Below, piece by piece: positions 1-64,000 of a stretch of 64,000 nt of DNA (position 1 is the first letter of the stretch; each line of letters starts with the position of its first letter). The stretch covers positions 1 to 64,000 of the forward strand of contig MU401650.1 of NCBI GenBank assembly GCA_022579005.1, read 5' to 3'. The notes under the pieces are model-generated. The model did not search any database. It worked only from the letters and a program-made list of their open reading frames with translations, and was not told the DNA's origin. The position numbers and the translations under genes are program-made. The stretch comes from Poronia punctata. Lineage: Eukaryota > Ascomycota > Sordariomycetes > Xylariales > Xylariaceae.

Positions 1-620
1 ACTTTTTTTTTAGTTATATACTTTAAATATACTTTAATATACTTAAAATAAAGTAAAATAGTATAAAATAAAAGTTAATTAAGTACTATAATTAGCATAT
101 TTAATTAGTTTGCATTTTTAACCTTAAAGTACTTTTAATAAAATATAATTATTACGCTATTAAATAAATAACATATATATACGTAATTAATAAAATAATA
201 AATAAAAAATAAGCACTATAAAGTAAAAAAATATATTGTTTTAATAATAAAAAATAAATTTAATATTATAAAAGTAATAATATAAACACAATAAAAATAT
301 ATTAAAGTAAAAACTTATAAGAAATATAATATATATAATTTGCTTAATAAGCTATATAAAATAAAAAGTAAAATAAATAATGTATTATGTTTATTTTTAA
401 ATTTAAATAAATATTTTTAAAATTTTAAAATATAATGCTTTACTTATATGCTTAGTTATAAATTTTTTTATATAACTTATAATTTGCTTTAGTTTTTATA
501 TTGCTAAAGTTATTAAATAACTTTTTTATTAATATACTTTATAGCTAGAAAATAGTTAGTATTTAATAAAAAAAAAGCATAGCATTAGCTTAAAATAAAA
601 GTAAATATTACTAACTTTTA

Positions 621-857
621 CTTGCTTAAGTATTTTTTAATAAAGTTTTTTTTTAAGTTTTTAAACTTTAGCTTAAAGTTTTTTAATATCTTTTTTTTAC
701 TTGCTTAAATATTTTTTAATAAAGTCTTTTTTTAAATTTTTAAACTTTAGCTTAAAGTTTTTTAATATTCTTTTTTTACTTGCTTAAGTATTTTTTAATA
801 AAGTTTTCTTTTAAGTTTTTAAACTTTAGCTTAAAGTTTTTTAATATTTTTTTTAAA
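621..857. repeat. 79-bp tandem repeat, three copies
   Basis: Three consecutive units begin with CTTGCTTAA at 621, 700 and 779, giving an exact period of 79 bases. Each contains the same TTTTTTAATAAAG and AAACTTTAGCTTAAAG blocks; differences are mostly T/C and A/G. Confidence 0.85.
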
Positions 858-1039
858 AACTTTAATTATATTATTAAGTTTTTTAACCTTATTTTTTTAA
901 TTTATTTTTAATGTTTTACATTGCTAGCATTAGCTTTAGCCCCTTTATTTTTATACAAGAGCTTAAGCACGCTAAAGTTGTTGCTATATTAAAATCTTTG
1001 CTTTTACTTTGCTGCTATTATTATTATCTTTAGTTTTTA

Positions 1040-1400
1040 AAACTATAATATAAAGGTAAAAACTTATAAAAAACATAATATATAACTTGCTTAATAAGCT
1101 ATATAAAATAAAGATTATAATATAATTGCAATATAAAGGTAAAAACTTATAAAAAACGTAATATAAAATCTAGCTAATAAGCTATATAAAACTAAAAGCT
1201 ACAATACAACCTTAATATAAAAATAAAAACTTATAAAAAACGCAATATAAAATCTAGCTAATAAGCTATATAAAACTAAAAGCTATAATATAATTATAAT
1301 ATAAAAGTAAATACTTATAAAAAACGTAATATAAAATCTAGCTAATAAGCTATATAAAATTAAAAGCTATAACATAACTATAAAATAAAGCAAAAGTAGC
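1040..1400. repeat. ~84-bp minisatellite, cluster 1
   Basis: At least four units with period 83-84 (marker AAAGGTAAAAAC-like blocks at 1052, 1135, 1219 and 1303). Each unit has the blocks ACTTATAAAAAACG, AATATAAAATCTAGC and TAATAAGCTATATAAAA. The same unit recurs in two further clusters at about 2320-2600 and 3460-3730. Confidence 0.85.
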
Positions 1401-2319
1401 AATATATAATTAAACTAATAAATTATATAAAATAGGGGCTATAATATAACTATAGAAATTTTATAAAGGTAATAATATATAATTAAACTAATACGCTATA
1501 AATAAGCAAGGGGCTTAATAACAATATATACAGTTAAAGTATAGGTTTTTTAATATAATAATAGTTAACATAATATTATGTTTATAACTTTTAAAAAAAG
1601 CAATAAAAACAGTACATAAAGTTAAAACAATAAAAACATATTTTATATATTTTAATTAGCTATATAAAGTATATATTTTAACCTAGAAGATATAGGAATA
1701 TATTGCTATAAGGTGTAGTAGTGCAAGGTAAAGCGCGTAAGTATTAGCTGTGTAGGCTGTGTGGTCTATATAGAAAACAAAAAAAAAATTTGACTAAGTC
1801 AGAAAACCTGCGCTGTTATAAACCTATAAAGTAAATTAATTAAAAAAAAACATATAAAAAAACTACTTTATATAGTTAAACTATTATAATTAGTTATTAA
1901 AAAACTAGCACTATAATGCAATAATATAAAAGCTTAAACTATTATAGTAATAGTAAATATTTAAAGCAATCTTTTTTTACTTAAAAAGCAACTAATTAAA
2001 AAAAACTTAAAAAATACTAGTTTAAACTTAAACTATGCTTTAAAATAAGTTAAATGTTTTTTAAAAAAAAGTAGTTATAAATTAGTTAATAGCAATATAG
2101 CTAATTAAGTAGCTTATAACTATTACTTTCTTTAAATAGTAAATATAAAGGCCTGTACTTATAAACAGCTACAACCTTACTAGTTAATATATATATAAGT
2201 TTGCACTTTTAATAAAAGCTTAAAAGCTTTTCCTTTTTTTTCTCTTTACTTTAAAACTTTTAGCAATAAATTAAATTACTTTTAAAAGCCTTGCTTTTTT
2301 TATAACCTAATTATAACAA

Positions 2320-2600
2320 TAATATAACTATAATATAAAGGTAAAAACTTATAAAAAACGCAATATAAAATCTAGCAAATAAGCTATATAAAATAAAAGC
2401 TATAATATAATTATAATATAAAGGTAAAAACTTATAAAAAATGCAATATATAACCTATATAATAAGCTATATAAAATAAAACCTATAATATAACTTTAAT
2501 ATAAAAGTAAAAACTTATAAAAAACGCAATATAAAATCTAGCTAATAAGCTATATAAAATAAGAGCTATAATATAACTATAATATAAAAGCAAAGTTTTA
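2320..2600. repeat. ~84-bp minisatellite, cluster 2
   Basis: About three units of the 84-bp repeat seen at 1040-1400, with the same ACTTATAAAAAACG and TAATAAGCTATATAAAA blocks in the same order and orientation. Confidence 0.8.
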
Positions 2601-3459
2601 TAAAGTCTTAACTTTGTTATACTATATAATCTTGTTTTTAACGTTATTAAAGTAGGCTTTAAGCTTGTTTACATTATATAATAAAAGCAAGAAAAAGGTA
2701 GGTGTTTTTAAAATATAGAAAGTTACTTTGCTAATAAAGGTCTAGATTTTTATAAACCTAATAAACTTTTTTTTTGTTGCTTTTTTAAAGCATATTATTA
2801 TACTACTTAAAGTTTAGTTAATTTTAGTTTTTAAGTATTTTTATATAAAGGCTTTAGCTTGTAAGTATTTAATAGTTAATATCTTAGCTATACTAGTATT
2901 TTATAAAATACTTTAGTACTTATAAGTGTACTAATTTTTAAAAAGAAATAAATTTGCTAAGCTTGTAAGTTTTATTATAAGCTAGTAAATATTTTCTTTT
3001 ATAGTATAATAAAGATAAGCAGCTTTTATTAAAAATTAAACAGCCTGGTTGCCTTTTTTAAAATCGAAATTATTGGCTATGTTATTATTATTATCTAATA
3101 GCTCTTTAACTCTTGTTTTTTTATAAAATAAAAAGATAACACAATAAACAATATATAAAACAAATAATAATAAATTCTATTTTTTAAATTAGTTTTACAT
3201 TAAAAATCTTAGTTTTAAGTTAAGAATTGCAGCTAAGGCGCAATTCCCTTTTATATTGTCTTTATATAAAGCTAACTAATTTAATTAAAATTAAAAGGGC
3301 TAAAAAAACTCTGCTAGTGTTTATGCTATAAGTTAGCTACTATGTAGCTAATAAGTGCCTTGTCTACTTAGTTAAGTTAGCCTAACTCTTGCAGCTTTAG
3401 CAGCCTAAGCTGCGTTTTTAGCTATAGTGTTATTATTAATATTTTAATAATAATAATAA

Positions 3460-3730
3460 TATAACTACAATATAAAGGTAAAAACTTATAAAAAACGTAA
3501 TATAAAATCTAGCTAATAAGTTATATAAAATAAAAGCTATAATATAATTATAATATAAAGATAAAAACTTATAAAAAATGCAATATATAACTTATTTAAT
3601 AAGCTATATAAAATAAAACCTGCAATATAAGTTTAATATAAAAGTAAAAACTTATAAAAAACGCAATATAAAATCTAGCTAATAAGCTATATAAAATAAA
3701 GACTATAATATAACTATAATATAAAAGCAA
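3460..3730. repeat. ~84-bp minisatellite, cluster 3
   Basis: About three units of the same 84-bp repeat. Homology to cluster 1 continues downstream: 3720-4105 resembles 1380-1842, both ending in a shared CCTGCGCT..TTATAAAC..AAGTAAATTAAT stretch. The clusters are therefore parts of a larger duplicated segment of several hundred bases. Confidence 0.8.
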
Positions 3731-5425
3731 AGTTTTATAAAAATAGTAATATATAATTTAACTAATATATAATAAAAAAGCTAAAGGCTTAATAAAAAAA
3801 TAAATAGTTAAAGTATAGATTTTTATAGTAGCAATAAACACAATGCTAGCTATATAACTTTAAAAAAACATTAATAAAAGCAATATTATAATAAAAGTTA
3901 AAATAATAAAAATATATATTATATATTTTAATTAGCTATATAAAGTATAAGTTTTAACCTATAAAGTAAATTAATATATTAGTATAGGTTATAATAGTAT
4001 AAAGTAAAGCATATAGGTAATATAGTTTATATAAAAATTAAAAACAAATTTAATAAAGTTAAAAAACCTGCGCTATTATAAACTTATAAAGTAAATTAAT
4101 AATTTAAGTTTATATTATAAGCGTTTTTAAAATAAGAAAAGGGCTATTAAAATTAGTAAGTTTATTAATATAATTGCTTTTTTAAATTAAATTTAAAGTA
4201 ATTATTAAAGTTAAGATTTAATAACAATATTATTATAAATTAATGCTAATTAGTTTTTAAATTAGCTATAAATTAATTAAAATAGTAAAAATGCTTATTA
4301 TTTTTTATTTTATTATTAAATAACCTATAAACTATATACTATAATTTTATATTAGCTTTTTTTATATACTATAATTTTACTATAAAGTTATTAAAGCAAT
4401 TTACTTAAATTAGTTTTTAAATGCTATATAAAGCTAAAGCAACTTTAAGTTAAGTTAAAAGCAAGTATAGTAATAGTTTTTATTTTTAAACCTTGCTTTT
4501 TTATAGTTGCTAATTTAACTACTAATTAATATTAGTCTAGCTAAAATAAATATAATTATAATATATTATTATTAATAGTACTATATTAACTTAATTAATT
4601 AAAAAGAAAAAAAGTTATAAAAACTTTTTTTAGCAAGTTTTATATAGCTATAAAAGTTTGCAATATAATTTAAACTTATTAGCAATATAAAAAAAACATA
4701 TATTTACTATATATTTAATATATAAAAAACGTATACTTTTTATATACTAATAATATACTATATATATATACTATATATATACCTTTTTAATAAAGTAAGT
4801 TTAATATAATTTAAAACTAATATATTAAAAACTAAATATTTATGTTTATAAGATATTTACGTTTTAATAGCTTTAATATAGTTAATAAAGTTAAAGGTAT
4901 TAAAAGAAATTCTAATAAAATAAGTAAAAAAGAAATTTATTATAAAAAAACTTTTCCTTTTATAATAATCTTTACTTTAGCTCTATTTTTACTACTATAT
5001 AAGCATTATATTAATTATAGTCTTCTTATAACCTATTAAATCTAATAACTACTACTACTACTACTATAGTTTAGCAGAGGAATTATTTACACTGTGTTCT
5101 AGGCGTTAGCAACTGTCTACCACTGCAAAACAGCAGACACAGTACGGACCCGACAGCAGATCCAGCATAGCCCTTTTAGATAACTAGGAAAAGATAGAGC
5201 TATAGCTACAAAGGAGTTGTTTTTGCCCGGTACAAGAACAGCAATTCAAAACTGGAATTACTGGTTAGAACTGTCATTCAAGGGACATCAAAGGTCACTA
5301 AAGAGGAACAGCTCAAGCCTGAAAAATAACACAACAACCTTTTCTTGTTAATCAAGACTCCAAAACCTGCATTGAAAACTTCTATCTACAAGAAACCCCT
5401 CATGCCCCAACCCTGTTATACCCTT

Positions 5426-6765
5426 TTACAAGTTGCTGATCAGGGTGTTGTATGCCTGCTTAGGCTGGTAGTTGCTATCAAAGAGGAGAGGGTTCTCGCT
5501 TCCTCGCCAGCTGTCCTTGTCAGACACACCCCAGACGGTGATACCAACGCACTTGGGAACATCGAGGCAGGCGTTTACAACGGTAAGGTAATCGTTGGCC
5601 GAGGCGTTGGCGATGTCGAGCTCGGTGATGGCGATCTCCTTGACGTTGGCCTGGGCGAGAGCCTTGAGGGCAGCGGGAACGCCGGACGCAGCGTTCCAGC
5701 CGCCAGGGGCAGCAAGATGGGTCTGCGAGCCGATACCGTCGATGGGAATGCCCTGAGAGATCCACTTGTTCACGTGAGCGACCATACCATTGGTGAGCTT
5801 GGCATAGTTGGCAATGTCAAGGTTGTAGTCGTTGATGTAGAGCTTAGCATTGGGGTCGGCGGCGCGGGCGGCGCGGAACGCAATGCCTACAAAGTCCTCA
5901 CCAAGTACGCGGCTGAAGACGCTGTCTCGGAGATTGCCGTCCTCGGCGAAGATCTCGTTGACGACGTCCCACTGCAGGATCTTGCCCTTGTAGTGGGTGA
6001 CGGTCGTAGTGACGTGGTTCTCGATGACCTGGGTAAGGGTGTTACGGTCATTGATCTGCGTCACCCAGCCCGGGAGCTGGCCGTGCCAGAGTAGCGTGTG
6101 GCCACGGATGAGCTTTCCGTTCTGCTGTGCCCAGTTGACGACAGAATCAGCGTTGGCAAAGTTGAAGTTGCCACGAGAGCCTTAGGGTGCGGAGTTAACA
6201 ACGGTTGACCTGCTTCCGGGGGGGGAGACACTAGCAACGTAATTACTCACCCTCAATGGCGTCCCATTTCATGCTGTTCTCGCACGTCACCTGCCCAAAG
6301 TCGGCCTTGGCAATGTTGGTCAAGGCGCCGTTGTTTAGATGGTAATGGTCGATCTCAGTTCCGAAATAAGTCTTTCCGTGTGAGGTGAACTTGGCATGCA
6401 GACCAGTTCCGGTAGCAGCGCCACCGCTCCTGGTAGTCGTGGGAGAGGTGCCAGCCGTGGTGGTAGGGGTGGTACCACCGCCGGAGCCGGGTTGACATTG
6501 CCAGTAATAGTCGCTGCCAAGGTGTCAGAAAGAAGAGCGGTAGGAAAATGCCTGGGGAGGGTCTTACTTGACAACAACGCAATGTGTGCCGGAAACGCAG
6601 GTGGTGGTACCTTGCCAGTCTCTACCGCCGCCTGATGGATAAAATGTGTCAGCATAGAGCGTCTCCCTCGACATTAACCGGAAGTCTAGACGTACATTGG
6701 TCCCAGGCATTGCCTTGGCCTAACACGGCCGCGGGGGCAAGAAGAAGGGCGAGAGAGGTACGCAT
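5426..6765 (-). CDS. Secreted endo-1,4-beta-xylanase, GH10 with N-terminal CBM1
   Basis: Secreted plant-cell-wall hydrolase that cuts beta-1,4 bonds in xylan. Four exons can be joined with clean GT..AG introns: 6765-6696, 6631-6568, 6513-6251 and 6180-5426, giving 383 aa. Order: signal peptide (about residues 1-18); cellulose-binding CBM1 with four cysteines (24, 35, 41, 51) and the aromatic YYW triplet; a Thr/Ser/Gly linker; then the GH10 barrel. The acid/base Glu is E208 in DVVNEIF and the nucleophile is E319 in [17 protein letters not shown] is another family signature. The first two introns interrupt CBM1, so a plain ORF search shows only the catalytic part. Start chosen because it gives a typical signal peptide and lies just before the first in-frame exon. 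Likely induced by plant biomass, though no regulator site was verified. Confidence 0.95.
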
Positions 6766-8319
6766 GATGGTGGATTCCAAGTCGATAGAAGACGATTATC
6801 TGGAGCTCGTGAGGTACGCAACAGGAAAACGTTTCGACTCTCAAGGAAGCGATCGCCGCCGTATATGTACTGATCGTCCGGGCAGACCAGGGAATATCTC
6901 AAGATAGCAATACACCAAAGTTGTCACCCTGAGAATGCTCGTTTAGGCCATGCCAAGGAACTGTGGAGAGGCCTAGAACCCAGCTACAACGGGGAAGCGG
7001 GTTGGCTGAGACGGAAAAGGGAAATGATCGGAGCAGACATCCGGCCCCCAACAAGTTAGAACCTCCGTCCGAGACCAGTCGTCAGGCCCGCAATCAGTTA
7101 GAGGTTCTGCTTGGGTGAAGAACTTGGCGCGCCGACAGCATCGTGTATCGCCGATGGCTGACGGCGGGTAAACAACGAAGGAAAAAGCCACCAGTGACCG
7201 CGCGGGGAAGCGAGGTAAAGTCGTCCACCACGAAGTGCCGAATATAGACCGGCCAGTGTTTTGGAAAGCAAGGTACTTCACCAGTTTGCACTCCGTATAA
7301 GCGCACGATACAGGCCGTTCAGCCTCCTTGTCCGCCGCGTGATCTCGTCCACCGGCCCCGCTTGCAAACCCTACGATGTCTGATTGAAAGGGATGAATAA
7401 TTCCGTTACCATGTGACGGTTGCGTCGTAGTCGATTTCTCTACACAAGGATCGAAAAAAACGCAGTCTAATCTAAGTTTATCGCGATTGGTCAGTATCCA
7501 TTGTTTATTTTCGAATGGCTCGGTGATGGGCGCAATCTTACACGTCCTGGAATTACATTAGCAGCGAGTTGGATGCCAGAATGAACCACTGGAACCGAGT
7601 TCCCCCCAGTTTAAGTGGTTTAAGGTTTCTGGGTCCTGTGGCCTGGCCAATTGATATGCGGCCCGTACTTAAGCGCATGCAGTTCACATCTACGTGTATA
7701 ATACTAGCACGTGGTAAAGAAGCTTGATATGACCTCGACGACGGTAGGGTCAACTAGATCTGGCAGACACACTGGCGCCCGCGCGGCTAACGCTATTCAC
7801 AACGGACCGTCTATAGCCGGTGCCGCAGGAAATGTGGGTAATCCCGCAAAACACTAAGCAGACCCCGGCTAGCGTTGCCCAACAAAATTTCCCAGTAGCG
7901 CGTCACTAGTTACCGAGTTTCTGCTTACGAGTACACTCGCGCTTAGACGGCAAAGGCGGGAAGGGTAGAGCTTCATGCACAGCAACAAAATGTATTTCCT
8001 AGTTACGAGCGACGACGCTTACCCAGGCGTGCTAGGCAAGGAAAGGAACACGCGTTCTGGGCGCGATGTGGACGGCGGATCCGCCCCTACTGACTACTTA
8101 CTGCCAAGAGCAGGTACCTACCAGCAGGTCAACCTTCCATCGAGGCAGAAACCGGGGACTACCTACTCGTATGTACCAATATAACGCAAAAATGAAGATG
8201 TTCCAAAACTGCGCCGATGCATTCCCTAAGACGCCGTAGAACTAGCCGAGGGTTCTATTCTTTTCCAAACGATCTTAGCGCCGCGTTTACCGGCCCCTTG
8301 CGCCGGAACTGCCACCACT
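6766..8319. other. Intergenic, no gene recognised
   Basis: Normal-composition DNA between the xylanase start and the 3' end of the PKS relic. Only short ORFs without recognisable motifs occur. It includes the xylanase promoter on its left side. Confidence 0.6.
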
Positions 8320-11108
8320 CTACAGATAATGAGCATCCAACGGACTTCTCATCGACTCTGCTGGCTCGACACCCCTTTGCAACGCATCACGCGGCGTCGC
8401 AATTCCCATTGATAGTTGGGTTCGATCACTAGCCAGGAGGCCCAGGCCAGGGTCACAGTACTTATCCAAAACAGCAAAAAGCTCGCGTCCGGCAATGTCC
8501 AAGAATCTGGGCGACTTTGCTAGTGCAGCCCTCAGAATCTCGTTTTCAGCGACGATACCTATGTCGCGCGTGACGCCCAAATCAATCGACATTGCCTTTT
8601 GGCCTCGCCGCACTCTGTATCTAGCAAGGGCATCTTGGAATGTGCAACCGGCATTGTAGTTCGCCTGGCCCGGGTTGCCGATGACTCCGGCGATGGATGA
8701 TAACATGACGAAGAAGTCAAGACTCCTAGGAAGGAGCGTGTGCAGGTTCCAAGACACGTCCACTTTTGAACGGATAGTGCTTTCCCATTGTCCATGAGTC
8801 ATTGTATCAAATGGTGAGTCCTATACGTGTTAGATGCTCCCCTACTAACCTGTCTGAATGGCCACTTACGTTGAGGACCATGCTCGCTATGATACAGCCT
8901 CGAATTGGTGGCATTGTATTGCTACATTCACCGAGAACTCGCGACAGCATCACCTTCGAAGAGCAGTCGCACACTGGCGCCGCAACAGATACACCGTAGG
9001 CCCCAAGTTCGTTCACGACTTGTATAGCATCTTGTGAGACAGCACCTGATCTGGATGGTACGATCAAGTGTTTAGCGCCTTTGGTGGCAAGCCATTTCAA
9101 TACGGCACGACCGATTCCCCCAAAGCCGCCGGCAACGAGGTACGCTCCGTCCTTCTCTAAAGACCAAGTGGTTTGACAGCGAGCTCTGTGAAGGCCAGGG
9201 GGTTTGATATCCCAGGATTCGCCTTCAGTCTCCACATTCTCGAGTGCGAGTTTCTTCGGAAACGCGGGCTCTTCGGCAAAGCGGTTTGTCTCAGGAGAAC
9301 TCAGGTCACTACTACCAACTTTTATTTTCGAACCAGGCAGACAAGACTCCGATATTTTTTGCGGAACGATTGAGGCGAACACATCGGCATAAATCTCCCT
9401 CTCTTCTACCAGGCGGCCTGAAAAGAACATCCCATTCCTCATTATATATTCCGGCTCAAAACTCTCTGTCGGCGCGTCCAGTGTTACATCCAATATCTTC
9501 AAGATTGACATGGCACTGTCATTGAGTAACTCGTCATCGACTTCCATATTTAGGGAGACTATACGCTTTGAATTAAATTCAGCTCTTAGCGTACGAAGGA
9601 GACCGTCCTTCAGTCCATGGTAAGAAGGTATCTCTAGCAGAGGGTCGTAAGAGTTGCCGGAACGTGTTATCCAGATAAGATCGTTGCATCGGTGTGTCAG
9701 ACCCCGTATACGACTTAGGTCGTCTAGACTCGCTCTAGCGAGGTGACGCCCCGTCGTATCGGCGAGGAAAATAATGTGAGCTACCGCGTCCGGTGACTCG
9801 ACTGCTTCTGCAAGAGACACAATACCACGCCGGGATGCGGGCACGTCAACTAGATTGTTGTGCAGTTGAAGTGCCAGATCTTTTTGATACTCGCTTGTGT
9901 CGTCAATCCCAATTTGTACTCTTTGTCGGAGCTTTTGGCTTCCTGTGGTCGAGCCCACTTGCGCCGCGGAGACGACGATGTTGGTGACGTGTAATTCAGC
10001 AGATGCATAGCCTCTGGTGGTCATGTCATTCCCAGAGAAACCGTTGCACTTCAGTATTTGATCCCACTGGGCTTCCGATGCATAAGCAGATGCTTCCTCG
10101 GATCTTCCTTCACTCTCCAGTCTGTTCGGTACCAAGTCGAGCGCCAGGTTTATCGCAAACGAGTTCGTCGCCGCTAACTCACTAACTATTAATTTGCCGC
10201 CGGGCTTGAGGAGCCGCTGAAAGGTCTGTAACGCTGTCGCCAATTTGATGGACGGGTCGAGTATAGTACTTGCCACAATCATATCGTATGAAAACTCCGG
10301 AAAACCTTGTAACGTTGTATCTTGTGCGATAACCAGTGTTTCAAACTTCATGCGGTCGTGGAAAGCTGGGATTTTCGAGAAAACTGTCTCTCCGAAATCT
10401 GAAGAGGAATTGGCAAAGGTGTACTGCGAGAAAGCACAGCCCCCAGTCTGATTTTCGATGTCTTCCAAGACCGAAAGGATGTATAATCCCATGCCCTCAC
10501 TGGACGGACCGACGTGGAGAATCTTTTGCAGAGGGTTCTGATGCGTTGAGAGCTCCAGGTATTTCCTGAGCTGGCCACTTCCCCATGTTGGTCGCACCAG
10601 TTGATCGAGAAACTGTCGTGCACCGTTACGTAACCGAACCAGATGGTCGCCGTCGACCTTTTGCTGTAATATTGGGCCTAGATCATGCAGTACATCTATA
10701 AAGAACTGCCAACTTGGTCTGTACTTGACTAGGTCTTTGAGATGCACGACCAAATCACTATCGCCACTTTCCGTATCTAAGTGGTTTCCGGTTTCGTTCC
10801 CAGACTGGATATGCTTCTTGATCCAGAACACAGTACTCCTTCATATATGGTGGGAGAGCAGACCAGTGCGGCTCATCCAATTGGTTTAGCTTGCGTCTTG
10901 TTGATTCACGCAAGATGGTGTCAAGCCGGGAGTACTCATCACCTATGCCCGCGTCTTCAACTATACCATGATCATTTGCATTACAAACTTCGCGAAGCTG
11001 TTTTGGGCTTAACATGGACAGCTGGGGCTTCCATGCGACACTGTGTAGCGGCTTTGGCATGTCCCGACCCCCTCCTTTGTCCGACGAGTCGGGTCGCTCT
11101 GTTCCCAT
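8320..11108 (-). pseudogene. Broken highly-reducing polyketide synthase remnant (MT-KR)
   Basis: Remnant of an iterative type I HR-PKS. Reading down the minus strand: 11108-10834 resembles the junction from the DH end (HSVAWKPQ) into the MT region. A one-base-scale frameshift near 10834 then moves to the frame open from 10831 to 8870 (continuing as WIKKHIQSG). This carries the C-methyltransferase-like domain and the central region, then the ketoreductase with NADPH motif GGFGGIGRA. A 49-base intron (8869-8821) joins MVLN to DSPFDTM in frame, and the KR active site follows (LSSIAG, Tyr in ANYNAG) until a stop at 8320. KS, AT and DH are absent upstream, where an in-frame TGA closes the frame. 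No acyl-carrier domain follows the KR. Only about 75 residues lie where an ~300-residue ER is expected. The MT glycine loop is altered (HVGPSSEGMG). It cannot make a polyketide alone. Confidence 0.85.
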
Positions 11109-12226
11109 CTTGCCTCGTCTATTTCCCGTTGGTCATATAATTTTATCCCCCCGCAGACGTTTCAATCGGATTCCTCACTCCTCGAGAACGCTACAAAACC
11201 AAACATAAGACAGGAGCACTGTATAAACCTGTTTTGATTATAGGTAGAGGTGTTACAGTCAATGGACCCGAATGCCTTGATAACTCAAAAGCCGAGATCA
11301 AAATCTCCCCATGATAAAAGGTGAGGGGCAGGTGGATCTCCCCATGTGTTCGGCTTACCACAGCGTTGCAGTCATAACAAGCAGTGATGAGCAGCAGTAA
11401 GAAACATAACGTAACGATCGTTTAATAGAGTCAGTATCAATACAATATGTCCCAAGAGCGGCTGGGAGTTCCCACCCCCCTCAACTACCTATACAAGATA
11501 TACGGGTATCCTGTCACAGAGTTTGAAGGGCTAACCTCTACACGGAAGTTTTGACTTTCGTCGAATTCATCTCCCATATACTCCTCAAAGGTGTTACTCT
11601 ACCTAATTGACGCCACCTCCTTTATGTAAAATCGTCTCGCAGTATTACAGTGCTTTCAATAGTTAACGTCACCATCATCTTTGCAGCGACAGTATCTCTA
11701 GTCAATGCAAAAATAATTAAAAAGGTTGCCAGACATAAGTGTGCCTGAAGAACCACCAATCTAATAATGTTAGGATTAGTACAAATGTGTTCTACCGGGG
11801 CGTTTTTGCCTGGCACCGCAACCACTGACCACTTTAACCAGACCTTCACCCCTGTCACTAACTTCGATGGGACTTTCCGGCCAGGAGTTATCCATGTCCT
11901 CGTTAAGTCCTATTTAAGAGTATGAATAAATAGTTACGCGGCTTGTAAGGCTTGTAAGGCTGGTATGTGAGGGATATAGATTTCATCTTATGCTGTCCAA
12001 ACCACTTCTTGTACATATAAGTATGTATTAGACTTGGCCAGTTCCTGATTCTAATATTGCGCACTTCGGGGGCGGACCTCGGAGTGAGGGAGTCATTACC
12101 CTGAAGTGGCCGTGTTGTTTACCGGCCCACCGTGTATACCGGGCGCATTAGGTGAGATACGAGTGTGTGAAGAAACGTGGTATTCCTTTCTCCCTCTATA
12201 TGCACCTACTAACCTGGCTTGGTGCA
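11109..12226. other. Intergenic, no gene recognised
   Basis: No conserved ORF seen. If the PKS was truncated by deletion, its missing 5' domains (KS, AT, DH) would have lain on this side, but no recognisable fragment of them remains. Confidence 0.5.
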
Positions 12227-12462
12227 GAAAAGACTGTATGAGATCTGCAAGGGGAATTAGAAGTTGGAAACAAGGTGATGTATTCTCTATCTATCTCTTT
12301 AGATGTAAATAAACTATTAAATACCTTTTAAAATAAGGTTTAGGTTTGATAACAAAGGGGGTTGCAACCTAAATATAGGGGTAAAAGGGAAGTAATAGCC
12401 CTTTTAAATAAATAAATGTAAGTTTAACGCTTTAAACCTTTTTTTTTTATCCTTTCTAAGCT
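12227..12462. repeat. Left 236-bp direct repeat (LTR-like)
   Basis: Begins GAAAAGACTGTATGAG and ends TTTCTAAGCT. Matches 13125-13360 end to end without a visible length change. Confidence 0.85.
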
Positions 12463-12719
12463 AATAAAATAGCATAAGAAAGTCTAGCGCCCTTGCTGTA
12501 ACTATAGCTATAATAAAGGTTATATTGTAGGTATAGTGCTGTATTATAATTTAGATTAAAAGGTAGTCTTAAAAGGTAGTCAGCTTATAATATTTTTTTT
12601 TTGTTGTTTTTAAGTATTGGTTTCGCATAATAGACTGCCGTTGTATATATGTATAGGGAAGTATATGTTGTTAGTGTATAGCCTTGCGTAATAGACAGCT
12701 TGTTAGTTAGCACTATAGC

Positions 12720-13075
12720 TTATAATAGGCATGGCACTACGGCTTATAAATAACGGCTCTACGGCTTGTTAAAAGGGGTTAACAGCGGCTACGGCTTGTT
12801 AAGGGGGGTAACAGCGGCTACGGCTTGTTAAGGGGTTAGCACTACGGCTTAACAAGATATAATAGCACTACGGCGCATTGTGAAGTTGGCAACTACGGCT
12901 TAACGAGGTGATAGCGGCTACGGCTTATTAAGGGGGGTGATAGCGGCTACGGCTTGTTAAGGGGTTGGCACTATAGCTTAATAGAAGTGACGGCAACTAC
13001 GGCTTATCAAAGGGACAGCGGCTACGGCTTGTTAATAGGATAAAATAACGGCTATACAGCTTGTTAATGATAGGT
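12720..13075. repeat. Degenerate ~25-bp minisatellite inside the element
   Basis: About a dozen imperfect copies of a unit centred on GGCTACGGCTTGTTAAGGGG fill the interior between the two direct repeats. Some copies have ACTACGGCTTA in place of GCTACGGCTTG. No spacers of constant length and no cas genes occur, so it is not CRISPR. Confidence 0.8.
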
Positions 13076-13124
13076 ATGTTTAATAAGGGCTATTGATTTA
13101 ACCCTTGCCTTACTAAGGACACTA

Positions 13125-13360
13125 GAAAAGACTGTATGAGATCTGCAAGGGGAATTAGAAGTTGGAAACAAGGTGATGTATTCTCTATCTATTTCTCTAG
13201 ATGTAAATAAACCATTAAATACCCTTTAAAATAAGGTTTAGGTCTGATAACAAAGGGGGTTGCAACCTGAATATAGGGGTAAAAGGGAAGTAACAGCCCT
13301 TTTAAATAAATAAATGCAAGTCTAACGCTTTAAACCTTCCTTTTCTATCCCTCCCAAGCT
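13125..13360. repeat. Right 236-bp direct repeat (LTR-like)
   Basis: Second copy of the repeat at 12227-12462, ending CCCAAGCT directly before the shared flank GGTGCA. Confidence 0.85.
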
Positions 13361-15304
13361 GGTGCAACATACCCATAGCCCAATGTGTCCGTCGGCCTCC
13401 CACCTGTACCCACACCAGCACGTGGAGTCTTCCAGGTTGGCTACTCCTACTAGGTAATTCCAATATGAAACTAAGTCCCTACCTGAATATGCAGGGTCCA
13501 ACGTACTATTACACGGAGAGGGGCGCGGAATGCAGGTTCACAAGATAATGCATGACATTCGCCGATGGCCCGTGGGTCCACAGACAGGAGCCGAGACAGC
13601 CGTGTTGTGCGTTACGGCTAAATGTGGGACACGGACTGGACTTCGCGATTCCTCGGTGCTCGAAGTCGGTGAAGTTCAAGAATACTTTCCTCTACTCTAC
13701 AGCCCTCGAGGTGGCGTGTATGCGATCTTGTGCTCCCGGGCTGTAGAGGGGCGCGTCGACGGTCGGGACCCTCGGGAGCATGTAGTGCCAATGCTATATA
13801 ATAGGTCCTGCTTTTATCTCCCAAAACATTGTATTCAGAAAGCGACTTCTTAGCGTTTACACTCTCGGTCATCACTTTGACCAGTATAGCCCCGGTTAGG
13901 TGGTAAAGAGGAAATCAATGTTTAGGCTTCATATGATGAAGTCGATCACATTGTGTTTTAAGCGCCTTATTGATGAAAGTCACCAGTCAGGTACTATAAG
14001 CCCCCCGACTTCCCCGATACACCATACTCATGCATCCGGATAATCATCGTAGCGAGCCCAAAGCGCTTGTATTGATGGAATGGCGTTATAACATCATCGA
14101 GGAACAGCGTGGTATATATTCGAGGTATAAAACATGGAGCCATTCGGGACTGCATAACTGCACAACAGTCATAACCGGCCTAAGATTACCCAGAAGTCAC
14201 TTATAGCAGAGTGAGCTGGAGGTCTCGGCCGGGTTCAAAAAGCCATGTGTACAATGCCGGTATATCTTCTGCGTACTTCGTCGCCTCTCTCTATAGACAA
14301 GTACATTTAGAAAAGCCGTTCAAAGTCGCACAGAACAGTACGAGTAGCACTCATCCGATGGAAATGCCTTTTATGTACAGGCCTTCATAATCAATTCTGA
14401 AGAGTGTGTGGAATTATGTAGGTCCTTATCCTTGGGAATATTAAATTATTCCGGTTAACTAGCCTAGCTGGGTATGTTATCTCATCTAGATTCTATCGCC
14501 CGTTGGTCATCTACAAAGGTGTACTGGCAGGGGGCATGCGCATCAAATTGAAACGATAAAGGCCTGGGCTGTGCGCGGGCGGGACGACTCGGGAGTGCAC
14601 TTGAGATGATTACCTAGGGAGGTAGGATTCTAGACTTCCAGGTTGGGCGAAGTTGCTAGCCATGGTTGGCATGTGTCTGCTTTCAATTCGACATAGACAT
14701 ATCACACAAACATTGGTAAAGTAGTATCATCGGCGATGGGGATTTGGTTAGATGCACTTTAGCCCTGTATTTGGGGGCTATAGGCGGCCTTAGTCAATTG
14801 GAATTGTCGGACATATGAGAGCCGTAGGGCAAAAACACAACCCCGCTACTACCTAAGTACCTACCTACACCTGCCTTAGCTAAGAGCTCCCTCTCACCCA
14901 CCCTGAAGGTTACATCAACCATCGTATGCACTGCATCGTGATCGATCACAAACTGACTCCTTGGCAGATGGGCAAAATTTTCATTTTTTGGTCCCAGGCC
15001 TAGTCACCTACCAGTAGAATAGATATTGGCTGCAAGATGGTCTGTGAACTAACACCAAAAACCAGAAGGGCGCTCATTATGTGTTTGTACAAATCCGCAT
15101 TTGTAATTTTCGTATAGATACTATAAAGCTCTCTGTTCGGTTGGAATTCCCTTCTACGCCGTGGCCTTGGGACTCACCCGTGGATCAGTAAATTTCCTCC
15201 GGTTCTTGGGCAACCTTCCCCTACCTAGAGACCTCGCTTTAGGCGGCGCCACGCAACTCCACAAGGCATAAGACATTCTGAACACCCTTTATCATTAGTA
15301 GCCT
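13361..15304. other. Intergenic, no gene recognised
   Basis: About 1.9 kb of normal-composition DNA. An ORF at 13530-13853 (107 codons) has overlapping rivals on both strands and no recognisable motif, so it is not called. Confidence 0.5.
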
Positions 15305-16023
15305 ATGTCGGCCCCCAAGAAAGAGCTTAGCAGCGAAGACATTGACAATGGTAAGTAACCTATATTGTGCTCGGTCTCTACTTTGTGTTGTTTCGGCGGG
15401 GTGCGCTAAGAATTGCGGCAGCGCTGAAAGCTCTCGACGATGAGTTCGCCGCCTCCGAGGTCCTCATGAGCGTGGCGCCTATCCGTTTCATGACGTCGGG
15501 CGGCACACTGGCCGTCAAGTATTTGAAAGTGCGCGCAGCTACCAAAGACGTGGATTGTCTCACGGACCCTAATGTCGATGCGGCTGACATGTACCGAGAG
15601 GAGATAGCCGAGGCTGCCTTGCGTGTGGCCAAGCGTCTCCGCCTCCAGAAAGATTGGTTCAACGACGAGCTCAAAGGCTTCGTCAGGAAGGAGAGACGGA
15701 TGGATCTGTTTCTCCAATCGGTCGAACAGGGCATTCTCATTTTCGAGGGCGCCAATATGGTGATATACGCGGCCCGAATGGATTGGCAACTTGAGCGTAA
15801 GCTACGGCGAATCGCTGCCGGCACCAACCAGAGGAACGCGACCAAAGATGTCTCAGATGCTGTAGCCCTGGTCAGACACATCAAGGGCGACGGGCCCCCT
15901 CTCACCCGCGATTACTTGGAGGCACTCAACTTTAACGGTTTCGAACAATCCATGCGAGACGGGATTGACAGAGTGCGTAGAGAATACATCAAAGTGTACG
16001 GAGAGGCCGGGATTATCGACTAG
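15305..16023 (+). CDS. Nucleotidyltransferase-fold protein (AbiEii/DUF6036-like)
   Basis: Predicted small soluble protein of 215 aa from two exons, 15305-15350 and 15422-16023. The first exon supplies a short N-terminus (MSAPKKELSSEDIDN), and removing the 71-base intron joins it in frame to ALKALDDEF. An upstream in-frame ATG within the intron would give a poorer N-terminus. The region SGGTLAVKYL (about residues 41-50), followed by ATKDVDCLTDP (D58, D60), resembles the Gly-Gly and metal-binding Asp-x-Asp arrangement of minimal nucleotidyltransferases (AbiEii/DUF6036-like), which in bacteria include toxin-antitoxin members. In fungi the role is unknown. Family assignment rests on this motif and size only; substrate is not predicted. 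Confidence 0.7.
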
Positions 16024-16098
16024 GAGGATATATCGGACAGGGTCGATACAGGACAATCTAGAAATGTCACCTACAGCATATCTATCGTCTGCCCAGAG

Positions 16099-16851
16099 CT
16101 AGACAGTCCGTAGATCTCCTCTGGCACCGCAAACAATGTTACGCCGTCTCCAAGGGTCGTCGTCAGGGACAGGGGGGTGCTCCGGGACGAGTTCGCTGAT
16201 TACCAGAGGGTCATGCACGGCGGGAACTGTGTGCACCCACTCTGGGCAGCGGTAAGGGGTGAACGGGGCCGGGTTCCCATCGCTATCCCTTTCGACTAAC
16301 GGAGCGCAACGGCGGAAGCCAAGTGACATGCGCCAATTGAAAGACGCAACCAAGTCTTCGATCAGTGCCGCCATTACAGCCCGTCGCTCAGGGTCGCCGT
16401 GTTCGCCAGGGTCTCGTAGCAGATGGGGCTGCCAGTGGGTCGGTTCCCGGTGTTTCCAAAAGTATTCAGTCTCGTAGCCGACCAATGTGCCATCCCCAGC
16501 GACGAAGCATTCGTAAAGGCGATAAAGTGAGCGTTGAGGCGTATCCCGCCAACACCAGAGAGGCAACAGCGTTAGCGTATATGTGTTGAGGTAACGCTGT
16601 GTCACTATGTCGGGGTTATCCCTGAGGAACCGGGGGCTATCGGGAAGTGTGCAAGGAAACGACCAGGGGAACGGCCATAGGAGCCGCAAAACGTCCCTGA
16701 ATGGGCTCTTGGAGCCGAGTTCCTTGATAATCTCAAAAGAATATCTCAGCTCTAATGGTGAAGACCACGGTCCTCGCCACCATCGCTTCCACCTGAACCA
16801 TCGAAACCGTAGGTTGGTCCAAAACGAGGGTTGGGGAAGACTCCCGTACAT
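16099..16851 (-). CDS. Hypothetical protein, Trp/Pro-rich
   Basis: Open frame of 250 aa with no domain I recognise. The N-terminal third is unusually rich in tryptophan and arginine (RWFRWKRWWRGPW). The rest contains many Pro and Trp and a conserved-looking PYRCPEWVHTVP stretch near the C-terminus. It is convergent with the nucleotidyltransferase gene, with only 75 bases between the stops. A plausible 44-base intron (16900-16857) with good GT and AG ends lies just before the ATG and may sit in the 5' UTR. No signal peptide or membrane span seen. Could be a lineage-specific gene. Confidence 0.55.
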   Translation of the reverse strand: MYGSLPQPSFWTNLRFRWFRWKRWWRGPWSSPLELRYSFEIIKELGSKSPFRDVLRLLWPFPWSFPCTLPDSPRFLRDNPDIVTQRYLNTYTLTLLPLWCWRDTPQRSLYRLYECFVAGDGTLVGYETEYFWKHREPTHWQPHLLRDPGEHGDPERRAVMAALIEDLVASFNWRMSLGFRRCAPLVERDSDGNPAPFTPYRCPEWVHTVPAVHDPLVISELVPEHPPVPDDDPWRRRNIVCGARGDLRTV

Positions 16852-17229
16852 TTCTCCTGATAAGTAAGGGGGAGCAAGATAATAGGGATGATGCTCTTAC
16901 ATGGTAAGCAGGTAGCAAGAGGACAACCAAAGTTGAAAGTCAAGCAAAGTCGTTCAACGTCAATTCGAAAGTTTCTCGGGGAGACAGAAGTTCTGTCTAA
17001 TTAGGCGCTACCTAACAGGGCACTAGCGACCCAAATACTTTCCGCTAAAACTGTTTGTGGTTGGGGTAATGACGTTGTTTAGTAACGACTCCCCATATGT
17101 TATCTTCCATATGAGGTTAGCCTAGAGGCCCTGCGCGTACGTGGATATCTGTTATCCGTTATCCGACGTAGCTGGTAATATGTTACACGTACGAGTACGT
17201 GCGTAGGTACTATAGCGGGAAAATGCGTG
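16852..17229. other. Gene-free edge before the AT-rich block
   Basis: Contains the putative 5'-UTR intron of the preceding gene. Otherwise no gene is seen, and composition drops sharply at 17230. Confidence 0.5.
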
Positions 17230-17270
17230 TAGGAATAATTATTGTAAAGCTTAACAATAATTGTTTTTAG
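17230..17270 (+). repeat. Terminal-repeat-like sequence, left edge of AT block
   Basis: TAGGAATAATTATTGT followed by AACAATAATTGTTTTTAG. Its outer 22 bases after TA match the reverse complement of the right edge (34212-34235) at 17 positions, with TA at both outer ends. This is compatible with degraded inverted terminal repeats of a TA-targeting (Tc1/mariner-type) element. Confidence 0.45.
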
Positions 17271-19182
17271 AAAATGATTATAGCGTTTTATATACCTTGC
17301 ACTAAAATTAGTATAAGAAATATATTTATAAATCTAGCACTTTTTTGCTAGCTGTTGCATAATTAATAAAATTTAAATAAGCATATAAGTTATAAACTTA
17401 AAAATAGTATAAACTTTTATTAGTAGCTATTTTACTTTTTTTTATTTTATAGTAAATTAATATTTAATAGTTAATTATATTATATAATTATAATATAATT
17501 ATATTAATAATAGTAAAAAGGCTACGTAAATACTTAATAATAAACAAAAATTTTTATTATTTAATATATATTTTTTAACTAAATAAACTTAGTAATAAAG
17601 ACTATAATATTAGCTAAATTGCTTTAAATACTTAATAATAAAACTAGTTAAGCTATTTTTAATAGTTTTATTATTATTATTATTAGTTTTTTTGCTAATA
17701 TTAAAAAAATTAATTTTATTAAAATTTAGCTTTTTAATATTATTTAGTAATATTTCCTTATTTATATTACTATTTGCTTTATAAAAGCAAGCAGTTATAA
17801 TAGTGCTTTATTAACTAAAAGTAATAAAGCTAAATATAACAATACTTTATATAGCAAAATTAAAATAGCTTTATAAACTTAACTAGTAATATATAGCTAA
17901 AGTAAACTAACTTATTATAAAGCTGCCTTTTTTTACTTTTAGGCCTTTTTTTTTAAAGCTACTTACTTTTTTAAAGCTACTTATTTTAAAAGTAAAGCGT
18001 AACTGCTAACTTTTATATTATTAAAAATATAAAAATAAAAAATTTTTGTTAAAAAGCAAATAAAAAAGCGTGCTAAATATAAAGCTTTATTAAAATTAAA
18101 ATAGTAGTAATAAATTAAAAAGCATTATGCTGCTTATAATATAAAAACGTTAACTGCTGCTAAATAGCGTACTAGTAGCAAAAAGTAAAGTTAAAAAATA
18201 TATTTTATAATTAGCAATTTTAAATGCTAGCTTTTTTAAAGCAATACTTTTAGCATTATATATAGCTTTAGTTTTAGTTTTATTACTAAACTTAAACTAT
18301 AAAAATTAGTTAAGCTTAATAATAGTATATTTAAAGCTAGTTAGCATTATATTAATAAAATTAGCAACTTTTTTATATAACTAAACATTTTAAATAAAGT
18401 ATAAATTATAAAAGCTATATTTAAGCTATTTAATAGTTATTTTAAATAGTTTAAACTATTATAATATTAACTAAATATAATAAAGCAAAATATATTATAT
18501 AAAATAAAGTTTAAAAAAGCAAGTTAATATAAAAGCAAAAATACTAAAATAAAGCAAAGCAAAAATATAATAAATAAAAATATAATAATTTTACTTATAG
18601 CCTTGTTTAAAGCTAGTTTACTTTTAACTAAAAAAAATTGCTTTAAAAAAATGTTTTAAAAATGCTGCTTAATAAACTAAATATAAAGCTTTTTGCTATT
18701 TTTTTTATTAAACATTTTATTAACTATAAAAACTTAGTAGTTTGCTAAGCTATAAAATTTTTTAAATAAGTTAGCATTAATATGCTTTTTAAAAAACTTA
18801 ATAACTATATTATAGCTTTTAAAAGTAAAAATATTAACTTTAAGCTTAAAAGTAAAGCTATTAATTATTTTAAAAGTATAGCTTTAATAAAATTATTAGC
18901 ATTAATAATATAAAAAAAAATAGCTAAATATTAATATATATATTAGTAATAAGATTATGCTTTTAATTGCTATATTGCTTAAAAAACTGCTTATATAAGT
19001 TATATATAATTATTAAGTTTAGGTTAATATTAAAAAAGGCCTTTTTAATAGTAAAAAACACTATTTTATTAGTATTTAAAGTAATAAAATACTTATAAAA
19101 CTTAAACTTAAAAACTTTTTTTATTATATTATACTTTTTATTAGTAACTTATTTATAATTTTTAAAAAAGAAAAATATATAG

Positions 19183-19355
19183 TAATAGCACTAGGATCTT
19201 TAAATTTAAGAATAAAATATAAATAAATTAATTAACTAACTAAAATTAAAGGACCGAAGGTTTTTTATATTAAGATCTTAAGATCTAGTGCTTTTAAATT
19301 ATATAATATAATTTAGTTTAATTTATTTAGTAGTAAACTGTTTAGTTACTTATTA
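19183..19355. repeat. LTR-like repeat, left copy
   Basis: Contains TTAATTAACTAACTAAAATT, AGGACCGAAGG and AAGATCTAGTGCTTTTA. It is slightly more AT-converted in its second half than the right copy. Confidence 0.75.
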
Positions 19356-22300
19356 TACTGCCTTTTTTTATAACAAAGTTTAAAACGTTTTTGTTTTTAT
19401 ATTTAAAAATTAAGGTAGCGTGTTATTTAAAGCTATATATATGCAAATTTTTTATAACGTTTAACTTTAAATTTTAAAGTATTTTAAAAATTTTATATTT
19501 AAAAATTATTTAACTACTTTTAAAAAATCTTAGGTTTAAACGTTATTTATTTATATTTTTAATAATTTAGTTTATTTTTTTTTTGCTTTATTAATTTTTA
19601 AAACTTTATTTTTTAGCTAAGTAATTTACTATATTAGCATTGCTATACATATTAAATTTTTTATAATAGCTTTTTAGTATTTTTTAATTAAATTATTAAA
19701 TATTTAAATATTTAATGCTTAAATTAATTCTTTATTTAATACTTGCTTAAAAATATAACTAGCTTATAAATTTATATATTTGTTTATATAATCTTAAACT
19801 TTTTCTTTATTTTTTAATTTTAATTAATTTTTTAAATATATTATTACTTATTTATATAATAATTTTTATAAAGTAGCTAGTTTTTATAATATAGTATTAA
19901 ATTTAAATAATTTCTTAGTATAAAATCTTATAATTTAAATATTTATACTAATATTTTAAATAACATTTTTAGTTTTAAAAAAAGTAAATATTATTAAAGC
20001 TAAAGCTTATAGTTTTAAAATATTAGTTAAGTTATTTAAGTTAGTTTTAAAAGCAAGTTTAATTTTTTTTACTTTTTTGTTTTTAAAAACTTTAAACTTA
20101 AGTTTTTATTGTTTTTTTTTTAAATTTAAGCGTTTTTATTTTTTTATAATCTTAATAGTAATTAAAGTTAAGTATATTTTAAATTTTTTTATTATAGGTT
20201 TTATTTTTTTATATTTATATTTATAGTAGTTTACTTATTATTTTTAGTATAGCAAAATTACTTAAAGCTTTAAGTTTTTTAGTAGCTAGTTAAGTTTAGC
20301 ATTAGTTATTTTTATATAAATAAGTTTAAATATAACTTTTAGTTTTATAGTTAAATTACTTATAATTTTTAAAGCTTTTAGTTTTTTTAATATAATTATA
20401 AATATTAATATTTATATAGTATTTTTTTAGTTAAATTTATTACCTTTTTAAATTGCTGCTTTTAATTTTTTTATTATATTAATTTATAAAAAATTGTTTA
20501 ATTGTTTAGCTTTTAGTTAGCATATTATAAAATAAAGCATTACTATAATTAGTTTTAAGTATAGCTATAAACTAATATTTTATATAACTTATTTTTAATA
20601 TTTTTATACTACTTAGTTTAAATTATACTTATTTTTATTTAAGCTATATTTATTTTTACTATTTATAGTATATTTTTTTAATAAAAAAATAATACTAGTT
20701 AATAGTTTTAAAAAAAGTATATTATAAGTAAGCTTAGCTTTTATATATACTTTATTATACTATGCCTAAGTTTTTAAGTTAATATTTAAGTTTTTTATTT
20801 ATAAAAAATTATTATTTAAAAATATTATTATTAAACGTTTTTAAATTATAAACATTAAGTTTTAATTATATATACAAATATTGTTATTAATAAATATTAT
20901 TTTATTAAAATAAAATTAATAGTATAGTAAGCTTAAGTTTTTATATATATACTAGGTTTTTTATTTAAATATACTTAGTTACTAAAGCTTTTTATTTATA
21001 CTTATATATTTTTTTTTATTATTTTAAGTATTTATACTTTAATATTAGTATATAAAATAACTTAAATTAACTTTTATTTATTTAAAAGTAATTATTTTAA
21101 AATTTTAAAATTATTATTAAAATTATATTTTATGTTTTATATACTTTTTAAATCTTATAATATAAAAAAATATATTTTATTATAAAGATTTACTAATTTT
21201 AATACGTTTTATATTAACGTTTTTTTAAAGTACTAAGTATTATAAATTATTAAATATTTTTTTTAATAAATAAAGTATTTAAATAATGTTTTAGTTTTTA
21301 TTTTATTAACTTAGCATAATATTAATTTTTTAATTTTATAAGATTTTTATTTATTATTATTGCTATTTATATATATTTAGCTTAGTACTAGTTTTTATTT
21401 ATAAAATAAATTTTATTTTTTAAGTATTAAGTATAAGTATACTATTAAAATAACTTTATATATTTTTTAGTGCTTAAAAAAGTTTAGTTTATAAGCTAGG
21501 TTGCTAACTTTGCATATTATAGTTAAAAAACTTACGCGTTGCTATAACTATTTATAAAATAGCTTTTTTAAAAAGTAATATTTTTTATATAATTTAAAGT
21601 ATACTTTATTTTTAATATTATATTTTTAAGGTTTTTTTATTTTATTATATTATATTTTTATATTTACTACTACAAAGTTTATAGCTAGTTAAACGTTTTT
21701 TTAGTAAAGTTAATATAAAATATTATAGTTTAAAGCATTTAATAAAATATTGTTTATAAATACTATATTTTATAGTTTAAATTTAAGTATTACTTTATTA
21801 AATAACTTGCTTATTATTTTTTATTTAAAATTATTTAATATATATTATAATAAAATAATAATGTTAATTTATAATAAGTTTAATGCTGCGTAGTAATATT
21901 ATATAATAATTTTTATATTTTAGTTTTTTTTTTAATTATTTATTTATTTAAAAATAGTATGCTATAAATTTAGTAAGTTTTATTTTTAGTTTAGCAAATA
22001 CTATTTTTTATAATTTAAATATAAATTTAAAATCTTTATTTAATATAATTTAACTAAGCATTTTTTATTTATAAAATAAAAGCATTTTAAAAAGTATAGT
22101 AGCTTATTTTAATACTATATATTTAATATTTTTTAGTATTAAAATAGTTTTTTTACTAAATTTGCAAGTTATAGTTAAAAAATAGTTATATATAATATAA
22201 CTTAGTATTTATTAAAATATCTTTTAAAAAAATATTATAAGCATATTAACAATAAAATTTATTATTATAATATAATAAAAAATATTAAGTGTTTTAATAA

Positions 22301-25300
22301 GTTTTAAAAATTTAAATAGTTTGCTTTTATTAGTTTTATTTTTTAAACATTATAAACAATATTATATATATTTTTTTAACTTATAAGTTAAGTTTTTAAT
22401 ATTATATTGCTTTAAATCTTATACTATTTTTTTTATGCTAAAATAATGTTTTTAGTTATATGTTTTATATAGTAAGTTTTATACGCAGTTTTTAAAAATT
22501 ACTAATTATAATAGTTGTTTTTTTAGTATATAATAAAAAAAGCCTTTTATAGTTTATTAAAACTTAAATCTTAAAATTAAATTATTTAATTATAATGCTT
22601 ATAAGATTTTTTTTATATATAAGTTTTTTTTATATCTTATAATTAGTTTATTTTAATATTTTTTAAATATTTATATATTATAAGTAATATATATATAATT
22701 TAATAATATATTATTAAGTACGTTTTTTAAAATATTAGCTGCTTTTTTTTTATTTTTTTATTTTAAGATTATTAGTAGTTAAAATAATATATTAAATACT
22801 AAATTAACTTTGCTTAAAATATATTAAATATTAAGTTTATATTGCTTAAAGTAAATAAAAGCTTATACTAGTTTTAAGTTTATTTTAATAATATTTATTA
22901 TTATAAAATTTTTTTAATTAACTATACGTTTTATTGCTTAGTAGTTTATAAAAACTATAATTAAATATTTATAAAATTATAGTTATAATCTTATTTATTT
23001 ATAAAGCTATATAAAATAAAATACTTTAAGTTTTATTATATAGTATTTTTTTTAAAAGTTATTAAAACTTTGCTAAAATATTTAATAAGTTATATATTAT
23101 TAGTATTAATAAGTCCTTTATTTTATAAATTATTAAAATAAAATATTATTACTTTATAGCTTTTTTTTGCTAATATGTTAATTTTAAAAAAAACTTATTT
23201 ATTAAAATTTTAATATACTAAGTAATCTGCTTTATAAAAATCTTTTTATATAATGCTAAAGCTTTGCTTTTTTTTTAGTATTAAATTAAATACTTTTTTT
23301 AAAGTTTATTTTTTTTTTATAAGACTTTTTTATAAAATTTTATTATTTATTTACTTTTTTGCTAGCATTATTATCTTTTAACGTTATAAAAGTTTAATTT
23401 TTTATTAAAACTATAAAATATATTTGCATAGCTATATTATTATTTTAATATATATTTTTAAATTACTTAAATTGTTTAGCATTTTAATTTTTTTTTTAGC
23501 TTTTATTTAATATTTTATTATTATAACTTTAAATTTATTAACTTTTAATTTAAAAAGCTTAACTTTAAAGTATTTATAAAATAACTTTGCTAGTAATAAA
23601 GCTAATTTAATTTTTTAAAATAGCATAAAGATTTTTTTTAAATATTTATAATATTTTTTAGCTATATTACTAAAAATAACTATATTATTTATATATACGC
23701 AGCAATATTTTTAGTATTGCTATAATTTTTAGTTTATAAATCTTTAGCTATAAGCTAAACTGTTTTTAAATTTTATAAAAGCAATACTTAAAACTTTTAA
23801 TTTTTATAAAAATATTACTACTATTTAGTTTTTATATTTTAAGTATACTAGTAGTTAGTAAAAAAAGCTTATTATATTAAATACTAAAATAAATTTTTTA
23901 TTTTTAAAGTTTATAATTACGTTTTTTTAATAAAGCATAAAATATATATTTAATATAATTATATTATTTAATAATTATAAGTTAATAATAACCTAGCTTT
24001 TTTATTTTCTTTTAACAATCTTTTATAATATAAAAACTAAATATTTAAAAAAACTTAGTTTTTTTATTTAGTATAATTTATTTTATTAATATAAGTTATT
24101 AAATATTTTATTAAATATTTATTAATTTTTAATTTTTAGCTTATATAATTTAATACGTTTTTATTAGTATTGCTAGCTTTATATTAAATTAACTTTAAAT
24201 TTTTTTTACTTTAGCATTAAAATAATTTTTTTATTTTCTTATACGTTATAATTCTTTAAAATATGTTTAAACTTTATTATATATTTAAAAAAATTTTTTA
24301 ATATATATACGCTATATTTAAAAAAAATATATAAAATATTTTTAATTTTAGTTAAGCTTATTTTAATATTTTTTAATATATGTAATAGTTTTAGTAGTAA
24401 GTTGTAATTATTTTATACTATTATATTTTATATACTATATATATTTTAAATAAATAATTTTAAAAAATAAAAAACTTTATTTATAAAGTTAAATATTAAT
24501 TTTATTTTTTTATAAGTATTAGCTATATTTAAAACATATATGTTTATTTAATTAACTTATTTTATTTTATTAGTGTTTAGGTTTTTAATAGTGCTAATTT
24601 TTAAGTTTTATAATAGTTTAATTATTAATTTAATATAGTTTTTATATACTAATACTTAAATTAACTATAATTTTAATATTAAATTTATTATACTTAGTAT
24701 ATATTTTATAAATAAGTATTATTATTTATTTTTTAAATAGTATTTATTTAGTAAGCTAATATATTTTACTAAAATAATAGTTATTATAAGTAATAGTATT
24801 ATTATATTTATATATATTATAACTTTATATTAAATAAAAGTAAACTTTTAGTAAATAAATATAAATATTTTTATATTAGCTACTAATTTTATATATAAGC
24901 ATTGTTATAAAGTATATATAATTACTTTATATTTATTATACTATAATATACTTAGTAAAATATATAGTTTTAAGTTTTAGTTTAACTATGCTATAATAAA
25001 TATATTAACTTTTAACTTTATACTTAATTATATTTAAAGTAAAAATGTAGCTTTTATAGCTAAAGTAATTAATTTTTTTATTTTTTTATATTTTAGCAAG
25101 ATTTATACTTATTTAGTATAATATTTAACGCTTAATTTATTTAAAAATCTTTTACTAACTATATTGTTTAAAGCTTTTAAGTTAGCATATATTATAAATA
25201 TATAATCTTAATATAAAAATTGTGCTTAAAGTTTTATATATATATATTTAAAAAAAGCGTTATAAAGTTAGCATTTTTTAAGTTTAGTATTTATATATAT

Positions 25301-27854
25301 TTTATTTTTTAACTTTATATATTTTATAATAAAAAACGCTTTTTTTAATAATAATTATTTTAGTATAAAGTTATTATTTAGTACTTTTTTAATTATTAAA
25401 CTATAGTATACTATTTTAAATATTTTGCTTAGTTAATATAAGTTTTTTATTACGTATTTTATATATTAGTTTTATAATAAAAATAAAATATAATATTTTT
25501 AGTATATTTTATAGTACTTAAGTATAAAAAATACTAATTTAGTTATAGTTATTAGTTTAAAATTTAATAAATAATTATAATTGTTTTTATTTTTTACTTT
25601 ATTAAAAGTATATGCTTTACTATTTTTTTTATTTAATATTTTTTTTAAAAAAAAGTAGCTATTTTATTAAAGCTGTTTTTTTTAAGCTTTTTTATTTGCT
25701 TTATTTTATACTATATAAACTTTATTTTTAAATTTAAAGTTTTAAGTATATAGTTGCTTTACTTATTTATTAAATTAGCATTAAGGTTTAGTTTTTTTAA
25801 ACCTAGCTTATTTTTTAAGTTAATAACGTTAGTTTTAATTTTTGCTATTATTAAAATAGTAATTATTATATTAGTATTAGTTTTACTTTTATATTTTATT
25901 AGCTAGTTTGCTTTATTTTTAAAAGCTTTTATTATTATAGTTAAATTATTAAATATTTTTATGTTTTATATTATAGTTATTTTATTTTTAGTATATATTT
26001 TTGTTTTTTTTTTTAAAAGTTAGGTTTTAAAAACTAGTTAATATATTATAAATATAAGTTAAAGTTAAAATATAAGTAGCTTTAAATAGTTATTAATTAA
26101 TAAATATTAATATAATATTAATAACTATATATTTATAAGTTATAGCTTTTTTTTTAAATAAGCAAAAAATTAATTAATAATTATACTAGCTTTTAGTTAT
26201 ATAATAAGCTATTAAAAAAGTAAGTATATTATATTATAAATTTATATTAACTATTAAATAAAAGATTTTAATTTTATTATTTTAATATATTTAATTATTT
26301 TTATAGCTTAAGATTTAATATATATATTATTTTTTAGCTATTAAATACTAAATATATTTTAAAAATTATAAAGTGCTATAAAAGCGTTTACTAATAGTAT
26401 TTAAAATTGCTTATATAATTTAATAAAAACTTTATTATTATTTACTAGCATGCTTTTTTTTAGTTTTAAGCTATATTTTTTAAACTATTAAGCTTAAGCA
26501 TTGCTTTTTAAAAGTTAAAAAAAATCTTAGTAAATAATTATTACTTATACTAAGTTTTTAAAATATTTTTTAACGCTATTTTTAAATAATAAAACATTTT
26601 ACTAATAAATATTTAAGCTTACTATTATATAATTTTTTTATTTAAAAAATGCTTTTAAGTTAAAATTAAAAAATCTTACTTATTAAAGTTTTTACTTATA
26701 AAAAAAACCTTAATTATTTTAAATTTAATTTATTTAGTTTTTTTATAAAAAATAAAAAGTTTTTACTATAAAAGTTAATATTTATTTTATATATTTACTA
26801 TTATTTATTAATAAAGTGTTATTTGCTATTATTAACGTTTTTAAAGTGTTTATAAACTTTAAAGTATTTATAAGTTTTAAAATATTTAATATTTTAATAA
26901 GTTTATATAGTAGTAATTAAAATCTTAATACTAAAAATAGAAAATTATAAATATGTTGTTTTATAGGTGTTTTTATAAAAAATACCTTTTTTTTTAACTT
27001 TTTTATAGTTTTAGGTGCTAAAAATAAATAAAAACTTAAAAGTTTTAATTTTTTAAGTTTGTTATTTTTTAAGCTTAGGTTATACTTTTAAGCTAAATTT
27101 TTAAAATTTATATTTTTTTTATTAGTTAGTTTTTAGTTAAATTTTAAATATATTAAACCTTATTAAAAAGATTTATAAAAAGTTTAGTTTAAGTTTAAGT
27201 TTTTTAAATTTAGTTTTATATTTAAAAAAGCTTATAATTTTAAATATAAAAACTACTTATGCTAGCTTTTTAGTGCTATAAAAAAAGCTTATTTTTTTTT
27301 TACTTATATTAAAAAAAAATTTATTTTTAAATTTATAGCTTTTGCTATATAATTAAATATAAGTTTTTAAGCTTTTTTTATATTTGCTTATAATAGTATA
27401 AAAAAATAAAAATAGCTAATATTTTTAAACTATAAAAAGTATTAAGTAAGCAGCTTTTGCTTTTTTCTTTATATGTTTTTTAATAATATAAGTAATTTTT
27501 AAAAAAAAGGCTACGTATTTTTTAAAAGGTCTTTTTTTTAGTTTTTAAAGGTTTTTTTTATTAAAAAGGTTTTTTTTATTAATTTATAAAGGTTATTTTT
27601 ATTATAACGTTATATACGTTATAAACTTAAAAATAAAATTTTAAAAAGTAGTAATCTTTTAAAAAAGTAAAGGTAAAGTTTTAAATAATAAAAATTTATA
27701 ATAATTCTAAAAAAATAATAATAATAATAAATAATTTTATTTAATATTATTTAAATTTAAAATTTTTAGGTTTATATATTATAAAAATCCTGTCCCTTAT
27801 GCAATAGTATATAGTTATAATGCAGCTAATTAAGTAAACTTGCTAGCTACTATT

Positions 27855-28027
27855 TAATAGTACTAAAATCTTTAAATCTAAAAATAAAATATAAATAAAT
27901 TAATTAACTAACTAAAATCAAAGGACCAAAGGTCTTTTATATTAAGATTTTAAGATCTAGTGCTTCTAGATCATATAATATAATCTAGTTTAATCTATCT
28001 AGTAGTAGACTGTTTAGTTACTTATTA
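27855..28027. repeat. LTR-like repeat, right copy
   Basis: Partner of 19183-19355; retains C at many sites that are T in the left copy (for example AAGATCTAGTGCTTCTA, TCTATCTAGTAGTAGAC). Confidence 0.75.
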
Positions 28028-31000
28028 TATAGTTTAAGCTGCCTAAGTTAATAATAACTTTAATATTAGTATAAGTTACTTTTTTAAACGTATTTAAGTA
28101 TAGCTTTTTTATAGTTTTGTTTTTTTTTAACTTAATAAACTTAGCGCTTAAAGCAAAGGCTAAAGTAGCAGCACTTTTTATAATAGCTATTGTAACTATA
28201 AAAGTAGCAAGTATACTAGCTAAAACACTTTAGCTAAAAGTTATATTTTAGCTAAAAGTTGTACTTTGCTTATAGCTAAAAGTTAGGCTTAGGCTAAAAG
28301 TTAAGCTTATGCTAGCTATAATATTTTAGCAACCTTAAACAGTGCTTTTGCAGCTTTAAATATAATAAAGAAGTTAAATATAAAAAATTAATTAAAAATA
28401 AAAAATATAAGATTAAGGTATAAACAATAAAAAAATAAATTATAAAAGCATTTAACTTATAGTAGCACTAAATATAGTACGCTGTTTTTTTTAAAGCACG
28501 TTGCATTGCTAGCAAAATCTTTATAAAAAAAAGGAACCTTTTTAATTAAATATTATAAGCTTTAAATATTAAAATATTAGTAGTTATAAACGTAGTAAAG
28601 TTATATTAATTAAAATAAAAGGAAAAAATAATACTAAATAAGTTAGTTATTAATATTAAATGTTAATATTAAAAAAAGAAAATAAAAAGAATTTAAAATT
28701 AATAAGCAATAAAAAATATATATAAATAAGTAAAAATATGCATTGCTTTAATAAAAGCTTTATTATTAATGTAAAATAATTAATAAGTAATAAATAATGT
28801 AAACAAAGTTAAAAAGTTGCTTTAAAGTTTAATAAAACTAGCAAAGTTAGTATAAGTAAAGGTAATAAAGTAATATAAGTTATAAAGTACTTTTACTAGC
28901 TGCTAAAGCTTAAAAGGTATTTTTACCTTAAGCAAACATTTTTTAAGCTACTATACTTAATAGCTATACCTTTAAAAAAATTAGAAAATTAATTAAAAAG
29001 CTAAAGTATTTTTTTTTATTTTCTTTTTAATTAAAAGCACTTACTTTTTCTTTTAACGTTACGTTTACAAAATGCTGCAAATACGTATAGGCTTGCTACC
29101 TAAGTAAAAAGGTTAAAAACCTAAAAAGTAAGCAGGCTTTAAAACTAAAAAGTTATAAAATAAAAATAAAAACTTAATAAACTAAAAAAGCAAATTTAAT
29201 AATGCTTTGTTTAAAAATAATAAATTTAATAATAATAGTATGCTTGCAAGTGCAAGTAGTTTTTTTAAAACTTGCAAGCTTACTTTATAAAGTATTAAAA
29301 AAGTAAATAAAAAAGAAATAAAAAAAAAGTACTAAATAATCTTATAAGCAATATACTAATTAATATAAATAATAATAGTTAAAAAACTAATAAAAAACTA
29401 AATAAACTTTAAATCCTAATTTTTTACTTTTTATTATATATTTTATAATATTATTATATTTTGCTAATAACTAACTAATAAAAGGTATTAATATTAAATA
29501 TATTAGTAATAACGTATAAATAGTTAGTAAAAATAACTATACTATATAACTTTAATTTAAAAATATTATTAGCGCTGCTAACTATAATAAAAAGTTTAAT
29601 AAAGCTTTTAAGCTTAAACTTTTTAATAAAAAAGGCAATAAAGCGTTTAAAATTTCTTTTATTAATAAAAAAAAGCGTGCTTTTATTATTTTCCTAAAAC
29701 TAAAGGTATTATATTAGCTTTTATTTAAACAACCTTTTGCTATAAACAAGTTTGTTTTTATTTTTATAAAATAAAACAAGTTTATTAAAACGTTTTACTT
29801 TAAGCAATTTTTAGCAATATATATAAACTTATAAAAACTTAGCTAAACAAAATAAAGTATACTAAAAAAAAAACTATACTTACTAAAAAATAGTAATAGC
29901 AAGGTTTTTTAAAATATTTAAAAACTTTTAAAGCATTTATTAACTTTTTTTAGCTAATATTATAAGCGCTTGTTATTAATTAATATATATAAAGCTTAAG
30001 TTTTTTTAAAAGCTAAAAAATGCTTTTTATTACTTATTAACGCTATAAAAAAGTTTTTAAGCGTTTAGTAGCTAAAGCTTATAGTAAAAAAACTTAAAAG
30101 TATAAAAAAAAAAAAGCTACTACTAAAAATAATAATATAAACAATAAAAATAAACTGCTTACTTTTACTAAGTTAACCTACTTTAACCTTTTATTTTTAT
30201 TTAAAGCCTTTATAGCCTTTAATATAATAAAAAATATTTATTAAAGCTTTAGTTGCTTTATTAATTAATTTAAAAAGTTTTTTAAGTTTTAAGCTTAAAT
30301 AAGTTTTAACTATATATTATAAAGCATATATCTTTATATGCTAATTAAAAAATGTGCTATTATATATACTAGTAATAATATATATTATTAGTATATAAAT
30401 AGTTTTTATTACTGCTAGTTAATTAACAATAACTTTAAAAAAATAACTAACTTTTATATTAGTTACATTATTAGCTTTAAATAAAATCTTTATAAAAACT
30501 TTTATATTTAAAAAAGCAATAAAATACTAGCTTTTTAAATAAAGCTATATTTTAATAATATTTTTGTAGTAAATTATTTAATAGGCATTTAATTAAATTT
30601 ACTAATAACAAAAAATAAGTTTATTTTGCTTATTAACTTTGCGCTAACTTATATTTTTAAATTTTATATGTTCTTTTTTATACTAGTTTATAAAAACTAT
30701 ATTTTTAAAAAATATTATAAGCTTTTTAGTATGCTATAAGCTAGCTATAGCAAAAAAAATATATATTTAAAGTATATAACTTTTATTAATATAAAAATTA
30801 AAGCTTAGCAAGATATAGTTTACTATATTATAGTTATTTATTAAAACTATAATAAAAAAATTAAAAAGCATATAATACTTTTTTACTATATTTATTTTAT
30901 TAAAAGCAAGTTAAAGCTAAAATATTATAGCTATAAACTATTTAATTTATAAAATTAAGCAAATCTAAACGCTTGCTTTATAATATTTATTTTTATTTAA

Positions 31001-33419
31001 ACTTTTATTAATAAATTTAGTATATTTTTTAATTTTTATTAAAGTTTTATAAAATATTACGTTACTTTATATAGTTTATTAGCAAAAAATCGTTTTTGCT
31101 TTAGTAATATTATCTCTTTTATTTTTAAGCCTTATAGCTTAAACTTTAATAATATAATAAAAAAACTAAAAACTTTAATTAACTTTAATTAAAATATAAA
31201 AGTTAAAATTAAAAGTTAAAAAGTAGTTTTTTACGTTTAAATTATAGTTTTTATTAGTAATATGCTTTAATAAGCTAAAAATAGTAGTTTTAAAAGGCTT
31301 TAAGCCTTTAAATATTATTATAACTACTATATTAAATCTAGCTAAAAGCAAAATAAAATAAACTTTATTTGCTATAAGCAATATTATTACTAGCTAATAT
31401 ATATATAAAATAAAATAAAAAAGCTTAAAAGTATAAAGTAAAATAACTTTAGTTAATAATAAAAGCTTAATACTTTTTACTTTATACTAAAAATTATAGC
31501 ACTAGCGCTTAATATTATTTTTACTTGCTTATATAATATATATTATTTTAAGTATGCTAAACTTTTTAATTTAAAATATTTCCTTTTTTATAATAGTATT
31601 TTTATTGCTAATATAATAAATAATTATACTTTTTACTTATATATATTTTAATTTTTTTTTAATTTTTATTAACTTTAGTTTTTAAAGCATTATTTATTAA
31701 GTTATAAAATGTTTGCTTATGCTTTATAAAAGAAAATAATTCCCGTTTTTTTATATAGTTAGCTTTAGCCTAAATACTTTAAAAAAAACTTTTTAATATA
31801 TGCTAAAAACATTATAAATAATCTTATTAACTTTATTATTTTTATATTTATAGCTATAGCAAAAAGCAATATAGTTTTAATAAAAAACTTTATACTTTAA
31901 AATAACTTTAAAACTATAAAATAGCTAGTTTATGCTAGTTATAAAACTTTTAATAAGCTATGCTATATTATAATAATAGCATTTTTTTATACTAGTTTTA
32001 TAATATTAAACGCAATAATAAAAAAAAAAGCTAGTAGCTAAACTTAAAAACTTTTGTTTATAAAAAATACTATATGTTTAAATATATATATTACTTTTTA
32101 TTATTATAATTTTATAGCTAAATATACTATAGTAGTAAACTATAACGTATTAATAAGCAAAAACCTTTACTAGTAAGTTAAACTTTGCTAAGTAGCCTTA
32201 TATAATAGCATATAACTAGCTTTATAAAGTATATACTTTTAACTTGCAAATTAAAATAAACTAAAAAATTTTAGTTTTTTTTTTACTAATTTTACTTTTT
32301 TTATTTTTAAAAGCACTAAGTTAAAGCTATTATTATTTAGCATATAATTATAAGTATAACTAATATACGCTTTTAAATAGTTTAAATATTAAGTATATAA
32401 AACAAACTACTTAAATATTAAAAAGGTTTTTTTTACTAAACTAAATAATTAAATAACCTTTTGCTTTATACTTTATAATATAGTACAATATAATAACTTA
32501 AAACTTATAGCTAATATCTAGCACTTATATAAGCATTGCCTAACCTTGTTTAAAAAAGCACTAGCTTAATTTAATTAAAATAAACTAAAATAAAAGCTTT
32601 AAGCTACTAAAAACTAAAATAATTATAAGCTTAATATAGCTATTTTAGTAAATAAAAGCTATTAAAACCTTTTTATTATTAATAAAATCTTAATTAAAAA
32701 AATAAAAAAGCTAACATATATTGTTTAAAAAAAACAATTTTTACTTTTTTAAACTAAGTAAATATTTAAAGCTTTTTTATTAAAGTTAAAGCTTATATAC
32801 TATATAAACTATAAAAAACCTAACTATTAGCTTTTAGCTTATAAAAATTAAGCTATAGTTTAATACGCTTATAAATATGCTTTTAATTAATTATAAATAG
32901 CTAAAAAGTAAATATAAGCATTTTAGCATTTTTATATAAGCATTTAACTTTACTATTAACTAGTATAAAAAAGTAAAGCTATTATAACCTAACTAATATT
33001 TATTTAATAGTAAAAAAAATAAACGTTTTATTTTTAGCAAAAAATAAACTATAGTTTATTATAAATACAAATATAGCTATATTAATTATATTTTTTTTTA
33101 ACGTTTATAGTAAACATTATATTTTTTTATTATTACGCCCTTTTAACGCACTAAAAAAGTTAATTATATTTTTAGCTTAAAAATAATATAAAAAAATAAA
33201 AATGCTACTATAATAATTAATATTATAATACGTATTAAACTTTATAATGTTTTTAATATTAATATGTTTTAAGCAATTAAGCTATTTTTACTTTATATTA
33301 TTAACGTTTTAAATATTAGTTATATATATAATAACTAAAACATTATAATGTTTTAAGTTATATATATAGTATATATATAATATAATCTTTATTAGCAGCT
33401 TTAATTTAACATTTATAAT

Positions 33420-33670
33420 AGTGCTTATTATAATGCTTTTTTATTTAAAGTATATATTTTACTTTAATCTACTTGCATTAATTAATTTTATTTATTTAAT
33501 ATTAAAAATAGTACTTATTTATTACAATATTTTTATTTTATTGTTTAAAGTATACATTTTATTTAATTTGCTTATATTAATTAATCTTATTTATTTAATA
33601 TTAAAAATAGTACCTATTTATTATAATGCTTTTATTTTGCTATTTTAAAGTACGCATTTTATTTACTATT
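33420..33670. repeat. 100-bp tandem repeat
   Basis: The marker TTTAAAG recurs at 33444, 33544 and 33644, an exact 100-base period over two full units plus partial ends. Because 100 is not a multiple of three, the hydrophobic ORF running through it is not evidence for a protein. Confidence 0.8.
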
Positions 33671-34144
33671 TAATTAGTTATATTATTATTGCTAACTAAT
33701 AATTCTAACAGTTCTTAAAATAATTAATTTAACAGATTTTTTAACTTAAACCTTTTGCTTATAGTAAGTAAATATACCTTTTTTCTTACCTAGGTTTTCT
33801 AAGCTAATATTTAATATACTAAATTTATTTAACCTTAATTATATTTATTATACGCTAGTTATAATATTAGTCTTCTTTGCATTTATAGCTTAAAAAAGTA
33901 AAAATAAAAGTAAAAATAAAAATAAAAGCAATAAAAGTAAAAATAAAAATAAAAGCAATAAAATAAAAGTAAAAATAAATCTTAGTATATAAAAAAGCAA
34001 AAAAAAAGCTAAAATAGTAGCAGTAATTAAAAAGCAGTTAACTAAATATTATTAAAACAAATATAATATATTATTAATTAAGCTAGACTGTAAATAAAAT
34101 ATCTGCTAGTAAAGCAGCAGACCTATAGCATAACAGTTTTAAGC

Positions 34145-34235
34145 AAACAATAATTGTTAAACTAACAATAATTGTTTTTAATACTACAATTAGAAAAAAA
34201 AGCTATAGTTGTAAGTCTAACAATTATTGTTCCTA
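34145..34235. repeat. Palindromic repeats at right edge of AT block
   Basis: Three AACAATAATTGTT-type palindromes lie within 90 bases, two in direct and one in inverted orientation, ending ATTGTTCCTA. The outer part mirrors the left edge of the block at 17230. It could be one end of a large nested transposon or a separate short MITE-like element. Confidence 0.5.
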
Positions 34236-34567
34236 GCTACATTGTTCTGCTATAGTAGCTATATCCATTTTACAACACTCTTCTCTGCCAGTCTCTTGTC
34301 TTCTTACAAGCAAAGTGTGCGACCTAACGTACCTCTATTTTAACCATTGGTGTATAAGGCGCAGCAATAACAAAGCCATTTTGCAAGTAGTCCATCTAGG
34401 CTTCCCCTATCAATTTCAAAGTACCCCAGTAAACCGGGTTTTGGGACTGGTAAACTAAAGGTACCAGTCACGGGTCGGCGTGAATACTACGGAAGAACTA
34501 TGATTTCGATTATGGGGTACAGTCTATTAGGTTAAGTATTTTACAAGGCGACCTTTTGGTCCTACCG
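34236..34567. other. Gene-free edge after the AT-rich block
   Basis: Normal-composition DNA between the AT block and the esterase stop codon. No gene is seen; it presumably includes the esterase 3' UTR. Confidence 0.5.
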
Positions 34568-36898
34568 TTACACGCCAATCTCTCTCCTGACCGCTTCGCT
34601 ATTGATGAATTCGCACCTCTGAAATATCTTCTCCAACTCCAGGGCTTGTTGCGCATCTTTTCGCGATGCAGTCACCTCTACCTCTTCAGTGACCTCTACC
34701 TCTGCAGTTTTCGCCACAGACACAGGAACGCTTCCGTACGGTCCACCAAACAATTCAAGTGATATTTTGCTTGGGTGCTCCATCTTGATCTCATCGCGAC
34801 TGCACCGACGGAATGCGGCCGGCCACTTGCGATTCTCCACGGAATTATTTCTCTTTTCGCTGCTAGGGTGAGGGCTAGCAGGTCCTGACGTGACAAAGCT
34901 CACAATGCGTCGGCTTACCTTCTTGCTGAGTTCCAGCTGCTCGTCCGAGTTGTCTGCGCCTCCTTCCAGATGCTGGATGTTGAGGACATAGGGAATGTCG
35001 CTGAGATGGGAGACGCGCCACATCGGTACCCCCATATTCTCGTATACCGGGCTAAACCGGGTAGAGTTATGTTCGTATATCGAGATATGGGACATATCTA
35101 CCCCCCCGTTCTTCAAATACTGCCAAGTGAAGTCTATGACCGGGCATGTGAACCACAGGTCCTTGTTCATCTGTGCCGCGCGATAATATTGTGGCGAGAT
35201 CGGGCCGTCCGTATCGGGCCGTACCATATGTTCAAAGTCGGACAAGGGGTACAGCTCGAGGAGCTTATTCTTGGTCTCGGACGACAGCCCTGTGAGCCAG
35301 ATCCCAAAGCTTGAGAGCACGTCTTCATCCGTTGTTGATGCGGGTGACGCATACCATGCGCCGTCGTTGGTCACCCACGAGGCGATGATGGGCACGCCTT
35401 TGACTACCTCGCCTGTGCGAAGCAGCTCCGATGGCCTATTCGGGATCATATCTCCGTCCTCGGTCGGGTAGAAGAAGCCCTCGCCAAACGGAGGGCGAGC
35501 GTTACGGGAGGCTGCCACTGAGAGGTCTCTGAGAGTCTCAGCTGACGCTTCACGGAGGCACTGCACTGTCTCTGCCGACTGGCTGCTGCCTCCTTTGATA
35601 CACCCAACCTGCTCGGCGATAGAGGCGGTGTTATCGGCAACAAGACTAGACTGGGTGTTGAAATTCAGACCTGGGCCGCCGGACATCATTCTAATCGACG
35701 GGTGACATACGAGTTAGCCTTGATCCAACATAGTCTGCGGTTGCATTCCGGTACCAAGGCGATGATGAGACGTACACTGCTTGTTGGAAAGGTACACCTT
35801 TTCTGCCTCTATATGATGTGAGATGCAGTCCTATGTCGCTGGCCCCGACACTTTGGCCAATCGCAGTCACTACACCAGGAGTCATAGACAAAGGTCAATG
35901 ATCTATACTAATAGCCATTTAGGAAAGGAGTCTTCGGGCAACACATACCTCGATTTGGGTCTCCGCCGAAATTCCTGATGTTATCACGAACCCCTGTTGC
36001 CAGTCAGGTTTAGCCTCCTACGGTGCAGGGCGAAAACTAAGGGGACACCGATGGCTGGTTTCACTCACATTCGAGGGCAGCTCGCTGGTCACGCAAAGCC
36101 GCATTGGTGTGCTTGGCCGCCTTCAGGGCCTCGCTAGTGGCAAAACCGAACACTACGCACCCGGAATGATTAGACCATCATGTTCCAGCAAGGCTGTTGG
36201 TGGGCATAATGTTACATACGGCCTAGGCGATAGTTGATGGCAACCCAGATAAGAGGTTGTCCATCATGGGCAGCCTGACGTACGATCCCGTCAGGTTCGT
36301 AGAGAATATCATATGCAGAACCCAAGGCATGGCCGCCTAAGCGCAAGTCAGCACGGCATCCTTATACCATACATCCAATTCCAGATGCGGGATGGTGGAG
36401 TCTATAGGTGAGTGCAGATGGGAACTTGCCTCCGTGCAACCAGACAGCAACAGGCAGGTTGGCATCAGGATCGGTGCCCGCCGGTCGGGCAATGCGTAAG
36501 CTCAAGCAATTCTCGCTCACATTAACGACTTTACTTGTGAAAGGAAAGATGTCGCCGAGGCCCTGAGGGCACCAAGCTCCAGGTTGGGTGGCATCGATGA
36601 CGGAACCTTTCTCTAGCTGGACGGGAATGGGCGGAGCAAAACGATTGGGGCCGGACGTGTCTTCTCCGTAAAAGATGTTCTGGAAATGGTCCACTCCGGG
36701 CGTCCGAGAGCCGAGGTAGGTCACGTCCTTCGCAGCGTCGTACACCGAAGGCGACGCGACCGACGACGCGCGACCAAAGAGACTCCTATCGCTTATTCCG
36801 GACAGGAGCCCGTGAAGTGGTGCTAGGTAGAGGGCGGTGAAGGCAACCATGATAGCACCGATACTGAACAGGAGCGATGGGTTACCAAGACGTGGCAT
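34568..36898 (-). CDS. Type-B carboxylesterase / lipase-like, membrane-anchored or secreted
   Basis: Alpha/beta-hydrolase that would cleave ester bonds; substrate unknown. Six exons join in frame to 643 aa: 36898-36430, 36336-36220, 36152-36069, 35993-35949, 35869-35776 and 35690-34568. Intron 1 starts with GCAAGT, a GC-AG intron; the other four are GT-AG. A hydrophobic segment at about residues 9-30 is a signal anchor or signal peptide. The oxyanion loop HGGGH (155-159) is restored only by the GC-AG splice. The nucleophile Ser245 is in GQSVGA, where the more usual Glu is Gln. Probable acid is D379 in VTNDGAWY, and probable catalytic His is H498 in SHLSDIPYV. A Glu/Lys-rich C-terminal tail of about 60 residues is unusual. 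Fungal relatives act in lipid or xenobiotic ester cleavage and sometimes in secondary-metabolite clusters. Confidence 0.9.
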
Positions 36899-38356
36899 GA
36901 CCCTTTCACCAGTGGATGGCTTGACAGGAAACCAAACTGGGAACCAAACTGGGAACAGAGGGACAAATCACAAGAATAGGGTTTTTGTCACGACACCAGC
37001 GAAACTTCCCGGTTGTTACGTGTTAGGCAGATATGTGACTAGATCTGCGCCCAGTGGTGCCGTCCTCGTCTAAGTAGGTCAAATTAAACAAAGTGCCATG
37101 AACAGACCATCGGCGTATGACGGCGCTGATTCCTAGGCAAGTTTATGTCTGTACGTAAGTTACGTATACAGAGCGTCGCGTTAGGTTGCGTCCCTGAGCA
37201 TCAGGCACCCCAAAAGACTAGGTTACAGACATCTAATCTTGCAGACAAGGGCCCGGAGATGGACAACATATTGACGAGATGGAAAAGAAGCGAAAAGGAT
37301 TCGGCATGCGTGACAAGCGTAATGAGACGCATCGGGCATACTGACTTGAAAAGGTAACGCCGCCCTGACGAAAATCACTTTGCTATGTATTAGGTTAGTA
37401 CATATGCATATGGCCTGTCCAGCATGTTTCCTCCTTGCTGGAACTAGGTCGTGGAAGTCGAGTGCATAATGCTCTATGAGACTATGCCACAAGATATGGA
37501 ATGTTTGAGCTGGAGAATTTTCTAACCTTTTACTCCTAACCTTAAATTCCTACCAAGGTACCTACTCTGACAGGTATTTTCTGCAGAATGCAGAGTAAGT
37601 ACCTACATACCCAGTCACCCAGTCACCCAGTCTCACCAATTTGGACCTGCTTTTTTCGTGCAATGCCACCTTTTGTGCATCTGCGCTTGTCCCCTTACAG
37701 CATAGATGTCCTTCTGAAGAGCTGAAAGCGTAGCGTAGGGACGTAGCATCATCGCCAAGAATCACACTAGATGAATAATACCTACCACAGCCGCAGCAAG
37801 TATGATTACTTTACTGAGCTGGATGGTCGCTTATTAGGTTAGACCAGGTGCCGTAACATATTTTTGTCCTTTAAGATACAACTTGGTCCCCTTTATGCGC
37901 TGTAACCCCAGCGATCTACGTACAAACATCACTTAGTCATGCATACTAAGTAAGTACTTTTGGTGTATGCCCGGTCCGGTAGAGAGGGCAGTCTCTACCC
38001 AGTACTGCTACTACCTACCTGTATAGACTCGGTTTGATGTGTAGATGAACATGTATTGCCGAATGCCCCCAACTTCTTTTGCCATGCTTACACGTATTTT
38101 GCAGGAGATCGACTCTGTATAGCGGAATGGTTTATATCTCAGAACAGGCAAGTCACAGACAACAAGACCGTCATTATCCATATCTCCAAACCCCCGGTCG
38201 CTCATCTACGTCGAGTGTGATTGGTCGCCTAGTAAAAGCAAGTTACATATCTCGAAGCCAGGGACCCCGGGTAACGGTCATGTGTAAACGAAAGTCAAAT
38301 GATTCCGGAAATGCTACCTGTAGCTTTGCAAAGCAAAAGGGTATCTATATGCCAAT
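36899..38356. other. Intergenic, no gene recognised
   Basis: Esterase promoter side and 3' flank of the next gene. Contains small tandem duplications (ACTGGGAACCAA twice near 36930-36955, CAGTCACC three times near 37610-37635). Short ORFs show no motif. Confidence 0.5.
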
Positions 38357-39785
38357 TCAAACGCTATCTCCACCAAACTGAATATTCACGTGTCCCCTCT
38401 GTTCGGGTGGCACAACTTGAGACGTACTTGTAATCTCGGTCCGCGCCAGGATGTTGTCGGAGCCCGCAAGCTTCTGTCCTTCCTCGTCGTGGCCGGCTGC
38501 TATCGTGACCGTGCCGCTGTTTCCCATCCAGGGCGCAATATCCGGGTGTATGTTCATGCTTTTATATGTATGTAAAGTGTGGTGACTCGATAGTTCGTAG
38601 TTCTTGCTCCGCTGTAGCCTAGGATTCGGCCGCTCTGAAAGAAGCATCCACTTGCGCCGCAGCGCACGAGGAAGAAGACCGACGAGTACTTCGCGAAGCA
38701 CACCGAGGGCCGGTGCTAACGTGGCCATGCAGCAGACTATCATGGCGATGTTGACTTCGATCTCGGACCAGAGGATGAATAGGGTAAAGTCTCCAATGAA
38801 GTCTGGGTTATGTTCCTTATCGTAAGAGGTGACAAGGTAGACATAAGCTCTTGCTATTCCAGCGCCAATCGTGCTATTTTTGATTTCCATTAGCTGACTC
38901 CTCTCAACGTGTCTCCGTTGTCGACGCAGATGGGGCAAGGTCCAAGAAGCTAGGTTACGTAGTTGGGCACTTACAAGAAACCGACGAGGAAGATGGCGCT
39001 CACACCGATCTTCCTCCTAGTGTGCATATGAAGCCTCCAGGTCAGAGGAAGCGGCATCAGGATAATAATCAGATCCGTGACTATGTCAGTCACGGTGAAT
39101 ACGGTGAGCATATTCAGCGTGTTGGTACATTGGGTGAGGAAGACGAATATCGGAGCCCAATTCTTGGACCACTCGGTTCCGCATTGGAAGACGGTCGCGA
39201 AGAAGAATGCGACGGTCCAAGCTATTATCACGCCAATCATGATCCAGCAGAGCTGGACGAAGCCCCGCGGTTGGGTGAAGATGCGTTTCCATAGGAAGAG
39301 AATGGACAGTTTGATCAAGCCGAAGGCGATCTTCTCCATCGTTTGGAATGCATACTTGTACTTCTGCGCCAGATGCTCTAGTTCGGTCGTCTGAGGCCAA
39401 TTGTTCACCACAGGCGAGTGTCCGGTGATGGCTCCCTGCACGGTCCCGGCGATGAAGATGCCATTCAACGCCAATACGAATACCTAAAATGCGAGACACA
39501 CGTCAATGGATGGGATGCAGAGTGCATCAGGGATAGAACAAATAGTACGTGCTAGGTAGACGTGGCAAGCCATTGTAGGTGTGCGTATATGTCAAGAAGA
39601 GGGCAAGGTAGGCTCACCAAAGCAACCAAGGCGAGCCAGTCGTCCGGGCCCAGTCGAGCTCCGCTCAGACGCCTAGAGTAGATCCGTGCCGCCACCACAG
39701 CCATGACAAGAGGGGTGAATATCGAAGCCATCACGATGAGGCCGACCCGGTCATCGACCAGTTGCAAGGTGACCGAGTACGCCAT
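38357..39785 (-). CDS. Fungal rhodopsin-domain (SAT4/PTH11-type) integral membrane protein
   Basis: Predicted seven-helix plasma-membrane protein of 397 aa. Exons 39785-39618, 39483-38975 and 38873-38357 join in frame; intron 2 has a perfect GCTAAT branch site. Start chosen at the ATG giving MAYSVTL; the longer frame upstream begins only with GTG. Family signs are the first helix followed by AARIYSRR, the motif DDWLAL, the helix with EKIAFGLIKLSILFL, the central FQCG segment, and a late IARAYVYL..WSEIEVNIAM..CCMATLAPAL block matching the conserved end of the domain. A polar cytoplasmic tail of about 100 residues follows. Family members are thought to be receptors (PTH11) or to occur in metabolite clusters (SAT4); ligand unknown. 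It lies about 0.7 kb from, and divergent to, the first UstYa gene, so it may share its promoter region. Confidence 0.85.
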
Positions 39786-40508
39786 CGTCGGCCCTTCGTT
39801 TATTCTCACGAGACTCGATCAACAACCGGAGCGTCGCACAGCATGACGACGCAAAACTTCGGAGGGAGGAGAGAGAGGTTCTGGAAGCAAGCAGTTTCTG
39901 GAGAAGGTACGTATATCACTCTAGTCGGGCCCAGTCAGAAACCCGGTCGGTCTTTGTTCTTCATTGTGAAATGGGTGTGATACTACTCCCACAACCCAGC
40001 AAAAAACTGGGTAGCCCTGTTGCGACTTGCGAGCTAGTAAGTCCCTGCCAGCGTACCCTGGTGTCATCGCCATGTGAGCTTCCGTTTTAGTGATAGCAGC
40101 TGCGTACTGGCCTTTGCAATTCAAGAACGCCAGGCACGCCAAGTTTGAAGGAAGATGAGAGCTGTGTCGAAACTACACCGAGACGCGTTAGTCTAGCAAC
40201 GTTAGATAACGTTAGCCTTCTATTGCACGGATGCCAAGCGTCCAAGCGTTCAAATAGGCCAAGTATTGGGGTCTATTCGTTCCGACTTTACTGTACGGGC
40301 TACAATCGGCATTACGCCAACTGCCAGCTCTCCCGACTTCCCGTTGTCAAGACTCAACCAGGGCAGCCAGGTCAACGCTAGGTCTAACTACAGTAGCAGT
40401 AGCTACATCGTCGCTTAAGTCACCTGTTACCCAAGTATTACCTAGTCGTATGTGCAATTTTAATGATACCCAGCGCCCTGGCACTGGCACTGGCACCCTT
40501 GGGAAAGC
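39786..40508. promoter_or_regulatory. Divergent intergenic region
   Basis: About 720 bases between the divergent rhodopsin-domain gene and the UstYa-like gene, so it must contain both promoters. No binding site can be assigned with confidence. Confidence 0.5.
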
Positions 40509-41396
40509 ATGGCCATGTGGTTAACAAAGATGACGACCATGCCGTTTCATGACAAGGAAGAGGATAATTCACTGCTCGCCGCCGTCGATGGCCAGAGTAC
40601 AGAAGAGCACGGCATTAAACCTCGGTCGTCTCGAGCAGCAAGTCGAGAGTGCCGTCACAACAAGTACCTATTATTTGGGTTATCATTATCTGTACTATTA
40701 AACATCCTCTTAATCTCCACCGTCTTCTACACATCATCGTCAACCGAAAAGGAACCGCCGTCGAAATACGCAGGCCTCCAAAGAGACCGAGAAGAGCCCT
40801 ACGTCATTGTAACCGATTATGGGTCAGAAAACACCACACTGACGGACGAGCTTTGGTATGGGATCAACGTCGACAGTGCCGTAGTAGCGCTGTCAGACGA
40901 CTGGGCTCGCGAGCACGGTCTTCGAACCGCCCAGAGATTCCCGTGGGATCAGTCGAAAGGCGTCTATATTCTGCACGGATATCACAACTTGCACTGTCTA
41001 AAGATCATATACATCTCCCTGAGCGAGTATCGGCGCGGAGTGCCGCAGTCGCGTAACTGGCATCACATCAGCCATTGCTTCGACGGGTTGCGACGGCAGA
41101 TCATCTGCGACGCCGACGACACACCCCGAGCGACAGAACACCGGGCCGAAGTTGTGAGCGGCCTCCTTCAGCATCGTCAATGTCGTAGCTGGGAAGCGCT
41201 CGAGGAGTTTGCGAAGCAGCATACTGGATGCTATAAGCGACCTGACAACCCAAACGACGGCAAGCCCATCATTGACAGGTTTAAACATTGTCCGCCAGAT
41301 AGTGGCTATGTCATCAAGGACAACTATGTTAACCCAGACGAGTTTTTGGTTGGGTTGCCGGAAGAATCGTTGCAGATTCCAGAGGACTATCAGTAG
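40509..41396 (+). CDS. UstYa-family oxidase (DUF3328), copy 1
   Basis: Single-exon, 295-aa type II membrane protein: basic N-terminal cytosolic tail, one membrane helix at about residues 53-74, then a lumenal domain. It carries both HxxHC motifs that define the UstYa/DUF3328 family: HNLHC (159-163) and HISHC (186-190), the latter followed by FDGLRRQIICDAD as is usual. In ustiloxin, phomopsin, asperipin and related fungal RiPP pathways, such proteins carry out the oxidative cyclisation or other oxidation of the core peptide in the secretory pathway. The gene converges on the repeat-containing precursor gene, with 226 bases between the stops, which strongly suggests a RiPP role. Several ATGs lie close together (40509, 40515, 40530); the first is used. 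Confidence 0.93.
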   Translation: MAMWLTKMTTMPFHDKEEDNSLLAAVDGQSTEEHGIKPRSSRAASRECRHNKYLLFGLSLSVLLNILLISTVFYTSSSTEKEPPSKYAGLQRDREEPYVIVTDYGSENTTLTDELWYGINVDSAVVALSDDWAREHGLRTAQRFPWDQSKGVYILHGYHNLHCLKIIYISLSEYRRGVPQSRNWHHISHCFDGLRRQIICDADDTPRATEHRAEVVSGLLQHRQCRSWEALEEFAKQHTGCYKRPDNPNDGKPIIDRFKHCPPDSGYVIKDNYVNPDEFLVGLPEESLQIPEDYQ

Positions 41397-41622
41397 AGCA
41401 TTAAAAGTAATCAATGAACTGCGTTTTTAGCAATCGTCTTTCGAAGCAGCAGTCTATCCTGACAGGTACACGTTGTAGTACATATGGCAATCAATAGGAG
41501 CCGACCGAAGTTTGAATTAACAGTTGAAGAATTTGTTTCATTTCATAGATGCAGTATACACATGAACAGCCGACCAACTTTTCTTTACACCTTCTCCCCT
41601 AACGTGAGCCTAATACAATCTT

Positions 41623-41906
41623 TCAAAACCCTTCAGAAACTTGGACGTCGTCCCTCCTAAAGCCTTCTGAAACTTGAACGCTTTCCGTCTCGTCACGCCT
41701 GAAGCCTTCGGAAATGTGGACGTCTCCCTCATCACGTCTGAATCCTTCCGAAACTTGGACGCTTTCTGTCCCATCGCGTCTGAATCCCTCTGAAACTTGG
41801 ACACTTTCCGTCCCATCACGTCTGAAGCCTTCGGAAATGTGGACATCCTCTCCATCACGACGGAACCCTTCAGAGATGTGTACATCCCCATCGTCACGGG
41901 TGATCA
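41623..41906 (-). repeat. In-frame 39/42-bp tandem repeats of the precursor
   Basis: Six units of 13 or 14 codons plus a shorter last unit. The DNA is well conserved in the SEGFRRD part and variable in length in the spacer, always by whole codons, which argues for selection on the reading frame. Confidence 0.88.
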
Positions 41907-42032
41907 CTGTTTGTAGTTGTTAGCCCGAGTTTCCGAGACAGGAACGACTTATAAAAACTGACTTTTTGACGGGATGGCGGCAGCTATAGCCATGGAGCCA
42001 CAGAGGGCTGTGAGAATCACGGAGGAACGCAT
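41623..42032 (-). CDS. Putative dikaritin-type RiPP precursor with seven core repeats
   Basis: Two exons, 42032-41963 and 41906-41623, encode 117 aa. The 56-base intron has GTCAGT donor, perfect GCTAAC branch site and CAG acceptor. Exon 1 is a typical signal peptide (MRSSVILTALCGS.. ending AAAIPSK). Exon 2 is almost entirely repeats, each ending SEGFRR followed by an acidic spacer (DG, DGTES, DEG, DETES). There are seven copies in all; the last ends with SEGF and the stop codon. Cores are of two kinds: VHISEGF (copies 1, 2, 5) and VQVSEGF (copies 3, 4, 6, 7). The Arg-Arg pair after each copy is a kexin (Kex2) cleavage site. Signal peptide, repeated core, dibasic sites and flanking UstYa genes are the hallmarks of fungal dikaritin precursors (UstA, PhomA, GigA). 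Cores lack Tyr, so Phe or His would be the aromatic partner, much as Phe ends the victorin core. Product unknown. Confidence 0.88.
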
Positions 42033-43043
42033 CGTGGTCTTGTGTCGCTTCTCTAGTCTAATGCTTAGGCGGACTGACTAAGTGAGGTTTGGGATGATGA
42101 TGATGTTGTTGTTACAGTTGTAGTATACTTTGTACTAATTGCTTTCGATCAAATTACTATATGGACTACCGGAGACAGTGCCCTACATCGGAGATCAGGA
42201 AGTCTACATGTACATATAGGCCCGACAAAGCCTGTAACCCCTGGGCCATGACCGCAAGATGGAAAAGATTGTATGGTTTATCACTCGCTAGTCACCGAGA
42301 TGGAGGGCCAATAGTCCTACACAGCGTGGACAAACCCTAGATAGCGGACCGATCGATTCGGTATGCTCTTGTAGATATTGCTACATTTTAGGCAGTCAGC
42401 AAATCTGCACTCCGATTTTGCTTTGCATTGCCACTCTGGCACTTGCGATTGGCAGCAGCAATGCATGTTTAATCGGGTTTTGCCTGCTGACGTTGCAATA
42501 ATGCCGTGAGATCAACTCCTTGGAAAAATCCTGTAGGGTGACATGGCGTAGTATGCGGGGCATCGGCGGAGGGGGGGAGGGAGGAGAAGCCATTAAACTT
42601 TTTAGGGCTGCTTTTCTTGTAATCGGCGTCTTACTGTTCTCCTAGTCGGGATCTGCAATCTCACCTACTCTTTCGGACTAGAACGCCGGAGGGCGGTCTA
42701 GGCGTCGTCTTCCGGACATCTTATTGGAGTAGATTAGCAACGTAGGCGTAGAATCTTAGTCCCCTTTCACCTTAGGTTGTTTTATGGTTAAAATCAAAGC
42801 TTGTCGATGATATTCCACCGAGCAAGTACGAGAATGTTGGGCAGCATGTGCGTCAATCTATTCCATACATCGAGTCAGTCTGTACCTGCATACATCGGGC
42901 ACCCCTGACTTGACTGGGTGGACACTGGAGGGCAATGTTTGCCTGCATATTATCTGGAATATATTCGGCGCGTTCCAGATACCAACCCGTGAAAGCCACA
43001 ACAGTTAAAGTTTGGATATTCAACAATCTCTGCGTTAGCTATT
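42033..43043. promoter_or_regulatory. Divergent promoter region, precursor / second UstYa
   Basis: About 1 kb between the divergently transcribed precursor and second UstYa gene; both promoters must lie here, allowing co-regulation. Short ORFs inside show no motif. Confidence 0.5.
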
Positions 43044-43848
43044 ATGACTAACCAGGAAAGGCGGACGACTCGTGGCACGTATAAGCCGCTCGGCCAAGAC
43101 CCGAAGGATATCGAAGTTGCAGGGGGATCTTCCCTTCGACAGGATGGTCACGTGAAAAGCCACAGACAGGCCAGCCATGTCCAATCCTTCATTGCCGTTA
43201 TAGCAACCGTCATCGCAGGAACAGCAGGGTTCATTTTTGGCGTCCTATTCGCTGAATCCCATCCAAGGCATGGCCACCTTCGAGATGTAGCACCGCGGAT
43301 CTCCCTACCGGCAATACAGCGAATATTCACTTTCCCGTCGCCCTTTTCGCAGAAGCCGCCGGGACCGGGAAATGCTTCGGAGCCGATCTGGGATGCTCTG
43401 GTTCCGAGTAAGTTCATTGACCCCGAACGCAGCGCCAAAAGAAACTCTATTAATCGACCTCTGCTCAGACGGGCTCGGATATTTCCGTGACACTTCGATA
43501 TCGCCCGGTATCTCTATCCCCACCGTCTTCCACCAGCTTCATTGTCTGTACATCATTCGACGGGCATATTACTCCCGCGCTTCAACTATCGAGGAATTTG
43601 ATTTTGGGAAAAACAGGACTGTTCATGTAGCCCATTGTTTCGACTACCTACAGCAGGGCCTGACATGCTCTGCCGACACGACGGTTGAGTCGGCTGCGGG
43701 GAACGAGAATGGGTTCTTGGGGAGTGGCTTTGGACGTCAATGTAATGATTTTGATGCTTTGAAGGATTTTGTCGAGGAGAGGAGGGTCTTTAATGCGACC
43801 GGGTTCTTGGCTGCAGGGCTGGACCATGGAAAAGCTCATGTTGGGTAG
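43044..43848 (+). CDS. UstYa-family oxidase (DUF3328), copy 2
   Basis: 247 aa from exons 43044-43407 and 43469-43848; the 61-base intron restores the family segment WDALVPNGLGYF. Layout is as in UstYa/UstYb: polar N-terminus, single membrane helix at about residues 49-70, lumenal domain with HQLHC (143-147) and HVAHC (174-178) followed by FDYLQQGLTCSAD. It differs strongly from copy 1 in sequence and exon structure, so the two are an old pair (UstYa/UstYb-like division of labour) rather than a recent duplication. Divergent from the precursor gene. Expected role is oxidation or macrocyclisation of the kexin-released core peptide in Golgi or vesicles. Confidence 0.93.
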
Positions 43849-44988
43849 GGTAGCTTACATGTATGTGTTATGTCTAATGAGATATGAAGAATGGCCGGAA
43901 TTTAGGTCGCGGTCCTAGTAGATCGGAAGGAGTTTAGGTACACTTGTTGCTGTCTTGCCACCTCCTACGCCATTCCCCGATTTCCCAAGAGCCGACTTTG
44001 GGATTCCCTGTTTTATCCATTGCCGTGCCATCTCATTACGTCCGTACTTAGTTTTTCTGGTCGCCAGGCCAGTTGGTATCGATGACTTGCGAGATCTATC
44101 GTGCAAGCACGACTAACTTCTGCCGATAACTGGAAATGTGCCGTTTCTCACTCCTTCCCAACTTGGCGCCCAGGCTCTTATCTACGCCGAAGACAATTGA
44201 ACAGAAAGGCGTTACGCAAACTTGGGCGAGCAGGACAAAATTGGTCCCGGCATACACGGTAGAAGTGAACGGATAAGACCATCGATCAGTATTTATTTTT
44301 TATCAATATATGTTTTTGCTTGCAGTCCTGTTTGCCAAACTCGACTATGACTCTGTGATCCCATTCCTGGGGGAAGTTTACTGGCTGTCCTGACAAAAGA
44401 TCATAGGCGGATATTGTTGAAAGAGATCGAATATATAGGAAAGATACCCTGTGTATCGTACCTCCACATACGTCAGGTACCTACTTACAAGGTGTGTAAT
44501 ACCATAATACGATACATGATTGGGTGGTGGGGTCATTAGTACGGTACCGTAGCAATCGTGTGGCAGGGCCGCCACGTGGCAGGGTAGTAGAATAGGGGCG
44601 CCTATAATGTCTGTACGGGCCTACACAAACTCCTTGGTCCCGTAAAAGTTAAGGGTCCTGTGTAATAGGATGTGGAATATTAATGTTGACATTCCGAATA
44701 TCTTTACAATGCGGATTGAGGGCTTTGTGTCTACTGATGACAAATGTGTGAAACCGGTCCCTCTTATGTCAGTTCGACAGCAGAACATCCTTGAATGGCT
44801 GTAAAGTTGGATAAACGCGATATCAAACTCAGGGCTAACGAAGACATCGCAAAGTCCACCAGTCGACCGTTTTCCCATACAAGTTTACCTTTTATTGCCT
44901 CCACTCTTTTAAACACTCATCAGATGTCTTGGATCCGGTCATTAACTACAGGAGCAGGATCAGAATGACCACTTTTCGGGGACCAGAA
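43849..44988. other. Intergenic, no gene recognised
   Basis: Right border of the RiPP core locus. Short ORFs only, none with a recognisable motif. Confidence 0.5.
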
Positions 44989-46131
44989 TTACTGGCCAGT
45001 ACCGATTCTCTGCTCTTCAGACGGTACGGTGATAACCCGAGCCTTGGCAAGTACGATACCTTCATCGTAGTTTTCTCCACGTGAGTTGCCGAACTTTCGA
45101 AGACCAGGGGATAGCACGGCACCAATATACCAGTCACTCGCGTCACCATCTGCACCGCCTGTACTGTCAACCTCTTGCATATTGCCGTCGTTGTAGGGCT
45201 GTCTTCTTGTGGCACCTATGCTAGGTGAAACAAGGTAGAGGGAGCGCGACTGGTTGAAGATAGTGGCGATATCTATCGCTTTGTCGATAATTGCTTCTAG
45301 TTGGGCACCCAGGATGTGATCGTCCTCAGATCCAACAAATGCTTGCACCTGTGCCTTCAGCGAATCCTTGAGCTTGAGGCAGTAGGGTTGATCGACACCC
45401 TTATACTTATGGACTAGGGCTCCAACCTCGGCCTGAATGGTCATGAAGTCGCTCTCTGGTACTTTGTCTTCGCCTTCACGGCCCTGAATATTAGTAAGGC
45501 CTATAGTGTAGAACAAGCATATTTGCTTACGACCTAGATGAGCATAGAATTCCCCAGCGGAGTCTGAAAAGTCTTGACCCCAGATAAGTGTTGGCGGTTT
45601 CAGAATATGGCTTGTGATAAACATCCAGATTTTCACTTCCGTTAGGTAGTGGGGAGCCGACTGGCGCATGGAATTTCCCATCAATGACACTAGTCGACGA
45701 AAATTTCCTTTCTCTTCACTTGTAAATCGGTAGTGGGCATCATCATGGTACGGATGGGTTGAGCTGAGGTTTTTGATGACGAACTGAAGGTGGTTCCACT
45801 TTGAGGCCATCATGTCATCATCGACGGCGAGAGTCTTGGTCGAAGAGCCTAGGTCTTCCAGTTCACGGACTGAATCTTGCCACATGGTGAAGACCGAGTC
45901 GTAATCTGCAGTGACTTTATTGACTTCATCTTTCAATGCCTGATTTTCTTTGACGTACGCCTGGACCTTTTTTCTCCACTCTTGGGAGATGTTCGCCTTT
46001 TCAGACTCCAGTTCCTCCACACGTATTTGCAAGGCCGTGACACATTCGTACAGATCATCGTCGCAACAGGTTTGGCGGGCATCTGTCTGACCACCATTCC
46101 CAGAATCGTAAATATGGGGAGTGGCCATCAC
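44989..46131 (-). CDS. Hypothetical protein with N-terminal coiled coil
   Basis: Uninterrupted frame of 380 aa that I do not recognise. After a polar N-terminus, residues about 27-95 form a heptad-like charged segment (ALQIRVEELESEKAN, ENQALKDEVNK) predicted to be a coiled coil. A mostly helical middle region follows (HAD/Trp-rich, KIWMFITSHIL, QICLFYTIGL), then a polar Gly/Ser tail. No signal peptide or catalytic motif. Length and codon use look like a real gene rather than a chance frame. Could be a lineage-specific fungal family. No evidence ties it to the RiPP genes apart from proximity. Confidence 0.65.
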   Translation of the reverse strand: MMATPHIYDSGNGGQTDARQTCCDDDLYECVTALQIRVEELESEKANISQEWRKKVQAYVKENQALKDEVNKVTADYDSVFTMWQDSVRELEDLGSSTKTLAVDDDMMASKWNHLQFVIKNLSSTHPYHDDAHYRFTSEEKGNFRRLVSLMGNSMRQSAPHYLTEVKIWMFITSHILKPPTLIWGQDFSDSAGEFYAHLGRKQICLFYTIGLTNIQGREGEDKVPESDFMTIQAEVGALVHKYKGVDQPYCLKLKDSLKAQVQAFVGSEDDHILGAQLEAIIDKAIDIATIFNQSRSLYLVSPSIGATRRQPYNDGNMQEVDSTGGADGDASDWYIGAVLSPGLRKFGNSRGENYDEGIVLAKARVITVPSEEQRIGTGQ

Positions 46132-47496
46132 TGAGCAGTCTCTACTCTGATCCCGGCTGCTAAAGTTGTTCGTAGAACCCGATCAGTCGGTGCCAATTCT
46201 TCGTGGGAAGGTAAGGGGAGGATATTGTGGTTGCTTTTCCCATGGGCGACACGGGGGCATATTTACGTGATGCAAGTAGCGGCAACTAAGTCGAGAAGAA
46301 AATCGCTTGCTGGCCAGATCAAGGTCAGCACATCCGTAGCTGTATCTTTCCCAGGAAACGGGCTATGTGAGATGTATGTGAATGGGATGAGTCCCAAGAA
46401 CCTATATTTCTTCCACCGTGGCTTCCTTCAAAGCTTTGAAATCATATACCCAGGTACATGTAGGTATGCACTTACATGTAACCTGACCGACATGGTTGTA
46501 TAGGCCTAGGTACCGAGTACATATACCCGCTGCCATCTGCCACTTAATTCGGTGTGGTTGTAAGTATGTACGTACATATATCCTGAACTTAATTTGCAAT
46601 TGAAGGAACGTCTGTATATGGAATCCATCTATTAGAATGTAACATACATGCATCGCGTCTTGATATATATATATATATACTTACCTAGGTACCTACACTA
46701 TAGAGATCCATGTACCTAGCAACCACACGTGATCATGAGGACTTTCTCTTCATGATATAGCCGAGCTACAATATTGACAACGTGGTATGGCCATCGAATG
46801 GTTTTTTGCTTCCACCTCAAGTACCATAAGCGTGAGGTATCTATCCAAGTACCATAGTCACCTGATGACATCCACCCGATTAACATAAAAGAGAGCACCG
46901 GGGGAGAGCGTCATATACTTAGGAACTGCACTAACGTGCAACATTCAACATATCACAGGGACATGCGGACATCTGTACATAGGTACCCAGATATAAGTTT
47001 TATCTTCCTGCTGACGGGATACCAGTACACTTACTAGCCCACAGACCTACCAGAGTTCTATGACCCCTTGGGACAGTGGGACAACGTCTCTGGCCTCATT
47101 TCATATACCTAGGCGGCCCGGAAACCGCCGCTCGCCAACATTTCACTCGAGGCCAACTTTACAGCCCAGGTAACCTGAACATTCTTGCGGTCAAGCAAGC
47201 TACACATACAGCGGATGCACAAGTGACAAAAGTAAGTTGACGCTGTTATATCAGACCTTTCTCCGTGGGCGTCTCTCCGTGGGCGTCCCTGCGTCCGACC
47301 ACATACCTTCATAGTGTTTACCTATCTGATTTCGCGATTGGCCCGACCAAAGGTGTGTACTTAGGGCTTTGCTGGGCCAAAGTATCTTTCACCAATCCAG
47401 AGCCCCAACGCCAGTTTCCTTCACCGCGCAACACATACATGTCCCCTCAGAACTGTTAATGGTTTGCTTATCAACACCAAATCTCAGCTCACCTCT
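46132..47496. other. Intergenic, no gene recognised
   Basis: Contains a TA dinucleotide run at about 46661-46680 next to TAGGTACC-type repeats. ORFs are short and motif-free. Promoters of both divergent flanking genes lie here. Confidence 0.5.
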
Positions 47497-49743
47497 ATGG
47501 CAATGTCTACGCCTCGAAAACGCGATAGCACCAAGAGTACCTTGGCGATTGGTATCGATTTCGGCACTACGTAAGTACAGTACAGCATTTCCTGCCCTTT
47601 CTAACCTGTTGTCACTCTGGTCCATTTCTGATTTCGATATCTCGCATAGTTACAGCGGTGCATCGTGGCTCATTTGCAAGCATGGGGTGCCGGCCGGAGA
47701 GCCTGAAGTGGTAACGCATTGGCTCTCTGCCTTATCGCGAAATAATGATCGAACAAAAGTACCGTCCAAGCTTTATTACGAGAAGGATTCCGGAGAGGTG
47801 AAATGGGGATACAATATCCCAACCGATGTCGAGCCTATCGAGTGGTTCAAGCTACTACTCCTTGACGAAAAGGATCTCCCCAAGGAGCTCAAGAATTCGT
47901 CACATATTGAAAAGGCCCGTGAAATGATGAACGCTGCCAACAAGACGCCGGTCGACTTGGTCTCTGACTATCTGAAGGCGCTCTGGGACCATGTCATCTC
48001 CGAAATCAAGGACGCCAAAGGGACAGGTCTTGTCAACGGTACGCAGTTCCACGTCGCACTGTCGGTCCCTGCGATTTGGAATGATCACGCCCGTGGAAAG
48101 ATGCGTGAAGCCGCAAAACGTGCCGGCATATTGGACAAGCGCATTGTAGGCGATACGACCCTCGACTTTATTTCCGAGCCCGAAGCAGCTGCTCTGGCAA
48201 CCCTTCCTGAGCTAGACAACCGTGACGATTTGTCCCCCGGCGACTGTTTCGTTGTCCTAGACGCGGGCGGTGGAACAGTGTAAGTCCTCTCGCGTCTCGA
48301 ACCAAACATTACTAACTTATGCGGGTCTATAGGGACATCATCAGTTACAAGGTCGACGAATTGGAGCCAATGGTCATATCTGAATGCGTCGAGGGAGAGG
48401 GTAATATTACCCATATGTAACACTTTACTGAGCTAATACATGACGTCTCACTAGGTGCCCTTTGCGGGGCGACATTCGTCGACAATGCATTTGCTTCGTT
48501 CATACAAAACAAAGTTGGCCCTCAATCTTGGAGGAGAATGGAAACCACTGCAATCCGGAAGATGATGAACAATGAGGTAAGTAGTTCATGGCTGCTGTCT
48601 TTGAACATAAGCGGGGCATGAGTTACTAAGAGGTAGTAGTGGGAACACGGCATCAAGAAAGACTTCGACGGTAGCCAGACGAAATATACAATCGATCTCC
48701 CGAAGAAGAACAAACGTGGACAGCTTAATGTGCTAGGGTATGTAGGCTCCATGTCAACTTCCATGGTCAACTTCTTACCTTTATTGTTACGTGCAGAAGC
48801 GACATCACAGGTATTTTCGACGGCACCATATCAGAGATTTGTGATTTGCTGCAAAAGCAGCTCGATGGCATCGAGTCTCGTACGCAAGTGAACCCAAAGG
48901 TAAAGGTTATGCCACTCTGTCTTTAGACCAACTTACTTATCTGTATGCCCGTCTACCTAGTTTGTCATTCTTGTTGGTGGTTTCGGCCGCTGCCAATTTT
49001 TGTTCAAATCTCTCCAACAACGGTTTAGGGACAAGACAGACATCCTTCAGGCGCGCAGTGACAAACCGTGAGTATTTTTTACTTTTTTCTTAAATTTCAA
49101 GATCATAGGAAGGCTGAATCGCTGTAATAGCTGGTCTGCAATCTGTCGTGGAGCCACACTTTCGGGTGCAATGGGCCGTGGTTTGATTAAAGACGTTGTT
49201 CAAGTCAAGTCAAGAGTCGCACGAATGAGCTACGGCTGGACCTTCAGTACGGTATTCGACGAGAATATACACAACGCACGAGACAAGCGCTGGAACGACG
49301 TCGAGCATATCTGGGAAGCCGACGATCAAATGGAGTGGGCTATCACAAGGGTAAGAAAGAAGTAACGCTTACGTTATAGATTATCATTCTAACGGAGGCG
49401 ACAGGGGCAAGATGTTTCGACAGTCAAACCAGAGGAATATCCGTACTACGCACCCTTTAGTATAAAGGAGCATGGAAGAAAAGAAATCGTCCAAGAAATA
49501 TGCACTAGCAAGGCAGCATATCCGTCTTCGAGGAAAGATGATACAGTCGATATTCTTTCTTCCTACTCCTTTCTAACTCCTCGACCAGTAGAAACTCTCC
49601 CAATCGAAAAGAAATACGTTAAGCAGGCGCGAGTATGGAACCATAAACTCAGGGTTCGTGTCTCTGGTGCTGCACTTGACATTACCGTCGTCGACGGAGA
49701 TGAAGAAGTAACATCACATTCTGTCTCAATCGATACAAAATAA
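47497..49743 (+). CDS. Hsp70-like ATPase (HSPA12-type), nine exons
   Basis: Actin-fold ATPase related to Hsp70. Nine exons join in frame to 586 aa: 47497-47570, 47650-48279, 48333-48400, 48455-48576, 48640-48737, 48797-48899, 48961-49067, 49131-49350 and 49405-49743; every junction is GT-AG. Nucleotide-binding signatures are in order: phosphate-1 IGIDFGTTYSG near residue 20, ISEPEAAALATL mid-protein, phosphate-2 VLDAGGGTVD, and adenosine motif ILVGGFGRCQFL. The C-terminal part is short and lacks a canonical Hsp70 peptide-binding domain, as in the HSPA12 group, which is strongly expanded in filamentous fungi. Client and role are unknown; some members are linked to heterokaryon incompatibility or stress only by association. 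Start: two in-frame ATGs (47497, 47503); the first is used. Confidence 0.88.
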
Positions 49744-50244
49744 GACATCAGCCGCAATGATGGAGCAGGTAGTGGTACCTGGCCATCCTAATTCGACTGG
49801 TCGTCGGGGCGTTGCGATGGAAGACGAGGGTTCCACAGTTCAAAGCAGTTAATCTGCCACTTTATTGTTTTGCTTGGGCGCCCAGATTCCACCTGAGACG
49901 AGGCATAGCTATTTCCATACCCGCCTACCTACTTTCAAGGTTACCTTCGATTTTATCGTCGAACAAGAGAGGGGGCGAGGAGGGGTAAATAGTAATTGCG
50001 TTTAATGAAAACTCCTGGATCGTGAGGCCTGTTTATAAGCGACATTCAGCTAAGTGGTCGTACACACTTCCGCCCTTCTATCTTCGTTGCATGTCACTTT
50101 CATCGGTTTCCGAGTAACAGGTAACCTAGGTTTTAAAGAAGGTATTGAATGTTTTATTGGATGTTGATCTTTTTTTCCTAGTTCCCTGCTGCTAATATAA
50201 CAATCTGATTTATCATACCCCAATCACATCACCCTCCCACAATC
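49744..50244. other. Intergenic between convergent genes
   Basis: About 500 bases holding the 3' ends of the convergent Hsp70-like and oxygenase genes. No other gene is seen. Confidence 0.5.
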
Positions 50245-51315
50245 TTATACAGCAACTCTCCTATTCGCGGCAAATGTCTCCGACTTGTAAACACCCGCGC
50301 GGGCGTAAACATCCTTGTATTTCTGCACAACATAGTCCTCCACACTGACGGGGGCATACTTCTCATCCTCTTCCCTCTGGCGGCACTTCTCGATACACTT
50401 GATGATGAAGTCGGGGTTGCCGTTATAGTTGAACGGGATGCTGTATCTCTCCTCGCCGGATCGGTTGATGACGCGATGGACATTCGACACATACATGTCA
50501 TTTGTCCACTGCTCGAAGAGGTTGCCCATGTTGACGACATACGCGCCCTCGACAGGAGGAGCCGAGTACCAATCCTTCGCCTCGTCATCCCAGACCTCGA
50601 GACCGGCGACGTCGCCCTGAAGGAGCAGTGTGATGACACCAAAGTCGCGGTGGGCGCCGATGCCGCGCTGGAGAGCGTGCGCATCAGGGGGCTGGGGAGG
50701 GTAGTGGAGCATCTTGTAGAAGCACATGGGGTCGGAGCAGAACTCGTCGAAGAAGTCGGGTTCGTAACCCAGGCTCATTGCCGTGGCGCGCATGACTTCC
50801 TCTGTGAGATTCACGATGCGGTTCAGGTAGTCCATGCATGTCTCGCGGAAGGGGGCGCCGAGTGACTCGGGCCAGACGTTGGGGCCGTGGGCGAACTTCT
50901 CGGCTACGACTTGTGGGTGGTCCTTTGGTAAGTCGCGCGAGACGTAGTAGCCTTCTTTCAGGTCCGGGACTGTGTTGGCTTCGATCATTTGGCCGTGCAT
51001 GACTTCGTAGCCGCGGTTGTATTTGTTCTGGTTGGCTTTATTAGTCGTTTATTCACTGTTTCTTGCACGACGTGGAAAACTTACGAGAGACTTGTCGAGC
51101 TTCATCTTCTCCTCCTTGGGAAGAGCGAAGAACTCTTTCGAGATCTTGAACATCTCCTTCTGTAGACTCAGGGGAATGTCATGATTGACAATCTGGAAAA
51201 AGCCTTGGGTCATGCAAGCTTCTCGGATCTGTTTGGCGCAGTGCTCCATGCGAGCCTTGTCGCCGGACAAGAAGTCGGAGAAGTCGATGACCGGGGGTAC
51301 TTTGTTGGAAGGCAT
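50245..51315 (-). CDS. 2-oxoglutarate/Fe(II) dioxygenase, isopenicillin-N-synthase-like
   Basis: Cytosolic non-haem iron oxygenase of 337 aa. Exons 51315-51085 and 51027-50245; removing the 57-base intron gives the conserved KSLNKYNRGYE junction. The N-terminal DIOX_N region (PPVIDFSDFL..QGFFQIVNHDIP) is followed by the double-stranded beta-helix. Iron ligands are H203 and D205 (GAHRDFG) and H261 (NVHRV); the 2-oxoglutarate carboxylate would bind R271 and a Ser in RYSIPF. Related fungal proteins include Isp7-like enzymes and secondary-metabolite hydroxylases. Substrate cannot be predicted. Lies between the Hsp70-like gene and an MFS transporter, a context compatible with small-molecule metabolism. 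Confidence 0.92.
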
Positions 51316-53195
51316 GATGATAATTGTGGTTGTTCAAATAGTAAGAAGGTGTTTGTTGTTTGTTGTAGTTGTTTGTGTGTGTGTTTGTTGATGGTTTGGA
51401 TGAGAGTTGTTGAGAGAGGTTTCGACGAGACTTTATACTTGATTGCTTCCCTCAAACCGTACCTTGGAGGCGAAACCTTCTTTCCATGTTGAGCCGGGAT
51501 GCTACGATCATAGCTACCAAGTTCGTTTCGCCACTCCTCTCGAGCATACGACATGTTTGACGGGCAAAACCTCACGCTCAGAATATACTACTAGACAAGG
51601 GTTGAGTATGCAGTGACAACGAATTCAGATGATGTGGTATGTTCATCTTTACCCTTTACCCATTGAAAACCCTCAAATTCTCCTAATGGCCGTCACAACT
51701 GCCGTTCTCCCGTCGACAGGATTCGAAGTCATGATGATTGCTAAAGGACTTCCCTGATCTGGTGCATATTTCCATGTGCGATGCGTACGACAGTGAGGGG
51801 ATCAAATATGGGTTGACGTTTAGGATCTTCATGTGTCTGCGTGTGGAATCGACGAGAGTGGCAAGATGATCTCAAAGTTGCCCTGAAAGTCCGTTGTAAC
51901 GTGATCTGGCATATTCAGTCCTGGATACTACTTACTTGGATATAGGGTGACATTTGGAAACTTTACGTGATGCTGTCGAAGTGAATACCCCATATGGGTC
52001 TGACTCTGGGACTCTGGAGAAAAGGCCGACGCAGGGTCTTCTGCAACGGCAAGGGACGCTATGGGGCCTTTGATGGCGCCACCTACAAGTAGTTCTGCAT
52101 TATGTGACGTGAGTGACGGTAGGTAGGATTTTAGAACGATGCCCGTTGACGAAAAGGTGCCCTACCGGTTCGGTCTAGACAGACGCCACTTAGGTACGTC
52201 TAGGGGGTAAAGGTGTGTGGGCAAATCTCACACACCACTTCTAGGCAATATCCTTGCTAGGACTATTTTTAAGCTTAGACATGGAATTTTGATGACGCGA
52301 TATAAGCCTGACACATAGAATTCCTAGAAAAGCGTCGAGTAAAAAAACATGATTGCTGCCCCGTATGTCCTATTTTGATCATACGAAAAGCGAAGGCGCA
52401 TATAGAAAAGCTGTTACAAATGCTTGCTACTCGAGGAGCGTCACATCTTTCCTCTTTTGAATTGCGAAGAAAAGCTTATTACATAATGATTAGAATTTCG
52501 AAGCTTAACTGAAGCCGTACCGCAACCGGTTTGTGCGGAAGTTCCCGCTGAGCCGTTCCTCCGAGCAGCATGATTAAGGTTTACACTAATAACAGCCCCG
52601 AGTGGGACAAATCGTGTACCTAATAATATAGTGTTTGGTACCTAGGTTAATTGGCTCGATCTTGGCAGTTCCTCCATCGATTGAGTTGCATAGGTGTTCC
52701 TCTTGAGCGTAACAGAGTTTTGTGAGTTTTCTCTCCTGTAGATCAACGGTATGGAGATATAGTGACGCCATAGGGCCTACTCTAAGCCTTGAAAAGGACG
52801 TGAATATGCAGGCTCTTCCTCCGGTATATCATTTTGGTGAATGATAAAAGTTTAGTCTGTCGCTAGGTTAGCTTACCTTATGTAACCCGCGTATGGAGAT
52901 TGTCAAAGCGTCGAACGCTAGCAAAATAAGGTGCGTGGGAACAAGGAATCTAATTGGTGCTCCACCTGAGGTCCACCTCGGTCTCATCGAGGTCCATCAG
53001 CTGCAGCATTGCTTGTTTGTTGATAAGGATATTTGATTGGATGGCCAAGCTTTGCGGGGAGTCACATCCTTGCCCGTCGCCTCCTTTCCGCAATAAGAAC
53101 CAGGTTACGTAATACTCTATAACGAAGCTAAAGATATGCCAAGCGATTTGATCATCGCACCCTATCTGTGGCGTGATTGTCGAATTTTCCTCCCT
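51316..53195. other. Intergenic, no gene recognised
   Basis: Nearly 1.9 kb of normal-composition DNA. Includes the oxygenase promoter with a TTG/TGT-rich tract (about 51320-51395). No convincing ORF on either strand. Confidence 0.5.
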
Positions 53196-54957
53196 CTATT
53201 CTATCTCTTCCTCAACGGTCTTTTTGTGAAACTTGGATCGAGCCCTAATCTGCGGCCCGTAGTGATAAAACAACCAGGGTAACGGCGCCAAAGCCACAGC
53301 GACAAACCCCAGCACCGACGTCGCCCATGCCGGCTTGAGATTGTCGTACATCTGCCGTGAGAAAAGTGGAAAAGCAGCTCCAAAGAGCGAACGCAAGATG
53401 GCGTTAGCAGCCAATGCACTCGCAGAGAATTTTCCGTAGCAGTCGATCAAATACGACGTGATACCCAGGAACAAGAACACAAAGCCGATCCCAAAAGGGA
53501 TACCAGCCACAATGCAACTGATCCAGTGGATCGACGGTGTCGCTGTCCAGGCAAACCAGAACAACCCTATAGGGATGAGGGGCGAGAGGACGACGAGGTG
53601 TGGAAGTCGTGCCTCGGGGCGTGGTTGCCCCATCTTATTTACGTAATGAGTGTAAATGCGATTCACATAAGGCGAGAAGGCAGTAGCGATGGCCATACCC
53701 ACTCCGATGCCTACAAAAATATTATGTAAGTAAAACGATCGGCCACGAACATCGGTGTGTGTTTTTGTGTGTGTGTGTGTGTGCGTGTGTGCATGTTTGA
53801 ATACGTCGAACCTCGCCCCGGCCGGGACGGAAAATACCCGTCTTACTTACCCAAGAAGGAAAGGCCGGACAGGCCGGTTGGCCAGTGTCTGGTCTCCTGA
53901 AAGACGTACGGATACGCAGTAAAGTCCAGGTACAGAATGCCGTAGACAAATGCCATGTACAGGGACAGGAGAAACAGGATAGGCTCCGTGAAGAACATGA
54001 CGCATGGGCGGGTCAGGTTGACCTTGGCCATGACCTTGAAGTCCTGCGACGGGGGTTTCAACCCCAGCCTCGCTGCCTTTTCCTGCAATAGCTTTGGCCG
54101 GTACGTCTCAGGTAGGAAGATGAACATGGCAATGTAGATCGTCGAACTGGTAATGAGTACCAGCCAATAGTTCCTTTACTGGCGTCAGCATAGATATTTC
54201 ATATACCTGGCGAGGGGAGGATTTACACACCATCTCCATGTTGTATACTGCGAAATAAACCCGCCTACAATGGGCGATACCACCGGTCCGAGAAAACTCG
54301 CAGCGGTGAAGAGGGCGATGGGGACAGACCGGTGACTAGCAGGCCAAAGGTCTGTGAGGGAACCACCTGAGTTGGTGACTGATGGCGTGAAAAGCGTTAG
54401 CGAGTAACTGATGCAATGATTTCATAGTGAGGTGATAGAGATGCAGGGGTTAAACACGGTAGAGCAAGTTAATAGGGTCGTTCCTAGTGTAGATGGGGCG
54501 TGTAGGTAAAGCTGGCAGGTACCGTACCTGTAGGCGATCCAAAGAATCCACAGATGAATCGAAAGACCAAAAGGGCTGCTATATTCGGAGCAAGTGCGCA
54601 GCCAAGATTGAACAGAACAAACACTAGCAAGGTGGCGCGATAGATTGGGCTCCTCCCGTACATCTCGGATAGCGGAGCAAATATCAAGGGTCCTGTGGCG
54701 AAGCCGAGCAAGAACGTGGAGACGCCCAAGGTGGACACGACACGGGAGCAGCCAAAGTCGGCTGTAATGCTTGGGATGGCGGCAGTATGGATGGACGAGC
54801 AAAACGCAATCGTGGCTGTCATCCAGCACACGATCACTGTACACATCCACCTTCTAGCAGACGAGAAGTGCTGGGGATCCTCATCGTGAGATAGTGTAAG
54901 CTCCTCAAAGGTAAGGGGAGGTGAAGGCGCTTCGGGCTGTTTCTCGTCGGCGCTCAT
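53196..54957 (-). CDS. MFS transporter, DHA1 (drug:H+ / polyamine-type)
   Basis: Twelve-helix plasma-membrane exporter of 467 aa. Exons 54957-54528, 54366-54231, 54173-53851 and 53710-53196 join in frame through GT-AG introns. The N-terminal cytosolic tail ends at ARRWMCTVIVCW. The helix 2-3 loop has the DHA1 motif PLSEMYGRSP, the fourth-helix region reads FICGFFGSPTG, helix 5 carries GPVVSPIVGGF, and the central loop has PETYRPKLL, all as in the Flu1/polyamine subgroup. Intron 3 contains a CA/GT microsatellite (about 53756-53792). Likely exports small molecules or drugs. It is divergent from the amine oxidase gene across a 0.8-kb region, so the two may be co-regulated. Confidence 0.92.
53756..53792. 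repeat. GT/CA microsatellite within MFS intron 3
   Basis: Run of GT dinucleotides (plus strand) with two interruptions, lying wholly in intron 3 of the transporter gene. Confidence 0.9.
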
Positions 54958-55740
54958 CGTGACACGCGTATATGCACGATTGCTTTAGAATGACAAGGTT
55001 GGATGTGAAATCATATGGAATAGGTAGAACAACAAATATGAGAGAAGAGTTCCGGCTTAACTCCAGACGATGGATTCGACAGGGCTGATTGATTCGTTAC
55101 GACTAATTTCCAGATTAGGATAGTCTATGAATTTTCCAAGGCAGAGTGGCAGGTTTTGTTGAGAAAACCAACAATCCGCTTACCCTTTCGATTCTAACTC
55201 TCTTTCCTTTTTATTGGACAGTGGGAAACGGATTCATCCAAGATGTCTTCGAGTAAAATGTACTAAAGCTTGTATCCTTTATAAAGCATACTTTGTGCTG
55301 ACGAAGGCAAAAAGGAGATGTGATCGACGGTCGAAGACGACGTGCTTTTCCTTGTAATTGAATTGTTTACGTAAATCGAGCTGGCTTACATCCCCTGAGG
55401 GCCTTAGGGCGCTCTTGGCAAGGATGGTCGATCTGTGGATAGACTGTGGGGTGCACATCACGACATCATCTACAAATCTGTAACATCAGAGGTCAATCTG
55501 TAAATCTTTCTCAATCTCTTCACGTACCTGTTGTGAAAAGTTGGTCAGACGGCAGTTGATTTTCAGCTTCCTCTTCTCGGACTGTCGGTTGGTAATCACA
55601 TTTCCAAGGACCGAAATGTTGCCGCTTGACTTGCCCAACCGATTCTGGGCCGGGTATATATGTGAATTTACAAATCGGCCCCCCGACGTTTGTCTAAACG
55701 ATGACCGAATACCACGTTTTCCCTCCTATTCATTTCCATC
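54958..55740. promoter_or_regulatory. Divergent promoter region, MFS / amine oxidase
   Basis: About 780 bases between divergent transporter and amine oxidase. A TATATA box-like sequence lies near 55655, some 85 bases before the amine oxidase ATG. Regulators unknown. Confidence 0.45.
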
Positions 55741-57592
55741 ATGCATGTCGGTATCGTTGGAGCAGGCATTTCCGGGCTATACACAGCCTTGTTGTTACGC
55801 CGTGAAGGTCATGATGTGACCATATTCGAAGCCTCCGACAGGGTAGGCGGGCGTATTTATACTCACAGATTCACACCACAATCCAAATCAGCCGACGTCT
55901 ATTTCGAGGCCGGGGCTATGCGTATCCCCCGGTCCTCTTTGCATTCGGCCGTCTTTGACCTGATCCGCTACCTGAACACGCACGGTGCGGCCGAGAACAG
56001 GATCGAGCTCATACCCTATATCCTCGATCACGAGAACAACCGGTCCTTCTTCCAGGGCAGAAAGGGCGCTTTCCAGGATGTTGGTTGGGCGTCCCATGCC
56101 GACCTCCCAGCCGAATTCAGAGGGAAGACTGCCCAAGAGCTGCTCGGGAGTGTGGTACTTCCCTGGCTTACCATGCTGCGTCAAGATTTCGATACCGGAT
56201 TCCAAAAGGTACTCAAGTATGACGAGTATTCCTTCCGCGCATATCTTCGTGCCATCGTGGGTTGGCCTCACGAAGTAATCGACTTTGTCGAGCTACTCTG
56301 CTCCCAGACAAACCAGTATGAACTCAGTTTTACCGAGATCATCATGCAAAATCTGGATTTCGACACCAAAGACGTAAGTGAACACAACTGTCAACACGGG
56401 ACGGGACGACTTTCCCTCTCACTGTGTCCATGTATTTGCTAACACTGTATTGCAACTGGCCATCAGTGGGTGACGGTCCAAGACGGCATGTCACGGGTAA
56501 CCCAAAGCGCCGCTTCGTTGCTAGGTCCCAAGAATGTCCGGCTCAACTCTAGAATAGACAGGATCGCCCACCTGGACGACGGGAGGGTCGAGCTGCGTGC
56601 TCAGGGCCTCCATCACACCTATACGGCCGTCTTTGACTCGATCGTTGTCGCGACGCCACCCTCAGCCCTTCATGCTATCGTCGAGCGGCCCAAATGGTCT
56701 TTCTTGAAGGAACAGTCCATTCGCGGGATGCACTACGAACCCCTGTACAAGATCGGCCTGCACTTCCGCACTCGTTTTTGGGAAAAGTCGATAGTGAACC
56801 CGTGTTTCGGAGGCCAGAGCACGACAGACCTGCGCTTCCGCTGGATCGTCTTCCCCTCCAACGACGTCGGAAGCAACGGCTCGGGCGTCTTGCTTCTCTA
56901 TAGTTGGATGAGCGACGCAACTAAATGGACAGGGCTGTCCCGCTCCGAGCGCATCAAGATCTGCTTGCATGATCTGAGTAAATACTTTGCCGACGAACCC
57001 GAGGTCGACATATATGAGCAATTCATCGAAGCTTTCGACATCATGTGGGCAGCCGAGTTCTGCGGCGGTGATGGTAAGTCTTCCTTTGCCCACGTTCCTG
57101 AATAATAATAACCAGTCACTAATGGTGAAAACAGTACGTGCATACCACTGAGCCCTCGCTTTCTTCCCCATGTCCTTCTGGAAGAGCCGTGCTAATCTGA
57201 TTTGTTTTGAAGGCCATGTTTTTGCCCGGGCAATTCTCCCGCTATTTCGAGATCGCAAGAAAACGCGAAGGCAACATTCACTTCGCGGGGGAGCACTTGT
57301 CGAAGCATCATACCTGGGTAAGCAACAATGACAACCTCAGCACCCCTTTCGCTTCTGACTGCCAAGGCTAACAAAGAGGGAAAAGATCGCCGGTGCTATC
57401 GATTCGGCGCTCCGAACCACGGCAGAAATTTTACGACCAGGGGAAACCAAGCCCCTCCCCGCTCTCGGCCGCGAATTCTTGACACCGGCTGATAAGCGGC
57501 GGATGGCCAAGACGGACATCAGCTCTCGGCGCTTCAAGGCCTGCATCATTCCAAGTCATATGAACGTGCAATATGTGAAGGCGTATTCATGA
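55741..57592 (+). CDS. FAD-dependent amine oxidase / L-amino-acid oxidase, one exon junction unresolved
   Basis: Flavin oxidase that would oxidise an amine or amino acid to an imine with release of H2O2. Visible exons: 55741-56373, 56467 to about 57073, 57213-57317 and 57386-57592. The N-terminus is the FAD dinucleotide motif VGAGISGLYTALLL with EASDRVGGRIYTHR. The C-terminus has MFLPGQF and the second FAD motif HFAGEHLSKHHTW joined by a clean intron to IAGAIDSALRTT. Exons 1-2 join in phase 0 at DTKD/WVTVQDG. Between exon 2 and exon 3 the obvious donor (57074) leaves one extra base, so direct joining to the acceptor at 57213 is out of frame. Either a very short extra exon, an unusual splice site, or a one-base mutation is present. 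No signal peptide. The gene may therefore be intact or recently disabled. Confidence 0.82.
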
Positions 57593-57935
57593 GTGCGAAG
57601 CCCGGAGACTATGAGGTAGATGATGGAGTTCCAACTTTTTCTTCCAATTTATCGCGCGATTCCAGGAACGGATGGACATGTGCCAAATACAATGTGAGAA
57701 CAATGCTGCAGTTCTCGCCGCTCAAGATGACATGATTGGATCGCTGCATTATATCGTGCTCATGGCTGGAGGGGTTTTACCCTCATGTATCCTTTGCACG
57801 CTGAATGTCGGGAAGGCGTACAGGCCCGGCATTCCGATCCTACATACCGACTTAGCGGCTGAGGCGCCCTAGATAAGATGTATAAAAAAAAAAAAAAATT
57901 ATAGCCCGGACCAGGATCTTTTGATAATGTGTAAG
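57593..57935. other. Intergenic between convergent genes
   Basis: Short 3' region with an A15 homopolymer near 57884-57898. No gene is seen. Confidence 0.5.
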
Positions 57936-60169
57936 TCACCAACTTCTTGTATCGTCCGGTAATGATAGAAACCAAGTCAGATTTTCGTCCCCCGTCGACA
58001 CGTCGGGCCAGAAAAAGGCAGGCTCCTGCGCTAGGCCCGTCGCCACCCCCCCGATGTTTATAGGTTTCGTCGGAGCTTCGATTTCATCGCTTCGAACGTG
58101 CCCATTCGCCCCGTCCGATAAAACGGTGCCTACATCCCATCCCGCATAGAGCCGGCCGACATCTTCTCCGGGGTAAGGCAAAGGCTCAGTTATATATATA
58201 TCGCGGTGTGGGTCAAAAGAGGCGCCGTTCCAGTTAAAGAAGGGATCTTCCAAAGTTGAAACGCTGCTTTTTTCGTCGGTACTGATATCATGTCGTTGCT
58301 GTTTCACGGGTGTTGTGGTCTGCCCGAGTAGACGATGCAGTTGGTCAGAAAGCCCTTCGCGTTTCATAAACTCTTCGAGTGATCGTCTTTGTAGCGATTC
58401 CAATACATCGATCGCTTTATCTTTGACGTCTTGTTGTGTAATGTCTAGTTCGAATTCGAGCTTAGCTTCAAGCTCCTGTCGTAGCTTATCTGGCAGTCTC
58501 TGTTCCAGAAAGATCTGGTAGCGGTCAAGGACGTCATTGCGTCCAGTCGTTGCCGTGTCAGGATAGTCTTGGTCTATATTTACGAGAGCGTCAGAATTGA
58601 GCCCACCATCAAACTCCTGGTCGGAAGCGCTTACATGGGCTTGGGATATCCTTCGGGTCATCCTCGGGGAACAAGATCATATATATTAGTCGCCATTTCT
58701 CGGGTTCCGACTTGTTTCTGTAATTCTTGCCACGGGATTTCAGCTTGGCCTCCTGCTCCGTGTCGATCCCCTCTGAAGGCTCCTCACTCTCGAGCGGACA
58801 AGGGATTTCAGATCGCTGATGGGCTTTCAATTCGTTTAGGCTGGTATGTTCTTGACGACACCTGTTACATTGGAACTTGGGAAGTTTATGGTTGCGACAT
58901 ATGTGCTCCCTAGATAGTTTAATCAGATCAGAACAGGCTTGTCGGAACAGCGGAGAAGGGGGCATGTTACTTGATGCGGTGGACACTGGGCCAGCCAGGG
59001 CCTATGCAAGTCCTCTGACACATATATTTCTGTGGATTTCTCTTGTAGTACGGACATGCAAACCGTACACTACCGTTTGTGGCGCGTCTAGCCACCTTGG
59101 GCGTCCTGTTGTTCTCTTCCGACCCACTGTCCTCGTTCTCTGAATCCCCATCGGGCGGCGATGAGTTCCCTTTACGCTTCGGAGGACGGCGTATATTCTG
59201 TCGGCCTTTAGGCGAGCCGGTGGTCGCAGTCACATTAGAGCTGCTCACAGTGTTCGGTGGAGTCGTCGGCGAGTTCCCGTCCTGCGTTTCTGGCTGGAAA
59301 GTACCGTCGAGTTTGTGTAGTGAGTTGGCCACAACTGAAACGATTTCCTCGATGAGCTGTCGCCTTTCAGCTTCCTCCCTCTCGCCCTCAGCCGCCATCA
59401 AGGATTGGAGCGCCCAGAAGTTGTCCACGTCATGCCCAACTGAGTCCTGCGGCGTGCCATGCAGCTTAACTTTGTCTACCTTCTGTTCTCCCATTGACGA
59501 TTCTGTGGAGTGGTATTGCTTGATCGAGTGCCCTACAAGATCAAGGATTGTTCTGCCTCGGTGCAAAAGCGAAACAACAGGCACGGGCCCGGATTTCGGC
59601 CCCGGTTCGGGTTCCTTTGCCAGCATACCCGGGGAACCGCATGCTGCAACTGTGGACGACTTGCTTGTGGTGCTCGGCCCCGTAAGCGAGGAAGTAGATT
59701 GGCTTTCAGATGCTGTTCGGCCATGCTGAGGAGTTGTGGGAGCAGTAAGTGGTCTTTCAGCGCGGCGCTTGTTACGAGTATCATCGTCATCGCGACGCCT
59801 TCTGTGTGGGGTGCGGCCGGCCGGCTTCTCAGGCGATTTGCAGATGTTTAAGCTGGGGCTTGTATCCGTCGCGGGCGGGGAGGTGGTCGGTAGGGATTTA
59901 TCGTGAGAATCGTCATCCGTCCACAAGTGTAGACCAAAACTGTCTAGGGCGCTGGGACGAGGCCTGTGCGGTAAATCATATCCAAGCCGGTCGGACATCG
60001 TGCTTGCGGGTGGGGTGTTGATAGTAGAGAAGAATTCTGGTGTAGCCTGCTCGTACGGATCAGTAAGTGGTATGTAATGGGTACGATAGTAGGCCAGGTG
60101 TGAGACGTACGTGTATTTAATAGCATCTCTCCATGAGGCCTCATCTGGATTCGGTGGTCTCCACGCCAT
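57936..60169 (-). CDS. C2H2 zinc-finger protein, fungal-specific family
   Basis: Probable nuclear DNA- or RNA-binding protein of 703 aa from exons 60169-58971, 58909-58635 and 58573-57936. Residues 1-370 are mostly low-complexity, rich in Ser, Thr, Pro and basic runs (RRRRDDDD, RRPPKRKG), which could hold nuclear localisation signals. The conserved core spans intron 1: FACPYYKRNPQKY..C..CIGPGWPSVHRIK joined to EHICRNHKLPKFQCNRC..L..H, a paired Cys/His zinc-binding block known from many uncharacterised fungal proteins. Intron 2 joins DIPSPY to QDYPDTA. A charged helical segment (RQELEAKLEFELD) and a ~130-residue tail follow. Function is unknown; it could be a regulator of nearby genes, but nothing in the sequence shows it. 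Confidence 0.85.
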
Positions 60170-61806
60170 ACATTATTGGCGCGCTCTCCCCTACGCCCCC
60201 CGCAACATCTTGACTCCCTGTCGCCAAGATGTGAAGTTCACAGCATGGGTTTTGCGCCAATGCGCAGAACTTGTTTTGGCTCGTCGTGTCTGACCAAGCT
60301 GCCAAAGTCAATACCGGGCGCAGTCGCTACAGTTCGTACATATAATACTCCGGATCCAGAAATAATTGACAATGAGTTCTACTTTGTTCATTTTCTTGAC
60401 TTCCTGTAAGTGTTGGACACAAGTTAAAATTGAGACGTGATGGACAAGACAAGTCGTACGTCATGTTACACAATTTAAAGCTAAAGGGGCTGAGTCACCT
60501 TGGCTACAGCCAAATAATACCTACGGCCAATTGGGCACAGCCACAAATCCGCATCAAGTGTTACCCAATTCTCGTCTTGACCACCACACAACAATTTCCC
60601 TAGGTTTATGGGGCTTTGGTATAGCAAAGAAGTATAACACTTGAAGTATGGTGTTAGGAATTTGAACTTTAGTTGAGAAAGCCGGAACGTGTGTAGGCGA
60701 GGGCTTTCAAACGTTGCCGGCAAAAAGAAGCGAACTTTTGCAAACAACTATGGCGCAATATAAGAGCAAGAACGCATTGTAAAGCAGGAACATGTGTCAA
60801 GAAGCAACGCGTATATTGTCATAGATAAAGTATATACTGAGAACTCCAAATGCGCAGTACCTATTCAACGATTGCGGCTTGCCCAACGGTCGCTAGGAAA
60901 AGTAGTTCCAGGTAAGATGACAAAGACAGTAATGACATTAAAACTTGAGCACTATTAAATAAGTATACATATTCGAAGCAACCGCGTACGAGTAGGATGT
61001 TGTTATCAAAAGCGGCGATACGTAATGCAGAAATGCCACTCAGGTTCAAGTCGCGCCGGACGCGTCCCGTAACGTGCCCGAGTTTTAATATTACCTACAA
61101 CTCGGTCTAGGCCTAAAAGCAAGAACTCGTGCGCTTCGTAGCCGTCTGACGGGGCCGGGGAAAGCGGGCGACAGGGGCAACATGAGTAACCCAGCCGCCG
61201 ACCCTGTTACATTTGTAATTGTAATATGCCACGCTATCGCGTCCAACAATCAATATTTCCCAACAGTCCTGCCCGCCTCCCTATGCGGACAACAAGCGGG
61301 ACCTGCTCCCTAACCCCACTACCCCGCGCCTATCAGGGACGAAATATACATGTAATTACGTAGCTCGTTAAGGTCTCAACGGACTTGGCATCAACCCCCG
61401 GTTTGGTAAGTTTGTAATCTTCCGTAATTAACCAAACGAGAATGCGGTGCCTAGGTAATCGTCGGTGACTTTTCGAATGGAAATATGAGGTTGGCCTAAA
61501 GGTAACCAGGAAATAAAGATCTAAGTTCTTTTAAATATGTTCGTTATGTAGGTACATGTATGTACCTGCGTACCTACCTTATCTTAGGCATCTCCCAGGT
61601 CTACTGTGGGGCAATGCACGTACCTACTCGTAACGCACCTACACGTGTGTACGTGCCTGAACCGATGCCCGATTAACAGTTGAAGCCATCATAACATTAT
61701 TTCTCGGAAGCACACAAAGCTTAAAAAGTTTTTCATATCCTCTTCCATCTCCGACTTCCGCCCCTCCGTATCGCCAAATCAAAACGCCGGTAAGAGGCAA
61801 TTCAAG
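60170..61806. other. Intergenic, no gene recognised
   Basis: About 1.6 kb. An ORF at 60481-60747 on the minus strand lacks recognisable features. Near 61550-61655 there is a dense run of GTACCTAC/GTAGGTAC and ACGTACCTAC motifs just upstream of the HAD gene; this may be promoter architecture or simple repeat. Confidence 0.5.
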
Positions 61807-62553
61807 ATGATTTCCCTTGTGGCATTCGACCTCGACGGCACGCTCGCGGAGAGCAAACAACCGCTCAAAGACTCCATGGGCGAAGCACTCGCAGACCTAC
61901 TGGCGGTAGCTCACGTAGCTGTGATATCCGGAGGCGATTGGCCGCAATTCCAGAAACAAGTTGCCAGCCGTCTCCCCGCACGAGCGGACTTGTCCAAGCT
62001 CTGGCTCATGCCAACAACGGGCACGAAACTCTACACATATCGCAGCGGGGAATGGGGTCCCGTATACGCAGAGTTATTCGACGACGACGTGAAGAAGCAC
62101 ATTCTAAAGTCCTTTGACGATGCGCTAGAGGCCACGGGATTCACGCCGGAGCAGACATGGGGCGAACGCATCGAGGATCGCGGCAGCCAGATCACCTTCT
62201 CGGCCCTGGGTCAACAGGCGCCTATCCATGCGAAGGAGGTCTGGGATCCGGATTTTGCCAAGCGGAAGATTATTCAGGCTGATTTGAAGAAACGGTTGCC
62301 GGATCTGTCTATTAATATGGGCGGTGCCACGTCCATCGACATCACGCAGAAGGGAGTCGACAAGGGCTACGGTTTGAAAAGACTAAGTGAGAAGAGCGGG
62401 ATTCCGCTCCAGCAGATGATGTTTATTGGGGATGCCATTTTCCCTGGCGGCAATGATTATCCGGCGAAAGAGTTGGGACTGAAGACGGTGTGTGTGAAGG
62501 ATCCGAATGGGACTCTTGCGGCTATCGCGGGTATTGTCGCTTGTTTATCTTGA
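61807..62553 (+). CDS. HAD-superfamily phosphatase (Cof / phosphomannomutase-like)
   Basis: Single-exon cytosolic protein of 248 aa. HAD motif 1 is FDLDGTL, with nucleophile D8 and acid D10. Motif 2 is VISGG, motif 3 is the Lys in GVDKGYGL, and motif 4 is FIGDAIFPGGND, which supplies the metal-binding Asp residues. The C2B-type cap between motifs 2 and 3 (about residues 80-180) places it with Cof-type sugar phosphatases and eukaryotic phosphomannomutases, although the full phosphomannomutase signature is not present. Predicted to hydrolyse a sugar phosphate. Intact and of normal length. Confidence 0.9.
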   Translation: MISLVAFDLDGTLAESKQPLKDSMGEALADLLAVAHVAVISGGDWPQFQKQVASRLPARADLSKLWLMPTTGTKLYTYRSGEWGPVYAELFDDDVKKHILKSFDDALEATGFTPEQTWGERIEDRGSQITFSALGQQAPIHAKEVWDPDFAKRKIIQADLKKRLPDLSINMGGATSIDITQKGVDKGYGLKRLSEKSGIPLQQMMFIGDAIFPGGNDYPAKELGLKTVCVKDPNGTLAAIAGIVACLS

Positions 62554-62600
62554 TCAAACAATGTGGACTCTACGAGGGCTAGGGCTAGGATCATCATCCA

Positions 62601-63983
62601 CTAGTATTCGACTTTGCTGAACGCCCTAGCTATATGCAGTGTTATCTCCATCATCTCTGAACTGAGAGCGGCCTGCGCGTCCAGGTCGGCCGGCCATGTC
62701 ATTCGAACCTCGGCCGTCCTTTCCCCAGGGACAAAGCCACCGACATAATCTCGATATTCCCGGGTATTTCTATCCACATCAATCGCCCATCGTCGGTACG
62801 ATGCCCTGTATAGAACCGTGCACATATGTTGAAGTTCTTCAATAGCTTGCTGCACTACGTCGGAACCCAGTCTAGCGTAAGAGCAACTGATCTCGAGGGA
62901 CTCCCTGAGGAGGTTAAAGGAATGCAGAACCAAGTATCTCCGTTCTATGCGTTCGAGACGGGCAGGCCCAGACCCGTCCGACGTGATTGCGGCACTGGTA
63001 GTTATTTCCCTTTCAAGAACTTTCAAGATTTTGTCAAGTCTGTCTGCACCGTTTTCCACGAATGTGATATAATCTGCGAACGCCATGGTAATACTCTCCA
63101 GCAGAGATATTATAGATCCATCCCAAGTCTTCAATGGTGGTATAGGGGTCCACTCAGAGCAGCCGACGGTGGAACCGAAGAGGTACAAAAGCTCGTCGTT
63201 GCGCGGGAGTATCAAGTTGCTCCATGTCGGAGATAAGATCTTATCCCCGACGGGCAACATCTGTCCCATCCCCTCAAAAGCGCCATGGCAATACTTGTAG
63301 CCATCTTCACCCCTATTCCCGTTGCAAGAGCTCCAGTGATTGTGGAGCTCCCACAGTCGATCCCGTAGTGAAATCTCGACTTCTTTCTGTATATTGTTCA
63401 ACGTCTCGATTTGATCCCTCAGAGACGTAAGAGTTGTTATTAAGGGATCGCTGTTGATTTTCCCCACTACCTTTTTTACCTCCGATGTCAGGCGTCTTGA
63501 AAAAGGCAAAAGTCCCAGAGTGAGGTAGTCCTCCGTATTCTCCTTTCTAGCTCGCAAGTTTGCTAGCATATCTGTCAAATTCTCCGCCGTGGGAAGGACG
63601 AAGAATTGCACATATTCCGAGAAAGAGTGTGCGCATCTCTGGCAGTGAGGAGTAGGGGTAGCAGTTGGGTATGTCTTCGCAGGTTTCGAGAGAGGATGGA
63701 CACATTGTTCGCATTGTGAGCAATGTACGGTTATTGTCGTGGATGACTCCAATGGTGCTATTGTTTTCTGATCCGGGATGGAGATTGAGTCGAGGGGTTC
63801 CAGATATTCGTGAGGCATAATCCACAGTGGGACGATGACTGTGTCCGGTCGCGAGATGTTTGAACTAGAAGGCCTGAGGCTCGGGTAAGTGTGGGACAGA
63901 ACCGCGTGGCAGATACCGTTCGGGTTAAACCTTGGGTTGCACCAGGAAAAGATAGCTAGGAATAGTACAATCCAGATAATCAT
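62601..63983 (-). CDS. Hypothetical secreted or lumenal protein
   Basis: Open frame of 460 aa, convergent with the HAD gene (47 bases between stops). It starts with a hydrophobic segment, MIIWIVLFLAIFSW, likely a signal peptide. A Cys-rich patch (CSQCEQC..HCQRC, about residues 88-117) precedes a long helical region with coiled-coil-like stretches (about 170-215). A segment with further Cys (CNGNRGEDGYKYC) follows, and the rest is helical. No catalytic motif recognised. The start lies only 17 bases from the window end, so an upstream exon cannot be excluded. Confidence 0.65.
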   Translation of the reverse strand: MIIWIVLFLAIFSWCNPRFNPNGICHAVLSHTYPSLRPSSSNISRPDTVIVPLWIMPHEYLEPLDSISIPDQKTIAPLESSTTITVHCSQCEQCVHPLSKPAKTYPTATPTPHCQRCAHSFSEYVQFFVLPTAENLTDMLANLRARKENTEDYLTLGLLPFSRRLTSEVKKVVGKINSDPLITTLTSLRDQIETLNNIQKEVEISLRDRLWELHNHWSSCNGNRGEDGYKYCHGAFEGMGQMLPVGDKILSPTWSNLILPRNDELLYLFGSTVGCSEWTPIPPLKTWDGSIISLLESITMAFADYITFVENGADRLDKILKVLEREITTSAAITSDGSGPARLERIERRYLVLHSFNLLRESLEISCSYARLGSDVVQQAIEELQHMCTVLYRASYRRWAIDVDRNTREYRDYVGGFVPGERTAEVRMTWPADLDAQAALSSEMMEITLHIARAFSKVEY

Positions 63984-64000
63984 GATCGCTCGCTCCTTGG

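Follow-up and report, generated by a model that had tools for sequence, protein, structure and literature searches.

What peptide, if any, is made by a tandem-repeat gene that lies between two UstYa-family oxidase genes in Poronia punctata, a xylariaceous fungus whose habitat is dung? The window, the whole 64-kb stretch of DNA that was analysed, is part of the 45-Mb P. punctata assembly, and the trio of genes at 40539-43848 comprises UstYa-1 (plus strand), the repeat precursor (minus strand), and UstYa-2 (plus strand). A preliminary description had proposed a dikaritin-type locus, and the elements of that proposal, a Kex2-repeat precursor and UstYa proteins, are all present in the DNA. We read the trio as a minimal, dikaritin-type, UstYa-modified RiPP locus with a probability of roughly 0.87, a figure that leaves out the link through phenylalanine discussed below. 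Our analysis bears directly on gene anatomy, selection on the core, oxidase family and motif conservation, and a conserved gene pair. The features of the locus are these:

40539..41396, plus strand: UstYa-1 (DUF3328/PF11807), membrane-anchored oxidase, single exon, 285 aa (Pfam, motifs, and hydrophobic helix)
41623..42032, minus strand: RiPP precursor (Kex2-processed repeat protein, KEP), 117 aa, exon 1 at 42032-41963 and exon 2 at 41906-41623
41907..41962, minus strand: predicted precursor intron, 56 bp, GT..AG
41967..42032, minus strand: predicted ER signal peptide region, MRSSVILTALCGSMAIAAAIPS (by eye)
41626..41883, minus strand: seven cores and six RR Kex2-type sites (core coordinates by hand from the CDS)
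41883-41863, 41844-41824, and 41721-41701, minus strand: core VHISEGF, three copies in the CDS
41802-41782, 41760-41740, 41679-41659, and 41646-41626, minus strand: core VQVSEGF, four copies in the CDS
42033..43043, no strand: likely shared promoter region, about 1 kb between the divergent starts of the precursor and UstYa-2 (a head-to-head arrangement also seen at five other loci)
43044..43848, plus strand: UstYa-2 (DUF3328/PF11807), oxidase, 247 aa, exons 43044-43407 and 43469-43848, intron 43408-43468

The precursor gene runs from an ATG at 42032 to a stop at 41623. Its intron, predicted from sequence, was recovered at the coordinates proposed earlier (41962-41907), with GT..AG borders and, by eye, a CTAAC branch-like site. 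Read by eye, the protein has a signal-peptide-like start, MRSSVILTALCGSMAIAAA, with a short basic n-region, a hydrophobic core, and A-x-A; IPSKMITR comes next, and then seven cores with acidic linkers. The earlier count of seven kexin-bounded repeats stands for the cores but not for their boundaries: RR follows only six cores, the first core comes after a single arginine (ITR-D), and the seventh runs into the stop codon. The two core types pair mostly with two linker types, and two related peptides are therefore predicted.

Is this repeat a real coding feature, or a chance or decayed repeat without a product? Within SEGF, the copies differ from one another by synonymous changes only (pS 0.893 and pN 0, pooled over 21 copy pairs that are not independent of one another). 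For the whole seven-residue core, pS is 0.657 and pN is 0.071, the latter owing to two positions at which VHISEGF and VQVSEGF are not the same. All seven third codon positions of the core vary, whereas the first and second positions together have one variable site in 14 (Fisher P = 7e-5), and this concentration of variability in third positions fixes the reading frame. The repeat is under purifying selection as a protein, between the copies inside this one gene; upkeep of the repeat frame, which the preliminary description had offered as a check across orthologous loci, is borne out here for this gene's copies. A detector of dibasic-bounded in-frame repeats, designed after the repeat had been noticed, scored 6 at the locus, compared with 1 in 499 and 2 in one of 500 dinucleotide shuffles of the locus, and 0 or 1 in 18 other blocks of the window.

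A chance repeat would fit with the outcome of database searches, in which we found no public protein model for the precursor and no homologue at E <= 0.01 among 5.8 billion proteins (word sharing gave 7839 candidates), a result that therefore points either to fast divergence of the core or to a small gene that is often left unannotated. Against a chance origin stand the purely synonymous variation of SEGF, the intact frame and splice sites, and a score that the shuffles never reach, and we regard such an origin as very improbable. Pattern scans for DNA of relatives gave none in viral contigs (44 stretches) or genome contigs (17 stretches). The earlier statement that the core matches no known product agrees with the lack of a precursor homologue and, as far as main text goes, with the absence of 'SEGF' from the papers on fungal RiPPs that were searched.

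Both flanking genes encode UstYa-family proteins, in each of which two HxxHC motifs accompany a single hydrophobic helix close to the N terminus. The earlier picture of a precursor between two such genes was reproduced in its coordinates and features, apart from one start codon: for UstYa-1, the database model P0068 and the alignment favor 40539 over the in-frame ATG at 40509 that had been given before. UstYa-1 matches PF11807 with 81 bits (cut-off 25) and carries HNLHC and HISHC; UstYa-2 carries HQLHC and HVAHC, its exon 2 alone reaches 77 bits (cut-off 25), and in the public annotation of P. punctata it corresponds to GGS20DRAFT_567584 (100% identity). AlphaFold models of low confidence place the motifs on two successive helices, 147-166 and 174-194 in UstYa-1 (block pLDDT 48-83, global 59) and 140-156 and 171-183 in UstYa-2 (block pLDDT 66-78, global 64), the same layout as the two neighboring helices described for CctR. 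A search of solved structures with UstYa-2 returned no match. CctR is reported to be a membrane enzyme with a binuclear copper site formed by its two HxxHC motifs, whose His and Cys residues are essential, and it has the same HxxHC(x)nHxxHC pattern and single TM helix as the UstYa proteins here; it differs in hydroxylating a nonribosomal cyclic peptide, cyclochlorotine, and in working as a homodimer (PMC12435403).

How the locus is classified depends on the definition used. As published, a KEP has at least three tandem repeats, each of at least 8 aa, between the Kex2 sites KR, KK, RK, or RR (PMC7329392); applying this definition with our own detector instead of the program of that survey, we find seven cores and six RR sites, with SEGF spaced by 11-14 aa. 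Two neighboring UstYa/DUF3328 genes directly flank the precursor, each with both HxxHC motifs. The tyrosinase, methyltransferase, and transporter/peptidase genes of the original, five-gene definition of dikaritins from 2016 (Ding et al.) are absent from a six-frame Pfam search that covered about 36-51 kb, and by that definition the locus is no dikaritin. Later definitions, as given in PMC12048977, no longer demand these genes, and for this reason we claim membership under the current definition only, by which a repeat precursor with UstYa is dikaritin-type. The same search gave no methyltransferase or P450, as the preliminary description had it, and no tyrosinase (E <= 0.01; short exons could escape it), nor any transporter or peptidase domain beside the trio. 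The minimal locus therefore consists of three genes. Systems of this type are already known; what looks new is the sequence of the peptide and the gene pair that many fungi share. Distinctive here are the Tyr- and Trp-free core ending in Phe, the three-gene set, and the conserved oxidase pair.

For Kex2 processing, cellular location, copper chemistry, and cyclisation, we infer from characterised relatives. The signal peptide would take the precursor into the secretory pathway, where Kex2 would cleave behind every RR and the arginines would be removed by a Kex1-type carboxypeptidase, to yield linear D(G/E)..V(H/Q)(I/V)SEGF peptides whose C-terminal Phe is free. The two oxidases may be anchored in Golgi/endosomal membranes, their binuclear-copper HxxHC(x)nHxxHC sites turned toward the lumen, and would there oxidise the core peptides, perhaps by crosslinking the Phe side chain to an upstream aliphatic (Val/Ile) or His residue, so that two related macrocyclic peptides might result. 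For the linear cores, the calculated [M+H]+ is 788.394 (VHISEGF) and 765.378 (VQVSEGF), and after loss of 2H it is 786.378 and 763.362; forms that keep the acidic N-terminal extension come, for instance, to 1204.512 and 1254.548. The crosslink through Phe is the least certain point, a tentative suggestion from analogy that may well prove wrong; hydroxylation or desaturation, both known for the UstYa family, are alternatives to it.

The cores of ustiloxin B and phomopsin are YAIG/YVIG/YVIP, with a Tyr-Ile ether for which tyrosinase is needed, whereas the window core V(H/Q)(I/V)SEGF lacks YxI and any Tyr, and the Pfam search gave no tyrosinase; without Tyr, the ether of these compounds cannot form. 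Victorin, chlorinated and extensively modified and with a core sequence that presumably differs from that of the window, is the nearest precedent, and therefore a link from Phe to Val/Ile (or His) is our first guess. It is made by Cochliobolus victoriae from a multi-core precursor that is probably cut by Kex2, it is counted as a dikaritin (PMC10512285), and its ring joins the C-terminal Phe side chain to an internal Leu (PMC9233826). The likeness to ustiloxin B and phomopsin lies in a secretory repeat precursor and several UstYa homologues, of which two are reported for ustiloxin and five for phomopsin, and asperipin-2a is likewise cyclised from a KEP precursor by a UstYa homologue (PMC7329392). 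Asperipin-2a differs in having one UstYa gene (PMC7329392) and in being bicyclic, with two links through the side chains of internal Tyr residues (PMC9233826). A core without Tyr, the usual crosslink residue, and without Trp counts against the RiPP reading. Tyr is reported in 65.6% of DUF3328-linked repeats (PMC7329392), so that about a third are without it and a Tyr-free core is not unprecedented. Because the core lacks both Tyr and Trp, the locus is informative on Phe crosslinking: it is a small testable two-oxidase system for asking if Phe can serve UstYa proteins as a crosslink site and if a pair of these proteins suffices. Five dikaritins had been reported by 2022, compared with 838 KEP types counted (PMC10512285).

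The two oxidases very probably recur together in other fungi. Database searches gave 67 homologues of UstYa-2 and 158 of UstYa-1, 120 of the latter listed, and the named ones we take from their genus names to be largely Xylariales, plus Hypocreales, Diaporthales, Eurotiales, and lichen fungi. Conservation of HxxHC among homologues, proposed earlier as a check, is high, with both motifs in 63 of 67 UstYa-2 matches and 116 of 120 listed UstYa-1 matches; the four UstYa-2 exceptions, with fewer than two motifs, are short (138-174 aa) and look truncated, and the four UstYa-1 exceptions, which lack one or both, are of 209-296 aa and could be gene-model errors. At least 31 of the 67 UstYa-2 matches pair with a listed UstYa-1 match on a contig of identical length to the base (at least 30 of 66 with the window's own pair left out), and 36 have no such partner among the listed matches. 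Because lengths agree to the base and no length value occurs twice within either list, both genes of a pair very probably sit on the same contig, contig identity being judged by length and intergenic distance only through tags. Up to P0056 and on contigs longer than 20 kb, cut-offs that were picked after the list was seen, at least 30 of 48 UstYa-2 matches are paired, the window's pair included. The paired matches among those listed belong to Xylariales, Hypocreales, and Eurotiales and include Stachybotrys, Aspergillus, and Penicillium. Over 31 pairs, the divergence of the two oxidases is correlated (Mantel r 0.59, 0 of 5000 permutations), which is explained as well by shared species history as by co-function.

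Positional tags, available for both members of four pairs, those of Anthostomella pinea, Xylariales sp. No.14919, Penicillium robsamsonii, and P. malachiteum, leave space for one gene between the oxidases, as seen by tags alone: one tag lies between N7447_005192 and N7447_005194 and between N7483_004445 and N7483_004447, and, if tags advance in steps of ten, between Uu.00g010960 and Uu.00g010980 and between ANO14919_067110 and ANO14919_067130. The intervening tag has the position of the precursor in the window. JGI protein numbers were left uncounted as not strictly positional; the difference is 2 in three pairs (F5B19DRAFT, F5Y04DRAFT, and BDV19DRAFT), and in others it is 3, 8, or larger, reaching many thousands. 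No repeats fused to the oxidase were seen by eye in 13 mostly longer homologues. We found no description of the conserved pair in the literature searched. It could represent an ancient, conserved Pezizomycotina pathway in which two different UstYa proteins, perhaps as a heterodimer, act without any further enzyme to crosslink Tyr- and Trp-free cores via their C-terminal Phe, an idea that we hold to be doubtful; with the pair as a handle, the pathway can be sought in at least 26 further named genomes. Hypomontagnella monticulosa also carries it (P0024/P0119). A survey of Hypoxylaceae and Xylaria hypoxylon describes a RiPP cluster like that of ustiloxin, with Hypomontagnella among its carriers, and cautions that the number of missed RiPPs cannot be judged (PMC8403587).

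The positional tags also bear on the extent of the locus. Biosynthetic-type genes lie 6-14 kb downstream of the trio, namely part of a 2OG-Fe(II) oxygenase from 50245, a weak MFS match to a fragment at 53196-53846, and a flavin amine oxidase at 55705-57105, and the trio might be the center of a larger cluster that includes them. Between the trio and the oxygenase, however, there intervene a coiled-coil ORF for which no Pfam match reaches its cut-off and an HSP70-like ORF whose HSP70 match falls below its cut-off, and what can be read from the tags of relatives extends to two UstYa genes and a one-gene space between them. We consider the larger cluster unlikely, and an extension to 57 kb is possible but unsupported. 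The other Pfam matches at about 36-51 kb are to a fungal rhodopsin-type membrane protein and a carboxylesterase fragment.

Could the precursor instead give a linear signal, pheromone- or POI2-like, with the UstYa proteins acting elsewhere or merely hydroxylating? The core has neither Tyr nor Trp, and the conservation of UstYa-1 across orders (for instance, 64% identity with the Aspergillus avenaceus protein and 55% with that of Penicillium verhagenii) seems more like that of a maintained function than of a fast-changing toxin enzyme. Among the 7878 KEPs reported from 1461 genomes, 1758 have DUF3328 neighbors, so that 78% are without one nearby, and some KEPs are signals; yet in the same counts DUF3328 genes peak adjacent to KEP genes and neighbor no alpha-factor KEP and only three fungal-pheromone KEPs (PMC7329392). 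Arrangement within the genome also argues against a linear signal, which we judge decidedly unlikely: the precursor is directly flanked by two UstYa genes, and when 15 further regions around UstYa matches of the same genome were scanned with the repeat detector, which is blind to precursors with fewer or more varied repeats, five contained Kex2-repeat precursors (six of 16 with the window), as follows:

C5: AYREGAWG-KR, 11 copies
C350: SGDAVPWNAVGSE-KR
C37: CNAPKCAKDTAYAII-KR
C29: QFVGTYVPAG..KR
C44: VPWKEGV/VLWSEGV, score 3, the weakest, retained for repeats that are obvious on inspection

All six precursors are head-to-head with a UstYa gene, taken as the nearest Pfam-level UstYa match or, in the window, as UstYa-2; C29 has one more UstYa-like frame, a weak one, in the interval between the two. 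Each of the five other precursors has Tyr or Trp in its repeat, and the window core has neither. Two further regions with a score of 3, L019 (two frames) and L025 (one frame), were dropped as low-complexity or basic-rich frames. A match of the window's precursor at C44, considered as a paralogue in the same genome, was too weak for homology (E 0.26, 33%); it falls inside another KEP near a UstYa gene. Frames antisense to the C5 precursor gave detector scores of 7 and 5.

Besides the precursor in the window, the same genome holds five more Kex2-repeat precursors (repeat proteins with dibasic sites) near UstYa genes, all five divergently oriented relative to the nearest Pfam-level UstYa match (coordinates local to each fetched region):

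L021 2120-2800, - strand, Kex2-repeat precursor
L022 1674-2408, - strand, Kex2-repeat precursor
L018 5687-6235, + strand, Kex2-repeat precursor
L026 6995-7315, + strand, Kex2-repeat precursor
L012 5184-5837, + strand, Kex2-repeat precursor

The L018 precursor carries five units of the form CN...CAKD(T/A)AYAII-KR, sharing with ustiloxin B the Tyr-Ala-Ile of its core; within the repeat, this motif is combined with a two-Cys segment. For the window precursor (41623-42032, -), we found no entry in the protein database, where the adjoining UstYa-2 is annotated, and it was probably overlooked by public gene prediction.

Downstream of this precursor and its two flanking UstYa genes, the window contains:

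47330-48283, + strand, HSP70-like ORF (Pfam match slightly below cut-off, 18.2 vs 20.6 bits)
50245-51048, - strand, 2OG-Fe(II) oxygenase (additional upstream exon reaching 51333, by eye)
53196-53846, - strand, weak MFS match, below cut-off
55705-57105, + strand, flavin amine oxidase

The last three follow one another and may form a separate or extended metabolic cluster. AT-rich blocks (1-5000 and 17000-34000; 9-23% GC) switch sharply to gene islands of 40-56% GC, an alternation that looks like RIP-type isochores, and the longer block lies ~6 kb from the UstYa-precursor trio.
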